Source: Tenacibaculum sp.
Lineage (GTDB): Bacteria; Bacteroidota; Bacteroidia; Flavobacteriales; Flavobacteriaceae
Assembly (NCBI GenBank): GCA_022448525.1
Contig: JAKVCX010000001.1
Location: 1 to 64,000 of the forward strand
DNA length: 64,000 nt
Reading direction: 5' to 3'
In this document: piece after piece, positions 1 to 64,000 of the stretch
Numbering within the stretch: position 1 is the first letter of the stretch
Layout of the letters: each line of letters begins with the position of its first letter
Made by a program: the position numbers and the translations under genes
The notes under the pieces: generated by a model
What the model was told of the DNA's origin: nothing
The model's input: only the letters and a program-made list of their open reading frames with translations
Database searches by the model: none

Positions 1-776
1 TGTGAAACTATCAGTTCCGTTAAAGTCAGTATTTGGCGAGTATACAAATACTCCGTCTGAAGTCTCTGTTACTGTACCATTAGATGGACCACTTGTTAAA
101 CTGTAGTCTTCTCCATCGCCACCGTCTCCACCAATAGCATCATTAGTGCTTACGGTAATCGTTGTAGAAGCATCCTCATTTACTGTAGCTGTATCATCTA
201 CTGCATCTGGTGCGTCGTCTATGCTTGTTACTGTAATAGTAACCGTAGCTGTATCTGTATCTCCGTCTGCATCTGTGATCGTATATGTAAATGAATCCGT
301 TCCATTAAAGTCAGCATTTGGTGTGTAGACAAATACTCCGTCTGAAGTCTCTGTTACCGTACCATTAGATGGACCACTTGTTAAACTGTAGTCTTCTCCA
401 TCGCCACCATCTCCACCAATATCATCATTAGTGCTTACGGTAATCGTTGTGGTTGCATCCTCATTTACTGTAGCTGTATCATCTACTGCATCTGGTGCGT
501 CATCTACTGAGCTTACTGTAATTACAACTGTAGCTGTATCTGTGTCTCCGTCTGCATCTGTAATTGTATATGTAAAGCTATCGCTACCGTTAAAGTCAGC
601 GTTTGGTGTGTAAACAAATACTCCGTCTGAAGTCTCTGTTACTGTACCATTTGATGGACCAGAAGTTAAACTGTAGTCTTCTCCGTCGCCGCCATCTCCA
701 CCAATAGCGTCATTAGTGCTTACGGTAATGGTTGTACTAGCATCCTCATTTACAGTGGCCGTATCGTCATTTGCTG
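1..776 (-). repeat. 285-bp in-frame tandem repeats inside the adhesin gene
   Basis: The same sequence (CTCCGTCTGAAGTCTCTGTTA on the plus strand) starts at 51, 336 and 621, a period of exactly 285 bp or 95 codons. The copies are nearly identical at DNA level. Each unit encodes one cadherin-like module with motifs NEDASTTITVSTND and YTITDADGDTDTATV. A diverged fourth copy sits at about 1935-2211. The array continues past the window edge, so the copy number is unknown. Confidence 0.92.
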
Positions 777-3700
777 TTGGAGCAGAATCAACATTTAAAG
801 TTGCATTATTAACAATTTCAGTACAAACATTATTATCATGAGTAACTAACAAATAATATACTGTACCATCTAACCCAGTAACATCGTTAACAGTTAATGT
901 ATTAGAAGATTCTCCAGAGTAATTTGAATCAGCTGCACCGATTGCAATACCTCCAGAACTTGGATCTCCGATGTACCATTGATAATTTATCCCTGATGAA
1001 GTGTCAGTACCTGTTGTATAATCTGGTGTTGTGGTTGGAGCAGCACCTGTATAGGAACTTGTTGTGGTTGCATTTGCCGATGTAATTGTAAAAGTAGCAG
1101 AATCTCCATCCACAGTATTTTGATCAACCAAAGCTGTAGCATCAACAACGACAATAGTTGGTAATATTTCATCATCAGCTGCAGTAGTTCCGTTATAACC
1201 TCCTGTTCCACCAACAACTAATCCATCACCATCGAATCCTGTCCCATCTAAAACACCATCACTATTTCCATCTACTCCACCTGATTCACGTGCATCATTA
1301 CATCCATCATTGTCAGAGTCTAAATCTAAATAGTTAGGAGTACCATCTCCATCAGTATCGGGACAACTTAAACCGAATGGATCTACAAATAAATATGTAG
1401 GCCCGACTGGAAGTTGACTTACGGTAATTGTATTGGAACCTGAAGTATTCCATGTGATATTATTAAATTGAGAATCGGAAGGATCAATTATCATTTCTTC
1501 CAAAGCAGAACTCGTAGTTCTTCTAGCCTTTAAAGAAACATTACCTAACTCATCTACAATTAATTTCATTTGTAAAAATGAAGGATCAGCATTATTAGAA
1601 TTTAATGTCCAAACGTTCGGATTTCCAGATTGTCCATAAGCAGTATTATCCGAAGCAAAAACTGCTAAAGATTGACCAGCTGTAAGAGCTGAATTATCAA
1701 ATTGTATTTGCTCTGGTACTAAACTAACTCCGTTAATCTCAATATTGAAACTATTATCTAAAGATGAAATATCAAATACAACTCCATTTGCTGATGTTAT
1801 GTTGAAAGTATTACTAGCTCCACTTGAAATAGAAAAAGCAGGAACATCCACAATTGTACATTCCTCTGAATCTAAAATACCATCGTTATCATCATCTAAA
1901 TCAGCAGTATCAACAATTCCATCTTCATCTGTATCAGGCACTACTGTAATTGTAACTGTAGCAACATCTGTATCTCCATCAGCATCCGTAATAGTATAAG
2001 TAAAAGTGTCAACACCACTAAAATTAGGATCAGGTGTGTAAACAAAAACTCCGTCTGAAGTTTCAGCAACTGCACCATTTGACGGACCAGAAGTTAAACT
2101 ATAATCTTCACCATCTCCTCCGTCGTCACCAATAATATCATTAGAACTTACTGTAATTGTAACACTTGTATCTTCATTTGTCAATACTGAATCGTCAATT
2201 GCATCTGGTGTACCACACAAGTCAACAGTATTATTTGTTACATTACTATTTAACGCTAAACCATAATCAACACCTGTTTCTGTAACCTGCCCGTTTGCAT
2301 CAACAGTTGATGGATCACCCGAACCAAATTGAGCACCATCACCACCATCAGCATTTCTATCATTATATTGTTCATTAGCATCAGAACAGCCATCTCCATC
2401 AGAATCACCATCTAAATGATTTGGAGTACCATCGCCGTCTGTATCTAAAGCACAAAACATATTTGCAAAAGGAATATTTTGTCTTGAAATAGTCCCAGGT
2501 AATTCATATTCAAGAGCTACAGATTCAGCGCCAAAATTTTCATAAAAAAGCACCACAAATTTGTGTAAACCTGGAGAAAGATATTGAGTTCCTGTTCTAG
2601 TAACAACTCCATGATCACCATCATTATCAATTATCTCAACATCGTCGATAAATAATTTAGAACCATCATCTGACGAAAGATAAAAATTATACCTTCCCTC
2701 TGTTGCAATATTGAAATACCCAGTAAATCTAAAGCCATAAGTATCATTAGTTTGACCTAAAGAAGCAATAATAGCATCTACATCAAAAGAAGCAAAAGTT
2801 CCTGTTGCATTTGCACCTGTCGTTGGAATATTATCAACAGTATTTCCAGAAGGAGTACCATCATAATACTCATAGGAAATTACTCCTGAACAATTTAACT
2901 CAACTGTATCTAATATCCCATCATTATCGTCATCCAAATCACAACCATCCGGAACTCCATCTCCATCTTCATCTACTGAATCATCAGAACCATTACATAC
3001 ATCGACTCCATTTAAAACTCCATCACCATCATCATCACATTGAGCATCGGTAGCTGTAGCATCAAGAGCTGATCCAATTGACTGACCTGCAGTCGCTAAG
3101 TTTGGTATACCATTTCCATCAACAGCTCCATTAATTACACCAGAACCGTTAATTTGAGTTGCTAAAATATTTTCTCCTCCTTCTAAAGCATCAAAACAAC
3201 CATCATCATCAGAATCTAAATCTAAATGGTTTGGAGTACCGTCGTTATCTGTATCATCATATGTACAGTATTCGAAATTATCAAAAACAAAAGTTACATT
3301 TCCATTGTTTGCAACATTTCCATCTTGTCTTTCTTTTCTTGTAGAAATTTGGAACGAAGAAACTAAACCATTAATAACAACATCAGAATAACTTCTCGTC
3401 GCATCACCTCCATTGATAAATGAAGTTATTGTAGCTGAAGTAGAATTATTCCCTGAAATTTCATACAACAATCCACTTGTATTAGGATCGCCAGCACCTG
3501 TTCCATCATAATCAGAATTCGGTGTAGTCGAAACTGGATCAGTAAGATTACCTAAAAATACAGTATTGGCTCCCGAAGGTCCATTAGAACTAATAGTAAC
3601 TTTATCACCTTGATCTATTCCTGACCATCTAAACTCAACATTTGCAACTGGTTCACTAAACGTGAAAGTATATACTACAGAATCACCCGCTCCGTCATCC

Positions 3701-5373
3701 GCATTTTGTGCTTGAACTCTAACACCTGTAACTCCTTCTGCTTGTAATTGTGTTAATGTAGCTCCCGTTACTGTTGTTGTTAAATCAACATTTACTCCAT
3801 CCTGAGTATAAATATTATTTATTTGTCCAGCTCCTAAAGAACTACCTGTTGTTCCAGAATTGATAGCTCCTGTAGAACAATTTAAACCTTCATTTACATC
3901 AGTTATACCATCATTATCATTATCCGAATCACAACGATCAGGCACACTATCTCCATCTTGATCTGCTGTATCATCGTATCCATTACATTGATCACTAACA
4001 TTAGGAACACCATCTCCATCATCGTCACATTGATCGTCTCTTGTGCTAAAATCAGTAGAAGTACCAATAGCCTGACCAGCACCTACTAACGTAGGAATTC
4101 CGTTACCGTCTTGACCTCCAGTAATTCTACCTGCCCCATCAACCTGAGCTGTTGTTATCCCTGCAGCTCCTTCTAAAGCATCAAAACACCCGTCATTATC
4201 AGAATCTAAATCTAAATAATCTGGTGTACCATCACCATCAGTGTCTTGTGCCGTACAAAAAGTAAAATCACCTAATGCAAACCCCTGATTAGCACTTGGT
4301 GAAGTTCCTATATTTCTATATCTAATTTCTAAACTTATAACCCATTCTTGAATACCATCTATAACAAAATTAACATCAGTACCTCCTCCAGTTACAGTAT
4401 TTCCTGAAACTGTTTGTCCATTTGTAGTATATTCCGATGGATCTAACGTGTGTATTGAACCATCCGCAAGAGTAAAAATAAAATCTATATTATCAGTAAA
4501 ATTACCTCCTGTATCAACATCAAATGCTGTAAAAGCCAAATCAAAAACAGGTTGATCAAATGTAAATGTATGTATTGACTCTCCCGTACCAGGAGTTAAA
4601 GAACTTTGAAAAAGAGTATATGCCCCAGTACTAAAATTATCATTTATTCTATATTGTTGGTTTGGAAAGCCAGTTGTAACCTCTCTTTGTAATGTTATAC
4701 CAACACCGTTTGAACTTGTAAAAGTAGGACTTGCTATTGGGTCATCTCCAAGAGTTTCGTCTGCACCACCAGCAGTATATTCACTACTCCAATCGACACT
4801 AATTCCACTACCTGCACAACTTCCTAATTCAATAAGATCTAAAATTCCATCATTATCATCATCGGCATCTGCTGAGTTGTCAAAGGCGTCACCGTCTGAA
4901 TTAGGAAAAGTAGGGTCAGAAGGTGATGGGTAAACAGTTGCCACCCAACCTGCTTGCACTACACTACCGTCTGAAATAAATTCAAAATGTAATTGTGTTC
5001 CAATTGAACTTACAAATCCCCCTGGAGGGAAATCATCACAATATTGAGCTAATAATGTTCCGGTATTATTGTTACCATCATAAATGGATAACAAATCGAA
5101 ACACCCTCCAAAACCCGTTCCCTCTACCGAGAAAGAACTAAAGTCAACGATTAATGGACCACCTGTAGTTGAAGTAAGCGTTATTGATTGATTCTCACCA
5201 TTTCCATAATTACCACCAGCACCACCACTATCAGTAAACGTTATGGTTCCAGAGACATTTTGATCTGGATCGGAAATAGCAACTTGTGAGAAAGCTTGTG
5301 AAATAAACACAAGAAAAAACAATGCAAAGATTACCTTTACATTAGGGGATTTTAACGAGTAAAAGTTCCTCAT
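1..5373 (-). CDS. Giant secreted repeat protein / adhesin (5' part only; runs off the window)
   Basis: The frame is open from the ATG at 5373 to base 1 (1791 codons, no stop), so the 3' end is missing. The N-terminus is a signal peptide ending near FSQ. Next come a CUB-like domain (about residues 34-150), many thrombospondin type 3 calcium-binding repeats (DTDGDGTPDYLDLDSDNDG type) scattered through the protein, a PA14 domain (about 835-963), one cadherin-like/Big_9 module (about 1054-1146) and, from about 1531 to the edge, three nearly identical copies of that module. Such architecture is typical of large flavobacterial surface proteins exported by the Sec and type IX routes. A C-terminal sorting domain would lie outside the window. 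A role in adhesion or glycan binding is inferred, not shown. It is transcribed away from the cysteine desulfurase gene through a long leader of its own. Confidence 0.9.
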   Translation of the reverse strand, partial: MRNFYSLKSPNVKVIFALFFLVFISQAFSQVAISDPDQNVSGTITFTDSGGAGGNYGNGENQSITLTSTTGGPLIVDFSSFSVEGTGFGGCFDLLSIYDGNNNTGTLLAQYCDDFPPGGFVSSIGTQLHFEFISDGSVVQAGWVATVYPSPSDPTFPNSDGDAFDNSADADDDNDGILDLIELGSCAGSGISVDWSSEYTAGGADETLGDDPIASPTFTSSNGVGITLQREVTTGFPNQQYRINDNFSTGAYTLFQSSLTPGTGESIHTFTFDQPVFDLAFTAFDVDTGGNFTDNIDFIFTLADGSIHTLDPSEYTTNGQTVSGNTVTGGGTDVNFVIDGIQEWVISLEIRYRNIGTSPSANQGFALGDFTFCTAQDTDGDGTPDYLDLDSDNDGCFDALEGAAGITTAQVDGAGRITGGQDGNGIPTLVGAGQAIGTSTDFSTRDDQCDDDGDGVPNVSDQCNGYDDTADQDGDSVPDRCDSDNDNDGITDVNEGLNCSTGAINSGTTGSSLGAGQINNIYTQDGVNVDLTTTVTGATLTQLQAEGVTGVRVQAQNADDGAGDSVVYTFTFSEPVANVEFRWSGIDQGDKVTISSNGPSGANTVFLGNLTDPVSTTPNSDYDGTGAGDPNTSGLLYEISGNNSTSATITSFINGGDATRSYSDVVINGLVSSFQISTRKERQDGNVANNGNVTFVFDNFEYCTYDDTDNDGTPNHLDLDSDDDGCFDALEGGENILATQINGSGVINGAVDGNGIPNLATAGQSIGSALDATATDAQCDDDGDGVLNGVDVCNGSDDSVDEDGDGVPDGCDLDDDNDGILDTVELNCSGVISYEYYDGTPSGNTVDNIPTTGANATGTFASFDVDAIIASLGQTNDTYGFRFTGYFNIATEGRYNFYLSSDDGSKLFIDDVEIIDNDGDHGVVTRTGTQYLSPGLHKFVVLFYENFGAESVALEYELPGTISRQNIPFANMFCALDTDGDGTPNHLDGDSDGDGCSDANEQYNDRNADGGDGAQFGSGDPSTVDANGQVTETGVDYGLALNSNVTNNTVDLCGTPDAIDDSVLTNEDTSVTITVSSNDIIGDDGGDGEDYSLTSGPSNGAVAETSDGVFVYTPDPNFSGVDTFTYTITDADGDTDVATVTITVVPDTDEDGIVDTADLDDDNDGILDSEECTIVDVPAFSISSGASNTFNITSANGVVFDISSLDNSFNIEINGVSLVPEQIQFDNSALTAGQSLAVFASDNTAYGQSGNPNVWTLNSNNADPSFLQMKLIVDELGNVSLKARRTTSSALEEMIIDPSDSQFNNITWNTSGSNTITVSQLPVGPTYLFVDPFGLSCPDTDGDGTPNYLDLDSDNDGCNDARESGGVDGNSDGVLDGTGFDGDGLVVGGTGGYNGTTAADDEILPTIVVVDATALVDQNTVDGDSATFTITSANATTTSSYTGAAPTTTPDYTTGTDTSSGINYQWYIGDPSSGGIAIGAADSNYSGESSNTLTVNDVTGLDGTVYYLLVTHDNNVCTEIVNNATLNVDSAPTANDDTATVNEDASTTITVSTNDAIGGDGGDGEDYSLTSGPSNGTVTETSDGVFVYTPNADFNGSDSFTYTITDADGDTDTATVVITVSSVDDAPDAVDDTATVNEDATTTITVSTNDDIGGDGGDGEDYSLTSGPSNGTVTETSDGVFVYTPNADFNGTDSFTYTITDADGDTDTATVTITVTSIDDAPDAVDDTATVNEDASTTITVSTNDAIGGDGGDGEDYSLTSGPSNGTVTETSDGVFVYSPNTDFNGTDSFT

Positions 5374-5894
5374 AATGACAACTTCTATTTGAAAACTTAC
5401 ATTAACATTCAATTATTAGTTGTCAAGAAGTAGACACATGAAGTTAATTTAAACTCATGAACTCTTTTCAAGATAAAATCTTATTGCTATAAAAAATCAG
5501 TGAAGAATTATTAGTGAAATAACTACATCCCTCCGTCTCAGACATTTAAAAAGCTAAAGATCCCATCTCAGTCAGTTTCATCAACTTCCTGACAACGGGG
5601 GAACGTAACGGGTGCAAATATATAAAATATTTTATTTCGCACGAACAATTATTCGACACGAATTTTGGTGAACAGTCACTTTTTTTTAGAAAAATTTAAC
5701 AAATCAGCAAAAACAATAGGTAGTGAAATTACTATAACAAAAACAAATCATAACTAACCGGTTTAAAGTTAATTTAAGAGGTTTTAATTTCATATTAACC
5801 CAAACTATCAACCCGCAATGAAAAACCTCATTAAAACAACTTAATTACAGAAAAAGCAAAAATCAAGATTTAAAAATAAGAAAAATTTATATTT
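5374..5894 (-). other. Intergenic region with structured leader of the adhesin gene
   Basis: Read on the minus strand, the transcript from the promoter at 5615-5648 would have a leader of about 235 nt. It can form an 8-bp helix with one bulge between 5595-5602 and 5528-5536 (ACGGGGGA with TCCC-T-CCGT on the plus strand). That helix encloses a 5-bp hairpin (5571-5575 with 5589-5593, GTCAG/CTGAC). TCTCAG occurs twice (5537-5542 and 5566-5571). I recognise no known riboswitch family. An 11-codon ORF (MKLTEMGSLAF) lies within the folded part. The rest (5649-5894) is AT-rich and holds no convincing feature; a loose GAGGTTTT/AAAACCTC inverted repeat at 5778-5829 has no T-run. Confidence 0.45.
5615..5648 (-). 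promoter_or_regulatory. Bacteroidetes-type promoter for the adhesin gene
   Basis: On the minus strand TATATTTG (5622-5615) matches the TAnnTTTG -7 consensus, with TTG (5648-5646) 23 bases upstream. The predicted start is near 5608, about 235 nt before the ATG at 5373. Confidence 0.55.
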
Positions 5895-7028
5895 TCAAAG
5901 AATTGAATTTAAAGAATCTATTACGTGATCTAACTCATCAAAACTTACAGAATCACTAAAGGAAAATCTTATCGACGTCTTTTTAAGTTCTTCTTCACTT
6001 AAAAACTCTTTAAGAACGTGAGACACTTTTACTCCTCCACTCTGACATGCACTTCCTGAAGAAGCAGCAACACCTTTTAAATCTAAACTAAACAACAACA
6101 TTTTGTTCTGCTTCGGAAAACGAACACTTAATATCTTAGAAACTCCATATTCACCTCCTTTAGAATTCCCATTGTATTGTATTCCATCAAAATTATCTGT
6201 CAACTTTTGAACGAAATAACTCTTCAGCTCCCCCATCTTTTCTGTACTTTTTACCATAGTACTCACACTAAGATTCAAGGCTTTTTCCATACCAATAATC
6301 GAGTGAACATTTTCAGTACTAGATCGAACTCCTTTCTCTTGATTCCCTCCAAGAATCATTGGCTTTACAACATAATCTTTTTTAACAAACACGAAACCAA
6401 CTCCTTTCGGCCCATGAAACTTATGACCGCTAGCTACTAGAAAATCGACATTAAATTCATTTAAGTTAATTGGAATACACCCGACAGCCTGAACTGCATC
6501 CGTATGAAAAAGCGCGTCATACTTAGAACACAAAGCCCCTACTTTTTGAAACTCTAAAATATTTCCTATTTCATTATTCACCATCATCAAAGACACCATT
6601 ACTTTACCATCAATTTCAGACAGTAATGATTCTAAATCTCCCAAATCAACATTTCCCGACTCATCTAAACCAACAAACCTAACTTCAATCCTATCTTTTA
6701 CCCTTAAGTTTTCCACTACATTCAATACAGCGTGATGTTCAATTTTTGAAGTGATAATGGTTTTAACTCCCAAATTTTCGACTGCATTGTTCAAAATAAG
6801 ATTATTACCTTCAGTTCCACTTGATGTAAAAATAATCTCAGAAGAACTACAACCTATTATTTTCGCTATATTCTTCCTTGCAGTTTCAACAGCTACTTTC
6901 GCCTTTCTTCCAAATTGATGAATCGATGATGGATTCCCGTAATTACTTTTCATACTCTCCATCATTACCTCAACAACCTCATCATATATATATGTAGTTG
7001 CCGCGTGATCTAAATACACCTGCTTCAT
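5895..7028 (-). CDS. Cysteine desulfurase (IscS/NifS family)
   Basis: A PLP-dependent enzyme of 377 residues that takes sulfur from L-cysteine and passes it on as an enzyme-bound persulfide for Fe-S cluster or tRNA thiolation. Fold-type I class V signatures are visible: DHAATT at the N-terminus, EH98 (PLP-stacking His), TDAVQ near 176-180, the PLP lysine in SGHKFHGPKG (Lys203) and the active-site loop SSGSACQSG with Cys328. Length and motifs match intact enzymes of the group with the mobile Cys loop. No IscU or SufE partner is adjacent. The Smr-domain gene lies 34 bases upstream on the same strand and probably shares the transcript. I cannot tell IscS from NifS-like paralogues, so no symbol is given. 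Confidence 0.93.
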   Translation of the reverse strand: MKQVYLDHAATTYIYDEVVEVMMESMKSNYGNPSSIHQFGRKAKVAVETARKNIAKIIGCSSSEIIFTSSGTEGNNLILNNAVENLGVKTIITSKIEHHAVLNVVENLRVKDRIEVRFVGLDESGNVDLGDLESLLSEIDGKVMVSLMMVNNEIGNILEFQKVGALCSKYDALFHTDAVQAVGCIPINLNEFNVDFLVASGHKFHGPKGVGFVFVKKDYVVKPMILGGNQEKGVRSSTENVHSIIGMEKALNLSVSTMVKSTEKMGELKSYFVQKLTDNFDGIQYNGNSKGGEYGVSKILSVRFPKQNKMLLFSLDLKGVAASSGSACQSGGVKVSHVLKEFLSEEELKKTSIRFSFSDSVSFDELDHVIDSLNSIL

Positions 7029-7062
7029 TTTAACCTAAATTTTAAACAAAAATACAACATTA

Positions 7063-7605
7063 CTAATTCTGAAAAACATAGACTTCCGTTGCTCCTAAAC
7101 CATATTCTTTGTACGAAGCATCATAATATTTTACATTATACCGATTTAAGAGATAATGTAATTCTGACTTCAACACACCCTCTCCTACACCGTGAATAAA
7201 AATTATTTTGGAAATTCTCTTTTGAATACAATATTCAACCTTTCTTTTCGCAGTATCCATTTGAATAGATAAAATATCATAGTTATCCATTCCTCTTTTA
7301 GATTTGACAAGCTTCTCAATATGCAAATCGACCTCCATCACAACTTCATTCTTTGTTTTCTTAAAAGGAGAATTCTTTTTCTTTTCTAATCCTTTTACTT
7401 TTTGACTCAACATAGAACGGTCAACAGACACTTTTTTCGACAACTCTTTTTGACTCACACCTATCTTTACCAATTCAGACCTATCAAACCACAATTCAAG
7501 CCCATCATTAGTCTTAATTAAAATTTCGTTTTTTATGATTTTCGTTACGATTCCTTCAATAACATCATCTAAAACAGCAACTTTATTACCGATTTCTAAA
7601 CACAT
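7063..7605 (-). CDS. Smr-domain protein (DUF2027-like N-terminus)
   Basis: A 180-residue protein. The first 50 or so residues form a small beta-rich module (GNKVAVLDDVIEG...). A Lys-rich linker follows, then a C-terminal Smr domain (about 90-180) with the EVDLHIE start motif and the IIFIHGVGEGVLK signature. Smr domains occur at the C-terminus of MutS2 and as free nucleases. In Bacteroidetes such stand-alone proteins are often labelled MutS family, but no MutS ATPase region is present here. A nucleic-acid-binding or nicking role comes from the family only. It is the first gene of a likely pair with the cysteine desulfurase. Confidence 0.82.
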   Translation of the reverse strand: MCLEIGNKVAVLDDVIEGIVTKIIKNEILIKTNDGLELWFDRSELVKIGVSQKELSKKVSVDRSMLSQKVKGLEKKKNSPFKKTKNEVVMEVDLHIEKLVKSKRGMDNYDILSIQMDTAKRKVEYCIQKRISKIIFIHGVGEGVLKSELHYLLNRYNVKYYDASYKEYGLGATEVYVFQN

Positions 7606-7710
7606 ACTTAACCTTAACTTAAATATAGAAGCCTCTTATCTTTCTTAATTTTGTACTCAATAATCAAGATACAAAAATACATTATCCCCGAGATAAAAGA
7701 GTAATAAATA

Positions 7711-8364
7711 ATGATTAACACCACTAAGAAAACCATTATTGAGTTTTTCGAAAATGCAGAGAAAGATTTAGAGCTTTCCGAAGAAAGAAAAGACTTACTA
7801 TTTTCAATCGCCGATAAAATTATAGAAGAGCTAGAAGACAGAGATAAAGTAAACTTAAATTTTATCTGCACACACAATTCTCGCAGAAGTCAAATGGCTC
7901 AAGTTTGGTCCTTTTTTGCTAGTGATTATTTTAACTTAGACAACATATATCATTTTTCAGGAGGCACAGAAACAACTGCCTTCCATAGAAACACAGTTAA
8001 ATGTCTTCAAAAAAATGGTTTTATATTTAATGTTGATGACTTTTCACATCAAAACCCTCGTTATTTAATCTCATATCCAGGAACTAAAAAATCTGTACTA
8101 GGATTTTCAAAGCTGTACGACGATAATAGCAATAATTACCCATATTTAGCGATAACAACTTGCGACAGTGCAGATGAGAATTGCCCTTTTATTCCAGACG
8201 CAATTCAACGTTTCCATTTACCTTATACAGATCCAAAAATAGCCGACAACACAGATAATCAAAACGAAAAATACATGGAAACCAGCAAACAGATTGCAGG
8301 TGAAATGCATTTTATTTTTGAAGAAGTTTATAAAGCATTTAACGAAAACGAGACTCCAGTTTAA
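7711..8364 (+). CDS. Low-Mr protein-tyrosine-phosphatase / arsenate-reductase-like protein (orphan paralogue)
   Basis: A 217-residue protein with the CX5R phosphatase/ArsC loop CTHNSRRS (Cys53, Arg59) and a downstream TCDSADENCPF segment with two more cysteines. It is a clear paralogue of the ars-operon protein at 44574-45182, sharing the loop, FSGGTE/YSGGTE, the C-x8-C-PF segment and DPKIADNTD. Thiol-linked arsenate reductases and low-Mr phosphatases share this fold, and the sequence alone does not settle the substrate. No ArsR or arsenite permease is nearby. Its stop overlaps the stop of the convergent PPK2 gene by 4 bases, with no terminator hairpin between them. Confidence 0.8.
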   Translation: MINTTKKTIIEFFENAEKDLELSEERKDLLFSIADKIIEELEDRDKVNLNFICTHNSRRSQMAQVWSFFASDYFNLDNIYHFSGGTETTAFHRNTVKCLQKNGFIFNVDDFSHQNPRYLISYPGTKKSVLGFSKLYDDNSNNYPYLAITTCDSADENCPFIPDAIQRFHLPYTDPKIADNTDNQNEKYMETSKQIAGEMHFIFEEVYKAFNENETPV

Positions 8365-9173
8365 ATCTCGGTATTCTTATCATATGGAATACTCTCAAGA
8401 ATATGCTCAATACATGCAATTCTTGCGTGAGTCTTTCTATTGGCTTTAATGATCTTCCATGGAGATAATTCTGTATTTGTTTTTTTAAACATTTTCTTTT
8501 TATACTCCGTGTAATTATCCCATAAATCCTGAGCTCTTTCATCAACAGGCGTCATTTTCCACTGTTTTAAAGGATCGTTCTTTATTTCATCGAATCGTTT
8601 CTGTTGCTCCTTTTTTGAGATAGACATATAAATTTTAACCAACCTTATACCAGATTGCAAAATCATCTTTTCGAAACCATTCACCTGCTTCATAAAAACC
8701 TTATACTGATCCTCAGTACAAAATCCATTTACAGGCTCCACAACAGCACGATTATACCAACTTCGATCAAACAATACTAATTCCCCTGCTTTAGGAAGCT
8801 GCTCTACATATCTCTGAAAATACCATTGTGTATTTTGTTCTTCTGTTGGTTTTGGTAAGGCAACAATGCGCATATGACGAGGATTAATTCTTTCTGTAAT
8901 TCTTCGAATAGCACCACCTTTTCCAGCTGCATCTCTACCTTCAAACAAAATAATTATTCGTTCTCCTTTTTGAATTGCCCAGGTTTGCAAACGAATTAAT
9001 TCAACCTGAAGCTCTTCTAATTTATTTAGATAGTTAACATATCGTAACGCTCTTTCTATATTATAAGGTTCTTTTGATAAAATAGTAATCAAACCCTCTT
9101 TTGAATTGAGCCTTTCAGCCCCCTCTTCTGTTAATTTAAAAGGAACTTTATTAACGTTATTTTCTTTATTCAT
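8361..9173 (-). CDS. Polyphosphate kinase 2 family protein (second of a tandem pair)
   Basis: A 270-residue PPK2 protein, which transfers phosphate between polyphosphate and nucleoside di- or monophosphates. Walker A is EGRDAAGKGG (78-87) and Walker B FDRSWYNRA (from 135), followed by the lid/substrate segment KPTEEQNTQWYFQRY. The protein consists of a single PPK2 domain. It starts 1 base after the stop of the other PPK2 gene (9175-10032), so the two are probably co-translated. The closely related sequence indicates duplication. They could form a heteromer or differ in nucleotide preference; the sequence cannot decide. Confidence 0.92.
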   Translation of the reverse strand: MNKENNVNKVPFKLTEEGAERLNSKEGLITILSKEPYNIERALRYVNYLNKLEELQVELIRLQTWAIQKGERIIILFEGRDAAGKGGAIRRITERINPRHMRIVALPKPTEEQNTQWYFQRYVEQLPKAGELVLFDRSWYNRAVVEPVNGFCTEDQYKVFMKQVNGFEKMILQSGIRLVKIYMSISKKEQQKRFDEIKNDPLKQWKMTPVDERAQDLWDNYTEYKKKMFKKTNTELSPWKIIKANRKTHARIACIEHILESIPYDKNTEI

Positions 9174-9174
9174 A

Positions 9175-10032
9175 CTAATCGTTTTGTATTACAGACCTGT
9201 AATAACGCATTACTACATTTGGATCTGGATTTAAATTTGTCATCGCATCTTCTTTACCATCATAATCAAACTTCGATAACACATGTCTAATTGCCTCTAA
9301 CCTTGCAACCTTTTTTGTATTTGTTTTTATAATCGTCCAAGGACAATAAGTGGTATGAGTATTCGTAAACATTTCCTCCTTATAATGTGTATAACGATCC
9401 CAAAGCTCCTGACCTTTTTTATCTACTGGACTGAATTTCCAATGTTTCAAAGGATTCCCCATTCTAGCGTCAAATCTTTTTTGCTGTTCCTTTTTTGTAA
9501 TTGACAACCAAAACTTAATTACCACTACTCCATCTTCATACAACATATGTTCAAACTCAGGAACCTGAACCAAAAACTTTCTATATTGCGCTTCAGAACA
9601 GAAGCCCATTACAGGCTCCACAACTGCACGATTATACCAACTTCTATCGAAAAAAACGATTTCTCCAGGATTTGGCAACTCTTTAATATACCTTTGAAAA
9701 TACCACTGACCTCTTTCAACTTCCGTAGGCTTATTCAAAGCAACCAATCTAGAAGACCTTGGACTCAAATGCTCCATAAACCTCCTGATATTACCACCTT
9801 TTCCTGCAGCATCTCGTCCTTCGAAAATAACCGCAACACGTTTATTATTTTTAGCTATCCATTGTTGCAATTTCACCAACTCTATCTGCAAACATCTCAA
9901 TTCATTCTCATAATTCAGTTCTCTTTTCACTTTAGCAAAAGGAACCCCTTTATCAGAAATTAATTTAAGTAACTCTTCATTGCTTTTGATGCTTTGAAAG
10001 TCTTCAACGGTTAATTTTGGGTTATTTTCCAT
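9175..10032 (-). CDS. Polyphosphate kinase 2 family protein (first of a tandem pair)
   Basis: A 285-residue single-domain PPK2 with Walker A EGRDAAGKGG (71-80) and Walker B FFDRSWYNRAVVEP (from 127). It resembles its downstream neighbour over the full length but carries a longer C-terminus ending PNVVMRYYRSVI. This is the promoter-proximal gene of the pair; the ATG at 10032 faces the lpxR-like gene across a 93-base divergent region. Members of this subgroup usually act on ADP/GDP, but the nucleotide is an inference. Confidence 0.92.
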   Translation of the reverse strand: MENNPKLTVEDFQSIKSNEELLKLISDKGVPFAKVKRELNYENELRCLQIELVKLQQWIAKNNKRVAVIFEGRDAAGKGGNIRRFMEHLSPRSSRLVALNKPTEVERGQWYFQRYIKELPNPGEIVFFDRSWYNRAVVEPVMGFCSEAQYRKFLVQVPEFEHMLYEDGVVVIKFWLSITKKEQQKRFDARMGNPLKHWKFSPVDKKGQELWDRYTHYKEEMFTNTHTTYCPWTIIKTNTKKVARLEAIRHVLSKFDYDGKEDAMTNLNPDPNVVMRYYRSVIQND

Positions 10033-10099
10033 AAAACATTAATGAATTACTAAAGTATAAATTATCACTAAGATTCTAATCAATTTTTCATTATTTCAC

Positions 10100-10107
10100 T
10101 ACCTTTA
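10100..10107 (+). promoter_or_regulatory. Putative -7 box of the lpxR-like gene
   Basis: TACCTTTA resembles TAnnTTTG (last base off). It directly abuts the upstream ATG at 10108, so a transcript would start at or after that codon. This favours the ATG at 10126 as the real start. Confidence 0.4.
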
Positions 10108-10125
10108 ATGCGGAACATATATTTT

Positions 10126-11076
10126 ATGAAAAAAACAATTTTAAGCACTCTACTGCTTTTGGTAGCTTTAACGACCTACGCACAAGCAAAATACAAGAGT
10201 GTTTTCAGCATAACAAATGACAACGACCTTTATATTTCAACCACACAAGATCGCTACTATACAAATGGTGTATTCTTAAATTATAGTTTTGCGACAGATA
10301 GTATTTCAAACAAACTAATCAAAAAGATTTATTCTTTCGAACTAGGCCAGAAATTATACTCTCCTTTCAGAGCAAATGTTAGAGATATTTCTGAGCACGA
10401 TAGACCTTTTGCTGGGTATTTATATGCTGGAGCTGGATTCAAAAATTTTTATGAGAATAATTCATTTTTCGGTTTGTCTGGAGAAATTGGAGTAATCGGT
10501 CCATCAGCTTTCGGAGAACAATCAATGAATTTTGTTCATAGCATATATGGCTTCAATCCTGCTGATGGATGGAAATATCAAATTAAGGATGCTTTTGCTT
10601 TGAACTTTAGAGCTGATTTTGTTCAACCACTAATAAAAAGAAGCAACTATTTCGACTTAAACTGGAAAAATTCAGCAAACTTAGGAACTGTTTTCACAGA
10701 TATATCTACTGGAATTTTTAGTAGAATCGGAACCAAAAAACTACAAAGCATAGCTAACTCTATAGGTTTTGGCAGTAATTTGAACAACAAAAAATCTAAA
10801 TTCAATAATGAAATTGAAACTTTCTTTTACATCAATCCTATGATTCGCTTCACATTATATGACGCAACAATACAAGGAAGCTTTCTTACTAGCAACAACA
10901 CTGTAACCTACGAATTAAGACCTTTGGTACTAACGACTGAATTCGGATTTTGGTTTACAGCAAATCGATTTAATTTCAAATACATGATTGTGCACCACAC
11001 GAAGAAATTAGAAAGCGAAAGAGTTCCAGGAGGAAATCTTTACGGTGGAATTCAAATTAACTACCTATTTAACTAA
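10126..11076 (+). CDS. LpxR-like lipid A 3'-O-deacylase (DUF2219), outer membrane
   Basis: From the ATG at 10126 the protein has a clean signal peptide (MKKTILSTLLLLVALTTYAQA), then the pattern of the LpxR family. The early strand holds ITNDND and YYTNGV, matching the Asn-Asp and Thr region of the known active site. DRPFAGYLYAG follows, then a His in NFVHSIYGF and a GWKYQI segment. The C-terminus ends in a typical barrel strand, GGIQINYLFN. LpxR is a calcium-dependent outer-membrane barrel that removes the 3' acyloxyacyl group of lipid A. Activity on this organism's lipid A is inferred. An in-frame ATG at 10108 would add six residues before the signal peptide and overlaps the putative promoter. 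Confidence 0.8.
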   Translation: MKKTILSTLLLLVALTTYAQAKYKSVFSITNDNDLYISTTQDRYYTNGVFLNYSFATDSISNKLIKKIYSFELGQKLYSPFRANVRDISEHDRPFAGYLYAGAGFKNFYENNSFFGLSGEIGVIGPSAFGEQSMNFVHSIYGFNPADGWKYQIKDAFALNFRADFVQPLIKRSNYFDLNWKNSANLGTVFTDISTGIFSRIGTKKLQSIANSIGFGSNLNNKKSKFNNEIETFFYINPMIRFTLYDATIQGSFLTSNNTVTYELRPLVLTTEFGFWFTANRFNFKYMIVHHTKKLESERVPGGNLYGGIQINYLFN

Positions 11077-11132
11077 TCAACAATAAAAACAAAAGTGTTG
11101 ATAAATTAATTTTTAATATTAATTGAATAGAA

Positions 11133-11140
11133 TATCTTTG
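11133..11140 (+). promoter_or_regulatory. -7 box of dnaN
   Basis: TATCTTTG fits TAnnTTTG exactly and lies 26 bases before the dnaN ATG, giving a leader of about 20 nt. No clear TTG is seen at the usual spacing. Confidence 0.55.
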
Positions 11141-11166
11141 TAAATCAAACTACTTTAATAAGAAAA

Positions 11167-12285
11167 ATGAAATTTATTGTATCTAGCTCACATTTATTAA
11201 AGCAATTACAAGTTTTAGGTGGGGTAATTAATAGTAATAACACATTACCAATTTTAGATAATTTTTTATTTGAACTATCTGAAAACCAATTAACTGCTTC
11301 AGCTTCTGATTTAGAAACTACAATGAGCGCAGTTATCAATGTGGAAAGCACTGATTCAGGATCAATAGCTATTAATGCTCGTTTATTATTAGACACATTA
11401 AAAACGTTCCCTGACCAACCTTTAACTTTTAAGACTCAAGGAGAGAACACAATTGAAATAAGTTCTGAACAAGGAAAATACGACATGGCATTTTATAGCG
11501 GTGAAGAATTTCCAAAAGCTATTGAGTTACCTTCTCCTACAAGTACAGAAATCCCTGCTCATGTGTTAGCTACTGCAATTTCGAAAACTATTTTCGCTGC
11601 TGGTAATGACGATTTAAGACCTGTAATGAGCGGAGTATTTTTTCAATTCAACTCAAAAGAATTAACATTTGTTGCAACTGACGCACACAAATTGGTAAAA
11701 TACACAAGAACTGATGTTTCTGCTGATAAATCTGCAGAATTTATCATGCCAAAAAAACCTTTAAACTTATTAAAAGGAATTTTAGGAGGAGCTGATGAAA
11801 ATGTTATAGTAGAATACAATGACACAAATGCTAAATTTACTTTCGACAATGTAGTTTTAGTTTGTCGTTTAATAGACGGGAAATATCCTAATTATGAAGC
11901 GGTAATTCCTAAAGAGAACCCAAACAAACTAACAGTTGATAGAGCTTCGTTTTTAAATTCAGTAAAACGTGTTTCTATTTTCTCTAGTAAAACGACTCAT
12001 CAAATCAGATTAAAAATGGCAGGAACTGAATTAAACATTTCTGCTGAAGATTTAGATTACGCAAACAAAGCTGATGAACGCTTGAGCTGTGATTATCAAG
12101 GAGATGATATGCAAATAGGTTTTAACTCTCGTTTCTTAAGCGAAATGTTAAACAACTTAAATGCTAATGATGTTCAATTAGAAATGAGTTTACCAAACAG
12201 AGCTGGAATCTTAACTCCAATTGACGGAACAGAAGACGGTGAACATGTTACAATGTTAGTAATGCCTGTAATGTTAAACGGATAG
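11167..12285 (+). CDS. dnaN: DNA polymerase III subunit beta (sliding clamp)
   Basis: A 372-residue protein, the usual length for the clamp. It starts with MKFIVSSSHLLKQLQVLGG and contains ASDLETTMSA, SGVFFQF...FVATDAHKLVKY and the C-terminal VTMLVMPVML end that forms part of the protein-binding pocket. It dimerises around DNA and tethers the replicative polymerase and other partners. dnaA is not adjacent, and no cluster of DnaA boxes marks an origin here. It has its own -7 box and a strong terminator, so it is probably a single-gene transcript. Confidence 0.97.
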   Translation: MKFIVSSSHLLKQLQVLGGVINSNNTLPILDNFLFELSENQLTASASDLETTMSAVINVESTDSGSIAINARLLLDTLKTFPDQPLTFKTQGENTIEISSEQGKYDMAFYSGEEFPKAIELPSPTSTEIPAHVLATAISKTIFAAGNDDLRPVMSGVFFQFNSKELTFVATDAHKLVKYTRTDVSADKSAEFIMPKKPLNLLKGILGGADENVIVEYNDTNAKFTFDNVVLVCRLIDGKYPNYEAVIPKENPNKLTVDRASFLNSVKRVSIFSSKTTHQIRLKMAGTELNISAEDLDYANKADERLSCDYQGDDMQIGFNSRFLSEMLNNLNANDVQLEMSLPNRAGILTPIDGTEDGEHVTMLVMPVMLNG

Positions 12286-12308
12286 TTTTACATTTATTAT
12301 AAATAATA

Positions 12309-12340
12309 AAAAAGTCCTGAGAAAATTCTCAGGACTTTTT
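12309..12340. terminator. Bidirectional terminator between dnaN and the convergent lipoprotein gene
   Basis: The 9-bp stem GTCCTGAGA/TCTCAGGAC (12314-12322 with 12327-12335) has a 4-nt loop. A-run before and T-run after allow it to work on both strands. Confidence 0.9.
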
Positions 12341-12369
12341 CTATATATCAGTTTTGTTAACTTCTAATT

Positions 12370-13347
12370 TTAGTATTGTAAAGTAACTGAAACAGTATTT
12401 GGATTTGTTGTATACCAATGTGCCCAATGTCTAGATTGCCCTTCTAAAGGAATGTATCTTTCTGGAGCCCAAGGAAAACCAACTGACCATGCAAATGTTC
12501 TTTGTGCGTTATTACAGTTACAATATCTTGATCCAGATGCTGAAGTAACAAAGTTTACCGGAGGAAACCCTGGAGTAGATCTTACTTCAAAAGCCATATC
12601 ATATTCTAGTCTGTTATCTGTTTTAGCAGTTTTCCACCAAGACCACCATAAGAACTTTTTACGTTCTTCAACTTTAGTACTTGCTCCGATAGAACTATAG
12701 AATCCCCAAAAACCATCAAACTGACGTGCCTTCATACGATAGTTACTACTAAAATACTGGTAATTAGTTTGTGATTTTGTAACAAACTCTTCATTCTCTT
12801 GAGTATTCTCGTGCATAAATACAGTTAAAGATTTACTAAACTCTAACGTTTCTCCTCTTCTAATCTTTAATTTCCCAGATTGATATTGCTCAATAAAGTT
12901 ATTTATATCTCCTGAACCTGAAGAAGCAGTGTAAGTGTAAACGAATTCTCCATCAATTCTATAGATTTTATCTTCGATACCAATTTCTCCATTTTCGTTT
13001 AACATCAACAATAACATATCATCATTTGAAGCAACCGTAGGAATAGATTTCTCCTCAACACCTAAAGCTTCCGCTTCTCTTTGATCTAAATTGTAAACCA
13101 ACAATAATGGATTATAAGTACCTCTTTCGGAAAATACTTTAGCTTCCTCTAAATAATCAGTTTCCGACGCTACACGTTCTTTTATAAAAGATTGTAACTC
13201 TTCTACTCTATCGAAATGAAGCATTGGCTTTCCTTCATGTTTCTTTACCGTTTCAACGGTTTCTTCATTTGGGTTAGAAACAATCTCCTCTTCTTTACAA
13301 CTAATAGCTACTAAAGCTACTACAATTAGCATTAAAATTTTTTTCAT
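12370..13347 (-). CDS. Lipoprotein of unknown function
   Basis: A 325-residue protein with a lipoprotein signal peptide (MKKILMLIVVALVAISC, lipobox AISC, Cys17) followed by an acidic stretch, so it should be membrane-anchored. I recognise no domain. The middle contains acidic and polar segments; the C-terminal third is rich in Trp, with FLWWSWWKTAK, SRYCNCNNAQRTF and WAHWYTT, and a Cys-Asn-Cys pair. Such aromatic-rich ends suggest a beta-sandwich, which is a guess. It is a single gene convergent to dnaN and divergent from parA. Confidence 0.7.
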   Translation of the reverse strand: MKKILMLIVVALVAISCKEEEIVSNPNEETVETVKKHEGKPMLHFDRVEELQSFIKERVASETDYLEEAKVFSERGTYNPLLLVYNLDQREAEALGVEEKSIPTVASNDDMLLLMLNENGEIGIEDKIYRIDGEFVYTYTASSGSGDINNFIEQYQSGKLKIRRGETLEFSKSLTVFMHENTQENEEFVTKSQTNYQYFSSNYRMKARQFDGFWGFYSSIGASTKVEERKKFLWWSWWKTAKTDNRLEYDMAFEVRSTPGFPPVNFVTSASGSRYCNCNNAQRTFAWSVGFPWAPERYIPLEGQSRHWAHWYTTNPNTVSVTLQY

Positions 13348-13457
13348 GATAGTTTTATTAATAGTTTTTAAAATTTACCTACTCGTTCGCTTTTCGGTTT
13401 ACGCGTTAGTTAAGGTTGATCAATCCTTTTACTTTTCTTTTTTGTAAAACAACACTG

Positions 13458-13465
13458 CAAACATA
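13458..13465 (-). promoter_or_regulatory. Putative -7 box of the lipoprotein gene
   Basis: On the minus strand TATGTTTG fits TAnnTTTG, giving a leader of about 105 nt. No good -33 TTG was found. The rest of the divergent region (13348-13639) shows only overlapping small inverted repeats (CCCTG/CAGGG at 13521-13539). Confidence 0.4.
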
Positions 13466-13639
13466 CTAGCCTATCCAAATAAGTTTCACATGATATCTCC
13501 TAGTTTACCAAAGGGAAAAACCCTGATAAAAAAACAGGGAACAATTTTATGCAGAAGTTTAACTTTTTTTGTTAATATCTTCCACTTTTAAAAGTCATAA
13601 ATAATTGTATTTTTACGTTCTGTAAATACATATAACAGT

Positions 13640-14401
13640 ATGGGCAAAATCATTGCAATAGCAAATCAAAAAGGAGGTGTAGGTAAAACTACTACATCGG
13701 TAAACCTAGCAGCTGCTTTAGGTGTTCTAGAAAAAAAGGTATTATTAATTGATGCGGATCCACAGGCAAATGCCACTTCTGGATTAGGTATTGATGTAGA
13801 AAGTGTAGACCTTGGAACATATCAAGTTTTAGAACATACAGCAAGTGCAAAGGAAACCATAATTAAAACAGAATCTCCTAATGTAGATTTGATTCCTGCT
13901 CATATTGATTTAGTAGCCATTGAAATTGAGCTAGTTGATAAAATTGAGCGTGAATACATGCTTAAAAAAGCATTAAACGAATTAGCAGATGAATATGATT
14001 ATATCTTAATTGATTGTGCTCCTTCATTAGGTTTAATTACGTTAAACTCTCTTGTAGCTTCAAATTCTGTTATTATTCCAATTCAATGTGAATATTTCGC
14101 ATTAGAAGGATTAGGAAAATTACTTAACACCATTAAAAGTGTTCAGAAAATTCATAACAAAGAATTAGAGATTGAAGGGTTATTATTAACAATGTATGAT
14201 GCTCGTTTACGTTTATCAAACCAAGTAGTTGACGAAGTAAGAAAGCATTTTAGTTCAATGGTTTTTGATACCGTAGTTCACCGAAACATTCGTTTAAGTG
14301 AAGCTCCAAGTTATGGAGAGAGTATTATTTCATATGACGCAACAAGTAAAGGAGCTGTTAATTATATTAACTTAGCAAACGAAATTATAAACAAGAACTA
14401 A
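13640..14401 (+). CDS. parA: Chromosome partitioning ATPase ParA (Soj)
   Basis: A 253-residue ParA with the deviant Walker A motif KGGVGKTT (11-18), LLIDADPQANAT and the Walker B-like DYILIDCAPSLG. It binds DNA non-specifically when ATP-bound and is driven by ParB-parS complexes to separate origins. parB starts 3 bases after its stop, the standard parAB operon. The size and lack of an N-terminal HTH fit the chromosomal type. Confidence 0.96.
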   Translation: MGKIIAIANQKGGVGKTTTSVNLAAALGVLEKKVLLIDADPQANATSGLGIDVESVDLGTYQVLEHTASAKETIIKTESPNVDLIPAHIDLVAIEIELVDKIEREYMLKKALNELADEYDYILIDCAPSLGLITLNSLVASNSVIIPIQCEYFALEGLGKLLNTIKSVQKIHNKELEIEGLLLTMYDARLRLSNQVVDEVRKHFSSMVFDTVVHRNIRLSEAPSYGESIISYDATSKGAVNYINLANEIINKN

Positions 14402-14404
14402 CAC

Positions 14405-15295
14405 ATGGCAAAAGCAACAAGGAAGCAAGCTTTAGGAAGAGGATTATCTGCTTTGTTAAAAGAAACTGCAGAAGTAAATTCAGCATCAGATGAAAATGCT
14501 GATAAAGTAGTTGGAAGTATTATTGAAATTGATTTGAACTTAATTGAAGTTAATCCATTTCAGCCAAGAACATACTTCGATGAAGAAGCTTTAAACGAAT
14601 TAGCAGCTTCTATTAGAGAATTAGGTGTAATTCAACCTATTACAGTAAGAAAACTTTCTGAAGAAAAGTTTCAGTTAGTTTCAGGAGAGAGAAGATTTAG
14701 AGCTTCAAAATTAATTGGTAACACAACTGTACCTGCATACATTCGTATTGCAAACGATCAAGAAATGCTAGAAATGGCATTAGTTGAAAATATTCAACGT
14801 AAAAACCTTGATCCAATTGAAGTTGCTTTATCTTACCAAAGATTAATAGACGAAATTAAACTCACACAAGAACAATTAAGTGTAAGAGTAGGAAAAAAAC
14901 GATCTACAGTAACTAATTACCTAAGATTATTAAAATTAGATCCAATTATTCAAACTGGAATGAGGGATGGTTTTATTTCTATGGGACATGGTAGAGCGTT
15001 AATTAATATTGACAGTGAAAAAGATCAAATTGATATTTACGAGAAAATTCTTCGTGATAAATTATCGGTGAGACAAACAGAAGACTTAGTTAGAGCTTTA
15101 AAAACTGGCGTTGAAAAAAAGCCAGAGGCAAAGAAAAACGCTTTACCTTCAGAAATTTCAAGTAGTTTAAAAAGTTTTAGTGAATTTTTTAGTGCAAAAA
15201 TTGATGTTTCAGTAAATAATAAAGGAAAAGGTAAAATTTCAATTCCGTTTGATTCTATTGAAGACTTTAATCGTATTAAAAAATTATTGAAGTAA
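14405..15295 (+). CDS. parB: Chromosome partitioning protein ParB (Spo0J)
   Basis: A 296-residue ParB. It starts with ALGRGLSALL and then has the ParB/sulfiredoxin-like CTPase domain with NPFQPRTYFDEEAL, GVIQPITVR and LVSGERRFRASK. ENIQRKNLDPIE and an HTH (VGKKRSTVTNYLRLLKLD) follow, then a C-terminal dimerisation region. It loads on parS and spreads as a CTP-dependent clamp. I saw no parS-like 16-mer palindrome nearby. The next gene starts directly after its stop codon. Confidence 0.96.
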   Translation: MAKATRKQALGRGLSALLKETAEVNSASDENADKVVGSIIEIDLNLIEVNPFQPRTYFDEEALNELAASIRELGVIQPITVRKLSEEKFQLVSGERRFRASKLIGNTTVPAYIRIANDQEMLEMALVENIQRKNLDPIEVALSYQRLIDEIKLTQEQLSVRVGKKRSTVTNYLRLLKLDPIIQTGMRDGFISMGHGRALINIDSEKDQIDIYEKILRDKLSVRQTEDLVRALKTGVEKKPEAKKNALPSEISSSLKSFSEFFSAKIDVSVNNKGKGKISIPFDSIEDFNRIKKLLK

Positions 15296-15892
15296 TTGAA
15301 ATACGCTAAATACATATTTGTTGTAATCTTTTTTTGTAGCGTAACTATTTTTGCCCAAGCAAAAGATTCTACGAAAACGCAAACAAGATCACTACAATAT
15401 ACACAAATAAAGCAACCGGATTACGATCCGTTAAACCCGTCTCGCGCCGCGTTTTACTCGGCAATTTTTCCAGGAGCAGGGCAAATTTATAACAATAGAT
15501 ACTGGTGGCAACTTCCTCTAATCTATGGTGGAATGGCAACCAGTATTTATTTCTACATTGATAATAATAACGAGTACAAACGTTTTAGAACGGCTTTTCG
15601 ACAAAGAAAAGCGGGATTACCTGACGAATTTTCAGATGAAAATGGAATTCCATTAATTTCTGATGCAGGTTTAGAAAGCGCGCAGAGACAACTACGTCAA
15701 AACAGAGATCTTTCCTTGTTAACAACAGTACTTATATATGTTTTGCAAATCGTAGAAGCTAGTGTTACAGCGCACCTTATTCAGTTTGATGACACGGACA
15801 GCTTAACTTTAACACCTTCTGCATTACCAAACATTAACTATAACGAAGAAACTACTCACAAACTAGGGTTAACCCTAAAATATTCCTTTTAA
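15296..15892 (+). CDS. DUF5683 membrane protein
   Basis: A 198-residue protein starting with TTG directly after the parB stop. The TTG is chosen because an evident signal peptide (KYAKYIFVVIFFCSVTIFAQA) follows and no nearby ATG would keep it. The conserved DUF5683 core is visible as NPSRAAFYSAIFPGAGQIYNNRYWW, with hydrophobic segments at about 85-100 and 140-160. The family has no established function. It is regularly found between parB and dapB in Flavobacteriia, as here. Confidence 0.85.
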   Translation: MKYAKYIFVVIFFCSVTIFAQAKDSTKTQTRSLQYTQIKQPDYDPLNPSRAAFYSAIFPGAGQIYNNRYWWQLPLIYGGMATSIYFYIDNNNEYKRFRTAFRQRKAGLPDEFSDENGIPLISDAGLESAQRQLRQNRDLSLLTTVLIYVLQIVEASVTAHLIQFDDTDSLTLTPSALPNINYNEETTHKLGLTLKYSF

Positions 15893-15894
15893 TT

Positions 15895-16596
15895 ATGAAA
15901 TTAGCCTTATTAGGTTATGGTAGAATGGGTAAAGAAATTGAAAAAATTGCCCTAGAACGTGGACATGAAATTGTCATAAAAACAAATGGTGATGAAGCAT
16001 ACGACATTTCAAAAGCAGATGTAGCCATTGATTTTAGTGTTCCATCTTCTGCTTTCAACAATATTTCCAATTGTATTAATAATAATGTACCGGTTGTTTC
16101 AGGAACTACCGGATGGTTAGATAAATATGATGAAGCTACAAATCTTTGTAAAGAAAAAAAAGGTGCGTTTATTTATGCCTCTAACTTTAGTCTAGGTGTA
16201 AATATATTCTTTGCTTTAAATGAAAGATTAGCAGACATGATGAAAACACAGAATCAATATTCACTTGATATTGAAGAAATTCATCATACTAAAAAATTGG
16301 ATGCTCCAAGTGGAACAGCAATTACATTGGCTGAAGGAATAATTGAAAACTCAAGCAAAGATTCTTGGGATTTAGATGGTGAAAAAACAGAGAAAAACAT
16401 TCCAATAAAAGCTGTTAGAACACCTGATGTTCCTGGAACGCATACAATAAATTATGAATCTGAAGTAGATTCTATAGAGATTAAACACACAGCGCATAAT
16501 AGAAAAGGATTTGCTCTAGGAGCAGTAGTTGCGGCTGAATGGCTTATTGGTAAAGAGGGTGTTTACTCAATGAGAGATGTGTTAAACATAGGTTAA
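15895..16596 (+). CDS. dapB: 4-hydroxy-tetrahydrodipicolinate reductase
   Basis: A 233-residue DapB of the lysine/meso-diaminopimelate pathway; it reduces HTPA to tetrahydrodipicolinate with NAD(P)H. It shows the Rossmann motif GYGRMG (7-12), SGTTGW (69-74) and the catalytic EIHHTKKLDAPSGTA (His130/His131, Lys134 region). Slightly short for the family, as is usual in Bacteroidetes. It starts 2 bases after the DUF5683 stop, so it is translated in the par-dap-lep operon. Confidence 0.96.
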   Translation: MKLALLGYGRMGKEIEKIALERGHEIVIKTNGDEAYDISKADVAIDFSVPSSAFNNISNCINNNVPVVSGTTGWLDKYDEATNLCKEKKGAFIYASNFSLGVNIFFALNERLADMMKTQNQYSLDIEEIHHTKKLDAPSGTAITLAEGIIENSSKDSWDLDGEKTEKNIPIKAVRTPDVPGTHTINYESEVDSIEIKHTAHNRKGFALGAVVAAEWLIGKEGVYSMRDVLNIG

Positions 16597-16667
16597 AAGA
16601 AAAAGAAATTGATAACGAATAAGACCATATAGCGTCTTATTGATTTTATAAAACAAAACGAAATAAT

Positions 16668-18239
16668 ATGTCATTTACAGGTTGGTTTATTTTATTCTTG
16701 GTAGTACAATTTATTCACTTTATTGGTACTTGCAAGCTTTATGAAAAAGCAGGCAGACAAGCTTGGGAAGCTGCAATACCTGTTTACAATGCTGTTGTAT
16801 TATTAGGAATCATTAAAAGACCTAAATGGTGGGTAATCTTACTTTTTATCCCAATTGTGAATTTAATTATGTTTCCGGTTTTTTGGATTGAAACATGTAG
16901 AAGTTTTGGGTTTAGAAGTACGAAAGACACACTGCTTGTGATATTGACTCTAGGATTTTATATTTTTTATATAAACTACGGAACAGAAGCAACATATAGA
17001 AAAGATAGAAGTTTAGAACCACCAAAAGGAGTTGGTGAATGGATTAGTTCTATTGCTTTTGCAGTTATTGCGGCTACAATTGTCCACAACTATTTTATCC
17101 GTCCTTACGTAATTCCATCTTCCTCTTTAGAAAAAACATTATTAATTGGAGATTATTTATTCGTTAGTAAATTTCATTATGGAGCTCGTGTACCGATGTC
17201 AACAGTAGCTTTACCAATGATTCACGATACAATTCCTCTAGTTAAATCAAAATCATACGTTTTTAGCGATAATTACGAAGAAAGAAACACATCTTTTGCA
17301 AATAAATTTCAATTGCCTTATTTGCGTCTTCCTGGGCTTACTTCGATTAAAAGAAATGACATTGTTGTATTTGGTCAGCCAGCGGATACGCTTAGGGATA
17401 TGAACGACTTAAAACCAGATAGAACATATTACAAACCAATTGACAAAAAATTAAATTTAGTTAAACGTTGTGTTGGAATTGCTGGTGATAGTTTAGAGAT
17501 TAGAGATGGGTACATCTTCATCAACGGAAAAAGATCAATTTTACCTCCTAACGCAAAACCTCAGTGGTATCATATAGTAGATACAGAAGGACAAAAGTTT
17601 AGCGATGCAGCTCTTTTAAGATATAATGTTCGTTTTGCAGAAGCTTATACTACAAGAGATGGCAAATATCTTTTAAATTTGACCGATGCGGAAGCTGCTA
17701 CAATTGCTAAAAACCCAATTGTAAGAAGTGTTACCAAAAAACTTGCACCAAATCACGAGTACGATTCAGATTTATTTCCTCAAAGTCCTTTACATAGATG
17801 GAATATCGACAATTTTGGTCCAATTTATATTCCGAAACAAGGAGCAACTGTTGAATTAAACAAAGAAACCTTACCTCTTTACAAACGCATCATTAGAGAA
17901 TACGAAAAAAATGATTTAACTTTTGTTAACGACGATATTTATATCAACGGTAAAAAAACAAATACTTATACTTTTAAGCAGGATTATTATTGGATGATGG
18001 GAGATAACCGTCAGAACTCTTTAGATGCCAGAAGATGGGGATATGTTCCTTTTGACCACGTTATAGGAAAACCAATTATGGTTTGGTTTAGTAAAGATAA
18101 CGAAACAGGAAGAATACGTTGGGAAAGAATGTTTATGACAGTAACCAATGGTGAATCTAAATCTTACTTCTGGATTGGAATCTTATGTGCTGGATTAGTA
18201 TTATTCTTTGTTTTAAAACCTAAAAAGAAAAAAGCTTAA
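16668..18239 (+). CDS. lepB: Signal peptidase I (long Bacteroidetes form)
   Basis: A 523-residue membrane protease that removes signal peptides of Sec substrates. The N-terminus adds about 110 residues with several membrane segments. The protease core then starts at IRPYVIPSSSLEKTL (catalytic Ser153; the usual Met after it is Leu). KRCVGIAGD carries the general-base Lys266, and box E is MMGDNRQNSLDARRWG. An insert of more than 100 residues separates boxes D and E. A last TM segment precedes the KPKKKKA tail. It is preceded by an 8-bp hairpin (16618-16641) with only a weak T-run after dapB, so read-through is likely. Confidence 0.95.
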   Translation: MSFTGWFILFLVVQFIHFIGTCKLYEKAGRQAWEAAIPVYNAVVLLGIIKRPKWWVILLFIPIVNLIMFPVFWIETCRSFGFRSTKDTLLVILTLGFYIFYINYGTEATYRKDRSLEPPKGVGEWISSIAFAVIAATIVHNYFIRPYVIPSSSLEKTLLIGDYLFVSKFHYGARVPMSTVALPMIHDTIPLVKSKSYVFSDNYEERNTSFANKFQLPYLRLPGLTSIKRNDIVVFGQPADTLRDMNDLKPDRTYYKPIDKKLNLVKRCVGIAGDSLEIRDGYIFINGKRSILPPNAKPQWYHIVDTEGQKFSDAALLRYNVRFAEAYTTRDGKYLLNLTDAEAATIAKNPIVRSVTKKLAPNHEYDSDLFPQSPLHRWNIDNFGPIYIPKQGATVELNKETLPLYKRIIREYEKNDLTFVNDDIYINGKKTNTYTFKQDYYWMMGDNRQNSLDARRWGYVPFDHVIGKPIMVWFSKDNETGRIRWERMFMTVTNGESKSYFWIGILCAGLVLFFVLKPKKKKA

Positions 18240-18242
18240 TCC

Positions 18243-18860
18243 TTGGGACTATTTATACCAACATATTTTTCTCCAATTAGTCAGTACGCCTTTATTAATA
18301 AAACTAATGAAGTCATATTTGAGTTAGAAGATAATTTTCAAAAACAAACGTATCGAAACAGATGTTATATATATGGCGCTAATGGAAAATTATCCTTAAA
18401 TATTCCAGTAAAACATACCAAAACTGACGGTAGAAAAAAAACAAAGGATACACTTGTAGAAAACAACTTTCCTTGGCAGGACCAACACTATAAATCGTTA
18501 AAAAGCGCCTATCAATCTTCGCCATTTTTTGAATTCTTTGAAGATGACTTAGCAGTACTATTTAACAAAAAATACGTATATTTAGTTGATTTAAATATTG
18601 ATACGTACTTATTTGTTACCGATGCTTTACAACTTTCGCAAAGCTATTCTAAAACTAAAGAGTACGAAATATCACCGGTAGTAAACGATTATAGGGATTT
18701 TTCAGTTGCTAAAAATGGTAATATATCAATAGAAATGGACAAATACACTCAAATGTTTGACGACAAATTTGGGTTTATTGGTAATTTATCAATTCTTGAT
18801 CTTTTATTTATGGAAGGTCCAAATGCGATAACTTATTTAGAGAGTGTAAAATTATTATAA
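18243..18860 (+). CDS. WbqC-like family protein
   Basis: A 205-residue protein with the WbqC pattern: IPTYFSPISQYAFI at the N-terminus, QTYRNRCYIYGANGKLSLNIPV and the central W-Q-D-Q-H-Y-K-S-L-K-S-A-Y segment. The family is linked to sugar/lipopolysaccharide biosynthesis in some bacteria, but its reaction is not established. The start is TTG, 3 bases after lepB, with the family motif immediately behind it. It is the last gene of the dapB-lepB run before the Crp/Fnr gene. Confidence 0.85.
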   Translation: MGLFIPTYFSPISQYAFINKTNEVIFELEDNFQKQTYRNRCYIYGANGKLSLNIPVKHTKTDGRKKTKDTLVENNFPWQDQHYKSLKSAYQSSPFFEFFEDDLAVLFNKKYVYLVDLNIDTYLFVTDALQLSQSYSKTKEYEISPVVNDYRDFSVAKNGNISIEMDKYTQMFDDKFGFIGNLSILDLLFMEGPNAITYLESVKLL

Positions 18861-18885
18861 TTAGCAATTAAAAAAGCTTATACTT

Positions 18886-19500
18886 ATGCTAGAATCTGCT
18901 TTAATGAGCGAGTTCTGTCGTTTTTATATGAGCAATATTTCTGACGATTCAATTGATTCTTTTGCGAAGATTGTACGTCTTAAAAAACATAAAAACGGGG
19001 AGGTTTTAATAAACAAGGGGACTTCAAAATTTTATATTATTGTTGAGGGAATTGTGGCAAGTTTTTCAAAAAACTCAACGCACGACAGAGAATATATTCG
19101 TACGATACATATACAGAATTACGCATTTACCGACTTATTTTACTTAATTGATGATTTACAATTAGCTCACATCGATTTAGATAATAAAATGCCCGAAGAT
19201 TATTACAAGTGTTTAACCAATTGCACCTTATTAGAAGGAAATTTTAAGGACTTTATGGAACTGAGTACTTCTAACCACGAGATATCTCTTCTTTATAACA
19301 AAATTCAGCAAACCTTAATATTGCAAGTTTTAAAGCGTTTAGACAGACTTTCTCTTCTCGATGCTACTGAGAGATATAAAATATTAAAAGAACGCATACC
19401 GCAGATAGAAAACCTAATTCCTCAATATCAAATAGCAAGTTATTTGAACATAACACCTGTACAATTGAGTAGAATTAGAAAAAAAATGTACTCAGAGTAG
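18886..19500 (+). CDS. Crp/Fnr family transcriptional regulator
   Basis: A 204-residue regulator with an N-terminal cyclic-nucleotide-binding-like beta-barrel (LKKHKNGEVLINKGTSKFYIIVEGIV at about 30-58). A long helix follows, then a C-terminal winged HTH (about 160-204: ERYKILKERIPQIENLIPQYQIASYLNITPVQLSRIRKK). No Cys cluster for an Fe-S centre is seen, and the phosphate-binding cassette of true CRP is missing, so the ligand is unknown. The gene lies 25 bases after the WbqC gene. Confidence 0.87.
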   Translation: MLESALMSEFCRFYMSNISDDSIDSFAKIVRLKKHKNGEVLINKGTSKFYIIVEGIVASFSKNSTHDREYIRTIHIQNYAFTDLFYLIDDLQLAHIDLDNKMPEDYYKCLTNCTLLEGNFKDFMELSTSNHEISLLYNKIQQTLILQVLKRLDRLSLLDATERYKILKERIPQIENLIPQYQIASYLNITPVQLSRIRKKMYSE

Positions 19501-19526
19501 ATTTATAAACATAGGTTTAGCTGTCT

Positions 19527-19618
19527 AACAAGTCTTTTCATATAAATTTGTGAAAGAAATATCCCTATTTCGTTTCCCCTTAAAAAGACTTGTTCACCCC
19601 CTCATAGCAAGTCTTTTT
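19527..19618 (+). other. Overlapping complementary segments with intrinsic terminator (attenuator-like 3' region)
   Basis: AACAAGTCTTTT (19527-19538) is the exact complement of AAAAGACTTGTT (19583-19594). That second segment also forms the terminator stem with CAAGTCTTTTT (19608-19618). The two pairings exclude each other, as in an attenuator. The terminator works for the plus-strand Crp gene and, by symmetry, for the minus-strand flippase gene whose stop lies in the stem. A TAAATTTG box at 19543-19550 could start a transcript of about 60 nt that ends here. Confidence 0.5.
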
Positions 19619-21107
19619 ATCTTTTAAACTTACTTACTAATCCGTTAATTTGTTTTGACACTTTAAATTTAAGCATCAATAGGACGTAAATAACTATTAT
19701 TATAACACTTTTCAATCCTATATTGATGAATGGATCTACTGGAAAGTTAAAAACTTTGAATTCAGGAATACTGAAATTCCAAAAATAAAAACCGAAGAAC
19801 ATTAATGTAATTACACTTAATGCCACTCCTGTTTGTTTTGTTATCGGATTCATTTTAAACTTATAATACACAAACAAAAGCTTGATAGTATTAAAGATAA
19901 AGATCGTGATCAATGTAGCTAACGCCAAACCATCGGTACTCATATTTATCTTTTTGTAAAACAAAACATTCAAGAAATATACCGTTACAGCCGTACCAAC
20001 TCCTAAAGGAAACGTAATTTTATAATATCTTGAATTGGAAATAATTGGACCATTATTTCCAAGAAACATATTATACATTTTTGCAACGGATATTAAAAGA
20101 ACAGCTAAAACCCCATTCTCATATCCTTTCGGCATAATTCGAAACAATTCTTCTATATTACAATTAATCAGCAGAAAAAACAATCCTCCAACTACCAATA
20201 AATTAATACTACTCTTTTTGTATAAATTATGTACTTCTGTAGAATTATTTTCATTTAATGACTTTGAAGTTAATGGTTGTAATATTTGACTTAAAGCTCT
20301 ACTGGGTGCTTCAATAAATGAGCCAATAAAAACTGCTACGGTATAATATGCAGCTGCACTAAATGCTTCTTTCCCTGTTACCATAACTTTATCAATATCT
20401 AAAATAACAGCTCCTGCACTTCCAGCAAAAATTATAAATACAGAATATGCTAAAATCTCCTTGTAGTTTTTTGGTAAACTAACAGTGTACTTAGGGAAAT
20501 AAACTTTAAACGCATACACCATCATAATCAAAGTTCTGATGATATAAAAACCTGTTAGCACAAAAGCAAATTCCGTTTTTGTTATCAATCCAAAAGAAAC
20601 AGCTAATAAAGAAATTAATACTGCCGCTCTGTTATAAAATTCCTTTAAAAAGTTTCCTACTACAGTTTTTAAATGCACTTTAGACCATGCATAAAACACT
20701 TCAAAATAAGCACAGCAAACGGCTACCACATATATAACAATAGTATAATCTGCAATAATCTCGTTTTCTTTAGTTAAAAAATTTTCTACAATAAAATTTT
20801 GAATATTATCCCATAGAAAACCAATTGGCACGGCAACAAATAAAGGTAATATTAACGCCAAAGAAAGAAACTTATCCTTTTCTAATTTATCCTGATAAAC
20901 AGAAAAAAACTTTATAATCGTGTAATGTACACCTAATGCCATTAATGGCATTATTAAATTAGAATATGATAATAATACTGTTACAATTCCATAAAAATCT
21001 TCTCCTAAAATTCCAGGATAGAAAAAAATTGTATTCAGGCCTCCTATTAAGAATCCTAAATAAATTACAATAGTATTTTTAAATGATTGTTTAAATATAA
21101 TCCCCAA
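19617..21107 (-). CDS. Polysaccharide flippase / lipopolysaccharide biosynthesis membrane protein (MOP superfamily)
   Basis: A 496-residue protein made of about 12-14 hydrophobic helices separated by short basic loops, the length and pattern of Wzx/MATE-type oligosaccharide flippases. These move undecaprenyl-linked glycans across the inner membrane. It starts with TTG, 4 bases after the upstream glycosyltransferase stop; no nearby ATG preserves the first helix (TIVIYLGFLIGGLNTIFFYPG). It is the last gene of a four-gene glycan operon. Which glycan it carries is unknown. Confidence 0.87.
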   Translation of the reverse strand: MGIIFKQSFKNTIVIYLGFLIGGLNTIFFYPGILGEDFYGIVTVLLSYSNLIMPLMALGVHYTIIKFFSVYQDKLEKDKFLSLALILPLFVAVPIGFLWDNIQNFIVENFLTKENEIIADYTIVIYVVAVCCAYFEVFYAWSKVHLKTVVGNFLKEFYNRAAVLISLLAVSFGLITKTEFAFVLTGFYIIRTLIMMVYAFKVYFPKYTVSLPKNYKEILAYSVFIIFAGSAGAVILDIDKVMVTGKEAFSAAAYYTVAVFIGSFIEAPSRALSQILQPLTSKSLNENNSTEVHNLYKKSSINLLVVGGLFFLLINCNIEELFRIMPKGYENGVLAVLLISVAKMYNMFLGNNGPIISNSRYYKITFPLGVGTAVTVYFLNVLFYKKINMSTDGLALATLITIFIFNTIKLLFVYYKFKMNPITKQTGVALSVITLMFFGFYFWNFSIPEFKVFNFPVDPFINIGLKSVIIIVIYVLLMLKFKVSKQINGLVSKFKR

Positions 21108-21111
21108 TTCC

Positions 21112-22395
21112 TTATTTTTTACCTAGTTCTTTTATAATCTGTGATAAATCCTTTGTAAGTTCTCTTCTATGATACTTTTCAATATTAGATGACTCTATTT
21201 TTAACTCTCCTAATTTATATTTTCTATAAAGAAATCGAATCTCTTTTTTTAAACCATCTCGATTATCATAATGAAACGTACTTCCAGATTTAGTTTCATT
21301 AAGCACATCGGACAAATCTCCATCTTCAGGCCCAATTGCAATTATTGGTCGTTTAGCTTGTAAATACTCAAACACTTTTCCCGTTACAATTTCTTTAGCA
21401 TTTGGAGTATCGTTCACCACTAATAATAGAACTTGAGATTGTTTTTGATATTGCTTCGCTTCTTTATGAGGAATATAGTCACGATGTAATATATTCTTAA
21501 ATTTATATGGATCAATATCTTCGTTTACAACTTTCTCATCCAATTTTCCTATTAATTGAATTTGTAAATCGTTACTGAATTCTTCATCTTCTTTACACAA
21601 TTCAGCTAATACTTTCCACAACATTTTTGGGTTCCTCGCAGCATTCATAGAACCGATATGTGAAATTGTAAACTTCTCATCTAGAACAATACTTTCTTCT
21701 TCTATTGAATCTGTATCATAACCATTTGTAATTACTTCCATTGAATTCGCTTGATTCTTATATTTTTCTTTAGAAGTTTTACTTACCATAATTACTTTAT
21801 CAGAATTTTTAAACACCTTGTCTTCCTGACGGAAGTGCTTTTTTCTGGCAAGCTTTGTTAATGGTAATAAATGAAAGTAATCAATCCCCGTCCAAGGATC
21901 TCTAAAATCAGCAATCCATTTGATACCAGTTTTCTTTTTCACATGGTATCCAATCATATGTAAACTATGTGGTGGTCCAGTAGTAATTAGAACATCTATA
22001 TTATTTTGCGATAAATACTTCTTAATCTTCTTAACAGAAGGTCTAATCCAAAACATTCTCGCGTCTGGAATAAACAAGTTGGCTCTTATATAAATTAATA
22101 ACCTTGAAAGTAATGACGGATTTTCCTCTAAAAAACCAGCACTATTTTTCACCTTTCTCTTTTTTAATCGAGAAAGTAAACCATTAGGTTCAAAAATTGG
22201 ACATTTAATCACTTCTACTCCATCAGGAATATCACTTTGTAAACTATCATCCAAAATTGGATAATGTGGATTGTCTGCAGTAAAAATTACAGGCTCGATA
22301 CCAAAATCACGTAAATATTTTGTGAACTTTAACCATCGCTGCACACCAGCACCTCCAGCAGGCGGCCAATAATATGTAACAATTAAAACCTTCAA
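21112..22395 (-). CDS. Glycosyltransferase family 4 protein
   Basis: A 427-residue GT-B glycosyltransferase. N-terminal Gly-rich loop and donor/acceptor region: YYWPPAGGAGVQRW. The C-terminal domain has GYDTDSIEE, FTISHIGSMNAARNPK, LIGKLDEKV and the E-x7-E-type region VTGKVFEYLQAKRPIIAIGP. The start is TTG (22395), overlapping the TGA stop of the preceding gene by 2 bases, which indicates translational coupling. The sugar specificity cannot be read from the sequence. Confidence 0.9.
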   Translation of the reverse strand: MKVLIVTYYWPPAGGAGVQRWLKFTKYLRDFGIEPVIFTADNPHYPILDDSLQSDIPDGVEVIKCPIFEPNGLLSRLKKRKVKNSAGFLEENPSLLSRLLIYIRANLFIPDARMFWIRPSVKKIKKYLSQNNIDVLITTGPPHSLHMIGYHVKKKTGIKWIADFRDPWTGIDYFHLLPLTKLARKKHFRQEDKVFKNSDKVIMVSKTSKEKYKNQANSMEVITNGYDTDSIEEESIVLDEKFTISHIGSMNAARNPKMLWKVLAELCKEDEEFSNDLQIQLIGKLDEKVVNEDIDPYKFKNILHRDYIPHKEAKQYQKQSQVLLLVVNDTPNAKEIVTGKVFEYLQAKRPIIAIGPEDGDLSDVLNETKSGSTFHYDNRDGLKKEIRFLYRKYKLGELKIESSNIEKYHRRELTKDLSQIIKELGKK

Positions 22396-23582
22396 ATGAT
22401 TGTTTTATATATTTCTTTTAATTGATTTGACGTTTTATCCCAAGTGAATTCTTCTCTCACAAATTTTTCTCCCTTTTTCCCCATTTCATTTCTTAACTCA
22501 TCATCATTATACAATTCCAATAGTTTATTCGCAAAATCCTCAGCATCTTGCTCTTTATGAACTAATCCTGCTCCCACTCTTTCCAAAAGTTCTTTTTGAG
22601 CTAAAACATCGCTTAACAATAATGCTTTACCCAAACTCATATACTGAAACAACTTGTTTGCATAAGTTGTATCGTGGTGCAGATTTTTATGCAACGGAGA
22701 AACACAAACATCCGCATTTGAAATCCAACACGGAAACGTTTCTTGATTTTGCCAACCTACAAATTTAACATGATTCTGCAAATTATATTTATCAACTAAA
22801 TATACTAGCTTACTATCATTAATTTTACCAATTACTAAAAAAATTATATTCTGAATTTTATCTTGACTTTTGAGTAGATGTAGTGCCTTTATTACAGTTC
22901 TTAATCCTCTTCTCTCTCCTGTATCTCCAAGATATAAAACATTAAACTCATTTTCTCTCTTTTCATAAGGAATAGAAACATCCTTTTTATTGTTATAAAA
23001 GGATTTTCGAATTGTATTTGGAACGACAATTATATCACTTGTTTTTGAAGGAACACGACTTGACAGTTCATTCTTTGCTTCATCTGTAACAACAACAATT
23101 TTATCGGATTTTTTTACGAACTCTTCCTCTTTTTTCTTCCATCGTTTTACAGAAACCAATAACTTTCCGTACAGTTTTTGCATGTACGGATAAAACTTTA
23201 AAATCTCAGGTCTATTTTCATGCAAATCTAAAACAGTCGGAAGTTGATATTTTTTATTTGCTAAAAAACAAGCTTCTGCAATAATCATATCATGAATATG
23301 AATTGCTTCAACGTTATTAGTTTTTATAAAGTGGTTAATTTTATTTTTCATCCTATAACTATACACGGGTACTGTGTACGCCAATGCAGAAAACTTATAA
23401 ATCAAAGTTGTGTTACTGTATCTACGAACATTAATTTCGTTAATTAACTCCTCTGATTTTTCATTAGAATAAGTAAGACAAAATAAAAAGACTTCATGAC
23501 CTTCCTTAATAAGTTCAATAGCCTCATTTTCCACTCTTGGATCAGGAGGGAAAACTTTATCCAAAATCATTCCTATTCTCAT
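22392..23582 (-). CDS. Glycosyltransferase family 4 protein
   Basis: A 396-residue GT-B glycosyltransferase: N-terminal domain with IHIHDMIIAEACFLA and a second domain with VVPNTIRKSF, VLYLGDTGERRGLRT, VKFVGWQNQETF and the C-terminal VSPLHKNLHHDTTYANKLFQYMSLGKALL region. The ATG overlaps the upstream methyltransferase stop (ATGA). It is the second gene of the glycan operon and only distantly like its GT4 neighbour, so the two probably add different sugars. Confidence 0.9.
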   Translation of the reverse strand: MRIGMILDKVFPPDPRVENEAIELIKEGHEVFLFCLTYSNEKSEELINEINVRRYSNTTLIYKFSALAYTVPVYSYRMKNKINHFIKTNNVEAIHIHDMIIAEACFLANKKYQLPTVLDLHENRPEILKFYPYMQKLYGKLLVSVKRWKKKEEEFVKKSDKIVVVTDEAKNELSSRVPSKTSDIIVVPNTIRKSFYNNKKDVSIPYEKRENEFNVLYLGDTGERRGLRTVIKALHLLKSQDKIQNIIFLVIGKINDSKLVYLVDKYNLQNHVKFVGWQNQETFPCWISNADVCVSPLHKNLHHDTTYANKLFQYMSLGKALLLSDVLAQKELLERVGAGLVHKEQDAEDFANKLLELYNDDELRNEMGKKGEKFVREEFTWDKTSNQLKEIYKTII

Positions 23583-24103
23583 TTCACAGATTTTTCAGCA
23601 TAAACTGCGTAATATCTTGGAGTAAATCTTCTCAAGATAGGTCTTATTCCAATTTGTTTCGTCGGGCTAATCCATTTTTCGCTTTGCTTTTTATCCCAAC
23701 CCGATTTTTCTAACAACCAATCAAACTGCCAATCTTCAAATTCATGATAATGTCTATCCCACATATCAGTTTTACTTCTATAAGCTGAAGCAAACCATAA
23801 TTTTAGTGGAACTGTAGTAATCAATTTATCACATTCAATCTCTCTCAAGATATTAAATGGAGCTATTAAATGTTCAAATACTTCAAAAGATGTTACAGCG
23901 TCAACTTTATACTCTTTCACTATTTCTGGCACCATATCAAAATCCTCTCCATTTGTATTAAAAACGGTATAACCTTCGTTCTCCATAATTTCACTAAAAG
24001 GATTTCTCACACCTAAATCTAAAATTGTTGCAGGTGGAGGTAACATCTCTTTTAAAAAATTTAAAGTTTTTGTATATCTGTAGGTAGGTAATTTTGAATA
24101 CAT
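23579..24103 (-). CDS. SAM-dependent methyltransferase-like protein, first gene of the glycan operon
   Basis: About 174 residues from the ATG at 24103. A class I methyltransferase core is visible: ILDLGVRNPFSEIMENEGY (motif I, lacking the usual second Gly), the acidic NTNGEDFDM and DAVTSFEVFEHLIAPFNIL. The C-terminal part is aromatic-rich (WQFDWLLEKSGWDKKQSEKW). The frame continues back to a TTG at 24127, but that codon lies inside a TAGATTTG promoter box, so the ATG at 24103 is preferred. The acceptor is unknown; context suggests a glycan or lipid precursor. Confidence 0.78.
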   Translation of the reverse strand: MYSKLPTYRYTKTLNFLKEMLPPPATILDLGVRNPFSEIMENEGYTVFNTNGEDFDMVPEIVKEYKVDAVTSFEVFEHLIAPFNILREIECDKLITTVPLKLWFASAYRSKTDMWDRHYHEFEDWQFDWLLEKSGWDKKQSEKWISPTKQIGIRPILRRFTPRYYAVYAEKSVK

Positions 24104-24124
24104 TCTTTGAACATTATCGACAAA

Positions 24125-24132
24125 CAAATCTA
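24125..24132 (-). promoter_or_regulatory. -7 box of the glycan operon
   Basis: On the minus strand TAGATTTG fits TAnnTTTG, with the predicted transcript start near 24118, 15 nt before the ATG at 24103. Confidence 0.5.
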
Positions 24133-24173
24133 TACATTCAATTAAGATTATCTAAGTAAATTTTAAGAAAAAT

Positions 24174-24263
24174 AAAAAAGGAACAATAAAATTGTTCCTT
24201 TTTTATATAGAAGTTCTTTATCAATGCGCTTTCCCGAACTGAATTTTCAGTTGTTCCTGTACG
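24174..24263 (-). ncRNA. Candidate small RNA divergent from the first TPR-AraC gene
   Basis: On the minus strand a TAGATTTG box (24277-24270) is followed by about 90 nt. The segment contains a small hairpin (AACTGA/TCAGTT) and ends in a 14-bp stem (24174-24187 with 24191-24204) with TTTTTTATTTTT after it. A terminator between two divergently oriented genes has no other obvious user on this strand. The layout recurs at 26095-26169. No ORF of note is inside. Transcription is untested. Confidence 0.45.
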
Positions 24264-24295
24264 TTACTACAAATCTAATTTTTAAAAGTCTCTTT

Positions 24296-24329
24296 AAAAA
24301 ACTTTATATTGCACATTTTATAAAATGCA
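24296..24329. promoter_or_regulatory. Conserved palindromic element upstream of TPR-AraC gene 1
   Basis: It contains AAAAAACTTTATATT and the perfect 14-bp palindrome CATTTTATAAAATG (24314-24327). Its centre lies 43.5 bases from the minus-strand TAGATTTG box. The same element, at the same distance, precedes the second paralogue (26203-26236). It could serve the divergent small RNA, the AraC gene, or both. Confidence 0.5.
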
Positions 24330-24381
24330 CATACAAAAAGCCCGTTATTGCATTAAACTTTTCTAAAATCCGCCAATAGAA

Positions 24382-26073
24382 TTGAAACTTAAGATTTTTA
24401 TATTTTCTCTATTTATCTTCAACTTGTGTTTTTCTCAAGCTGAAGAAGAATTTCTCAAAAAATTTGAGAAAGTTAGAAATAGCAATTTGGATAGTTTATT
24501 AATCTATTCTTTAGAAGCACAAAAATCAAATTCACTTTGCCATAGACTAATTGGAAAAAATCAAGAGTCATATTACTATTATAAACTCGAGAATTATATA
24601 AAGACTAAAGAAATTATAAACGAATGTTTAACCGAAGTTAATGCACTTCCTTTGAAGAATCAAAAAGACTTGTGCATGATCAAAATGAAAATTAGTTGTT
24701 ACAATCGTTTATTTTGGGTTCACAAAAATTTAAGTGAGTATGAAATCGCCTATCAACAATTGATGAAAATTACTGATTTCATAAATACCATAAACCACAA
24801 AGATTTTGACGGCTTTAATACCTTATTGACTATTTCTATTTGTAAAGCATTAATTAAAAAAGAACTTCGACTTGAAGAAGACGCTGTGGAAATATTACAT
24901 GACTTAAGAAATAAAATTTCTCTTAGAAAAGAGGAATTAAAAGACACCATAGCGTATAATCGACTACTAAAAATTAAAGCTCATACTTATAATCTTCTGG
25001 GTAAAACCTATATCACACTCAACCAAAAAAACAATAATCCTATTTTACTTGATTCTTCTGATCTTTATTTTAGAAAAGCTTATGAAACTAGTAAAGGATT
25101 TATTCCACAACATTCTGACTCAGAATTAATGTATGCTTTAAGAAAAACTGAAGTTTTAATAGCTAAAAAGAATTATAGTGAAGCATTAAACTTAATTAAT
25201 ACTTATGCTGACTTTGGTAAAAATAGTAGTACTGATAAATATGAACATCGAAATAAAGCAATTTGCTTTGATCAATTAAATGAATCTGACTCTGCTATTT
25301 TCTATTCATCTAAGTTACTACAGAATAGTTCTCTACAAAAAAGCTCATTAATTTCAGCTTATAATATTCTTTCTCAACAGTATTTGAATAAAAGTCAGTT
25401 AGACAGTGCTTTTAAATACTCAAAGCTCACTTTAAAAGAGTTCAATTTAGCCAAGGAAAATCGACAAAAGACTTATCAATTATTATATGATAATGACATT
25501 GAAAAAATAAAGGAACTCAATGCATCAATTCTTAAAAAAGAACAAAATAGAAATAGAACTACAACTGTTTTTTATGGCATTATTCTCTTGGGAATTTCTT
25601 CATTCTTTTTAGTAAAAAGAAAAAAATATCTGAAAGAAATTTCCGAGAAAAATGTTGAATTAGAAAAACAACTATCAATTCCGGAGGAAAAAGAAGAAAA
25701 AACTAAAAACTACAATATAGAGCCAGAATTAGAAAAGAAAATATTGAGTACTATAGAAGAAATTGAAGCGAATCATGATTATACCGCTCATGATTTTTCT
25801 ATCAATACAATTGCAAAGATGGCGAAAACAAATTCTACCTATATTTCGTTTGTTTTTAATAAGCATCATGAAGCAACTTTTAAACAGTATTACACAAAGA
25901 AAAAAATCGCTTATGCTGTTGATTTATTAAAGAACGATAATGCCTATGCAAAATTTTCAATTGAAGGTTTAGCTAATGAAGTAGGTTATACAAGCGCATC
26001 TTCTTTTACACGAGCTTTTAAGAAAGAAATGAACGTAACACCTTCCATTTACATAAAAGAATTACAAGATTAA
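24382..26073 (+). CDS. TPR-transmembrane-AraC family regulator, paralogue 1
   Basis: A 563-residue protein starting with TTG. The codon choice is supported by the signal peptide that follows (IFIFSLFIFNLCFSQ). Residues 20-385 are helical repeats of TPR type, predicted periplasmic. One membrane helix follows at about 393-411, then a short coiled coil and a cytoplasmic AraC-type double HTH (about 452-563, with ESYxxYY-like repeats before and IEGLANEVGYTSASSFTRAFKKEMNVTP near the end). This one-component architecture senses an envelope signal and binds DNA directly; the ligand is unknown. The second paralogue lies 200 bases downstream in tandem. Confidence 0.88.
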   Translation: MKLKIFIFSLFIFNLCFSQAEEEFLKKFEKVRNSNLDSLLIYSLEAQKSNSLCHRLIGKNQESYYYYKLENYIKTKEIINECLTEVNALPLKNQKDLCMIKMKISCYNRLFWVHKNLSEYEIAYQQLMKITDFINTINHKDFDGFNTLLTISICKALIKKELRLEEDAVEILHDLRNKISLRKEELKDTIAYNRLLKIKAHTYNLLGKTYITLNQKNNNPILLDSSDLYFRKAYETSKGFIPQHSDSELMYALRKTEVLIAKKNYSEALNLINTYADFGKNSSTDKYEHRNKAICFDQLNESDSAIFYSSKLLQNSSLQKSSLISAYNILSQQYLNKSQLDSAFKYSKLTLKEFNLAKENRQKTYQLLYDNDIEKIKELNASILKKEQNRNRTTTVFYGIILLGISSFFLVKRKKYLKEISEKNVELEKQLSIPEEKEEKTKNYNIEPELEKKILSTIEEIEANHDYTAHDFSINTIAKMAKTNSTYISFVFNKHHEATFKQYYTKKKIAYAVDLLKNDNAYAKFSIEGLANEVGYTSASSFTRAFKKEMNVTPSIYIKELQD

Positions 26074-26094
26074 TTAAAATAAAATTCAAGACAT

Positions 26095-26169
26095 AAAAAA
26101 AGGAACCTTAAGTTCCCTTTTTAAAGCTTTCCTTTTATAGAAATATTCTCCCGTCCTTATTTCCCCATA
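26095..26169 (-). ncRNA. Candidate small RNA divergent from the second TPR-AraC gene
   Basis: On the minus strand a TAGCTTTG box (26183-26176) is followed by about 75 nt, ending in a GGGAAC-TTAA-GGTTCC-type stem with a seven-T run (26101-26095). Parts align with the candidate at 24174-24263 (GGGAAA/GGGAGAA, TTTCTATA, the terminator stem). The plus-strand T-run of the same hairpin is shorter and may also end the upstream AraC mRNA, which is the main alternative explanation. Confidence 0.42.
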
Positions 26170-26202
26170 GCCTTACAAAGCTATAAATGCTTTGGCTGTA
26201 AA

Positions 26203-26236
26203 AAAAACTTTATATTCGACATTTTATAAAAAGCAA
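26203..26236. promoter_or_regulatory. Conserved palindromic element upstream of TPR-AraC gene 2
   Basis: Second copy of the element at 24296-24329: AAAAAACTTTATATT followed by CATTTTATAAAAAG (26220-26233, 13 of 14 bases as in copy 1). The palindrome centre is again 43.5 bases from the minus-strand -7 box. Confidence 0.5.
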
Positions 26237-26274
26237 AGTAATTTAATCTTACAATTCGTAATCCCTAAGTAATT

Positions 26275-27984
26275 TTGAGAATAATAGTTCTTATAGTACT
26301 ACTTTCTGTTCGATGTGTTTTCTCCCAAACAGATATTGAACTTTATGAAGCTAAGTCTGACATTTTAAAAATGGTAGCGTTTAAAGACACTAACCTAGAT
26401 AGTTTATTATATTATTCAAAAAAGGTACAAAACTCCAATAATATTTGCGACCAAGTTTCTGGATTAAATTCTGAGGCTTACTATTACTACAAGACTAAAG
26501 ATTTTAAGAAATCTGTAAAAATTGTAAACTCAACGATTTCTAAAATAAACTTGCAACTAACTTCAACAGGCAATTCTTTATGTTTGATTAAAATAAAACT
26601 GAGTTTATTAAACCGTCTCTTTTGGGTTTATAAAAATGAAGGAGAATATGATAAAGCATATGAACAGCTCATTCAAACATCAAAATTAATTAACCAAATT
26701 AAGAACGATAATTTTGATGAATTCTACTATGCAATTAATAACGAACTTTCAAAAGCTCAAATAAAATATGAGCTTCAACTAGCCGAAGAATCAAAAAGTA
26801 TTTTGAATGATTTAATTCAAACAATTGAAGCAAAAAGATCTAATTCCCAGAATTTCTTTCAGCACAAAGCATTTTACAGAAAAAAAGCAGATATTTATAA
26901 CTCTCTAGGAAAAGTATGCATTGCCATAAGTAAAAAAAACAATCAACTGCAATTGTTAGACTCAGCTTCGTTTTATTATAAAAAAGCCTATGATGCTGCA
27001 CTAAACTTCTCTCCTCCTCACCCTGATTCTAAATTAATCTATCAATTACGACAATTAGATGTGTTAATTGCCAGAAAACAATTCAATGAAGGATTGGAAA
27101 TAATCAACCAAATCAATTATCAAAAAAATACGATCAAGGTAGATTACAGTAGTGAAATTAGTTTTTATAAAACCATCTGTCATCATCATTTAAACAATCC
27201 AGACTCTTCAGTTTATCATGCCAAAAATGTATTAACAAAGAGTAAACTCCCTAGTAACCGAATTATCACAGTTTATGACATTTTATCCAATCAATACTTA
27301 AATCAACATAAAACGGACAGCGCTTATAAATACTCCCAACTCACAATAAAAGAATTTAACTTAGCAAAGAATCATGAGCAGAAAACATATCAATTATTAT
27401 ATGATAATGATATCCAAAAGATAAATCAATTAAACGAAACCATTATTGAAAATGAAAAACGAAAGAAAATAAAAATATTGGTTTCTGTATTTCTTGTGGC
27501 AATACTGATTTCTTCATATTTCATTTTCAAAAGCAAAAAATATAAAAATGAAATTTTAGAAAAGACCTCTGAAATCGAAAAATCTAAGAACAAAACGATA
27601 ATTACTAAACAAAAAGTAAATTATAATATTGAAAATGAACTAGAAAATAAAATTCTTCATTTAATAAAAAAAACTGAAAACAATCTCGAGTATTTAACTA
27701 CAGATTTTTCAATAAATACAATAGCTGAACTGGCTCAAACTAATAGCACCTATGTTTCCTTCATTTTCAATAAGCACTTTGATATTCCCTTTCAAAGGTA
27801 TTTCACAAAGAAGAAAATTGAACATGCCATCAATTTAATCAACGATCATAATATTCATGAAAAGTACTCCATTGAAGGACTTGCCAATCAAGTTGGATAT
27901 AAAAGTGCTTCCGCATTTAGCCGAGCTTTTAAGAAAGAAATGAATATTTCTCCCTCAGAATTTATTAAAAATCTACGCCAGTAA
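26275..27984 (+). CDS. TPR-transmembrane-AraC family regulator, paralogue 2
   Basis: A 569-residue paralogue of the preceding gene with the same order: signal peptide (IIVLIVLLSVRCVFSQ, TTG start), TPR-like repeats to about 395, a membrane helix (about 401-418) and an AraC HTH (about 455-569; IEGLANQVGYKSASAFSRAFKKEMNISP). The segment TYQLLYDNDI just before the TM is the same in both proteins, and the recognition helices are very similar, so the two may bind related sites. The 3' end overlaps the convergent YfhO gene by 12 bases. Confidence 0.88.
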   Translation: MRIIVLIVLLSVRCVFSQTDIELYEAKSDILKMVAFKDTNLDSLLYYSKKVQNSNNICDQVSGLNSEAYYYYKTKDFKKSVKIVNSTISKINLQLTSTGNSLCLIKIKLSLLNRLFWVYKNEGEYDKAYEQLIQTSKLINQIKNDNFDEFYYAINNELSKAQIKYELQLAEESKSILNDLIQTIEAKRSNSQNFFQHKAFYRKKADIYNSLGKVCIAISKKNNQLQLLDSASFYYKKAYDAALNFSPPHPDSKLIYQLRQLDVLIARKQFNEGLEIINQINYQKNTIKVDYSSEISFYKTICHHHLNNPDSSVYHAKNVLTKSKLPSNRIITVYDILSNQYLNQHKTDSAYKYSQLTIKEFNLAKNHEQKTYQLLYDNDIQKINQLNETIIENEKRKKIKILVSVFLVAILISSYFIFKSKKYKNEILEKTSEIEKSKNKTIITKQKVNYNIENELENKILHLIKKTENNLEYLTTDFSINTIAELAQTNSTYVSFIFNKHFDIPFQRYFTKKKIEHAINLINDHNIHEKYSIEGLANQVGYKSASAFSRAFKKEMNISPSEFIKNLRQ

Positions 27985-30375
27985 TTTCTTCTTATTTAAG
28001 AAGTATAATCCAATCGGGACAAGTATCAATAAAATGTAAAAATACATTGCTAATTGAGCTCCTTGCCTTACAATAGTTGGTTCAAATTTAAAAACAATAT
28101 CATGTTCCCCAGCAGGAATATTCATTCCTCGCAATACGTAATTTATTTGATAATGAGGAACAAGTTTTCCATCTAAATAAGCATTCCAACCTTCGGCATA
28201 AAATATCTCAGAAAACACAGCAAAACTCTCATTATTACTATAACTCTTATACTCCATCTTATCAAGTTCATGTTTAATTAACTTTATGCTTGATAATGAA
28301 TCTTTCTGAAACTCTATTTTATCGCCTTTATACTTGTCGCCTCTTATTACTGCTTGTTTCTTAGTTTTAATATTTGTTAAGGCCATTATCTCCTCATTAG
28401 CAGATTTAACAGGAATTAATTGCTCTACAAACCATACATTTCCATTTGCCTCTTTATTTAATTCAAAATTCTCAGCATCAGCAATAAAGTACTTTGTATT
28501 TAACATGTTTAATATTTCCATGTTATTTTTTGCAACTTGATATTCTACCAATTCTTGATATCGTTTCAACTTAGCTGCGTGATATCCACCAACTGATCTA
28601 TGGAAAAAAGATGTTCGGTTTTCATTCATAAAATTACCTGAGAAGTTTGCTACTCTATAATATCCTTTATCCTTAAGAATCTCAAGATCCGCTTTTGTAG
28701 GGACGAATGGTTTATCAATTACTCTTCTACTTACAAAGTTTTCTGTATTAACATAATTCCAGTTCACCGAAACAAGATCAAATAAAACGATACTGATTAT
28801 TGCTCCATAAACAAATAATAGTTTGGCCTTATTTTTCAAAAACTGATAAATAAACCCTGCCGTAATAACTATTAGAAATATTGAACGTAAACTATCCTTT
28901 AATAATAAACTCTTACGATCGCTAATTAAAGCATCAATTAATGAAGGATATTGTTGATACTGGCCATCTCTAATTCCTTCAAAACTTCCGGTCAAATGAG
29001 CTAAAACAAATCCTCCAACAATTAAACCTAATGAGATATAAACCGCCTTTTTAAGGTATTCTAATTTCTCTTCATTTGTTTTATTATTCTTAAATAACTC
29101 GTTTAACCCTAATATTGCCATTAAAGGAATACACAATTCTGCAATCACCTGAATAGACGAAACTGCCCTAAACTTATCGTATAAAGGAACAAAATCAATA
29201 AAGAAATTTGTAACAAAAGCTAGATTTTTACCCCAGCTCAAAACTATTGAAAATATGGTTGCTGAAACTAACCAATATTTAATCTTCCTATCAACTAAAA
29301 ATATTCCGAGGAAAAATAAAAACACAATAACAGCTCCAATATATGCAGGAGCTTCAACAATTGGTTGATCTCCCCAATAAGTTAAAACTTCTTTAGAGTA
29401 TTCTTTTGCAGCTTTAGAACCTGCAATTGCTTCAAACTCTTGATAAAAATTAGAATTTTCACTTAAAGCATCAACAGTTCCACCTCCCATAAATCTAGGA
29501 ACCATTAAATTCATTGTTTCTAATTTCCCATAACTATACTGAGTGATATAGTCATAATCCAAACCAATAAATTTCTTTCGCTTTGGTTTTCCTTCAGTAT
29601 CAATCGTTAATTCCGACTTTCCTCTAATACTATAATCAGCATATTCCTTAGTTGCCATTAAACGAGAAGAGTTTACTCCTACACCGATAATAAAAGCAAC
29701 TGCTATAATCGCTACTTGTTTAAAAAACAATACTAGCTTTTTATTTTTAATCGCTTCTATAAACTCAACAATACCGAGAATCACAATACAAAAACCTAAG
29801 TAATAAGTCATTTGAATATGTCCAGCACCAATTTCCATGGTCATTCCAATAGCTGCCAATAGAAAACCAAGTAAAAATCGTTTTTGAAAAATAAGTAGTA
29901 CTCCAGAAATTATAATCGGCATGTAAGCAATTGCATGGGCTTTTGCATTATGTCCAGCTCCAATAATAATGATAAGATAGGTTGAAAAACCAAATGCCAA
30001 ACCTCCTAAAATCGACAATTTCCAATCTACTTTTAAAGTCATTAATAAAATAAAGAATCCAAAGAAATAAAGGAAAAGATAATCGGCTGGTCTAGGTAAA
30101 AAACGTAAGGCTCTATCTACTTCTTTTAAAAAGTCATTCTCATAGTTTGCACTTACTAAATAACCAGGCATTCCACTGAAAGCATTACTCAGCCAATAAG
30201 CCTCTTTGTCATTCTTTTCTCTATACTCACGTAACTCTTTAGAAATTCCTTTAAACTGATCAATATCGGATTGCTTTATTTGTTTTCCAGATAATACAGG
30301 ATTAAAATATAATATTGATACAACAACAAATACTAGGATAGCTCCTATGTAAGGTAATAACTTATTAATCTTCAT
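27973..30375 (-). CDS. YfhO family membrane protein
   Basis: An 800-residue protein with about 12 hydrophobic helices spread over residues 8-545. A soluble domain follows (about 550-765, with NENRTSFFHRSVGGYHAAKLKRYQEL and AEGWNAYLDGKLVPHYQINYVLRGMNIPAGEHDIVFKFEP), then a final TM helix. This is the GT-C-like architecture of YfhO proteins, which in Gram-positives take part in glycosylating lipoteichoic acid. In Bacteroidetes the substrate is unknown. The DUF4834 gene lies 2 bases upstream in the same operon. Confidence 0.9.
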   Translation of the reverse strand: MKINKLLPYIGAILVFVVVSILYFNPVLSGKQIKQSDIDQFKGISKELREYREKNDKEAYWLSNAFSGMPGYLVSANYENDFLKEVDRALRFLPRPADYLFLYFFGFFILLMTLKVDWKLSILGGLAFGFSTYLIIIIGAGHNAKAHAIAYMPIIISGVLLIFQKRFLLGFLLAAIGMTMEIGAGHIQMTYYLGFCIVILGIVEFIEAIKNKKLVLFFKQVAIIAVAFIIGVGVNSSRLMATKEYADYSIRGKSELTIDTEGKPKRKKFIGLDYDYITQYSYGKLETMNLMVPRFMGGGTVDALSENSNFYQEFEAIAGSKAAKEYSKEVLTYWGDQPIVEAPAYIGAVIVFLFFLGIFLVDRKIKYWLVSATIFSIVLSWGKNLAFVTNFFIDFVPLYDKFRAVSSIQVIAELCIPLMAILGLNELFKNNKTNEEKLEYLKKAVYISLGLIVGGFVLAHLTGSFEGIRDGQYQQYPSLIDALISDRKSLLLKDSLRSIFLIVITAGFIYQFLKNKAKLLFVYGAIISIVLFDLVSVNWNYVNTENFVSRRVIDKPFVPTKADLEILKDKGYYRVANFSGNFMNENRTSFFHRSVGGYHAAKLKRYQELVEYQVAKNNMEILNMLNTKYFIADAENFELNKEANGNVWFVEQLIPVKSANEEIMALTNIKTKKQAVIRGDKYKGDKIEFQKDSLSSIKLIKHELDKMEYKSYSNNESFAVFSEIFYAEGWNAYLDGKLVPHYQINYVLRGMNIPAGEHDIVFKFEPTIVRQGAQLAMYFYILLILVPIGLYFLNKKKLLA

Positions 30376-30377
30376 AG

Positions 30378-30659
30378 TTAGTCGATTTCTTCAAAATCAA
30401 TATATTCTCCTACTGATTTATCACTTTCTTTTGATTGATTTGGTTTTTTGTCTATTATGGTCTCACCTACTTTAACGTCATTATCTTTTTTGGCACCACC
30501 ATATTGTTTTTCTGCACGTTCTTGCATTTTCTGAACGGCTTTTTTCATTAAATATGGAGCGAAAAGTCGAGCTAAAAACTTTAGTGTATAATACACTAAA
30601 GCGATGATAAGTAGTGTTCTTATAAAATTCATTGGTCCTGCTTGATGGATCTCTATCAT
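30378..30659 (-). CDS. DUF4834 small membrane protein
   Basis: A 93-residue protein with one N-terminal membrane helix (FIRTLLIIALVYYTLKFLARLF) and a charged cytoplasmic tail ending EYIDFEEID. The acidic end and the KxGE-I-DKKP segment fit DUF4834, a Bacteroidetes family of unknown role. It is the first gene of the pair with YfhO (2-base gap) and has its own promoter box at 30683-30690. Confidence 0.82.
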   Translation of the reverse strand: MIEIHQAGPMNFIRTLLIIALVYYTLKFLARLFAPYLMKKAVQKMQERAEKQYGGAKKDNDVKVGETIIDKKPNQSKESDKSVGEYIDFEEID

Positions 30660-30682
30660 TCTAATATTAGTAAAAAAGCAAT

Positions 30683-30690
30683 CAAAAATA
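30683..30690 (-). promoter_or_regulatory. -7 box of the DUF4834-yfhO operon
   Basis: On the minus strand TATTTTTG fits TAnnTTTG, 24 bases before the DUF4834 ATG. Confidence 0.45.
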
Positions 30691-30753
30691 ACAATTTGAA
30701 CTAAAACCTTACGTTAATAATCCTGTAAACTTATTAGATTGATAATTTTACTG

Positions 30754-30761
30754 TATGTTTG
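30754..30761 (+). promoter_or_regulatory. -7 box of the barrel-like protein gene
   Basis: TATGTTTG fits TAnnTTTG, with the predicted transcript start at about 30768. That leaves almost no leader before the ATG at 30774 and supports the later ATGs at 30789/30792. Confidence 0.5.
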
Positions 30762-30788
30762 TATTACGTGTAAATGTTTGCGTTGAAT

Positions 30789-32135
30789 ATGATGAAAAAA
30801 AAATTTAGTGTTTTATTGTTGTTCTTATGTACAACAATTACAGCACAATACACGGAAGTGATAAATTCGAATAAACCTGGTTTTTCTGAGAGCCCCTACA
30901 GTGTTGGTACAGGAGTTTATCAGTTTGAAAGTAGTATCTTTCATATAAATGCTTCTGCCATTCCAACGTTTAGTAACCCAAGAGCAACTGGACTAGAATT
31001 ACACTATAGAATGGGATTGTTAGATGAGTTTTTAGAACTAAATGTAACAACTGCTCTTCAACAAAATGAATTTGCATTTTTAAATGTTTTTGAATCAAGT
31101 AGATCCGAATTTGGTTTTGGTCAATTTACAATTGGTGCTAAATATTTAGTTTACAAACCAAAATACGAAGACAAATCAAAAGAAATAAGAAGTTGGAAAA
31201 AAAGACATTCTTTCGATTGGTCTCGATGGATTCCTCATGTTGCTGTTTATGGAGGAATCAACTTCGGTTCTTTCTTAAGTGATTACCATGCTCGAGGAGG
31301 AATTACTCCAAAAATTGGTGTTTTATTACAAAATGAATTTTCTCACAAACTGAATGTTATAACAAACATACATTATAACTATATCGGAGGATATTTACCT
31401 GAATTTTCATATGTGGTTACAGGAACATATAATTTCACGGATAAATGGTCTGGGTTTGCAGAACATCAAGCTTTATTTAACAAACAAGAATCACAGAGTA
31501 ACTTAGGTTTAGGAGTTGCTTATTTATTCAATAATAACTTACAAATTAACTCATCATTAAGAGGAACATTTCAAGATAATAGTACCGGAATTTATACCAG
31601 TATTGGGGTTTCTTACAGAATTAACAAACATGTAGACAAATATGTTGAACTGGATGAGTTTGGTAATAAAATAGAGGGAGAAGATATTCAAACTTATAAC
31701 AAAGGTTTCTTTGGACGTATAATTGACAAAATCAAAAATTTATTCAAGAAGAAAGACAAAAACGGTCCTCAACTTGAAACTGAAAAAACTGAAGAAGAAC
31801 TTGAAAAAGAGAAAGAAGGAAGAGTAAGAGTTCGTCAAAAATCAGTTTTAGACGATATTACTAAAAAAGATAAAAAAGCTAAGAAAAAGACAACTAAAGA
31901 AAAAGAAAAAGCAGCTAAGAAGAAGAAAAAAGCTGAGGAGAAAGCTAAAAGAAAACTAGAAAAAGAAAAGCTAAAAGAAGAAAAAAGAAAAAAGAAAGAG
32001 CAAGAAAAACTCGAGAAGGAGATTAAAAAGCTCGAGGAAGAGTTGAAAAAAGAAGAAGAACAAGAAAAAAAGGAAAAAGAGGAAAAGGAGAAGGAAAAGA
32101 ATGAAAAAGAAAAAGAAGAAAAGGATAATGAATAG
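30789..32135 (+). CDS. Outer-membrane-barrel-like protein with long Lys/Glu-rich tail
   Basis: A signal peptide (MMKKKFSVLLLFLCTTITAQ) is followed by about 280 residues of beta-rich sequence resembling the Phenol_MetA_deg/transporter-like barrels of Bacteroidetes (NKPGFSESPYSVGTGVYQFESS, NFTDKWSGFAEHQ, SSLRGTFQDNSTGIYTSIGVSYRI). The last 130 or so residues are a low-complexity charged helix made almost only of Lys and Glu. The start at 30789 is chosen from the promoter position; an ATG at 30774 is in frame. The function is unknown. The tail is unusual for a barrel, and its location (periplasm or outside) cannot be told. Confidence 0.75.
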   Translation: MMKKKFSVLLLFLCTTITAQYTEVINSNKPGFSESPYSVGTGVYQFESSIFHINASAIPTFSNPRATGLELHYRMGLLDEFLELNVTTALQQNEFAFLNVFESSRSEFGFGQFTIGAKYLVYKPKYEDKSKEIRSWKKRHSFDWSRWIPHVAVYGGINFGSFLSDYHARGGITPKIGVLLQNEFSHKLNVITNIHYNYIGGYLPEFSYVVTGTYNFTDKWSGFAEHQALFNKQESQSNLGLGVAYLFNNNLQINSSLRGTFQDNSTGIYTSIGVSYRINKHVDKYVELDEFGNKIEGEDIQTYNKGFFGRIIDKIKNLFKKKDKNGPQLETEKTEEELEKEKEGRVRVRQKSVLDDITKKDKKAKKKTTKEKEKAAKKKKKAEEKAKRKLEKEKLKEEKRKKKEQEKLEKEIKKLEEELKKEEEQEKKEKEEKEKEKNEKEKEEKDNE

Positions 32136-32159
32136 ATTTTATAATTATACATTTGTTGT

Positions 32160-33281
32160 ATGATTCAACTAAAAGAAATACACTCTAAAAAGGAAATAAA
32201 ACAATTTGTTTTATTTCCTTTTTCCTTATATAAGAATAACAAATACTGGGTTCCGCCAATTATTAATGATGAAGTTGCCAACTTTGATAAAACAAAAAAT
32301 CCAGTATTCGAAAATGCCGATGCACGATTTTTTGTAGCAATTAAAGACAATGAAATTGTTGGACGTGTAATTGCGATTATTAATCGGTATGAAGTTGAAC
32401 AACAAGGAATCAAAAAAATGAGATTTGGTTGGTTTGATGTTATTGATGACATCGAAGTAACCAAAGTATTATTGAACAAAGTTAAAGAGATTGCTCAGGA
32501 GAATAACTTAGAATATATCGAAGGTCCTGTTGGGTTTAACAACTTAGATAAAACCGGTGTTCTTATTGAAGGATTTGATGAATTAGGAACAATGATTACC
32601 TGGTACAATCATCCATATTATAAAGATCATTTAGAACAACTTGGATATCGCAAAGAAAAAGAATATCTAGAAAATAGATTCCTTTATGAAGATATTAAAA
32701 TTGAAAGACACGTTAAAGCAGGACGTATTCTTAAAAAGAGATACAATCTAAAGGAATTAAACTTTACTAAAACTAAAGACATAATGCCATATGTTGATGA
32801 AATGTTTGAGTTGTTTAGTAAGAGCTATTCAAAATTATCAACCTACGTTCCTATTTCAGATGCGCAAATAGAATATTTTAAAAAGAAATATATCAGCTTT
32901 ATAAACCCAGAATTTATAAAATTTGTAATGCATAAAGAAACGAATAAGTTAGTTGCTTTTGCTATAACTATGCCTTCGTTTTCTAGAGCTTTACAAAAGG
33001 CGAAAGGTAAATTGTTCCCATTTGGAATATTCCATCTTTTAAACGCTAGAAAAAACTCCAAAGACGTAACTTTTTACCTAATTGGTGTAGATCCAGCGTA
33101 TCAAAACAAAGGAGTTACAGCTATTTTATTTGAAGAATTCCATAAATCTTTTGGTGAACGAAATATTAAAAATTGTATCCGAACTCCAGAACTTGAAGAT
33201 AATACTGCTATACATAAGTTATGGTCGCAATTTAATCCAAGAACTCACAAAAGAAGAAGAACGTATCGATTAGATTTATAA
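32160..33281 (+). CDS. GNAT-like acetyltransferase-fold protein
   Basis: A 373-residue protein of a family common in Bacteroidetes. Two GNAT-like halves are suggested: N-terminal ADARFFVAIKDNEIVGRVIAIINR and C-terminal DVTFYLIGVDPAYQNKGVTAILFEEFHKSF, with the A-motif-like Q-N-K-G-V. Between them lies PVGFNNLDKTGVLIEGFDELGTMITWYN. The substrate is unknown. Its stop overlaps the rsmE start by one base (TAATG), so the two genes are co-translated. Confidence 0.8.
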   Translation: MIQLKEIHSKKEIKQFVLFPFSLYKNNKYWVPPIINDEVANFDKTKNPVFENADARFFVAIKDNEIVGRVIAIINRYEVEQQGIKKMRFGWFDVIDDIEVTKVLLNKVKEIAQENNLEYIEGPVGFNNLDKTGVLIEGFDELGTMITWYNHPYYKDHLEQLGYRKEKEYLENRFLYEDIKIERHVKAGRILKKRYNLKELNFTKTKDIMPYVDEMFELFSKSYSKLSTYVPISDAQIEYFKKKYISFINPEFIKFVMHKETNKLVAFAITMPSFSRALQKAKGKLFPFGIFHLLNARKNSKDVTFYLIGVDPAYQNKGVTAILFEEFHKSFGERNIKNCIRTPELEDNTAIHKLWSQFNPRTHKRRRTYRLDL

Positions 33282-33985
33282 TGCAACTTTTTTTTAATCC
33301 ACATATTAATCCCGAAACAAAGGAAATTCTTTTTAGCAAAGAAGAAAGTCGTCACATTATTAAAGTCTTAAGGAAGAAACAAGGTGATATTCTCCATATA
33401 ACTAATGGAAATGGATACTTATTTTCTGCCGAAATTATAATTGAAAGTGATAAAAAATGTGTTGCTAAAATTATTGGAGCTGAATTCAAAGAAAAAGATT
33501 GGAATTATTATTTACATGTTGCTATTGCTCCAACAAAAAACATTGATCGATTAGAGTGGTTTATTGAAAAAGCAACCGAAATAGGAATTGATGAAATAAC
33601 ACCACTGCTTTGCGATAATTCCGAAAGGAAGGTGATTAAATTTGAACGTTTAGAAAAAATCATGCTCTCCGCAGCAAAGCAATCCTTAAAATTTAATGCT
33701 CCTAAGTTAAATGGACTTACTAAGTTCAAAGACTTTTTACACAGCAATAAAGAAGGTAATTTACTTATTGCACATTGCTATGACGGAGTAAAAACACCAC
33801 TAAAGTCTTTTGAATTTAAAGAAGATAGAATTACAATTTTAATTGGACCTGAAGGAGATTTCTCGCAAAAAGAAGTTGAAGAAGCTGTACAGGCTAAATT
33901 TATTCCAATTACCTTAGGAAAAAGTCGGTTAAGAACTGAAACCGCTGGGCTCGTAGCTGTTCATAGCATCAATTTCTTAAACTAA
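33281..33985 (+). CDS. rsmE: 16S rRNA (uracil-1498-N3)-methyltransferase
   Basis: A 234-residue SPOUT methyltransferase. The N-terminal PUA-like part has SRHIIKVLRKKQGD and NGNGYLFSAEI. The knotted C-terminal domain has ERLEKIMLSAAKQSLKFNAP, the SAM-binding ITILIGPEGDFSQKEV and the end motif ITLGKSRLRTETAGLVAV. Length and motifs match RsmE. It is coupled to the GNAT-like gene upstream. Confidence 0.95.
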   Translation: MQLFFNPHINPETKEILFSKEESRHIIKVLRKKQGDILHITNGNGYLFSAEIIIESDKKCVAKIIGAEFKEKDWNYYLHVAIAPTKNIDRLEWFIEKATEIGIDEITPLLCDNSERKVIKFERLEKIMLSAAKQSLKFNAPKLNGLTKFKDFLHSNKEGNLLIAHCYDGVKTPLKSFEFKEDRITILIGPEGDFSQKEVEEAVQAKFIPITLGKSRLRTETAGLVAVHSINFLN

Positions 33986-34035
33986 ATCTCTAGGAAACTT
34001 TTGTAAGTTCGGTCTATTTTATTTACATTTAGATA

Positions 34036-34043
34036 TAAATTTG
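34036..34043 (+). promoter_or_regulatory. -7 box of the multi-TM AraC gene
   Basis: TAAATTTG fits TAnnTTTG and would give a leader of about 88 nt before the TTG start at 34138. Confidence 0.4.
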
Positions 34044-34137
34044 ATAATTTTAGCATCGTAAAATTCATTTTTTTACACCTCCTTTTCATAAAAAATTTGC
34101 TAAATTTAAGAGCCTAAAAACCTATTACTGAACAACC

Positions 34138-35328
34138 TTGAGCACTGCAGACTTTTTTAACGTGTTTTTGCTTTTAAGTGCGTTGCACGGATTTGCATTA
34201 TGTCTTATCATGTTTTTTTCAAAATATGGTAAAGACAGAAGTTTGTTGTTTTTAAACCTAATGATTCTTACGTTTTCTTTAAACAACTTTCAATCATGGG
34301 CTTTAGAAAGAAACTTAATCCAACATAAATTTATGTTGGATTATATTCAAATACCTTGGCATTTTTTAAGTGCTCCGTTTTTTTATGCATTTCTAGTCAA
34401 CTACCTTAATATCTCAAATCAATCAAGAAAACTTCTTAAATATTTTTTGGGGATTTTTGTAGTATTATGCGTTGCCCAATTAACATTCGTGATTACCTAT
34501 TCTTTAGGAGGTGGAACAAAAGAAGAATTGGATTATATATATGAACGATATACCTCTATTGAAGAACTCATAAGTTTAGTTGGATCACTTTCTGTTTTTG
34601 GATATTCTTATTATATCTTAAAAGGAAAGAAAAAGCTATTCACAAAAATTTTAACTTATGATAATTTAAAGTGGATTTACGACTTTTTTAAATTAACCTT
34701 GATTGTATATGTTCTTTGGATATTCGCCTTAGTGATTAAGTTTAGTTTAAACTTTTCTGGTTTTATTTATTCATATTATCCATTAAGAATTTCTACAACG
34801 GTAATCATCTTTATTTTAGGATATCAAGGATTGCGTTATTTACGTTTATTAAAAGAACGTAAAAATATCCGAGAAAATATTAATGTAGAAGAATTAGAAG
34901 TTATTAATTCTCTAAAAACATCAAGAGAAAATATTATTGATTCAACAGAATCGAATTTGAAAGAACCTACTAATGAATCTCAGTTTTTAGAGATTGATTC
35001 TTTCATTCGCTCCAAGAATATTCACCTTCAACCGAAATATACGTTACAAAATTTGTCGAATGATCTAAACATTGGCTCTAGTACATTATCAGCTTGTATT
35101 AATAAAAACGCCAAAAAGAGTTTTGTGGACTATATTAATGAAATGAGAGTAAAACAAGCAAAAAAATTTTTACTTGATCAGAAATACGAAGGCTATACGA
35201 TTGCATCTATTGGATTGGAATCTGGGTTTAACTCTAAATCTGCATTTTATGATGTTTTCAAAAAACACACTGGGATGACTCCTTTGGCTTTCAAGAATAA
35301 TAACATTAAAAAGAATAGCTTCGCTTAA
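34138..35328 (+). CDS. AraC family regulator with multi-helix membrane sensor
   Basis: A 396-residue protein. Six or seven hydrophobic helices occupy residues 5-235 (LLLSALHGFALCLIMFF, LFLNLMILTFSL, FLSAPFFYAFLVNYL and others). A linker follows, then an AraC-type HTH at about 287-392 (QNLSNDLNIGSSTLSACIN, IASIGLESGFNSKSAFYDVFKKHTGMTP). The start is TTG; no ATG lies before the first helix ends. Such one-component regulators are frequent in Flavobacteria and their signals are mostly unknown. The two candidate small RNAs with 31-bp palindromes immediately downstream are plausible targets, by position only. Confidence 0.87.
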   Translation: MSTADFFNVFLLLSALHGFALCLIMFFSKYGKDRSLLFLNLMILTFSLNNFQSWALERNLIQHKFMLDYIQIPWHFLSAPFFYAFLVNYLNISNQSRKLLKYFLGIFVVLCVAQLTFVITYSLGGGTKEELDYIYERYTSIEELISLVGSLSVFGYSYYILKGKKKLFTKILTYDNLKWIYDFFKLTLIVYVLWIFALVIKFSLNFSGFIYSYYPLRISTTVIIFILGYQGLRYLRLLKERKNIRENINVEELEVINSLKTSRENIIDSTESNLKEPTNESQFLEIDSFIRSKNIHLQPKYTLQNLSNDLNIGSSTLSACINKNAKKSFVDYINEMRVKQAKKFLLDQKYEGYTIASIGLESGFNSKSAFYDVFKKHTGMTPLAFKNNNIKKNSFA

Positions 35329-35346
35329 TTTTTGAATTTAGACCTA

Positions 35347-35377
35347 TCCTAAAACATCCAATTTGGACGTTTTCGGA
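35347..35377. promoter_or_regulatory. 31-bp palindromic operator, copy 1
   Basis: TCCTAAAACATCCAA and TTGGACGTTTTCGGA flank a single central T, with 13 of 15 positions pairing. The right end is 21 bases before a TATATTTG box at 35399-35406, an activator-like position. Copy 2 is at 35569-35599. Confidence 0.6.
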
Positions 35378-35412
35378 CTCTCAATTTCATACAAAATCTA
35401 TATTTGATATGT

Positions 35413-35547
35413 TTTTATAAATATTACATTATTCTGATTTTAATAATGTTTTTGAATTAACAAGTCAATTTAAGGCATATAGAGAGATTACATATCTCTC
35501 TATGAAGAGGAGAAAGCACAAACACTGTTTAATAACAGTGTTTTTTT
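35413..35547 (+). ncRNA. Candidate small RNA 1 downstream of the multi-TM AraC gene
   Basis: A TATATTTG box (35399-35406) is followed by about 135 nt without a convincing ORF. The segment has a perfect 10-bp hairpin (35479-35488 with 35494-35503, ATAGAGAGAT/ATCTCTCTAT) and a single-stranded purine run GAAGAGGAG. It ends in the intrinsic terminator AAACACTGTT/AACAGTGTTT (35520-35543) plus seven T. The same order of parts follows in the next 190 bases. This fills most of the 445-base gap before the DUF4159 gene. Confidence 0.6.
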
Positions 35548-35568
35548 ATTTAAATTTTAAAAAAGTTG

Positions 35569-35599
35569 TCCTAATTCATCCAAATTAGACGTTTTAGGA
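35569..35599. promoter_or_regulatory. 31-bp palindromic operator, copy 2
   Basis: TCCTAATTCATCCAA and TTAGACGTTTTAGGA flank a central A (11 of 15 positions pair). It shares CATCCAA and GACGTTTT with copy 1. Its right end lies 22 bases before the TATCTTTG box at 35622-35629, nearly the same geometry as copy 1. Confidence 0.6.
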
Positions 35600-35635
35600 G
35601 TCGTAACCCTCTTGTTATCACTATCTTTGAAGTGA

Positions 35636-35734
35636 AACTTACATAAACCAGTAAATATATTTTAGGGATTATTATTTACTACTTTACTTCACGAACAAGG
35701 AGGCACCATTGAGAAGGGAATGGTGCTTTTTTTT
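35636..35734 (+). ncRNA. Candidate small RNA 2 downstream of the multi-TM AraC gene
   Basis: A TATCTTTG box (35622-35629) precedes about 100 nt. The segment has a perfect 8-bp stem AGTAAATA/TATTTACT (35650-35657 with 35673-35680) and a single-stranded AAGGAGG. The terminator is GCACCATT/AATGGTGC (35703-35710 with 35719-35726) plus eight T. The terminator lies before the ATG of the DUF4159 gene, so this could instead be an attenuated leader of that gene. Confidence 0.58.
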
Positions 35735-35773
35735 ATTTCTAAATTATCCTATCTTGCATATAAAATATATTCC

Positions 35774-36412
35774 ATGAAAAAATTACTATTTCTATTATGC
35801 TTAAGTATATACTCTACATACGGACAAGAAATAGGAATTTTAAAATATCAAGGTGGTGGTGATTGGTATTCAAATCCGACCTCATTACCTAATCTTGTAA
35901 AGTTTACAAATCAGTATTGTAAAACATCTATTAATTCAAATATAGCAACCGTATCTCCAAGTAATATAGATGTATTTAACTACCCTATATTATTTCTTAC
36001 AGGACATGGAAACGTTTTCTTTGATAATGATGATGTAGAAAATCTTAGAAATTATTTAATTTCTGGAGGATTTATACATATTTCAGACAATTACGGACTT
36101 GATAAGTACATAAGAAAAGAACTAAAAAAAATCTTTCCTAAATTAACATTACAAGAAATTCCAAAAAACCACCCTATTTATAATCAGACTTTCAAATTCC
36201 CTAACGGTCTTCCTAAAATTCATGAACATGATAAAAAAACACCACAGGGATTAGGTTTGTTTTACGAGGGAAGATTAGTTATTTTTTATGATTATGAAAG
36301 TGATTTGAGTGATGGTTGGGAAGATCAAACAGTTCACAACAATCCTCAGGAGATAAGAATTAAGGCACTCAAAATGGGAGCTAATATTATTGAATATGCT
36401 TTTAAAAATTAA
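35774..36412 (+). CDS. DUF4159 family secreted protein
   Basis: About 212 residues from the ATG at 35774, chosen because it opens a signal peptide (MKKLLFLLCLSIYSTYG). Upstream in-frame codons run through a terminator hairpin. The DUF4159 core is visible: FNYPILFLTGHGNVFFDNDDVENLRNYL, GGFIHISDNYG and a C-terminal GLFYEGRLVIFYDYESDLSDGWED. The fold resembles glutamine-amidotransferase-like domains. In this phylum the family occurs with MoxR/VWA-type gene sets, which are not present here. The function is unknown. Confidence 0.85.
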   Translation: MKKLLFLLCLSIYSTYGQEIGILKYQGGGDWYSNPTSLPNLVKFTNQYCKTSINSNIATVSPSNIDVFNYPILFLTGHGNVFFDNDDVENLRNYLISGGFIHISDNYGLDKYIRKELKKIFPKLTLQEIPKNHPIYNQTFKFPNGLPKIHEHDKKTPQGLGLFYEGRLVIFYDYESDLSDGWEDQTVHNNPQEIRIKALKMGANIIEYAFKN

Positions 36413-36927
36413 AGTTCTTTTCCATAATAATTCAAATCAACTAATTCTCCTTTTGTAGTTCTGTAGTCTTTTACAATTGTTCCTTCTAACTTGAAACCAC
36501 AACGAAGTGCTAATTGTATACTTCTATGATTCTCTTCCGCTATTCGGCAATACAGTTTCTTGAATTCGTGTTCCTGAATTACGCTTTCTAACAAATAATT
36601 AAAGGTTTTTGTTACAAAACCTTTTCCTTCAAAGTTTGCATCAATAAAAGCACCTAGTTCAGCCTTAGGAATTGTCCAATCAATATTTTTAAAATCAATA
36701 AATCCAATAACTTCATTACTTCCATTTAAAATAAAATATGGTAAGTACTCTTTGTTCTTAATTTTATCCTCGATTACCAAACAATAATCAACTGTATCCC
36801 TCAACGTATTTGTATGCTTTACTGTTCCAGCAAAAAAATCAACCAAACGATTTCTATTCTTTTGTATTAAATCGAAAAGTAAATTAGCATCATTCCTATT
36901 GATTAAACGAATATTAAAATCTTTCAT
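36409..36927 (-). CDS. GNAT N-acetyltransferase (RimJ/RimL-like)
   Basis: A 172-residue GNAT enzyme with the pattern of ribosomal-protein/aminoglycoside-type acetyltransferases: DFNIRLINRNDANLLFDLI, VIGFIDFKNIDWTIPKAELGAFID, FEGKGFVTKTFNYLLE (acetyl-CoA loop) and YCRIAEENHRSIQLALRCGFKLEGT. The acceptor is unknown. The stop overlaps that of the convergent DUF4159 gene by 4 bases. Confidence 0.9.
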   Translation of the reverse strand: MKDFNIRLINRNDANLLFDLIQKNRNRLVDFFAGTVKHTNTLRDTVDYCLVIEDKIKNKEYLPYFILNGSNEVIGFIDFKNIDWTIPKAELGAFIDANFEGKGFVTKTFNYLLESVIQEHEFKKLYCRIAEENHRSIQLALRCGFKLEGTIVKDYRTTKGELVDLNYYGKEL

Positions 36928-36989
36928 TTTTTATAAAATTTCATTCTTACAAATGAAGGAAATCAATTTAACCTAAATATTGATTGAAA

Positions 36990-37526
36990 TCATGATTTTT
37001 TTAAACGACTAAGAGTTTCTGGGGCCATTCTTAAATAGGAAGCAATATGTTTATTCGGAATCTTTTGAAAAATATCAGGATTTCTTTCTAAAGCTCTTGA
37101 AAACCTTTCTTCAGGTGAGTTTAATAACAACTCTTGTTCTCTTTGAAACTGATATAAAATAATATCGCCTAACACCTGATTCCATAACTTTAAATAAGCC
37201 ATATTTGAGTTTAAGAATATTTCAAAGTCTTCCTTAGCTAAACAGTAAACCTCTGTCTTCTTAATTGCCTTAATTTCAATTTTAGAATTGCTATTTGAAA
37301 TAAAACTATCTAAAGCTGTTATAATAGATTCGTCGTATCCGAAATAAAGAATTCTTTCTTCATCATTATTTATAAAATATACTTTAACACTTCCTGAGAT
37401 AATGAAGTAAACATTCGTATCACGAGTTCCAGCTACTTTAACCAAGTCACCTCTTCGAAAAGTCTTTTTATTAATTAAAATTCCTTCGTTGATAATTGCT
37501 TCTCTAAGTAACTTATAAGATTTCAA
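36990..37526 (-). CDS. Crp/Fnr family transcriptional regulator
   Basis: A 178-residue regulator with a cNMP-like barrel (RRGDLVKVAGTRDTNVYFIISGSVKVYF, DESIITALDSFISN) and a C-terminal HTH (NKHIASYLRMAPETLSRLKK). The start is TTG 9 bases after the GH3 gene's stop on the same strand, so it may be co-transcribed with it. No ligand-binding residues of CRP are evident. Confidence 0.87.
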   Translation of the reverse strand: MKSYKLLREAIINEGILINKKTFRRGDLVKVAGTRDTNVYFIISGSVKVYFINNDEERILYFGYDESIITALDSFISNSNSKIEIKAIKKTEVYCLAKEDFEIFLNSNMAYLKLWNQVLGDIILYQFQREQELLLNSPEERFSRALERNPDIFQKIPNKHIASYLRMAPETLSRLKKS

Positions 37527-37535
37527 GTTTAGATA

Positions 37536-40457
37536 CTAATTAATGATGGCGTCCTGAATTACTTTTTGAATTTTGGTTCTTACATTACTCTTAACCAGCT
37601 TTCTATTTTTCATTGTTGGATAAACTCTGTTAGATAAAAACACAAATAAAATTCCAGAATCTGGATCTGCCCAAGTATATGTTCCTGTAAATCCACTATG
37701 ACCAAAACTATTATCCGAAACACAGCCACAAGTTGGTTTTTCTTTAGGATTAATTTGAGGTTTATCAAAACCTAAACCTCTTCTATTTCTCACATGAGAA
37801 TAATATCTTTTATTGAATTTCTCAATAGTTTCAGGCTGTAAATATTGTACTCCGCCATAATAACCATCTTGAAGATACATTTGCATGATTTTAGCAACAT
37901 CATTTGCATTTGCAAATAAACCTGCATGACCTCCTACTCCACCTTGCATTGCAGCACCCATGTCGTGTACATATCCGCGTAATAATTGATTTCTATAATA
38001 GTCATCTTCCTCTGTCGGCACAACTTCTGTCCAATGAAACTTTTTCAATGGTAAATATGATGTTCTATTAAGACCTAACGATCTATAAAACTCTTCTTCA
38101 ACCACTTTGTTTAAAGGTTTCTTATACTTCTCTTCTACAATCTCTTTCATTATGTAATAACCTAGATCACTATACTTATAACCGGTTCTTTCTCGTAAAT
38201 CAGAGTCTTTTATAAAAGTTTTAATAGAATCTTTATAAGAGCTTCTTAGGTATAAATTTTTAGCCACTTTGATACTGTAAGCACTAGACTTTTTCTTTCG
38301 ATATAAATCTTTAGAAATTTTTCCAGTTACTGAATCTAGAGTTTGAATATAAAATGGAATCCATGCTTTTAACTGACCATAGTGAGAAAGAATTTTCTTT
38401 AAATTTAAACCTTCTTTATTACTTTCTTTATAATGCGGTAAAAGATTATCTAAATCAGAAAACAAAGAAAGTTTTTTATCTTCCTCTAACTTCATTACTA
38501 CAGGTAATGTTGCAAGAATTTTGGTTAAAGATGCTAAATCATAAATATCAGAATTTTTAATCTTTCTTCGCTTCGAATCTGTTTGATAACCAAAACTTCT
38601 TTGGTAAACTACCTTTCCATGACGAGCAACAAGCACTTGACCTCCTGGAGCCATTTTTTGATTTAAGATAGTGTCAATATAACGATCTATAGATTCTAGT
38701 TTTTCTGATGACAATCCCACCTCTTCTGGAATTGAATATTCTAATCTTTTTAAAGACTTTAAACTCATTCCGTCTCCAGCATCAAAATCCTCATTAATTG
38801 AAACTGGCAATTTACCTTTAATATCAAAAGCTCCGAACAAAGCTTGGGCAGATAACTCCTGAGATAATTTACTATTTTGATAAGAAACAATTACACCATC
38901 AATATTTTTAAAAGTTTTAATTTGAAGTAAGCTATATGGACTCGCAAATACATCTAAAACAACTTCATTATTCCTAGCTATTTCTTGTAACCAAACTAAG
39001 TCTTTATTAGAAAACTTATATCCTTTCCATGGATTTTTATTTGATTTATGAAAACCAACTATTACTAAATTGTACTTCTTGAGTTTCTCTAACAATCCTC
39101 CTAAATTCTGATCAGAAACTACGTCAACCTTCATGTATTTTTTAAGAGTAGCAGCAAAATGTTCTCCTTTATCATCTCCTAAATGAACATAAGCAACCTT
39201 CTTTTGCTCCAAATGTTTTAAAGGAAGTGTATTGAAATTATTTTTAACTACGGTTATCGAATTTCTAATAAGCTTACGATGTAAAATATCATCATAAATA
39301 GAATTTAAATCTTCTAATAAATTTTCTTCTTTTATTGGCTCAAAACTTTTCAATCCAGCTAAATATTTAGCCTTTAAAATTTTTCGTACGGAAAAATCTA
39401 ATCGCTCTTCTGTTAATTCTCCGTTTTCTAAAGAAGACTTAAATAGTTCAATTGTAGCTGGAACATCTTGAGGAATTAATAAAATATCGTTTCCTGCCTT
39501 AAAAGCAGCTAGATTAATCTCTGCCGGAGTTGCATAATTCGCGGCTCCTTTCATGTTTAATCCATCTGTAAAAATCAATCCTTGGAATCCTAACTTTCCT
39601 TTTAATAAATCTGTAACCACTTTTTCCGATAATGAAGAAGGTAATTCAGGATTTGTTTCTAATGAAGGAATACTTAAATGTGCTGTCATCACACTCGCTA
39701 CCCCCGCATTAAACTGTTTCTTAAAAGGATACAACTCAATAGAATCTATTCTTTTCTCAGAAAAGTTTATCGTTGGTAATGTTAAATGTGAATCTGTAGC
39801 TGTATCTCCGTGACCAGGGAAATGCTTAGCATTGGCAAGTACTCCAGCTTTTTGCATACCTTTTGTAAAAGCGATTGATTTGTCTGCAACACTTTCTTTT
39901 GATTCTCCAAAAGATCTATTTCCAATAATTGGATTATTAGGATTTGTATTAATATCCACTACTGGGGCAAAATTCACATGAATTCCAACTCGTTTACATT
40001 GTTCTCCAATGCGTTTACCCACTTCTTCTAATAATTTATTATCCTGAATAGCTCCCAAGGTCATATTCCAAGGAAAACGGTAGGTATTTTTCAAGCGCAT
40101 GTCTAACCCCCATTCTCCATCAAAACCAATCATTAATGGAACTTTTGAGGTTAAATACTGATATTTATTTGTAAGCTGAACCTGTTTCTTAGGAGTTCCT
40201 TTCATAAAAATTAAATTACCAACGTGGTATTTGGTAATCATTTCTGAAATAAATTTTTCGTGTGAAGCATCTTTATTAGAATATGCTTGAATCATGAATA
40301 ACTGTCCGATTTTTTCTTCAGTACTCATAGAGTCGATCATACTATCTACCCATTCATTTTGCAGTATGTATTGCTCCGCTTTTAATGGATCAACTTGTTG
40401 AGCATTTGCAATTACAACAAATAACGAAGCAAACAACAATAGTATTCTTTTATTCAT
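37536..40457 (-). CDS. Glycoside hydrolase family 3 - serine beta-lactamase-like fusion protein
   Basis: About 973 residues from the ATG at 40457 (signal peptide MNKRILLLFASLFVVIANAQ; an in-frame codon at 40472 would add five residues). The N-terminal GH3 domain has the NagZ-type loop KHFPGHGDTATDSH and the nucleophile region FTDGLNMKGA. A GH3 C-terminal-like domain follows, then from about residue 590 a class C beta-lactamase/PBP4*-like domain with LASLTKI (Ser-x-x-Lys near 640), YSD (Tyr-x-x box) and HSGFTGT. It probably acts on peptidoglycan fragments or other beta-linked GlcNAc compounds in the periplasm. Fusions of this kind are known in Bacteroidetes. Confidence 0.9.
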   Translation of the reverse strand: MNKRILLLFASLFVVIANAQQVDPLKAEQYILQNEWVDSMIDSMSTEEKIGQLFMIQAYSNKDASHEKFISEMITKYHVGNLIFMKGTPKKQVQLTNKYQYLTSKVPLMIGFDGEWGLDMRLKNTYRFPWNMTLGAIQDNKLLEEVGKRIGEQCKRVGIHVNFAPVVDINTNPNNPIIGNRSFGESKESVADKSIAFTKGMQKAGVLANAKHFPGHGDTATDSHLTLPTINFSEKRIDSIELYPFKKQFNAGVASVMTAHLSIPSLETNPELPSSLSEKVVTDLLKGKLGFQGLIFTDGLNMKGAANYATPAEINLAAFKAGNDILLIPQDVPATIELFKSSLENGELTEERLDFSVRKILKAKYLAGLKSFEPIKEENLLEDLNSIYDDILHRKLIRNSITVVKNNFNTLPLKHLEQKKVAYVHLGDDKGEHFAATLKKYMKVDVVSDQNLGGLLEKLKKYNLVIVGFHKSNKNPWKGYKFSNKDLVWLQEIARNNEVVLDVFASPYSLLQIKTFKNIDGVIVSYQNSKLSQELSAQALFGAFDIKGKLPVSINEDFDAGDGMSLKSLKRLEYSIPEEVGLSSEKLESIDRYIDTILNQKMAPGGQVLVARHGKVVYQRSFGYQTDSKRRKIKNSDIYDLASLTKILATLPVVMKLEEDKKLSLFSDLDNLLPHYKESNKEGLNLKKILSHYGQLKAWIPFYIQTLDSVTGKISKDLYRKKKSSAYSIKVAKNLYLRSSYKDSIKTFIKDSDLRERTGYKYSDLGYYIMKEIVEEKYKKPLNKVVEEEFYRSLGLNRTSYLPLKKFHWTEVVPTEEDDYYRNQLLRGYVHDMGAAMQGGVGGHAGLFANANDVAKIMQMYLQDGYYGGVQYLQPETIEKFNKRYYSHVRNRRGLGFDKPQINPKEKPTCGCVSDNSFGHSGFTGTYTWADPDSGILFVFLSNRVYPTMKNRKLVKSNVRTKIQKVIQDAIIN

Positions 40458-40541
40458 AAAAATTTTACACACGTTTTTCGAGAGAAACTTTCTCCAGTTA
40501 TTAAATTAAAGTAGTAGGGATTATAATTTAAAAAACAATAG

Positions 40542-41027
40542 TTATACCAAAAAGCGGTTATGCCAACTTTCTTTTGCAGAAACTTCCCATTTGTTTTCAA
40601 AATCATCTTTGGTATTTACCATATTATTGAAAACAATAGTTTCTGGATTAATTTTTTCAGCCTTTGCAAACTCTTGGAAATCGGATAACTTTACGATATT
40701 AATTCTTTCTCCATCTTTAAACGATACGTTCATTTTATCCATTAAATCAATAGAAAGTTCCTCTTCTAAAGACTTAATAAAACGAACAGATGCATCAATT
40801 GAACATCCTGAAGCATTATTGAAACTTTCATCTAAAGCAATTACGAGAAACTGATTATATTTAATCATAAAAGACCCTTTCAAGTCATCTCCATGTCTTG
40901 TCCACTGATCAATAAATAAAATAGCTTTTGCCGATATAGATTCTACCTCTTCTTGAGTAAATTCTCTATCAGACTGATATATCCAAACTCTAGAAGAATT
41001 TGGTAATTCATTATATGATACGTACAT
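40542..41027 (-). CDS. Conserved flavobacterial protein of unknown function (often mislabelled ABC transporter ATPase)
   Basis: A 161-residue soluble protein: MYVSYNELPNSSRVWIYQSDREF, the W-T-R-H-G segment, GCSIDASVRFIKSLEEEL and a C-terminal WHNRF. There is no Walker A or B motif, so the ABC ATPase label common for such sequences is not supported. The gene starts 1 base after the DnaQ-like gene stop and is co-transcribed with it and PPK2. The function is unknown. Confidence 0.78.
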   Translation of the reverse strand: MYVSYNELPNSSRVWIYQSDREFTQEEVESISAKAILFIDQWTRHGDDLKGSFMIKYNQFLVIALDESFNNASGCSIDASVRFIKSLEEELSIDLMDKMNVSFKDGERINIVKLSDFQEFAKAEKINPETIVFNNMVNTKDDFENKWEVSAKESWHNRFLV

Positions 41028-41028
41028 A

Positions 41029-41865
41029 TTATCTTAAATTAAATTTTTGTTGTAAAGCTTTTAGCTTTTCCTCATCTGTCATGTTATCTGCAACACTTTT
41101 TGCTCCAGACATTCTTTCTTTAATTTGGCGTAATACTTTTTTAGTATACAACGGAAAGTCTGCTTGTTGAATCCATGAATTATAACCAGGATTTTCTTTT
41201 AAAACCTCTTCTACTTTACGCCCTTTATACTTTCCAAAAGAGAAAATCTCATTTTGCTCATCATCGAATAAAATGAACCCTGCAAAATCAGCTCTTTTTG
41301 TATGTGCTGAATATTCACTTAACGCATCAACTGAATTTTCAATATCATCGTATTTGTCTAATTGCGCTTTTAAAATTTCATAAGTCGCCATGGTATCAGC
41401 TTCAGCAGAATGCGCATCTTCTAAATCTTTTCCACAGTAAAATTTATAACCAGCACTTAACGTTCTCTGTTCTTTCTTATGGAAAATTACTTGCACATCA
41501 ACGGCTTTTCTATTTTCCATATCAAAATCAATACCCGCTCTTAATAACTCCTCAGCTAAAAGTGGAATATCGAACCTATTAGAATTAAAACCAGCTAAAT
41601 CAGCATCACCAATCATATTATTAATAGTTGTAGCTAATTCTTTAAAAGTTGGTTCATTCACTACTTTTTCATTTGTAATTCCATGCACTGCAGTTACATG
41701 TGGTGGAATTTCAATTTCAGGATTCACCAACCAAGTTTTACTTTCTTGCGTTCCGTTAGGAAATATTTTTAAAATTGAGATCTCTACAATACGATCGTTT
41801 GCTATATTGATTCCCGTAGTTTCAAGATCAAAAAACACTAAAGGTTTCGTTAGGTTTAATTCCAT
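41029..41865 (-). CDS. 3'-5' exonuclease, DnaQ/epsilon-like (DEDDh)
   Basis: A 278-residue protein with the DEDDh exonuclease fold in the first 175 residues: ExoI FFDLETTG (Asp13, Glu15), ExoII LAGFNSNRFDIPLL and ExoIII HSAEADTMATYEIL. The C-terminal extension has FSFGKYKGRKVEEVL, a segment often found in such proteins. It could be a proofreading subunit or a stand-alone nuclease; the extension favours the latter. It lies between PPK2 (9-base gap) and the unknown 161-residue protein (1-base gap). Confidence 0.9.
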   Translation of the reverse strand: MELNLTKPLVFFDLETTGINIANDRIVEISILKIFPNGTQESKTWLVNPEIEIPPHVTAVHGITNEKVVNEPTFKELATTINNMIGDADLAGFNSNRFDIPLLAEELLRAGIDFDMENRKAVDVQVIFHKKEQRTLSAGYKFYCGKDLEDAHSAEADTMATYEILKAQLDKYDDIENSVDALSEYSAHTKRADFAGFILFDDEQNEIFSFGKYKGRKVEEVLKENPGYNSWIQQADFPLYTKKVLRQIKERMSGAKSVADNMTDEEKLKALQQKFNLR

Positions 41866-41874
41866 TTAGGTAAT

Positions 41875-42741
41875 TTATTCATTATTTAATTGAGCCTTAA
41901 ACTCATCTATTTTCGCCATCAATTTTGGTTCTAAAACCGGCTCTTCAAAATTATACTTTTTGAATTCCTCAAAAATGGTATTTGCTACAATAAATCGGGC
42001 AGTCGGTTTATCATCTGCCGGTACAACATACCAAGGTGCATGTTCTGTAGAAGTTCTATTAATTGCATCTTCGTAACATTTTTGATATTCATCCCAAAGT
42101 TTACGTTCTTTTAAATCTCCTGCCGAAAACTTCCAGTTTTTCTCTGGAATATTTAATCTTCTCAACAATCTATTCTTTTGTTCATCTTTTGAAAGGTGTA
42201 AAAAGAACTTTAGGATGATCATTCCATTCGTTGCCAAATGTTTTTCAAACTGATTAATTCTATCCATTCTGTCATGATAAAACCCGTCATTTAAGTCTTC
42301 CAAACTCCTAACACTAGGAATATTTTCTGAAAAAACATATTCTGGATGAACTCTAGTTACAAGAACATTTTCATAATGCGTTCTATTGAAAACTCCAACT
42401 TTTCCTTTCGCTGGAAGAGCAATATAATGCCTCCACAAAAAATCATGACTTAATTCCAGTTCAGTTGGAACCTTAAAACTATGAACCTCTACTCCACGAG
42501 CGTTGAATTGTTTAAATACCTCTCGAATTAAACTATCTTTACCGGAAGTATCCATTCCCTGTAAACAGATTAATGCACTGTATTTACCCTCAGCATACAT
42601 AGTATTTTGTAAATCAGCGATTTTCTTTCTAACCTTCTTTAATTTCTTCTCTGCGTCTGCAATTGGTTCTTGCGTAGGAATTTTATGAAGTTCAACAGGT
42701 TGAGTAACCTTGTAATTATGTTTATCCATCTGCATTTTCAA
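41875..42741 (-). CDS. PPK2 family polyphosphate:nucleotide phosphotransferase (third PPK2)
   Basis: A 288-residue PPK2 of a different subgroup from the pair at 8.4-10 kb. Walker A is QGMDTSGKDS (61-70), not EGRDAAGKGG. The second motif reads GVFNRTHYENVLV (116-128), where the Asp of FDRSWY is replaced by Asn, as in the polyphosphate:AMP/ADP class. The C-terminus has WYVVPADDKPTARFIV. The start is the ATG at 42741; ATG codons at residues 3 and 5 are also possible. It is the first gene of a three-gene operon with the exonuclease. Confidence 0.92.
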   Translation of the reverse strand: MKMQMDKHNYKVTQPVELHKIPTQEPIADAEKKLKKVRKKIADLQNTMYAEGKYSALICLQGMDTSGKDSLIREVFKQFNARGVEVHSFKVPTELELSHDFLWRHYIALPAKGKVGVFNRTHYENVLVTRVHPEYVFSENIPSVRSLEDLNDGFYHDRMDRINQFEKHLATNGMIILKFFLHLSKDEQKNRLLRRLNIPEKNWKFSAGDLKERKLWDEYQKCYEDAINRTSTEHAPWYVVPADDKPTARFIVANTIFEEFKKYNFEEPVLEPKLMAKIDEFKAQLNNE

Positions 42742-42759
42742 ATTATAGCACTAATGTAA

Positions 42760-42767
42760 CAAAAATA
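42760..42767 (-). promoter_or_regulatory. -7 box of the PPK2-exonuclease operon
   Basis: On the minus strand TATTTTTG fits TAnnTTTG, with a predicted leader of about 12 nt to the ATG at 42741. Confidence 0.45.
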
Positions 42768-42841
42768 TTACTGAATTTCGAGAGTTTTGTAAGTCTTTAA
42801 CAAGCATTCCTACTTACTATAAAAATAAATACTTTATAGTT

Positions 42842-43558
42842 TTGAATCGCTTATTATTAATCACCTTATTCTCATCGTTTTCATTATTTTCTCAACATAA
42901 ATCTGTTGTTGTTTTAGAACTATTTACCTCTCAAGGATGTTCTAGTTGTCCGCCAGCTGATAAAGTTCTTAAAGAAATAAACGACAATATGGATTCTGAA
43001 TATGTAATCCCTATTGCCTATCATGTTGATTATTGGAATTATATTGGTTGGAAGGATCCTTTTTCAACTAAAGAGTTTACAGATATTCAGCGTTATTATG
43101 GTCAAAAGTTTAGAAGCAACTCTATTTATACTCCTCAATTAATTATTAATGGGAACGAACACGTAGTAGGATCAAATGAAGTAACCATTCACAAAAAAAT
43201 TAAAAGATACTTGAAGAAATCTTCAAAATTAAAATTAGATATTTCTGAAACAATCAAGGAAGAGAATGGTATTACTATTTCATTTAACATCAATGGTAAA
43301 GTAAACAATTCCATCTTGGAAGCATTAATAGTGGTAGACGAAAAAACAACCAATGTTACACGTGGAGAAAATAGAAATAGAACTATCGTCAATTCGAATA
43401 TTGTTGTTGCACGAACTGTTGGAAACATCAATAAAAACAGTGGAAATATTCATATAAAAACACCTAAAATCATTAATCAAGAAGATAAACTTAGATTAGT
43501 TTTAGTTTTAAAAGATGAAGATTTATATGTTCAGACTGCCGCACAAATTAAATTATAA
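42842..43558 (+). CDS. DUF1223 thioredoxin-like secreted protein
   Basis: A 238-residue protein with a signal peptide (MNRLLLITLFSSFSLFS, TTG start) and the DUF1223 core VVLELFTSQGCSSCPPADK, whose Cys33-x-x-Cys36 pair resembles a thioredoxin active site. HVDYWNYIGWKDPF and YTPQLIINGNEHVVGS (cis-Pro region) follow. The role is unknown; a periplasmic redox function is plausible. The TTG overlaps a TAGTTTTG promoter-like box, probably by chance, since no later start keeps the signal peptide. Confidence 0.87.
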   Translation: MNRLLLITLFSSFSLFSQHKSVVVLELFTSQGCSSCPPADKVLKEINDNMDSEYVIPIAYHVDYWNYIGWKDPFSTKEFTDIQRYYGQKFRSNSIYTPQLIINGNEHVVGSNEVTIHKKIKRYLKKSSKLKLDISETIKEENGITISFNINGKVNNSILEALIVVDEKTTNVTRGENRNRTIVNSNIVVARTVGNINKNSGNIHIKTPKIINQEDKLRLVLVLKDEDLYVQTAAQIKL

Positions 43559-43560
43559 AC

Positions 43561-43587
43561 CAAGAAAAATTCATTGTTTTTTTCTTG
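43561..43587 (+). terminator. Hairpin after the DUF1223 gene
   Basis: CAAGAAAAA (43561-43569) pairs with TTTTTCTTG (43579-43587), starting 3 bases after the stop codon. The T-tract lies inside the stem, so termination is likely but not ideal. Confidence 0.45.
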
Positions 43588-43665
43588 TGCTTAATCGACT
43601 TTTAAAATGATTATTTGAAATCTTAACATAATTATCGACGTAACTTACCGTGTAAAACATAACAA

Positions 43666-44172
43666 ATGAAATCTACCGTAATTATAAAAGGAAGTTCTAA
43701 TAAAGTTGGAAACACACAAAAAGTAATCGATTTTATAAACGAAAATAATCCGTTTGATGTGATAGACTTATTGGATTATAACATTGGTCATTTCGACTAT
43801 AATTTCAAAAATGCAGAAGACGATTTTCTTCCATTAATGGAAAGAATAATTGAAACTTACGATACCATAATTTTTGTAACGCCAGTTTATTGGTATACTA
43901 TGAGTGGTTTAATGAAAGTTTTTTTTGATCGAATGTCAGACTTGCTACATTACAGGAAAGAATTAGGAAGGAAATTAAGAGGTAAAAATATGGCCATGAT
44001 GAGCAATTCTGGTGAAAATGATCGTAGAATCGGATTTGAAATGCCCTTTGTAGAAAGTGCAAAGTATTTAAGCATGAATTATCTTGGAGATTCACACGCT
44101 TTTTTCTCTGGAAATGAACTAGCTGAAGATGCTAAAATCAAAATAAATGAATTTAAAAATAGTTTGATTTAA
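43666..44172 (+). CDS. Flavodoxin-like NAD(P)H-dependent oxidoreductase
   Basis: A 168-residue protein with the flavodoxin/FMN-reductase fold: IIKGSSNKVGNTQKV at the FMN phosphate site, TIIFVTPVYWYTMSGLMKVFFDR around the flavin and GENDRRIGFEMPF later. This group includes NADPH:quinone/azo reductases; the substrate is unknown. It stands just before the ars-type operon, which begins 36 bases after its stop and has its own operator. Confidence 0.87.
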   Translation: MKSTVIIKGSSNKVGNTQKVIDFINENNPFDVIDLLDYNIGHFDYNFKNAEDDFLPLMERIIETYDTIIFVTPVYWYTMSGLMKVFFDRMSDLLHYRKELGRKLRGKNMAMMSNSGENDRRIGFEMPFVESAKYLSMNYLGDSHAFFSGNELAEDAKIKINEFKNSLI

Positions 44173-44196
44173 TTATTAATCGTAATATTGCAATAT
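44171..44196 (+). promoter_or_regulatory. ArsR-type operator upstream of arsR
   Basis: It contains ATCGTAATATTGCAATAT with the perfect 12-bp palindrome ATATTGCAATAT (44185-44196), 12 bases before the arsR ATG. A close copy of the left half is repeated at the start of the next gene (44551-44575). Confidence 0.6.
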
Positions 44197-44208
44197 ATAA
44201 ATTATTAG

Positions 44209-44541
44209 ATGGGATTAACAAAGTCTGAAATATTTACAACAGAGCAGAATGAAATTGCAAGTATCGCTAAGGTTCTTGGTCATCCTGCTCGTATTGCAAT
44301 TTTAGAATATTTAGCTGCCGCTAAAACTTGTATATGTGGTGAATTAGTAAATGAAATTGGTTTAGCTCAACCAACAATATCACAACACTTAAAAGAGCTT
44401 AAAAAAATGGAAATTATAAAAGGAACCATTGAAGGAACAAGTATTTGTTACTGTTTAAATGAAGAAAAATGGAGTGAAATCAATTCCGTTTTAAAACAAT
44501 TCCTTTCAATATTCTCCGATGCAAAGAGTAATTGCTGCTAA
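44209..44541 (+). CDS. ArsR/SmtB family metalloid-responsive repressor
   Basis: A 110-residue winged-HTH repressor: VLGHPARIAILEYLAA, LVNEIGLAQPTISQHLKELKKMEIIKGTIEG. Metalloid ligands are suggested by Cys41 and Cys43 (KTCICGEL, in the usual ELCVC position of ArsR) and by the terminal Cys109-Cys110 (SNCC). It should leave the operator when arsenite or a related ion binds. It is the first gene of the operon with the ArsC-like protein and the DUF6428 protein. Confidence 0.9.
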   Translation: MGLTKSEIFTTEQNEIASIAKVLGHPARIAILEYLAAAKTCICGELVNEIGLAQPTISQHLKELKKMEIIKGTIEGTSICYCLNEEKWSEINSVLKQFLSIFSDAKSNCC

Positions 44542-44550
44542 AAAAATTTA

Positions 44551-44575
44551 AATTATTCAATCGTAATATTACAAT
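44551..44575 (+). promoter_or_regulatory. Second ArsR-like half-operator at the ArsC-like gene start
   Basis: AATTATTCAATCGTAATATTACAAT repeats the region before arsR with few changes and runs into the ATG at 44574. It suggests a second binding site within the operon. Confidence 0.5.
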
Positions 44576-45182
44576 GAATCAAAGATTAGAACAAACCATA
44601 AAAAATATTTCATCCTTACATATTTCGGAAGAAAGAAAAGAAGTCTTGAAACCACTTCTCTCCTATTTACAAAAAAAGAGGAATAACAATGAGTCTATTC
44701 GTATCAATTATATATGCACGCATAATTCCAGAAGAAGTCATTTGGGACAAATTTGGATGCAAACACTTGCTAAGCATTTCAACATTGATAATATTACAAC
44801 TTATTCAGGAGGAACGGAAGCTACTGCAATGGCAAAACCTATTGTTGAAACTTTAAAAAATCAAGGATTCGAAATTCAACAATTAAGTCAAGAACAAAAT
44901 CCGGTTTACGCTATTAAATACGATCTTAAATCATTACCGGTAATTGGTTTTTCAAAAAAATATGATAACGAATTCAATCCAAATTACGGTTTTGCTGCAA
45001 TAATGACTTGTTCTGAAGCTGACGGAGGTTGTCCTTTTGTGGCTGGTTCAGAAATTAGAGTTCCTATTACGTATGAAGATCCAAAAATATCAGATAACAC
45101 AGATAAACAAAGCGAAGTTTATTTAACAAGAAGTAATCAAATCGCATCAGAAATGTATTACGTTTTATCTCAATTAAATTAA
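44574..45182 (+). CDS. Arsenate reductase-like low-Mr phosphatase family protein
   Basis: About 202 residues from the ATG at 44574; the longer frame from 44532 overlaps the arsR stop and the operator repeat. The CX5R loop CTHNSRRS has Cys48 and Arg54; YSGGTEATAMA and TCSEADGGCPF follow, as in its orphan paralogue at 7711-8364. Position behind arsR argues for arsenate reduction through the thiol chemistry of this fold. It does not prove it, since related proteins are tyrosine phosphatases. Confidence 0.85.
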   Translation: MNQRLEQTIKNISSLHISEERKEVLKPLLSYLQKKRNNNESIRINYICTHNSRRSHLGQIWMQTLAKHFNIDNITTYSGGTEATAMAKPIVETLKNQGFEIQQLSQEQNPVYAIKYDLKSLPVIGFSKKYDNEFNPNYGFAAIMTCSEADGGCPFVAGSEIRVPITYEDPKISDNTDKQSEVYLTRSNQIASEMYYVLSQLN

Positions 45183-45188
45183 TTCATC

Positions 45189-45662
45189 ATGAAATTATCA
45201 GAAATAAAAAAACATCTTACACAACTTAAGACTATTGAATTTAAATTGCCTAATGGTGATTTAGTTCCAGAACATTTCCATGTAACAGAAGTAGGTAAAG
45301 TTACCAAACACTTCATTGATTGTGGAGGCGTTTTAAGAAAAGAAGAAAGAATCAACTTTCAATTGTGGAATGCAAATGATTACAATCATAGATTACATCC
45401 TGAAAAATTAGTTCATATAATTGAACTTTCGGAGAAAACGTTAAATCTTAAAGATGCTGAAATTGAAGTCGAATACCAAGGTGAAACCATTGGAAAATAT
45501 AATTTAGATTTCGACGGAACATCTTTTTTACTTGTAAATACAGCTACGGCTTGTTTAGCAATGGATCAATGCGGAGTTACACCTCAAGAAAAACCAAAAA
45601 TCCGTCTTTCCAATTTACAAAGCCAAGGAACATCTTGTGAGCCGGGCTCTGGATGTTGCTAA
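45189..45662 (+). CDS. DUF6428 protein of ars operons
   Basis: A 157-residue protein: MKLSEIKKHLTQLKTIEFKLPNG, VPEHFHVTEVGKVTKHFIDCGG and NFQLWNANDYNHRLHPEKL, with a Cys-rich end TSCEPGSGCC. The family is found in arsenic-resistance operons of Bacteroidetes, and its function is unknown. The vicinal Cys pair at the end could bind a trivalent metalloid, by analogy with the end of ArsR here. It starts 6 bases after the ArsC-like gene. No arsenite permease gene follows. Confidence 0.82.
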   Translation: MKLSEIKKHLTQLKTIEFKLPNGDLVPEHFHVTEVGKVTKHFIDCGGVLRKEERINFQLWNANDYNHRLHPEKLVHIIELSEKTLNLKDAEIEVEYQGETIGKYNLDFDGTSFLLVNTATACLAMDQCGVTPQEKPKIRLSNLQSQGTSCEPGSGCC

Positions 45663-45758
45663 TTAACATCTAGATGAGCGCGTTAAAATTAATGATTCCA
45701 TAAAAAATTACTTAAAAAACAACTATATTCGCGCTCAAATAACCCCTAAACAATACAT

Positions 45759-46112
45759 ATGAAAATGTATAAAAAGTTCTTTTTCTTTTTATGTTTAATC
45801 TCATCCACCCTATTTTTCTCTTGTGACGAATGTGATAACGAAAATCCAAGAGCACGAGTTTCAAATATGGGCTCTGAAGACGTAAGTGTTCAAGTTAAGA
45901 CAACTGGAGGAAACACAGAAAACATCAACAATATAGAACCTGGAAAAGCATCAGAATTTAAAAGTTACGCACCAGGAGAAGTAACATATACCATTGTTTT
46001 AAAAAGCAACGATGAAGTTACAGAAACTGTTGAAATGGGATTCTGTGCTGATTATGAGATTATCATAACTGAAGACAATGAAATTATAACGACTTCCACG
46101 AATCGAGATTAA
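45759..46112 (+). CDS. Small lipoprotein of unknown function
   Basis: A 117-residue protein with a lipoprotein signal (FFFFLCLISSTLFFSC, lipobox FFSC) and a small beta-rich domain (ARVSNMGSEDVSVQVKTTGGNTENINNIEPGKASEFKSYAPGEVTYTIVL). It holds four cysteines after cleavage, the lipid-bearing one among them. I recognise no family. It is a single gene between the ars operon and a strong terminator. Confidence 0.72.
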   Translation: MKMYKKFFFFLCLISSTLFFSCDECDNENPRARVSNMGSEDVSVQVKTTGGNTENINNIEPGKASEFKSYAPGEVTYTIVLKSNDEVTETVEMGFCADYEIIITEDNEIITTSTNRD

Positions 46113-46135
46113 TCCTTGTGTTAGTCAATAAAATA

Positions 46136-46160
46136 AAAAGCGCCAATTATGGCGCTTTTT
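46136..46160. terminator. Bidirectional terminator between the lipoprotein gene and NDH-2
   Basis: AAAAGCGCC (46136-46144) pairs with GGCGCTTTT (46151-46159), with a 6-nt loop and flanking A and T runs. It ends directly at the NDH-2 stop codon. Confidence 0.88.
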
Positions 46161-47462
46161 TTATACCTCATTCTCAAATGAATATTCATTCTTTTTCTTA
46201 AACGGACGAATAATCAAACGAGTTTCTCTATCAAAACGAATATAATTATACACCCAATTTAAAAACACGACAGCTTTATTTCTAAAACCGATTAGTGAAA
46301 ACAAGTGTACGAACATCCAAACAAACCAAGCAAACACTCCTTGAAATTTGAACTTTGGTAAGTCAACCACCGCCTTGTTTCTTCCTATTGTTGCCATAGA
46401 ACCTTTATCATTATAAACAAAAGCCTTCATCATCTTTCCTTTTAGCTCAGCTAAAATATTCTTTGCTAATAACTTTCCTTGTTGAATAGCTGGTTGCGCC
46501 ATCATCGGATGACCATAAGGATACTTCTCATTATTCATACAAGCAACATCACCAATTGCAAAAATATTTTCATGAGGTAAAATTCTATTGAAATCATCAA
46601 CTTTATAACGAGCTGCTCTTTCAATAATACACTCTTGCTCTAATCCATTAATAGCTTCTCCTTTTACACCAGCAGCCCAAATAACCGTGGATGATTGAAA
46701 ATTATCTTCTCCATTTGTCGAAACCGTTTCTCCATCATAATCTAGAACACGAAGATTTTTCCATACATCAACTCCCAATTTTATCAAAAAATCTTCAGCT
46801 TTTTTTGAAGCCTCTTCACTCATTCCTTTCAATATACAATCCGCACTTTGAATCAAATTAATTTTCATTAATCTAATATCTAAATCTGGATAATCTTTTG
46901 GTAAAATTTCCTTTTTCATTTCTGCCAAAGCACCAGCGAGTTCAACTCCCGTTGGCCCACCTCCAACAATCACAAAATTCATTAACTTCTTTCTTTCTTC
47001 TAGATCAGAAGTCAATAAAGCTTCTTCAAAATTTTCTAAAATAAGACTTCTAATATTTAACGATTGAGGAATGGATTTCATTTCCATTGTATGTTTTTCG
47101 ATATTGGTATTACCGAAAAAATTTGTTGTGGACCCTGTAGCAATAACTAAATAATCATAACATAAACTTCCAATAGAAGAATGAATCTCCTTATTATCAG
47201 CATCAATATTTGTTACTTCAGCCAAACGAAAATAAAAGTTATCAATATCATTAAATCGTTTTCGTAATGGAAAAGCAATACTATCAGGTTCTAAACCTCC
47301 GGTAGCAACTTGATATAATAAAGGTTGAAATGTATGATAATTGTGTTTATCTAAAAGAACTACTTGAAGATCTTCGTTCTCGAGTCCTTTAGCCGCAGCT
47401 AATCCAGCAAAACCTCCTCCAATAATTACAACTCTTGGAAAACTGGTTTGAGGTATATTCAT
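46161..47462 (-). CDS. Type II NADH:quinone oxidoreductase (NDH-2 family)
   Basis: A 433-residue two-dinucleotide-fold flavoprotein. The FAD motif is VVIIGGGFAGLAAAK (GGGFAG at 15-20), with NYHTFQPLLYQVATGGLEPD and the NADH motif FVIVGGGPTGVELAGAL (167-172). VIWAAGVKGEAI and NIFAIGDVACMNNEKYP bind FAD. The C-terminal part contains FAWFVWMFVHLFSLIGFRNKAVVFLNWVYNYI, membrane-associated as in NDH-2. It passes electrons from NADH to quinone without pumping protons. It has its own promoter box and a single-gene transcript. Confidence 0.93.
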   Translation of the reverse strand: MNIPQTSFPRVVIIGGGFAGLAAAKGLENEDLQVVLLDKHNYHTFQPLLYQVATGGLEPDSIAFPLRKRFNDIDNFYFRLAEVTNIDADNKEIHSSIGSLCYDYLVIATGSTTNFFGNTNIEKHTMEMKSIPQSLNIRSLILENFEEALLTSDLEERKKLMNFVIVGGGPTGVELAGALAEMKKEILPKDYPDLDIRLMKINLIQSADCILKGMSEEASKKAEDFLIKLGVDVWKNLRVLDYDGETVSTNGEDNFQSSTVIWAAGVKGEAINGLEQECIIERAARYKVDDFNRILPHENIFAIGDVACMNNEKYPYGHPMMAQPAIQQGKLLAKNILAELKGKMMKAFVYNDKGSMATIGRNKAVVDLPKFKFQGVFAWFVWMFVHLFSLIGFRNKAVVFLNWVYNYIRFDRETRLIIRPFKKKNEYSFENEV

Positions 47463-47483
47463 AGACCTAAAATTTTAGATTCA

Positions 47484-47491
47484 CAAATTTA
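47484..47491 (-). promoter_or_regulatory. -7 box of the NDH-2 gene
   Basis: On the minus strand TAAATTTG fits TAnnTTTG, 21 bases before the ATG at 47462; the leader would be about 15 nt. Confidence 0.5.
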
Positions 47492-47650
47492 CGAAAGTGT
47501 TTAAACATTTATGTTCTAAACTTTATTTATTCTGAACGAGACATATAACGTTGTAGTAACTTTTTCTGTTAAAAAAAACATGTTTTTCCTGTTTTTAAAA
47601 ACATTTAATTTTATAGTTTTACTTCTGAAAAAAGATTTTTTTAAAACATT

Positions 47651-48082
47651 ATGCTTAAGTTTTTTAAGAAAAAGAAACAGAAAGAATTCAACATTCAATG
47701 TGCTACTGATTATTTAAAAATAAATGAGCACATGTTAGATTTTCCTTGTACGCATGAAGATTTGACTAAAATTTTTGGTGAACCAACAAGAAAAATTAGT
47801 TCAAGCAATGAGTATCTTATCTGGGATGAATTCGGTTTTTTGTGCAGCGTAAATGATAATGATCAAATTTTATCACTTAGCGTTTATCAAGGAAACAATA
47901 ATCCTAGCGAATATGTTCCTCAAACTAGTTTCTACGGAAAACTTTTTTTTGAAGAAGATGATATTACTTATAATGAGTTTAGCAAAATTGGTTTAGGAAA
48001 GATTGCTATTCACCGATTAGGAAGTGAAACAGAAACTCGTTTCGGTTTTAGTATAGGTGTAAACAATGACTTTAAGAGTTAA
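47651..48082 (+). CDS. Conserved hypothetical protein next to the stress locus
   Basis: A 143-residue protein with a very basic start (MLKFFKKKKQKEF), then a compact alpha/beta region: FPCTHEDLTKIFGEPTRKISSSNEYLIWDEFGFLCSVNDNDQILSLSVYQ. No signal peptide or TM. I do not recognise the family with confidence. Its 3' end overlaps the convergent S24-like regulator by 4 bases. A link to that locus is by position only. Confidence 0.68.
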   Translation: MLKFFKKKKQKEFNIQCATDYLKINEHMLDFPCTHEDLTKIFGEPTRKISSSNEYLIWDEFGFLCSVNDNDQILSLSVYQGNNNPSEYVPQTSFYGKLFFEEDDITYNEFSKIGLGKIAIHRLGSETETRFGFSIGVNNDFKS

Positions 48083-48834
48083 CTATTACTCTTAAGTTTC
48101 AACAATTCTCTTTCTAAGAATAATAGTTTATTTTCAACATCATCGCCCACTTCAGGTAATCGGCGAATGAAAGAATATTTTGACTGCCATAGTTCCTTAA
48201 TTTCCGCTTTTTCAAAAACTTTTTCCTCTATATTTTTGTGAGCAGCCTTTAATATAACTTTATCAGCAATAAAGTAAATTTTCCTTAACACAACCTCCTT
48301 TTCCAAAACAACTAGAACAACTTCTCCATTTCCAAAAGAATCATATTCTTCTTCATTAATTTTTTCAGCAATAACTACATCCTTCGGATACAAACCTTTA
48401 TCATGGTCTGTCATTTCTAAATTTGTAACAGTAAACGCTCTTAGCAATACATCCGATTCAATAGGAAGACTAATTTCTGGTAAATCATTTAAAAAAGAGA
48501 CATTATCGTAATATTCCGAATATGATTTTATATTTCTTTCAGATACATATTTAATGGACAACATCGATTCTTTTTCTTCTAACTCATCACTTAAAAGTAA
48601 TTCATCTTTAAAACGAAGCAATTCATTTACCGTTAAATCCGATGTTAGCAAACTATCTATAGTAATGCTAAAATAATTAGCAATCTTTATAATGGTTTCT
48701 ATTCGAGGTTCACTTCTACCTTCCTCATAAGCCCCTAAAGTCGCTCTTTTCAAGTCAAATAACTCTGCGAACGCTTTTTGACTTAAACCTTTAACTCCTC
48801 TAATTTTCTTTATATTTCTACCAAAAAAAGACAT
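48079..48834 (-). CDS. HTH regulator with degenerate S24 (LexA/CI-like) domain, divergent to the psp-like operon
   Basis: About 251 residues from the ATG at 48834; the longer frame begins with TTG at 48855 inside the promoter region. The N-terminal HTH_3 domain is NIKKIRGVKGLSQKAFAELFDLKRATLGAYEEGRSEPRIETI. The C-terminal half looks like the LexA/CI/S24 fold (LLRAFTVTNLEMTDHDKGLYPKDVVIAEK, GEVVLVVLEKEVVLRKIYF). Where self-cleaving members have GDSM with the catalytic Ser, this protein reads TNLEMTD, so autoproteolysis looks unlikely. It probably binds the repeated GCTAAT elements between it and the operon. Confidence 0.82.
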   Translation of the reverse strand: MSFFGRNIKKIRGVKGLSQKAFAELFDLKRATLGAYEEGRSEPRIETIIKIANYFSITIDSLLTSDLTVNELLRFKDELLLSDELEEKESMLSIKYVSERNIKSYSEYYDNVSFLNDLPEISLPIESDVLLRAFTVTNLEMTDHDKGLYPKDVVIAEKINEEEYDSFGNGEVVLVVLEKEVVLRKIYFIADKVILKAAHKNIEEKVFEKAEIKELWQSKYSFIRRLPEVGDDVENKLLFLERELLKLKSNS

Positions 48835-48849
48835 GTTTGCTAATTTTAT

Positions 48850-48879
48850 TTGCAATTTTAATTTTTATTCGTATATTTA
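48850..48879 (+). promoter_or_regulatory. Promoter of the psp-like operon
   Basis: TTG (48850-48852) is followed after 19 bases by TATATTTA (48872-48879), close to the TTG-N19-TAnnTTTG consensus. The predicted start is near 48886, which leaves a leader of about 170 nt. Confidence 0.6.
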
Positions 48880-48903
48880 CACTAACAATATTAGCTAATA
48901 AAA

Positions 48904-48945
48904 ATGAATATTGCTAATTTTTCTAGAAAAAGTACCACTAACTAA
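48904..48945 (+). CDS. Leader ORF 1 (13 codons) in the psp-like operon
   Basis: The ORF starts with ATG and encodes MNIANFSRKSTTN. It lies in the leader and overlaps the second GCTAAT element. It is too short to judge by composition and is reported only because a second ORF follows it. Confidence 0.25.
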   Translation: MNIANFSRKSTTN

Positions 48946-48960
48946 TTAAACTAAATTATT

Positions 48961-49017
48961 ATGATTCTATTAACTTTACATTGTGCAGTAATGATTACAC
49001 AAACTATTTTTGCATAA
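48961..49017 (+). CDS. Leader ORF 2 (18 codons, hydrophobic) in the psp-like operon
   Basis: The ORF starts with ATG and encodes MILLTLHCAVMITQTIFA, a hydrophobic peptide with one Cys and no charge other than His. It ends 40 bases before the first operon gene. It could be a leader peptide or a tiny membrane peptide, or chance. Confidence 0.3.
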   Translation: MILLTLHCAVMITQTIFA

Positions 49018-49057
49018 TTCAACAATCGAAACAACTATTAAACTATACTAATTGCTA

Positions 49058-49453
49058 ATGAACATTCATTTTGAAAAAACCAAGAATTATTTATTAGAAC
49101 TAAACTTTACTATCCGTAAAGAAATCGAATCTGAGGGGATTTTTGTTATTGAAAAAGAGAATTTTGGAATTAAAAACCTGATTATAGGTGTAGCTTACCC
49201 GATTTTGATTGTAGAGCAATTTATATTCAAAGTAAAAAAGCCAAACGAAGCAATGTTTAAAGCATTACTTCAAAAAAATAGAGATATAATTCATGGCGCT
49301 TTTGTGCTGGATGAAACAGGAGAACGTGTCATTTTTAGAGACACTTTACAATTAGAAAACTTAGACATTAATGAATTGGAAGCTACCTTAAATTCTTTGA
49401 GTTTATTGCTTAGTGAATATTCAAATGAAATTATAGAATTTTCAAAATATTAA
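49058..49453 (+). CDS. YjfI/YbjN-like protein, first gene of the psp-like operon
   Basis: 131 residues from the ATG at 49058; the TTG two codons earlier lies in an operator element. It is a soluble alpha/beta protein (NIHFEKTKNYLLELNFTIRKEIES, FIFKVKKPNEAMFKALLQKNRDIIHGAFVLDETGERVIFRDTLQLENLDINELEATLNSL). The pattern fits the YbjN/type III chaperone-like fold seen in YjfI (DUF2170) proteins, which are coded beside PspA homologues in Proteobacteria. The assignment rests on pattern and context, not on a strong motif. Six bases separate it from pspA. Confidence 0.68.
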   Translation: MNIHFEKTKNYLLELNFTIRKEIESEGIFVIEKENFGIKNLIIGVAYPILIVEQFIFKVKKPNEAMFKALLQKNRDIIHGAFVLDETGERVIFRDTLQLENLDINELEATLNSLSLLLSEYSNEIIEFSKY

Positions 49454-49459
49454 AATACT

Positions 49460-50164
49460 ATGAACTTTTTTAAAAGACTTTTTAAAATAGGACAAGCGGA
49501 AGCGAATGCTGCACTAGATAGCATGGAGGATCCTATTAAAATGACCGAACAAGGTATTCGGGATTTAAAAATTGATTTGGAAAAATCTTTAGAATCATTA
49601 GCTCAAGTAAAAGCATTAGCAATTAGAGCAAAAAATGATGTAGAAGAATACACTTCTAAAGCAAATGATTATCAGCAAAAAGCAATGCTAATTCTTACCA
49701 AAGCTAAAAATGGGGAATTAGATATAGAAGAAGCTGACAAACTTGCAAAACAAGCTTTAGTTCGTAAAGAAGAGACAAATCAGCAGTTAGAAAACGCTAA
49801 AAGTGAATCTGAAAACTTTGATGAATCTGTAGCGAAACTTGAAAGCTCAGTTCAAGAAATTAAAAACTCATTAAAAAAATGGGAGAATGAACTTAGAACT
49901 TTAAAAGCTAGACATAAAGTTGCTAAAGCCACTAAAAACTTGAACAAAGAAATGGCTGAAATCGATAGTTCTAGCACAGTTTCTATGTTAGAAAGAATGA
50001 AAAATAAAATTGAACAAGAAGAAGCTCTAGCGGATGCATATGGAGATATGGCTAAAGAAAATAAAACATTAGAACAAAAATTAGAAGAGCTCACAAATAC
50101 CACTGAGCAATCTGCTGAAGATGATTTAGCAGCGCTGAAAAAGGAAATGGGATTAAATGATTAA
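49460..50164 (+). CDS. PspA/IM30 family protein
   Basis: A 234-residue, almost wholly helical protein. It starts with FFKRLFKIGQAEANAALDSMEDPIKMTEQGIRDLKIDLEKS, the amphipathic N-terminal helix and the conserved D-x-x-K-M region of PspA/IM30. Long heptad helices then run to about residue 200, and an acidic end follows (EDDLAALKKEMGLND). Such proteins form ESCRT-III-like rods on stressed inner membranes. Neighbours of the NfeD and SPFH families strengthen the membrane-stress reading. No PspF-type activator is near; the S24-like regulator probably replaces it. Confidence 0.92.
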   Translation: MNFFKRLFKIGQAEANAALDSMEDPIKMTEQGIRDLKIDLEKSLESLAQVKALAIRAKNDVEEYTSKANDYQQKAMLILTKAKNGELDIEEADKLAKQALVRKEETNQQLENAKSESENFDESVAKLESSVQEIKNSLKKWENELRTLKARHKVAKATKNLNKEMAEIDSSSTVSMLERMKNKIEQEEALADAYGDMAKENKTLEQKLEELTNTTEQSAEDDLAALKKEMGLND

Positions 50165-50170
50165 TCAATA

Positions 50171-50229
50171 ATGAATTACGAATTGTTAATTATTACCCTT
50201 AAATTTTTAATTAAAATTCGTAATTCATA
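50171..50229. repeat. Inverted repeat between pspA and the NfeD-like gene
   Basis: ATGAATTACGAATT (50171-50184) is the exact complement of AATTCGTAATTCAT (50216-50229). Inner segments (TTAATT and TAATTAA) can extend the stem. It has no T-run. It could be an intergenic repeat, an mRNA stabiliser or a processing site. Confidence 0.6.
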
Positions 50230-50256
50230 ATTTGCACCCTTAATAATAAACTAGCT

Positions 50257-51033
50257 ATGACATTAACCGATATTGTATTTTCTGATGTTAACATCACTCT
50301 GACAATACTTCTAATTATTCTTTTAACTTATTGGCTTGTTACCATGATATCTGGAATCGATTTTGATCTTGATATGGATATTGATGTTGATATAGATGTG
50401 GATGTCGATGCGGATGTTGATATAGATGCGGATGTTGATATAGATGTAGATTCTAATGTAGGTACTGGATTAGAAGGAAGTGATATGGATTTCCATGATG
50501 TCGCAAACACCGAAGTTAATAAAGAAGATATTGTTGGAAAAAGAAGAAAACCTTTAAAATGGTGGCAAGTCCTACTTATATATTTCAATTTTGTTGGACT
50601 TCCATTTATGTTCACTTTCACATCTTGGATCTTCATATGGTGGCTTATAACAACAATCGCCACTACCATGACACATAGCTACAATAATACATTTGGATTT
50701 ATTTTAATGCTTGCTGGATTTTTTCCGTCACTTATCGTGACAAAAATATTTACAACTCCATTTAAAAATTTCTTTAAAAATTTAAATCAAGATGGGGATT
50801 CTGCAACAGAAATTATTGGAAGAAAAGGAGTAAGTCTATCAACTATATCAGAAGATAAGTTAGGTAGAGCCGAAGTCAAAGCAGATGGAAATATTCTAAA
50901 CATAAATATTAAATCCCTAGATGGAAAAAAAATAGATTATAAATCACAAATATTAATCATTAAACAAAGTAAAAATAAACTTTATTACTATGCGCAAGAA
51001 TACTTAACAGATAGCATAGATATAAATTTTTAA
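50257..51033 (+). CDS. NfeD/OB-fold-like membrane protein with Asp-rich repeat
   Basis: A 258-residue protein. TM helix 1 (about 14-33) is followed by alternating Asp residues (about 36-67, DVDIDVDVDADVDIDADV type, coded by GATGTTGATATA-like repeats). A linker and two further TM segments follow (about 102-130 and 145-162). A C-terminal OB-fold-like domain (about 185-258, ATEIIGRKGVSLSTISEDKLGRAEVKADG) corresponds to the soluble domain of NfeD proteins, which pair with SPFH proteins. No ClpP-like protease part is present. The acidic repeat may bind cations; that is a guess. Confidence 0.78.
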   Translation: MTLTDIVFSDVNITLTILLIILLTYWLVTMISGIDFDLDMDIDVDIDVDVDADVDIDADVDIDVDSNVGTGLEGSDMDFHDVANTEVNKEDIVGKRRKPLKWWQVLLIYFNFVGLPFMFTFTSWIFIWWLITTIATTMTHSYNNTFGFILMLAGFFPSLIVTKIFTTPFKNFFKNLNQDGDSATEIIGRKGVSLSTISEDKLGRAEVKADGNILNINIKSLDGKKIDYKSQILIIKQSKNKLYYYAQEYLTDSIDINF

Positions 51034-51080
51034 CAATTAAATTTACAAAATATAAAATCACTAAAAACTAATTAATTACT

Positions 51081-53150
51081 ATGACAGATTCTATTATTCA
51101 ATTATTAAGTGTAGGCCTTGGTATTGTCTTATTTATCGTTATCATATATTTTGCAATTATTGCAATGTTCTACAAAAAAGTTCCTCAAGGAGAAGCTTTG
51201 GTAAGAACAGGATTTAAAGGAACAAAAGTTGCAACCGACAGAGGTATGTACGTTGTACCTGTTTTTCATCGAGTAGAAATTATGGATATTTCTGTTAAGA
51301 AAATCCAGATTGAGCGTATTGGAGACGATGGTCTTGTATGTAAAGACAATATGAGAGCTGATATAAAAGTTGCTTTTTTCGTAAGGGTAAATAACGAAGT
51401 AGAGTTCATAAAAATGGTAGCACAAACTATTGGATGCGAAAGAGCTTCTGATATTCAAACTCTTGAAGAATTATTCGAAGCTAAATTCTCCGAAGCTTTA
51501 AAAACAGTTGGTAAAAAGTTTGACTTTACAGAATTGTACGAGGCAAGACGTGAATTTAGAGATGAAATTGTTGATATTATTGGAACAGACCTTAATGGAT
51601 ATACTTTAGAAGATTGTGCTATTGATTACTTAGAGCAAACTCCTGTAACATTTTTAAAACCTGATAATATTCTTGATGCCGAAGGAATCAAAAAAATTAC
51701 GGAATTAACCGCAGCTCAAAATATTCAAGCGAATTTGATTAAAAGAGATGAGGAAAAAGTTATACGCAAGCAAGATGTTGAAGCTCGTGAAGCAATTTTA
51801 GAGCTTGATAAACAATTAGCTGAAAAACAAGAACAGCAAAGACGTGAAATTGCCAACATTAAAGCTCGCGAAGAGGCTGAAATCTTAAAAGTAGCTGAAG
51901 AAGAGCGTTTAAAATCAGAAAGTGCAAGAATTGTAACTGAAGAAAAGGTACAAGTTGCTGAAGAAAACAAACAACGCCAAGTAATTGTTGCTGAGAAAAA
52001 TAAATTACGTACTGAAGCTGTTGAAATCGAAAGAGTTGAAAAAGACAGAATGTTAGAGGCTACAGAACGTGAAAGAATTGTAACATTAGCGCAAATAGAA
52101 AAAGATAAAGTTGTTGAAGTAGAAAAGAAGAACATTCAAGATGTTATTCGTGATCGCGTTATGTTAGAAAAAGGTGTGGTTGAAGAGCGTGAAAATATGA
52201 AAGATATTGAAGCGTTTAAAACTGCTGATCGTCAGAAGCAAGTAAAAATTACTGTTGCTGAGGCGGAAGCTGAAGAATCTTTAATCAAAAGAATCAAGCA
52301 AGCAGAAGCAGAAAAAGAAGCAGCGAAGCAAAAAGCAGAAGAAATTAACATAGAAGCACAAGCTCAAAAAGAAGCAAGTGAAAAAGAAGCTGAGGCTCGT
52401 AAAACTTTAGCAGAAGCAAAAGCAAAAGAAGAAGCTACAATTGGTATGTCTGAAGCACAAGTTATGCACGCAAAAGCTGATGCTAACGAACGTCAAGGAT
52501 TAGTTGAAGCAACTATTATCGAGAAAAAAGCAAAAGCAGAAGCTGCTGGAATCTTAGCGAAGGCTGAAGCTGTTAAGGAAGAAGGATTAGCAGAAGCTCA
52601 AGTAATCAAAGAAAAAGCGATTGCAGATGCTGCTGGTATTGAAGAAAAAGCTGAAGCAATGAAGAAACTTGATGGTGTTGGAAAAGAGCACGAAGAATTC
52701 AAGTTACGTTTAGAGAAAGAATTACAAGTTGATTTAGCTCAAATTCAAATTCAAAAAGACATTGCAGATGCACAAGCACAAGTTATTGGTGACGCATTAA
52801 GAGCTGCCAATATTGATATCGTAGGAGGTGAAACAATGTTCTTTGATCAAATTATTGGACAAATTACTAAGGCGAAAGGAATCGATAGATTAGTTCAACA
52901 TAGTGATAACATTCAAGATGTAAAAGATGCTATTTTAGGAAGTGATGACGTGAAAGGAAATTTACTTGAAAAGGTAAAAGAATTTGCTACTAAATACGGA
53001 ATCTCTACCGAAGACATCAAGAACTTAACTGTAGCTAACCTTTTAATGGATTTAAAAGACAGAGCTAACAATTCAGATGAAGAAGGATTATTCAGCAATC
53101 TTTTCAACCTTGCTAAAGGATTAGGATTATCTGATAAGAAATTATCTTAA
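51081..53150 (+). CDS. SPFH/flotillin-like membrane protein
   Basis: A 689-residue protein. One N-terminal TM helix (about 7-29) is followed by the Band 7/SPFH domain (about 30-200, VPQGEALVRTGFKGTKVATDRGMYVVPVFHRVEIMDISVKKI). A very long Ala/Glu/Lys coiled coil then runs from about 220 to 600, with many AEA and EKAEA repeats. A C-terminal region (DRLVQHSDNIQDVKDAILGSDDV) ends the protein. Flotillins build large ring-like oligomers that organise membrane domains, often with an NfeD partner, here the gene 47 bases upstream. It is the last gene before an intrinsic terminator. Confidence 0.9.
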   Translation: MTDSIIQLLSVGLGIVLFIVIIYFAIIAMFYKKVPQGEALVRTGFKGTKVATDRGMYVVPVFHRVEIMDISVKKIQIERIGDDGLVCKDNMRADIKVAFFVRVNNEVEFIKMVAQTIGCERASDIQTLEELFEAKFSEALKTVGKKFDFTELYEARREFRDEIVDIIGTDLNGYTLEDCAIDYLEQTPVTFLKPDNILDAEGIKKITELTAAQNIQANLIKRDEEKVIRKQDVEAREAILELDKQLAEKQEQQRREIANIKAREEAEILKVAEEERLKSESARIVTEEKVQVAEENKQRQVIVAEKNKLRTEAVEIERVEKDRMLEATERERIVTLAQIEKDKVVEVEKKNIQDVIRDRVMLEKGVVEERENMKDIEAFKTADRQKQVKITVAEAEAEESLIKRIKQAEAEKEAAKQKAEEINIEAQAQKEASEKEAEARKTLAEAKAKEEATIGMSEAQVMHAKADANERQGLVEATIIEKKAKAEAAGILAKAEAVKEEGLAEAQVIKEKAIADAAGIEEKAEAMKKLDGVGKEHEEFKLRLEKELQVDLAQIQIQKDIADAQAQVIGDALRAANIDIVGGETMFFDQIIGQITKAKGIDRLVQHSDNIQDVKDAILGSDDVKGNLLEKVKEFATKYGISTEDIKNLTVANLLMDLKDRANNSDEEGLFSNLFNLAKGLGLSDKKLS

Positions 53151-53161
53151 TACTCATAAAG

Positions 53162-53191
53162 AGCCTAGACAAATTGCTCTAGGCTTTTTTT
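53162..53191 (+). terminator. Intrinsic terminator after the SPFH gene
   Basis: AGCCTAGA (53162-53169) pairs with TCTAGGCT (53178-53185), followed by a seven-T run. It splits the locus into two transcription units or marks partial termination. Confidence 0.88.
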
Positions 53192-53216
53192 CTTTTTCTT
53201 AATTATACTATCCAAA

Positions 53217-53915
53217 ATGCATATGAAAAGTAAATTCTTTAAAGTATTACTTATTATAAATGGTATACTCATCCCAATATTTATCATATACGTACTTGGA
53301 AATGCTTTAGACCATTATTTAAAGTACAATAACTTTGGCTCTAACCCTAATGATAGTGTTGATATGACCGAACTTACAGAAATTAGACAAAGTTCTTTAA
53401 TCAAAATACCGAATTCTGAAAATTATATTACAGCAGAATATTATTTAAATTATCATAGAGGCTTTGGCACTGAGGGTGAAGATGAATTGAATCTACCCTA
53501 CCAAGTTCCAAAGAATACATTTAATATCATTTTTTTGGATTCTAAATTTAACCAAATCAGAAAATTATTAAAAAAGAAAGGCTCTATCAAAAGTGTTTTT
53601 ATCTCAAATACTTTTTACTCACACAATAAAGACACTGTAGAAAAATTACCTTATCTCTCTTTCTACATTGCTGAAAAAGATTCTAATAATGACGGTAAGA
53701 TTAACAATCTTGATCAACATTACGTTTACATATCAGATCTAGATGGAGATAATTTAACCAAGATTTCTGATAGAAAAGTTAGAACATATGAGTGGGTTAA
53801 TGATAATAAAGAAATATTATTAACTTTTGTTTCTGATAAAGATTCAAAATTAAGCTTTGGACTTTACAACGTTAAAACCAAAACTATGACTATTCCAAAA
53901 ACAATAAAAGATTAA
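53217..53915 (+). CDS. Membrane-anchored protein with EF-hand/TolB-like segment, unknown function
   Basis: A 232-residue protein with one N-terminal TM helix (about 8-28; a second ATG at 53223 may be the real start) and a periplasmic domain. The most telling segment is AEKDSNNDGKINNLDQHYVYISDLDGDNLTKISD, an EF-hand/dockerin-like loop followed by a TolB-like beta-propeller blade. I know no function for it. It lies between the SPFH gene and the AAA+ gene on the same strand and is probably part of the system. Confidence 0.72.
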   Translation: MHMKSKFFKVLLIINGILIPIFIIYVLGNALDHYLKYNNFGSNPNDSVDMTELTEIRQSSLIKIPNSENYITAEYYLNYHRGFGTEGEDELNLPYQVPKNTFNIIFLDSKFNQIRKLLKKKGSIKSVFISNTFYSHNKDTVEKLPYLSFYIAEKDSNNDGKINNLDQHYVYISDLDGDNLTKISDRKVRTYEWVNDNKEILLTFVSDKDSKLSFGLYNVKTKTMTIPKTIKD

Positions 53916-53988
53916 ATCATTCTTTTATTTAATAAAATATGTCTTATTAATTCAAGTATATAGCTAACCATATTGATTTAAACAATAC

Positions 53989-56900
53989 ATGGAAAACCAA
54001 AACAATCAACAATTAGACGGAGGAACCTATGAAATCATTCAAGGTAGATTGCAAAAACAAAAGCATGAACTACAAGATCGATTACATAAGCTAAATGATG
54101 CAAGAAAACATGTTTTTGGTAACATAGAAACCAAACTAATTGCTAACGATAGAATCAATACTGAAAATAACTGTATTGCCAGAGATATTGTATCCTTTGG
54201 AAATACTTCAATTTTCGGATATAACGTACACTTTGGATTACGAACAGACATTAAATTATCGGATGTATTTAGTGTTTATGAATTCAAAGAAAATCACTTT
54301 CATTTACAAACGCTCGACCTAATAAATGACGACCTTTTTATAAATGATTTCACCAACCTTTACAAATACTATCGTAACACCATATTCTCCAAGTTCGCCA
54401 TTGTTGGAAACTACCTTCACATGGTATTTCAACTTAGCGAAAACACCAACGACATAAAAACCTTTAAATGGTTAATCAACGATAATTCACTTCAATATGT
54501 TGACAACAGAAGTGAACATGAATATAAATTTCCAACACAACACGAATTCCAGTGGCAAGAAGTTACTAGAGATATGCATCGTTATGGAACACATTCGCAT
54601 ATTTCAGTTCTTGATAAAGTTTTTGTTGAAACCATTGGAGGTGATTTAACCATTAAAATTGAAGACAACACAGACGATGGAAAAGGAATTTTATCTGAAC
54701 CTGTTGAACATTATGACCAAACTTTAGATGATGGTCAGTTTAGATATGGAGATTTAGGTAATTTAACGACTTTAGAGATTAAACCTTTCCAGGAAGATCC
54801 TCGTTATTTTGTGTATAATCATAAACTGCAAGAAGTCCAAAGAATTGACAGTATTAAAGATACTGCTGTTCAACTTCCGGACGGACATGGAATAATTTTC
54901 CCAAATGGTTATTATTTACAAACAGGAGAATACAAAATCTTTGAAAGTGATGTAAAGGAAGTTAAATTTCAAAAGAAAGTTAGCTCTCCAAATGGTGAAG
55001 ACTTTTTGTATGTATTTTATGCTACCATTCGTGGTTTATACATTTTAATGTCATACAACATCATTGAACAAGAAGTAAAAACTCCAATAATTTGTAATGG
55101 TTTCACCTTACTTGAAAATGGTGAATTATGTTACTTCCGTACAGAAAACGAACAAACAAAACATCATGTAGTGCAAATTTGGCAAACTCCTTATTTAAAA
55201 GGAAGTTTTATGCCATCACAACACACTGATACTTTATTATATAAAATCGGGAATAAAGACATTGTAAGAGCCATGGCTGAATGTCATGAGTTAATTAACC
55301 TCTTAAACAAAGAGGATAATTATACTGGCTTATACAATGATATTGCAAAAATATCGAAAGATATAAACGATACTTACTATTGGCTTCCTGAAGAAGAAAC
55401 ACATCAATTAAACGAACCAATTCTTCAAATTAATGAAGCTGCTAATGCTGCTATTGAGGAATTTGAAAAAGTAGTTCAACTAAAGAAGCAAGCGGAAAAA
55501 GCTACTCAAGAAATCAATAAGAAATCTGATGAGCTTTTTAGTAAAATAAGAAGTACTTCTTTTAAATCTATTGATGATTTTGTTGGATTGTTAAGTCAGC
55601 TTAGAAGTTTACGTGGTGAAGTAATTAGTTTATACGACGTTCGATATATTCAAAAAGAACATTTAGAAGCATTAGAAGAACAAGTTGCAGAACAAAACAA
55701 CTTAATTTCGAAACGCTGTGTTCAATTTTTATTAAATGATAAGGCCTTAGCCCCATATCATAAAAGAGTTTCAGAAAAAGAAAAAGCTTTACCTGAAATC
55801 AAAAAAGTGGTTGATGCAAAAGCTTTAGAAAAAGAAGTAAATCAAATTACTGCTGATTTGGAAATGTTAATTGATATCGTTTCAAATCTTGAAATTGAAG
55901 ACACTTCTCAATCAACAAAAATAATTGATAACATTTCGTTGATTTTTGCTACATTAAATCAATTAAAAGCAGGAATTAAAAACTCAATTAAAAATCTTGG
56001 TAGTTCTGAAGCGAAAGCAGATTTTGTTGCTCAATTAAAATTAATTGATCAAAGTATCATCAACTATATTGACATGGCTACAACGCCAGAAAAATGTGAT
56101 GAATTCTTAACTAAAACTGCGATTCAACTAGAAGAATTAGAAGGTAAATTTGCTGATTTTGAAGAATTCATTGGTCAAATTATTGAAAAACGTGAAGAAA
56201 TACACGCTGCTTTTGACACTAGAAAGAATAACTTAATTGAAAAAAGAAATAAAAAAGCCGTTGCTCTCCAAACTGCATCAGAAAGAATTTTAAAAGGAGT
56301 TGCAAAAAAAGCCCAGAGCTTCGATACGGTAGAAGACATTAACGGTTATTTTGCTGCCGACTTAATGATTAACAAAGTAAGAGATATTGTTAATCAATTA
56401 AAAGAATTAGATGATGCCGGAAAAGCTGAAGCAATAGAAACTCAACTAAAAGTTGCTAAAGAAGATGCTTTAAGAAAGTTAAAAGACAAGCAAGAATTAT
56501 ATGAGGATGGTGAGAACATCATTAAACTAGGAAAACATAAATTCGGGGTAAACAAACAAGTATTAGACTTAACCATTGTTTATAAAAACGAGGAGCTATA
56601 TTATCATTTAACGGGTACTGATTTTTATGATACCATTGATAATAAAATCTTACTACAATCGAAAAAATATTGGAATCAAGAGTTAGTTTCAGAAAACGGT
56701 GATGTTTACAGAGCAGCTTATTTAGCTTATAAAATTTTCAAGAGCAAACCCGAATCTGAATTATTAAATAAAACGGTAGAACAATTACTTGAAGTTGTAC
56801 AAAAAGAAAGTAGTAATTTATATTCTGAAGGATATGTAAAAGGAGTTCATGACGTGGATGCTAGCCAAATATTACATAAACTTGCTCATAAACATCATGA

Positions 56901-58842
56901 GTTAGGATTACTTACCTTCTCTCCTACTATTAGAGGACATGCACAGTATTTTTGGAATTCTTTGGAAGAAGAACAACAAACATTACTTAATTCTAACATA
57001 AAAGCTTCTGGAGAAGTTTTAAGTGTTTTTCCAGACAGTGAATCGTATTCATTTATCATTGAAAACCTGAGTGAAACTATTGAGATTTTTGCAGAGAAAT
57101 CTAAACTTTTTAGATCTGAAAGTTGTACTGAAATCGCACACTATTTATTTGATGAACTAAAAGCGAATAACACGTTTCAATTAAGCACTGATGCCGTTAG
57201 TTTAAAAGAAGATTTTATCAAAACTTTGAAAAAACAAGACGCTTATCATAAGTTTAAAAGCGGGATTGATAAAATTGAAAGCTATACAGATAAAATAAAC
57301 TTAGTTAAACAATGGATCGCTTCTTTTCTTTCTACTAAAGATGAGAGCACACTATCATATATCGATGAAATGGTTTGTATTTCATTATTTGAGCACGAAT
57401 CAAATTCTGAAATTAAAGCGGTTCATCCTATAGAAAATATTGAAAACCTAAAAGGAGATCACAACTCGATTACTGATGGAATTCTTGAGTTTAATTATCA
57501 TGAATTTATTCAAAAACTTGAACATTTTGTTTCTGTAGAAGTTCCAAATTATATTCAATATAAAGAAGCGAAACAAGAAGTTACAAATCAGCTAAAAGAA
57601 GATTTAAAGTTAGAAGAATTTAAACCTAGAGTTCTATCTTCTTTTGTTAGAAATAAATTAATTGATCAAGTTTACTTTCCTTTAATCGGAGATAATTTAG
57701 CGAAACAACTTGGAACAGTTGGTGACAATAAGCGTACCGACAGAATGGGAATGTTATTGTTAATTTCTCCTCCAGGTTATGGTAAAACCACTTTAATGGA
57801 ATACATATCAAATCGATTAGGTTTGGTATTCATGAAAATTAATGGTCCTGCTATTGGTCATGAAGTAACTTCGGTCGATCCAATGTCCGCTAATAATTCA
57901 GCTTCTAGAGAAGAATTAAAAAAGTTGAACTTGGCTTTTGAAATGGGCGATAATGTGATGTTATATTTAGACGATATACAACATTGTAATCCTGAATTTT
58001 TACAAAAGTTTATTTCATTATCTGATGGAACTCGTAAAGTTGAAGGTGTTTTTAACGGTAAACCGAAAACCTACGACTTACGTGGAAAGAAATTCTGCGT
58101 AATCATGGCTGGAAATCCATATACAGAAAGTGGAGATCGTTTCCAAATTCCTGATATGTTAGCTAACCGTGCTGATATTTACAATTTAGGAGACATAATT
58201 GGAGATACAGCGCATTTATTCAAATTGAGTTTAATAGAAAACTCATTAACATCAAACCCTGTTTTACACCAATTAAGTAGTAAATATTTTGAAGATGTAT
58301 ATTCTTTAATTGATAAAGTTGAAAACAATACAGGTGATGTTGATTTGAAAGGAAATCACACGAAGCAGGAAATTCAAGATTACACATCTGTTTTAGAGAA
58401 AGTAATTACGGTTCGCGACACAGTTTTAAAAGTAAATCAAGCTTATATTCAATCTGCCGCAATGGAAGATCAATATAGAACCGAACCTTCTTTTAAATTA
58501 CAAGGATCGTATCGTGATATGAATAAACTAGTTGCGAAAATTGTTCCTATTATGAACAATGATGAATTGCAACGATTGTTATTATCTCATTACGAAAGTG
58601 AATCACAAACTTTAACCTCAGCAGCCGAAGGAAACTTATTGAAATATAAAGAGCTTATAAATAAACTTTCAGAAGAGGAAAGCGCTCGTTGGAATAGTAT
58701 TAAAGAAATTTTCTTGAAAAACAATAAACTGAAAGGCTTTGGAGACAAGAATGAAATGGCCCAAATATTAAGTCAAATGATGGCATTCTCTGAAAACTTA
58801 GAGGGCATTAAAGAAGCACTTCAAAAAGGATTAGAAAAATAA
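53989..58842 (+). CDS. Giant MoxR-like AAA+ protein (DNA repair ATPase-labelled family)
   Basis: A 1617-residue cytoplasmic protein. The N-terminal 45 residues are a coiled coil. The next 420 or so contain beta-rich sequence with repeated aromatic/acidic blades (YEFKENHFHLQTLDLINDD, FRYGDLGNLTTLEIKPF). Long helices and coiled coils run from about 480 to 860. After another mixed region, the AAA+ domain starts near 1240: Walker A SPPGYGKTT (about 1262-1270), Walker B VMLYLDDIQHC (about 1325) and sensor 1 VIMAGNPYTESGDRFQIPD. Large proteins of this type are annotated as DNA repair ATPases, but no nuclease or DNA-binding motif is visible. Position behind PspA, NfeD and SPFH genes suggests membrane or protein remodelling. 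Confidence 0.85.
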   Translation: MENQNNQQLDGGTYEIIQGRLQKQKHELQDRLHKLNDARKHVFGNIETKLIANDRINTENNCIARDIVSFGNTSIFGYNVHFGLRTDIKLSDVFSVYEFKENHFHLQTLDLINDDLFINDFTNLYKYYRNTIFSKFAIVGNYLHMVFQLSENTNDIKTFKWLINDNSLQYVDNRSEHEYKFPTQHEFQWQEVTRDMHRYGTHSHISVLDKVFVETIGGDLTIKIEDNTDDGKGILSEPVEHYDQTLDDGQFRYGDLGNLTTLEIKPFQEDPRYFVYNHKLQEVQRIDSIKDTAVQLPDGHGIIFPNGYYLQTGEYKIFESDVKEVKFQKKVSSPNGEDFLYVFYATIRGLYILMSYNIIEQEVKTPIICNGFTLLENGELCYFRTENEQTKHHVVQIWQTPYLKGSFMPSQHTDTLLYKIGNKDIVRAMAECHELINLLNKEDNYTGLYNDIAKISKDINDTYYWLPEEETHQLNEPILQINEAANAAIEEFEKVVQLKKQAEKATQEINKKSDELFSKIRSTSFKSIDDFVGLLSQLRSLRGEVISLYDVRYIQKEHLEALEEQVAEQNNLISKRCVQFLLNDKALAPYHKRVSEKEKALPEIKKVVDAKALEKEVNQITADLEMLIDIVSNLEIEDTSQSTKIIDNISLIFATLNQLKAGIKNSIKNLGSSEAKADFVAQLKLIDQSIINYIDMATTPEKCDEFLTKTAIQLEELEGKFADFEEFIGQIIEKREEIHAAFDTRKNNLIEKRNKKAVALQTASERILKGVAKKAQSFDTVEDINGYFAADLMINKVRDIVNQLKELDDAGKAEAIETQLKVAKEDALRKLKDKQELYEDGENIIKLGKHKFGVNKQVLDLTIVYKNEELYYHLTGTDFYDTIDNKILLQSKKYWNQELVSENGDVYRAAYLAYKIFKSKPESELLNKTVEQLLEVVQKESSNLYSEGYVKGVHDVDASQILHKLAHKHHELGLLTFSPTIRGHAQYFWNSLEEEQQTLLNSNIKASGEVLSVFPDSESYSFIIENLSETIEIFAEKSKLFRSESCTEIAHYLFDELKANNTFQLSTDAVSLKEDFIKTLKKQDAYHKFKSGIDKIESYTDKINLVKQWIASFLSTKDESTLSYIDEMVCISLFEHESNSEIKAVHPIENIENLKGDHNSITDGILEFNYHEFIQKLEHFVSVEVPNYIQYKEAKQEVTNQLKEDLKLEEFKPRVLSSFVRNKLIDQVYFPLIGDNLAKQLGTVGDNKRTDRMGMLLLISPPGYGKTTLMEYISNRLGLVFMKINGPAIGHEVTSVDPMSANNSASREELKKLNLAFEMGDNVMLYLDDIQHCNPEFLQKFISLSDGTRKVEGVFNGKPKTYDLRGKKFCVIMAGNPYTESGDRFQIPDMLANRADIYNLGDIIGDTAHLFKLSLIENSLTSNPVLHQLSSKYFEDVYSLIDKVENNTGDVDLKGNHTKQEIQDYTSVLEKVITVRDTVLKVNQAYIQSAAMEDQYRTEPSFKLQGSYRDMNKLVAKIVPIMNNDELQRLLLSHYESESQTLTSAAEGNLLKYKELINKLSEEESARWNSIKEIFLKNNKLKGFGDKNEMAQILSQMMAFSENLEGIKEALQKGLEK

Positions 58843-58845
58843 AAT

Positions 58846-59331
58846 ATGGTTTCAGAAAACAAAAAAAAGCAATTGTTATACAATTGCTTTTTCCTTCTTA
58901 TAGGATTTTTAATTATTTATGATTATTCGTATTACGATAAAATTAAACATGAGAAAATAACCAAAATTACTGTTCAAAGAGATGTCCCAAATCACTACAA
59001 TAGATCTCAGAATGAAACTAGGAAATACTCCTACGAAATTTATACTGAACATTATAATTTTTATTGCTCTTCAGACTTTGCTTTTTCCGTTAACGAAGGT
59101 GAAGATATCATAATTTATGAATCTGCATTATTTGGTGAAGTGAATTATTATGAGGGAACTAAAAACGGTATAACAGAACATAATACTTTTAGAGAGTTTT
59201 ATGGATTTCAATTTCCGCTATGTATGCTCATAGCCATTGTTATTAGTTACTTCTTTCTGAGTAAACTATATGTAATTGACTTTATTGCTAAAGTTTTTCT
59301 GCTTGTTAATTTATTATATGTAATTATCTAA
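58846..59331 (+). CDS. Small membrane protein of unknown function, last gene of the stress locus
   Basis: A 161-residue protein. TM helices lie at about 13-26, 124-140 and 143-160, and the region between is mostly soluble (KITVQRDVPNHYNRSQNETRKYSYEIYTEHYNFYCSSDFAFSVNEGEDIIIYES), resembling DUF3592-type folds. It starts 3 bases after the AAA+ stop codon. An intrinsic terminator lies inside its first 16 codons, so its expression may be strongly reduced. The function is unknown. Confidence 0.7.
   Translation: MVSENKKKQLLYNCFFLLIGFLIIYDYSYYDKIKHEKITKITVQRDVPNHYNRSQNETRKYSYEIYTEHYNFYCSSDFAFSVNEGEDIIIYESALFGEVNYYEGTKNGITEHNTFREFYGFQFPLCMLIAIVISYFFLSKLYVIDFIAKVFLLVNLLYVII
58864..58892 (+). terminator. 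Terminator hairpin inside the 5' end of the last gene of the stress locus
   Basis: AAAAAGCAATTG (58864-58875) pairs exactly with CAATTGCTTTTT (58881-58892) around a 5-nt loop. It overlaps codons 7-16 of the gene at 58846-59331 and could end the AAA+ mRNA. Confidence 0.7.
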
Positions 59332-59338
59332 ATCTCCT

Positions 59339-59761
59339 CTAAACTCCAAAAACAGTAATCACAACTCTTCTGTTTCCTCCATAATTTCTGTGTTCTCCTA
59401 AATAAATTCCTTGCCATGTTCCCAAATTCAATGTCCCATTCGTAATTGGAATCGTTACTTGACAACCAAGCATTGAAGATTTAATATGCGCTGGCATATC
59501 ATCTGAACCTTCATAATCGTGTTTGTAATACGGCATATTTTCAGGGATCATTTTATTAATATGAGTTTCGAAATCCATTCGCACCGTTGGATCAGCATTC
59601 TCATTGATAGTCAAACTAGCAGAAGTATGTTTAATAAAAGCTTGAAACTGTCCGATTGCTATATTTTCTATTTCAGGTACTATATTCTCTATAAGATGAG
59701 TAATTAAATGATATCCCCTTTCAAAACGAGGTAATGTGACTTCTTTCTGATAAAATTTCAT
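59339..59761 (-). CDS. YjbQ family protein (UPF0047)
   Basis: 140 residues from the ATG at 59761 (MKFYQKEVTLPRFERGYHLITHLI). The frame extends to 59794, but the extra codons lie inside the terminator of the upstream gene, so the later ATG is chosen. Family motifs: FIKHTSASLTINENADPTVRMDFE, HDYEGSDDMPAHIKSSMLG and LGTWQGIYLGEHRNYGGNRRVVITVFG, with conserved His and Glu that bind a metal. Members can show thiamine-phosphate synthase activity, but the real role is uncertain. Confidence 0.93.
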   Translation of the reverse strand: MKFYQKEVTLPRFERGYHLITHLIENIVPEIENIAIGQFQAFIKHTSASLTINENADPTVRMDFETHINKMIPENMPYYKHDYEGSDDMPAHIKSSMLGCQVTIPITNGTLNLGTWQGIYLGEHRNYGGNRRVVITVFGV

Positions 59762-59770
59762 ATCATAAAA

Positions 59771-59802
59771 ATAAAAAACCTGAGGTAAATACACCTCAGG
59801 TT
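59771..59802 (-). terminator. Terminator of the secreted-protein gene, directly before yjbQ
   Basis: On the minus strand AACCTGAGGT pairs with ACCTCAGGTT (59793-59802 with 59777-59786) around a 6-nt loop, followed by TTTTTATTTTTATG. It excludes the longer yjbQ start. Confidence 0.85.
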
Positions 59803-59808
59803 AAACAT

Positions 59809-59895
59809 TTAAAATATGCTAAACATGATATAAAAAATAAGTCCATACAACACGAAAATTAAAATTTCGAGTTGGTATTTTTTAATCTTTCGCAT
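59809..59895 (-). CDS. 28-residue predicted membrane peptide
   Basis: An ATG at 59895 opens 28 codons ending with TAA at 59809. The start is basic (MRKIKKYQ) and a 19-residue hydrophobic helix runs to the end (LEILIFVLYGLIFYIMFSI). It lies 2 bases after the stop of the 1161-residue secreted-protein gene and just before that transcript's terminator, so it is probably co-transcribed and translationally coupled. Charge and length fit a single-span small membrane protein. The function is unknown. Confidence 0.6.
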   Translation of the reverse strand: MRKIKKYQLEILIFVLYGLIFYIMFSIF

Positions 59896-59897
59896 AT

Positions 59898-62800
59898 CTA
59901 CATTTTTATAATTCTTCTTGATGCAACTCTTCCCTCTTCATTTGTTACCTTTAACAAATAGACTCCATTTACTAATTCAGAAATATTCACCTTGGTCTCT
60001 TTTGTTTCAATAACTTTTTTTCCTAGTAAACTATAAATTACTACTTTCTTAATTTGGTACTCATTGACTATTTCAATATTCAATATATCAGTAGCTGGAA
60101 TTGGGTACACCTTAACTCCTTTGTTAAATTCTAAGTCAACTACGCTAGCAGTAACTGCACTGAACATTGCTGTAACTGTTTTATCAGCATCCATTGTAAT
60201 CGTTAATGGATTGGTAGTTCCTGTAGCATCTCCACTCCATCCATCAAATTGATAACCTGAAGCTGGTGTAGCTGTTAATTCAACTAAAGATCCATCATCA
60301 TAAGTTCCTCCTGTTGGATTTGGATTTGTACTCACAGAACCATTTGTAGCATTTAGCGTTAACGTACGTTGAATTTTACTGAACATTGCTGTTATAGTCT
60401 TATCAGCATCCATTGTAATCGTTAATGGATTGGTAATTCCTGTAGCAGCTCCACTCCATCCATCAAATTGATAACCAGCATCTGGAGTAGCAGTTAATTC
60501 AACTGAAGTTCCATCGTCGTAGGTTCCTCCTGTTGGATTTGGGTTTGTACTCACAGAACCATTTGTAGCATTGATAGCTAATACGCGCTGAATTTTACTG
60601 AAATTTGCTGTAATTGTTTTATTAGCATCCATTGTAATGGTTAACGGATTCGTAGTTCCTGTAGCAGCTCCACTCCATCCATCAAATTGATAACCAGCAT
60701 CTGGAGTAGCAGTTAATTCAACTGAAGTTCCATCATCATAAGTTCCTCCTGTTGGATTTGGATTTGTACTCACAGAACCATTTGTAGTATTTAGCGTTAA
60801 TGTACGTTGAATTTTACTGAACATTGCTGTTATAGTCTTATCAGCATCCATTGTAATCGTTAATGGATTGGTAATTCCTGTAGCGGCTCCACTCCATCCA
60901 TCAAATTGATAACCAGCATCTGGAGTAGCAGTTAATTCAACTGAAGTTCCATCATTATAGATCCCATTAGTAGGATTTGGATTTGTAGAAACAACTCCAT
61001 TTACAGCATTTATTGTTAAATATCTCGGCAAATAATTTGTTGATCCAAATTCGTAAGCTCCTCTATCAACCGTTGTATTATGAATTCGAACTCTCCCTAA
61101 CAAGTCAGTTACAATTCCTGTAGGAATTTTAGAATTATCACCACTATCCACAGCAGGTGATACAGCCTGAAGGGTAAAATCTCCGTTTACTGCATCAGTA
61201 AATAAAGGATCAGAATTAGAGCTATTGATTACATTTCCCATTGGAATATTAGAAAAATTATTCTCGTCAATACTATTACTCACCGATATTCCCGGAGCTA
61301 TACTTGAATCTGTTCTTCTACCAAAGGCAAGTGATGTATTACCACTATTATCTGTATTTCCCCAAAAAATATTATTTGCAATATTAATTGTTCCGAAGGT
61401 TCCATTTTCCTGACTTAAACCTACAGTAGCGAAGTCTGAACTCCCTGTTCCTTCATTTCTATTATTTACAAAAGTATTATTTACAATTGTAGGCGAAATA
61501 ACACTTCCTGTATTAAAAGCTCTTAACCAAATAGCACTTAACCCTCTTCCTAAAGCTGAACCATTATCTTCTGTCCTATTGTTTTCAAATAGTGAATTCG
61601 AAATAGTAAAATTCATACTTGTATTATCTCCTGGAGTAGCAAATAATGCAGCAGCTACATTTGTACTAACATTGTTTTTGAAAATACATGAATCAACATT
61701 ATAATTTTGTGCTGAACTACCGGAAACACGAGAATATAAAGCTCCTCCGATAACACCTGCATTTTCCTCTAAACGAGAGTTTCTAATCGTGAATTTATCA
61801 ATATTACCGGTTATGTATATTGCAGCACCTAGCCTGAAATCATTAGCGCCATTGGCATGTCCTCCAGAAATTGTAACTCCATCTAGTAAAACATTATCGC
61901 CCCTAATATCCACTACATGATAACTATTATCTGAACGATCTGGTTTATTTACAAAAATACTTCCGTTATCGTTTCCTTGAAGATCACCGCTTAAAATGGT
62001 TCTATTAACGTTATGAATCAAAGAATTATCTCTAGCTGATAAAGAGATCTCTGTTCCATCAAATCCACCATAAATTTTTACATTTTCAGTATTTATTGTA
62101 AATGGATTAGTTCTATCAGAAGAATCAGGCGTATAAGTTCCTTTTGCTATCCAAATTTCTTCTCCATCTAATGCTACAGATAACGCATCTTGTAAATCTG
62201 TATAAGCATTTGTCCAATCTGCCCCATCATTATTTCCTACTGCGCTTGCATTAACATATAATATACTAGTTCCGGAAATTTTTGCTTCAGACCATCCCAA
62301 ATTTGGATCATTACAGTTTTGATTTTTAACATAAAAGAAGTATCTCACAGGATCTAAACCTGAAATTGATGTTGTACCCGACGGGTTCGCCGAAATAATT
62401 GTTGCATTACTAAAAGGTTCAGAACTCTTATGATAAGCTATATTAAAACTACCTGAGCCATTTATTACTAATTCTACGTTATTATTTGATGTACTTGTAA
62501 TTGTAAAATCGGTAGTTGGGAAAATCAAACAATCTTCATTTTCTCTATAAATATTTTGAATTTCAGCAGCTGATAAAATTCTATCATGAATTGCAAAATC
62601 ATCAAAACTATCTGAATAAAACGTACTGCTAGAAAGTGAAGCTGAGCGAACTTGAAATAAGTATGAAGATAAATCTTCATCAAACGAAATATTTGGGTCA
62701 AAACTTAATACTGGACCAATATTTTCTGAGTTATCTAAAACCCCATCTACATAAATAGAACTTGAAAAAACTGTTGTATTTTGATATACAGCAGAACCAG

Positions 62801-63383
62801 TAGATGTAATATCAGCTCGAATAGTAATTGTAACATGATGCCACTGATCATCTGCAACATTAGTATTAGAGAAATTAGTACGTCTTATATATCTCCTACC
62901 TCCCGACACTATATTATCAACCCTTCCAAAAATATATTGAATACCAATTTTTCCATTTTTCAATAAAATAGCTAAACCGCTCTCTCCACTTATAGGACTT
63001 GTTGAAAATTCTGCATTTGACTTATTAGATTTATCATATAAATTTCTTGCATTACTATCATTTGTGTTTGTTTTCATCCAAAAACTAAAACTTAATTTAT
63101 GATCATCTCCTATTGATTGATATGAAGTAAAATTAGAACGACGTATTTTGGCAGACTGATCATTTTCAATAGCACTAACCGAACTTCCAAAGCGATCATT
63201 AATACTTTTTGGTAAGGATCCGGCTGTATTAGTTAATGAAGCACCACTTGAAACTTCATCGTTTAAACTTCCGTTGGTAAATTTATAATGAGAAATTAAG
63301 CCACTTGAGGGAACTTGGGCTGAAATAGATATTGTTATTAAGAATAACAATAATGAAAGTAATTTTTTAAACATAACATTCAA
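59898..63383 (-). CDS. Secreted multidomain T9SS cargo protein (LamG, parallel beta-helix, InlB-type repeats)
   Basis: A 1161-residue protein with a signal peptide (FKKLLSLLLFLITISISAQ; the ATG three codons later is also possible). A LamG-like domain follows (about 25-285: GLISHYKFTNGSLNDEVSSGASL, HKLSFSFWMKTNTND), then a short FN3-like segment. A right-handed beta-helix with choice-of-anchor Q features comes next (about 385-760: LYVNASAVGNNDGADWTNAYTDLQDAL, GVTISGGHANG). Four InlB-type repeats follow (about 790-1078), then a T9SS type A sorting domain (VKVYPIPATDILNIEIV, GKKVIETKETKVNISELVNGVYLLKVTNEEG). It should be exported and anchored to the cell surface. A LytTR regulator gene lies 93 bases upstream. 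Confidence 0.93.
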   Translation of the reverse strand: MNVMFKKLLSLLLFLITISISAQVPSSGLISHYKFTNGSLNDEVSSGASLTNTAGSLPKSINDRFGSSVSAIENDQSAKIRRSNFTSYQSIGDDHKLSFSFWMKTNTNDSNARNLYDKSNKSNAEFSTSPISGESGLAILLKNGKIGIQYIFGRVDNIVSGGRRYIRRTNFSNTNVADDQWHHVTITIRADITSTGSAVYQNTTVFSSSIYVDGVLDNSENIGPVLSFDPNISFDEDLSSYLFQVRSASLSSSTFYSDSFDDFAIHDRILSAAEIQNIYRENEDCLIFPTTDFTITSTSNNNVELVINGSGSFNIAYHKSSEPFSNATIISANPSGTTSISGLDPVRYFFYVKNQNCNDPNLGWSEAKISGTSILYVNASAVGNNDGADWTNAYTDLQDALSVALDGEEIWIAKGTYTPDSSDRTNPFTINTENVKIYGGFDGTEISLSARDNSLIHNVNRTILSGDLQGNDNGSIFVNKPDRSDNSYHVVDIRGDNVLLDGVTISGGHANGANDFRLGAAIYITGNIDKFTIRNSRLEENAGVIGGALYSRVSGSSAQNYNVDSCIFKNNVSTNVAAALFATPGDNTSMNFTISNSLFENNRTEDNGSALGRGLSAIWLRAFNTGSVISPTIVNNTFVNNRNEGTGSSDFATVGLSQENGTFGTINIANNIFWGNTDNSGNTSLAFGRRTDSSIAPGISVSNSIDENNFSNIPMGNVINSSNSDPLFTDAVNGDFTLQAVSPAVDSGDNSKIPTGIVTDLLGRVRIHNTTVDRGAYEFGSTNYLPRYLTINAVNGVVSTNPNPTNGIYNDGTSVELTATPDAGYQFDGWSGAATGITNPLTITMDADKTITAMFSKIQRTLTLNTTNGSVSTNPNPTGGTYDDGTSVELTATPDAGYQFDGWSGAATGTTNPLTITMDANKTITANFSKIQRVLAINATNGSVSTNPNPTGGTYDDGTSVELTATPDAGYQFDGWSGAATGITNPLTITMDADKTITAMFSKIQRTLTLNATNGSVSTNPNPTGGTYDDGSLVELTATPASGYQFDGWSGDATGTTNPLTITMDADKTVTAMFSAVTASVVDLEFNKGVKVYPIPATDILNIEIVNEYQIKKVVIYSLLGKKVIETKETKVNISELVNGVYLLKVTNEEGRVASRRIIKM
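60150..61020 (-). repeat. 219-bp in-frame tandem repeats (InlB-type domain)
   Basis: Four copies of a 73-codon unit (ATPDAGYQFDGWSGAATG type) lie head to tail; for example TGTTGGATTTGG recurs at 60312 and 60531. Copies 1-3 of the coding order are almost identical and the last is slightly diverged, a sign of recent expansion or gene conversion. Confidence 0.9.
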
Positions 63384-63449
63384 TTAAATATATTTTACAT
63401 TGCAAAAAAATGTTATCTGTTATATTCGATTTACTTATTACTTCCGAAT

Positions 63450-63479
63450 GAACATTTATTGTTTCCTAAAGAACATTTA
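63450..63479 (-). promoter_or_regulatory. Direct repeats in the LytTR/secreted-protein interval
   Basis: GAACATTTA occurs at 63450-63458 and 63471-63479, 21 bp apart, two helical turns. LytTR regulators bind direct repeats at such spacing. The site lies about 67 bases upstream of the secreted-protein gene and just behind the LytTR regulator gene. The match to LytTR consensus sites is loose. Confidence 0.4.
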
Positions 63480-64000
63480 AGAAGAAAAAATTGTCTCAAA
63501 AGAATCTTTATAACCTCGACTTACGGGGATTAACTCTCCTGTAGTCAGCTCAATTTGTTTTTCACGTTTCGAATACAATTCAATATGTTCTGTATTCACC
63601 ATCCAAGATCTATGAACTCTTACCATAGTTCCTTCATCTTGAAATAAATTTTCGTAGTAACTTAATTTTTTTGAAGCCACATATTGCTTACCTTCAATAG
63701 TTTGTATAATTGAATAAACTCTATCTGCCTGAATACAAATAATCGCATTGATATTCAGAATGACATAGTCGTTTCTATAAGGTATTGCAATTTTCTGTAG
63801 TTTTTTCTTATTCTCCTTTAGTAGTTGAATTCTATCATTCGACTTTTTAAAGTTCAAACTCTCTTCGACTTTTTTAACTGCTTTTTGCAGTAATTCAATA
63901 TCAATAGGTTTTAATAAATAATCAATTGCAGCAACCTGAAAAGCCTTAATAGCATAATGATCGTAAGCAGTAATAAAAACGACTTGAAAATTAACTTCCT
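63477..64000 (-). CDS. LytTR family response regulator (5' end outside the window)
   Basis: The frame continues without a stop to the window edge, so at least 174 residues are coded; a TTG at 63857 is not the real start. The edge-proximal part is the end of a receiver domain: VVFITAYDHYAIKAFQVAAIDYLLKPID, with the conserved Thr and Lys. The C-terminal LytTR DNA-binding domain follows (ICIQADRVYSIIQTIEGKQYVASKKLSYYENLFQ, MVRVHRSWMVNTEHIELYSKREKQIELTTGELIPVSRGY). A sensor kinase is probably coded just outside. The secreted-protein gene downstream is a likely target or operon partner. Confidence 0.92.
   Translation of the reverse strand, partial: EVNFQVVFITAYDHYAIKAFQVAAIDYLLKPIDIELLQKAVKKVEESLNFKKSNDRIQLLKENKKKLQKIAIPYRNDYVILNINAIICIQADRVYSIIQTIEGKQYVASKKLSYYENLFQDEGTMVRVHRSWMVNTEHIELYSKREKQIELTTGELIPVSRGYKDSFETIFSS

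Follow-up and report, generated by a model that had tools for sequence, protein, structure and literature searches.

A PspA–NfeD–SPFH–AAA+ locus of Tenacibaculum sp. as two separable modules behind one divergent regulator, with a possible SPFH-directed ATPase

How a PspA-family protein, an NfeD-like membrane protein, a flotillin-like SPFH protein and a giant AAA+ protein belong together, and on which of them the ATPase acts, is the question raised by a gene cluster of Tenacibaculum sp. (contig JAKVCX010000001.1, of which the first 64,000 nucleotides are the window analysed here). A first-pass annotation of the DNA had seen in it a membrane surveillance machine in which the ATPase acts on PspA or SPFH assemblies. 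An ORF check of the window confirmed all eight reading frames in the order and on the strands annotated (table 1), with gaps of 6 bp (CesT–PspA), 92 bp (PspA–NfeD), 47 bp (NfeD–SPFH), 66 bp (SPFH–232-aa gene), 73 bp (232-aa gene–AAA+) and 3 bp (AAA+–161-aa gene). The DUF3686 profile, which recognizes the AAA+ protein, matches 8 of 296 Bacteroidota genomes, one of them that of the window, and none of 14 control genomes, which include E. coli. Since the same six genes stand in the same order in all seven other DUF3686-positive Bacteroidota genomes, the arrangement exceeds chance, and PspA, NfeD/YqiJ, SPFH/YqiK and the MoxR-like AAA+ protein indeed form one conserved unit with a non-PspF regulator, the function of which is most plausibly in envelope stress. 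The additional claim that this is not a known Psp system has to be withdrawn: an operon class with CesT/Tir–PspA, a YqiJ-like protein, a band-7/flotillin protein and a beta-propeller AAA+ protein (example ANH61663.1) has been described by Ravi et al. 2024, where ESCRT-like roles are proposed for it (PMC11237479). What is new here is the anatomy of the operon, i.e. its two modules.

Table 1. Genes and sequence elements of the locus, in window coordinates.
Feature	Position	Strand	Basis or remark
REG, XRE-type HTH regulator, degenerate S24/LexA-like C-terminal domain	48079..48834	-	divergent to operon; HTH_3 1.3e-12
Operator-like site O1 (TTTGCTAATTTTATTTGCAA)	48836..48855		beside REG start; GCTAAT/ATTAGC enrichment
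-7-like element (TATATTTAC) of putative operon promoter	48872..48880	+	TTTG ends 19 bases upstream
Operator-like palindrome O2 (AATATTAGCTAATA)	48887..48900		TTAGCTAA enrichment
Operator-like site O3 (TTGCTAATTTTTCTAG)	48911..48926		site pattern; further TTGCTAAT at 49052, CesT start
Hydrophobic micro-ORF, 18 codons (MILLTLHCAVMITQTIFA)	48961..49017	+	counterparts in related loci
CesT/Tir-like protein (YjfI/BacA analogue)	49052..49453	+	CesT_Tir_1 (PF22550), E 1.4e-56
PspA/IM30 family protein (bacterial ESCRT-III)	49460..50164	+	PspA_IM30 (PF04012), E 7.1e-44
NfeD/YqiJ-like membrane protein, acidic D-V repeat	50257..51033	+	hhalign to E. coli YqiJ, probability 94, E 1.4e-7
SPFH/flotillin-like protein, YqiK family	51081..53150	+	hhalign to E. 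coli YqiK, 99.95, E 4.7e-38
Locally inserted gene for a 232-aa membrane-anchored protein, between SPFH and AAA+	53217..53915	+	absent from other loci
1617-aa AAA+ protein: N-terminal beta-propeller, long helical middle, C-terminal MoxR-type AAA+	53989..58842	+	Pfam, modelled folds
161-aa small membrane protein, orphan	58846..59331	+	absent from other loci

The 232-aa and 161-aa proteins, which the annotation had counted as parts of the system, are not supported as such. Their genes were found in none of 97 other loci, and the nearest relative (L010, with an AAA+ protein 91% identical) lacks both. The 232-aa protein has 28 database proteins, its own cluster included, with Tenacibaculum, Cellulophaga and a Flavobacteriaceae MAG as the organisms named, and the 161-aa protein falls into a single database cluster, 96% identical; neither gene is a conserved operon part.

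The CesT/Tir-like protein also gives a YbjN match (2.4e-4) just under the Pfam cut-off, and translation may begin at the ATG at 49058 instead of 49052. The adjacent PspA gene, which completes a CesT/Tir–PspA dyad as in the operon of Ravi et al., encodes the only match to the PspA_IM30 profile in this genome, and the family profile also finds E. coli YjfJ (probability 93). Profile comparison was likewise decisive for the next two proteins: YqiJ_N matches 2 of 11 members of the NfeD/YqiJ-like family and Band_7 1 of 12 of the SPFH family, in neither case the window's own protein, and both window proteins lack a Pfam match. The hhalign match to YqiJ identifies the counterpart of the three-TM YqiJ/YuaF-type component of the published operon, and that of the SPFH family to the YqiK profile spans 400 columns.

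In the giant AAA+ protein, Pfam finds DUF3686 (2.4e-180, aa 27–464), DUF7902 (aa 585–668) and AAA_5/AAA (aa 1256–1379). Structure modelling gives the N-terminus a propeller fold, and for the ATPase part NorQ and CbbQ are the best matches by fold; L073, with a reading that ran on to 2820 residues, was excluded from the structure alignments. This MoxR-type fold carries patterns which we take to be Walker A, Walker B, sensor 1, the Arg finger and sensor 2. Database record names and the Pfam title would make the protein a DNA-repair ATPase, a reading that we find scarcely credible, with SPFH and NfeD-like neighbours at nearly every locus and with the P-loop stretch as the only part aligned by sequence to the solved RuvB and p97 structures.

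The composition of related loci reveals how the operon is built. Our census covers the 89 of 98 loci in which 4.5 kb or more of sequence precedes the AAA+ gene (the other 9 were dropped); those on genome contigs are the best 80 of 575 relatives found, with proportions biased toward close ones, and 10 of 12 plasmid-collection matches were taken in (H3 and H11 were left out). SPFH is present in 88 of these loci, NfeD/YqiJ in 85, PspA in 53, and CesT and REG in 51 each; L065 is an AAA+ locus without SPFH within 10 kb upstream. CesT and REG always occur together and with PspA. The HMM for CesT does not see the DUF2170/YjfI type, so that an annotated YjfI gene in L096 was not counted. Among the sampled loci, REG, CesT and PspA are jointly restricted to a Bacteroidota clade, with six changes on the tree. 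CesT_Tir_1 matches with E <1e-40 were obtained in 19 of the 296 Bacteroidota genomes; eight of these are the DUF3686 genomes, and in all 11 others, which are without the AAA+ gene, CesT adjoins PspA. Because AAA+ thus occurs without PspA, and CesT–PspA without AAA+, the locus consists of two joined modules, REG–CesT–PspA and YqiJ–YqiK–AAA+. Aureivirga marina carries both at separate places in the same genome, an arrangement that emerged from a follow-up search of 14 of 21 genomes with PspA-less loci.

These counts bear directly on the target of the ATPase. A scan with PspA_IM30, which took in 21 of the 36 PspA-less loci plus L054, gave no match in 8 of 21 genomes, a match only below the cut-off in one and a PspA elsewhere in 12 (assemblies of unstated completeness). 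Together with the near-universal presence of SPFH compared with that of PspA, this argues against PspA as the main target, even if a distant paralogue missed by the profile could take the place of PspA. Of the two targets first proposed, SPFH is therefore retained and PspA is not, at least as the principal one; AAA+ genes standing mostly apart from PspA and SPFH genes, which the annotation had named as evidence against itself, were not what we found for SPFH and were partly what we found for PspA. Judged by gene order, the AAA+ protein most likely works on the scaffold that SPFH and NfeD form, PspA being an added effector. The counts point to SPFH/NfeD as the first AAA+ partner to test, and the genomes that yielded no PspA can serve as natural controls.

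Alternatively, the AAA+ protein could take PspA polymers apart as a bacterial counterpart of Vps4, with SPFH/NfeD merely placing the reaction, which would be close to the ESCRT-like role of Ravi et al. PspA is indeed ESCRT-III-like (PMC11746142), it shares the locus in more than half of the census, and the 12 PspA genes found elsewhere in genomes with PspA-less loci would fit as well. AAA+ and PspA distances are also correlated (Spearman 0.83), but the same holds for every pairing among the six proteins (0.72 to 0.92). We nevertheless regard this alternative as unlikely, given the AAA+ proteins kept in genomes without any PspA match, the retention of SPFH, the CesT–PspA pairs that exist without AAA+, and the N-terminus itself: a Vps4-like ESCRT ATPase has an MIT domain there, whereas the window's protein has a modelled propeller and no MIT among its Pfam matches.

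Upstream of the operon, the annotation of an S24-like regulator facing it stands as far as the HTH and the S24-like tail are concerned; the start, however, is most likely the conserved Met at 48834 rather than 48855, and the Peptidase_S24 match (16.6 bits) lies below the Pfam cut-off (23.3). An HMM finds REG in all 51 CesT-bearing loci. The S24 motif could be matched in 44 of them (the other seven did not match), and at the position of the nucleophilic Ser of LexA/CI-type repressors 40 of the 44 have Glu, as does the window's REG, and one has Ser. This domain is therefore probably not self-cleaving.

The intergenic regions between REG and CesT are strongly enriched in GCTAAT/ATTAGC, with 129 sites over 40 of the 51 regions (mean 13.9, maximum 25 in 100 shuffles), and the palindrome TTAGCTAA occurs in 20 (mean 0.9, maximum 3). 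We regard these sites as putative operators, a reading that does not extend to all loci since 11 of the 51 regions have no GCTAAT site. The -7-like element was sought with what we take to be the Bacteroidota-type consensus: the pattern occurs in at least 41 of the 51 regions, and in at least 28 of them it lies at an offset of 63 or 41 counted from REG; these are raw counts, with up to four matches per locus among the matches listed. For this operon group, section 19 of PMC11237479 mentions no divergent pseudo-S24 XRE regulator, operators or micro-ORF, nor did we find these in the literature searched; HTH regulators encoded in PspA operons are mentioned in general terms by Popp et al. (PMC9239133). 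REG, the operator-like sites and the micro-ORF make regulation directly testable in marine Flavobacteriaceae.

Could the two modules simply be co-expressed, PspA/CesT and SPFH/AAA+ responding to one stress without contact? That each is also found alone is in line with this, and in Aureivirga marina the upstream 420 bp of the separate YqiJ–YqiK–AAA+ core contain four GCTAAT-type sites (reached by 6 of 1000 shuffles; none in the corresponding region of the nine other loci checked), which hints at a control in trans common to both modules. The REG-side region of this genome (L138), however, has a single site, which counts against the operator reading there. Moreover, within Bacteroidota the joined gene order is kept across many genera, a pattern commonly read as pointing to a shared complex, and a PspA–SPFH link has been reported in B. 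subtilis (PMC8581546). Mere co-expression is thus, in our view, a rather improbable account.

A second regulatory candidate is the micro-ORF in the leader. Counterparts occur in 31 of the 36 REG+CesT+PspA loci in the window's clade of the AAA+ tree (200 shuffles: mean 2.8, maximum 9), although the limits of size, place and hydropathy were fixed after the ORFs had been inspected. Across 10 hand-chosen pairs, not all strictly independent as L022–L041 and L048–L049 share a branch of that tree, substitutions by codon position are 30/19/54 (p=5e-5). On the reverse strand, taken as a control, 6 of 36 loci were also positive, which shows that short hydrophobic ORFs are no rarity in this AT-rich DNA. 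No counterpart was found in the other 15 REG+CesT+PspA loci, two or more of which have regions too short for the tested place (L009, 121 nt; L091, 100 nt). In three of four groups DNA identity inside the micro-ORF is no higher than in the flanks (Aquimarina 0.77 versus 0.77/0.76, Maribacter 0.82 versus 0.81/0.87, the window's group 0.61 versus 0.63/0.62), and in the window's group the peptide varies, since 16 codon changes are synonymous and 110 are not. Single loci show variants: in L044 the passing micro-ORF differs from the aligned one, in L026 the aligned one is present slightly below the hydropathy limit, and L032 has a longer one. A speculative and on balance doubtful proposal is that the micro-ORF encodes a membrane microprotein of 12 to 23 residues, a stress sensor or anti-repressor which, itself or through its translation, would signal the condition of the inner membrane both to CesT/PspA and to the non-cleaving S24-like REG domain and so free the GCTAAT operators; the propeller–MoxR protein would be an ATP motor dedicated to SPFH/NfeD cages and independent of PspA in many phyla.

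The overall explanation that we favour, and to which we give even chances, is that of two separable modules in one operon under one regulator, with an SPFH-directed AAA+ protein. The first module would comprise the pseudo-S24 XRE regulator, a T3SS-chaperone-like CesT/YjfI protein and ESCRT-III-like PspA, plus the leader micro-ORF in the window's clade; the second, a membrane SPFH scaffold, its NfeD partner and the propeller-bearing MoxR-type motor. In unstressed cells, REG would close the promoter via the flanking GCTAAT sites, and envelope stress would release it. SPFH/NfeD would then build a membrane domain or cage, at which the AAA+ protein may dock through its propeller and, driven by ATP, remodel this assembly or proteins held there, while CesT would keep PspA competent to coat or reseal damaged membrane. 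The division into modules, the conservation of REG, the enrichment of operator-like sites, the lost S24 Ser and the propeller and MoxR folds are computed results; repression, docking, the target and the physiology are inferred. Points against this explanation are the AAA+ locus L065 without SPFH and the finding that SPFH gene deletions in P. aeruginosa, single or combined, are reported to have no pronounced phenotype (PMC13086221). Instead of a general stress response, the operon might serve an envelope defence set off by phage or contact. In favour of this are the induction of PA3728–PA3732 in every phage-infected sample of P. aeruginosa (PMC12041424), the patchy distribution among Bacteroidota genomes and carriage on plasmids. 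Such a defence appears quite improbable, however, as PADLOC matches are weak or generic, the AAA+ protein has no match in 50,697 phage records, infection-driven induction may be unspecific and osmotic shock likewise raises PA3731 (PMC2587700).

Among known systems, the E. coli Psp system shares with the window a PspA-family effector beside a divergent regulator. Its regulator PspF, however, combines an NtrC-type AAA+ domain with a Fis-type HTH, whereas REG is an HTH_3 XRE-type protein with an S24-like tail, and no PspB or PspC match was obtained in the ten window proteins scanned with Pfam. By profile, the window's families correspond to E. coli YqiJ, YqiK and YjfJ; unlike the single operon here, yqiJK and yjfIJ lie at separate loci, in a genome without DUF3686. 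FtsH with HflK/HflC likewise combines an AAA+ motor and SPFH proteins. The window's AAA+ protein differs from FtsH in having no Pfam match to a protease domain, and from the MoxR proteins NorQ and CbbQ it differs by joining a propeller and a long helical part to the ATPase in one chain, with no VWA match among the operon proteins. The P. aeruginosa bacABCDEF operon (PA14_16140–16200), as described, looks like a relative: BacA (YjfI/CesT-like), BacB (PspA), BacC (a short NfeD) and BacD (SPFH) stand in the order of the window, and bacE and bacF come next; the operon is one transcript, and loss of BacA, a YjfI-type protein, raises BacB to BacF together (PMC10948618). PA3728, adjacent by number to the SPFH gene PA3729, is listed as an 'ATPase' (PMC8190622), and bacE is a candidate DUF3686 gene. 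As described, the bac YjfI protein is of the DUF2170 rather than the CesT_Tir_1 type, the putative promoter is of the sigma-54 type rather than the -7 type sought here, and no XRE gene is mentioned, in contrast to the divergent regulator of the window. With the operon of Ravi et al., gene set and domain architectures are identical in kind; their suggestion in section 19 that shorter operons may rely on PspA encoded elsewhere contrasts with the eight genomes in which we found none (PMC11237479). This operon class offers an AAA+ candidate for the turnover of bacterial ESCRT-III (PspA) and SPFH assemblies.

The first-pass annotation had envisaged the 1617-residue AAA+ protein as acting on PspA or SPFH assemblies; a neighbourhood search with this protein as query bears out the company of SPFH, but PspA is a far less regular neighbour. 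The census comprised 98 loci, i.e. the window, seven further Bacteroidota genomes, the 80 closest of 575 confirmed contig matches and 10 of 12 plasmid-collection records, with gene families built by iterated HMM search; loci with less than 4.5 kb of sequence upstream of AAA+ were dropped, leaving 89 for the counts. In these 89 loci, drawn mostly from the best 80 of 575, SPFH lies beside AAA+ in 88, NfeD/YqiJ in 85, PspA in just 53, and CesT and the XRE-type regulator REG in 51 each. By pattern, again mostly among the best 80 of 575, all five occur in 51 loci, NfeD with SPFH in 32, SPFH only in three, PspA with NfeD and SPFH in two and none in one. In this last locus (L065), the 10 kb upstream of an AAA+ family member yielded none of the SPFH, NfeD and PspA genes; two of the three SPFH-only loci have a small unclassified gene annotated upstream of SPFH. 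The NfeD–SPFH–AAA+ core extends to Planctomycetota, Desulfobacterales, Verrucomicrobiia, Calditrichia, Fibrobacterota, Gammaproteobacteria and Actinomycetota, and SPFH and AAA+ are present in Deinococcus. Within this sample, drawn mostly from the best 80 of 575, REG, CesT and PspA occur together in a Bacteroidota clade only, with six changes on a FastTree tree. DUF3686, which marks the AAA+ protein, is rare in an evenly drawn Bacteroidota sample (8 of 296 genomes, the window's counted), and the complete six-gene set is present in all eight.

In the window itself, every ORF was found where it had first been placed. Pfam finds CesT_Tir_1 and PspA_IM30 among the operon proteins and DUF3686, DUF7902 and AAA_5 on the 1617-residue protein; the NfeD-like and flotillin-like proteins are without a Pfam match of their own, and profile comparison relates their families to E. 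coli YqiJ and YqiK, respectively. The 3.9 Mb host genome (19 contigs) has a single DUF3686 and a single PspA match, both at this locus, and Tenacibaculum provides the nearest named relatives in the AAA+ tree.

Features of the window and of loci collected around AAA+ relatives (L-numbers)
Source	Position	Strand	Feature
Window	44209-45662		ArsR-like regulator, then arsenate-reductase-like protein and another small protein (by eye)
Window	48079-48834	-	REG, divergent, with S24-like tail
Window	48961-49017	+	micro-ORF, 18 codons, hydrophobic, between putative promoter and CesT
Window	50257-51033		YqiJ-like protein; acidic aspartate-valine repeat, shorter or missing in most of 10 aligned relatives
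Window	53989-58842	+	AAA+ protein
Window	59898-63383		large protein, repeated stretches (NPTGGTYDDGTSVELTATP...), C-terminal part resembling Bacteroidota sorting tail (by eye)
Plasmid pQBR103 (L096)	3986-17190		yjfI–pspA–rhomboid–DUF2491–DUF350–DUF1190–glutathionylspermidine synthase cluster, then directly YqiJ-like–SPFH–AAA+ core
Proteus (L098)	6678-8458	opposite to core	TPM-domain and LemA genes directly upstream of core
Vibrio, Photobacterium (L099; L105)	16834-18612; 17553-18635		TelA (toxic anion resistance) gene after core

Vibrio also has a phospholipase-D-like gene between core and TelA. In Aquimarina (L022, L023, L024, L025, L026, L039, L041, L048, L049), one to several short proteins with a common IKxEPVSEE-like stretch separate SPFH from AAA+; other genera have unrelated genes in this gap, where the window's 232-aa gene also sits. 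The gap looks like a variable insertion site.

Genomes without PspA speak against PspA as an obligate substrate of AAA+. In 21 genomes taken from the 36 PspA-less loci, PspA_IM30 scored over the cut-off elsewhere in 12, below it in one and not at all in eight, genome completeness not being stated for these genomes; the eight include Hyunsoonleella pacifica (L043), two Pontibacter (L066, L071) and Rhodopirellula baltica BR-MGV (L093), none of these four marked as a MAG. The same eight count against short operons generally using a PspA encoded elsewhere. Turnover of PspA by AAA+ where both occur is a less likely but live alternative, since a study of PspA plasticity draws a comparison between PspA and ESCRT-III/Vps4, reports that PspF does not appear essential for remodelling and, in its excerpts, names no Vps4-like partner (PMC11746142).

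The CesT–PspA half is separable, as the core is. CesT_Tir_1 matches occur in 39 of 296 Bacteroidota genomes, with E below 1e-40 in 19, eight of which are the DUF3686 genomes; in the remaining 11, CesT adjoins PspA without exception, and the family HMMs gave no match to AAA+, SPFH, NfeD or REG within the 6 to 11 kb fetched around the pair. Core-only genomes have CesT_Tir_1 elsewhere in 3 of 14, each time next to PspA, and Aureivirga marina has a CesT–PspA dyad with divergent REG at one locus and the YqiJ–YqiK–AAA+ core at another.

REG combines an HTH with an S24-like tail, whose xxEM motif is found in 44 of 51 proteins (seven unmatched). LexA-type proteins have their nucleophilic serine at the position of the motif's glutamate; the 44 REGs have Glu there in 40 cases and Ser, Thr, Ala and Asp in one each. 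The REG–CesT intergenic regions contain 129 GCTAAT/ATTAGC sites, distributed over 40 of 51 regions, with none in the other 11 (100 shuffles: mean 13.9, maximum 25), and the density of TTGCTAAT/ATTAGCAA is 3.6 per kb there versus 0.11 per kb elsewhere in the same loci. In the window, these operator-like sites flank a -7-like element on both sides; the -7-like pattern recurs in 41 of 51 regions, with an offset of 63 or 41 in 28 of 51 among the matches listed. Such a layout would fit a putative repressor that also controls its own gene. In Aureivirga, the 420 bp upstream of the core operon carry four GCTAAT-type sites, a number reached in 6 of 1000 shuffles, the other nine loci compared have none, and the REG-side region has just one; the sites upstream of the separate core hint at control in trans.

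Micro-ORF counterparts (12-25 codons, mean hydropathy at least 1.0, same place) were found in 31 of the 36 loci within the window's clade that have REG, CesT and PspA together (200 shuffles: mean 2.8, maximum 9; reverse strand: 6 of 36) and in none of the 15 other such loci, including Flavobacterium orientale and F. jejuense, at least two of the regions being too short for the test. Ten hand-chosen pairs show 30/19/54 substitutions at codon positions 1/2/3 (one-sided p 5e-5); summed over pairs that are not independent, the numbers are 11/0/29 in Maribacter, 135/102/236 in Aquimarina, 22/13/25 in Leeuwenhoekiella and 77/44/78 in the window's group. All eight Aquimarina copies are exactly 72 nucleotides long. 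Evidence against the micro-ORF comes from DNA identity, which in three of four groups is no higher inside it than beside it, and from codon changes in the window's own group, most of which alter the residue (16 synonymous versus 110 not). The micro-ORF is probably translated, and may act through its peptide or through translation alone.

HflKC–FtsH consists of SPFH proteins with an ATPase partner, and because of this analogy the core may be read as an SPFH/NfeD membrane scaffold with AAA+ as its own ATP motor; PspA–CesT would be a membrane-repair arm that in Bacteroidota has come to share the core's regulator. A joint reading, with the leader microprotein as the operon's membrane-stress sensor or anti-repressor and AAA+ as a dedicated SPFH/NfeD motor working without PspA in many phyla, seems unlikely to us, and slightly more so in view of the contrary micro-ORF results.

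The operon class to which the window locus belongs has been described before (Ravi et al. 2024; PMC11237479), and Popp et al. (2022) report Bacteroidota pspA with adjoining band-7 genes as well as HTH regulators within PspA operons (PMC9239133). New, as far as the literature was searched, are the way regulator and operators are laid out, the micro-ORF and the genomes in which PspA has no match. According to the excerpted accounts of P. aeruginosa bacABCDEF, BacA is a YjfI/CesT-like protein of known crystal structure, BacB is PspA, the operon forms one transcript by RT-PCR, and BacB to BacF rise 6.1- to 13.5-fold when BacA is lost (PMC10948618); after BacB come genes for a short NfeD and for an SPFH protein (PMC13086221), then bacE and bacF. 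One listing gives PA3728 as an ATPase (PMC8190622). PA3731 goes up on osmotic shock, not on heat shock (PMC2587700), and PA3728-PA3732 go up in all phage-infected samples (PMC12041424).
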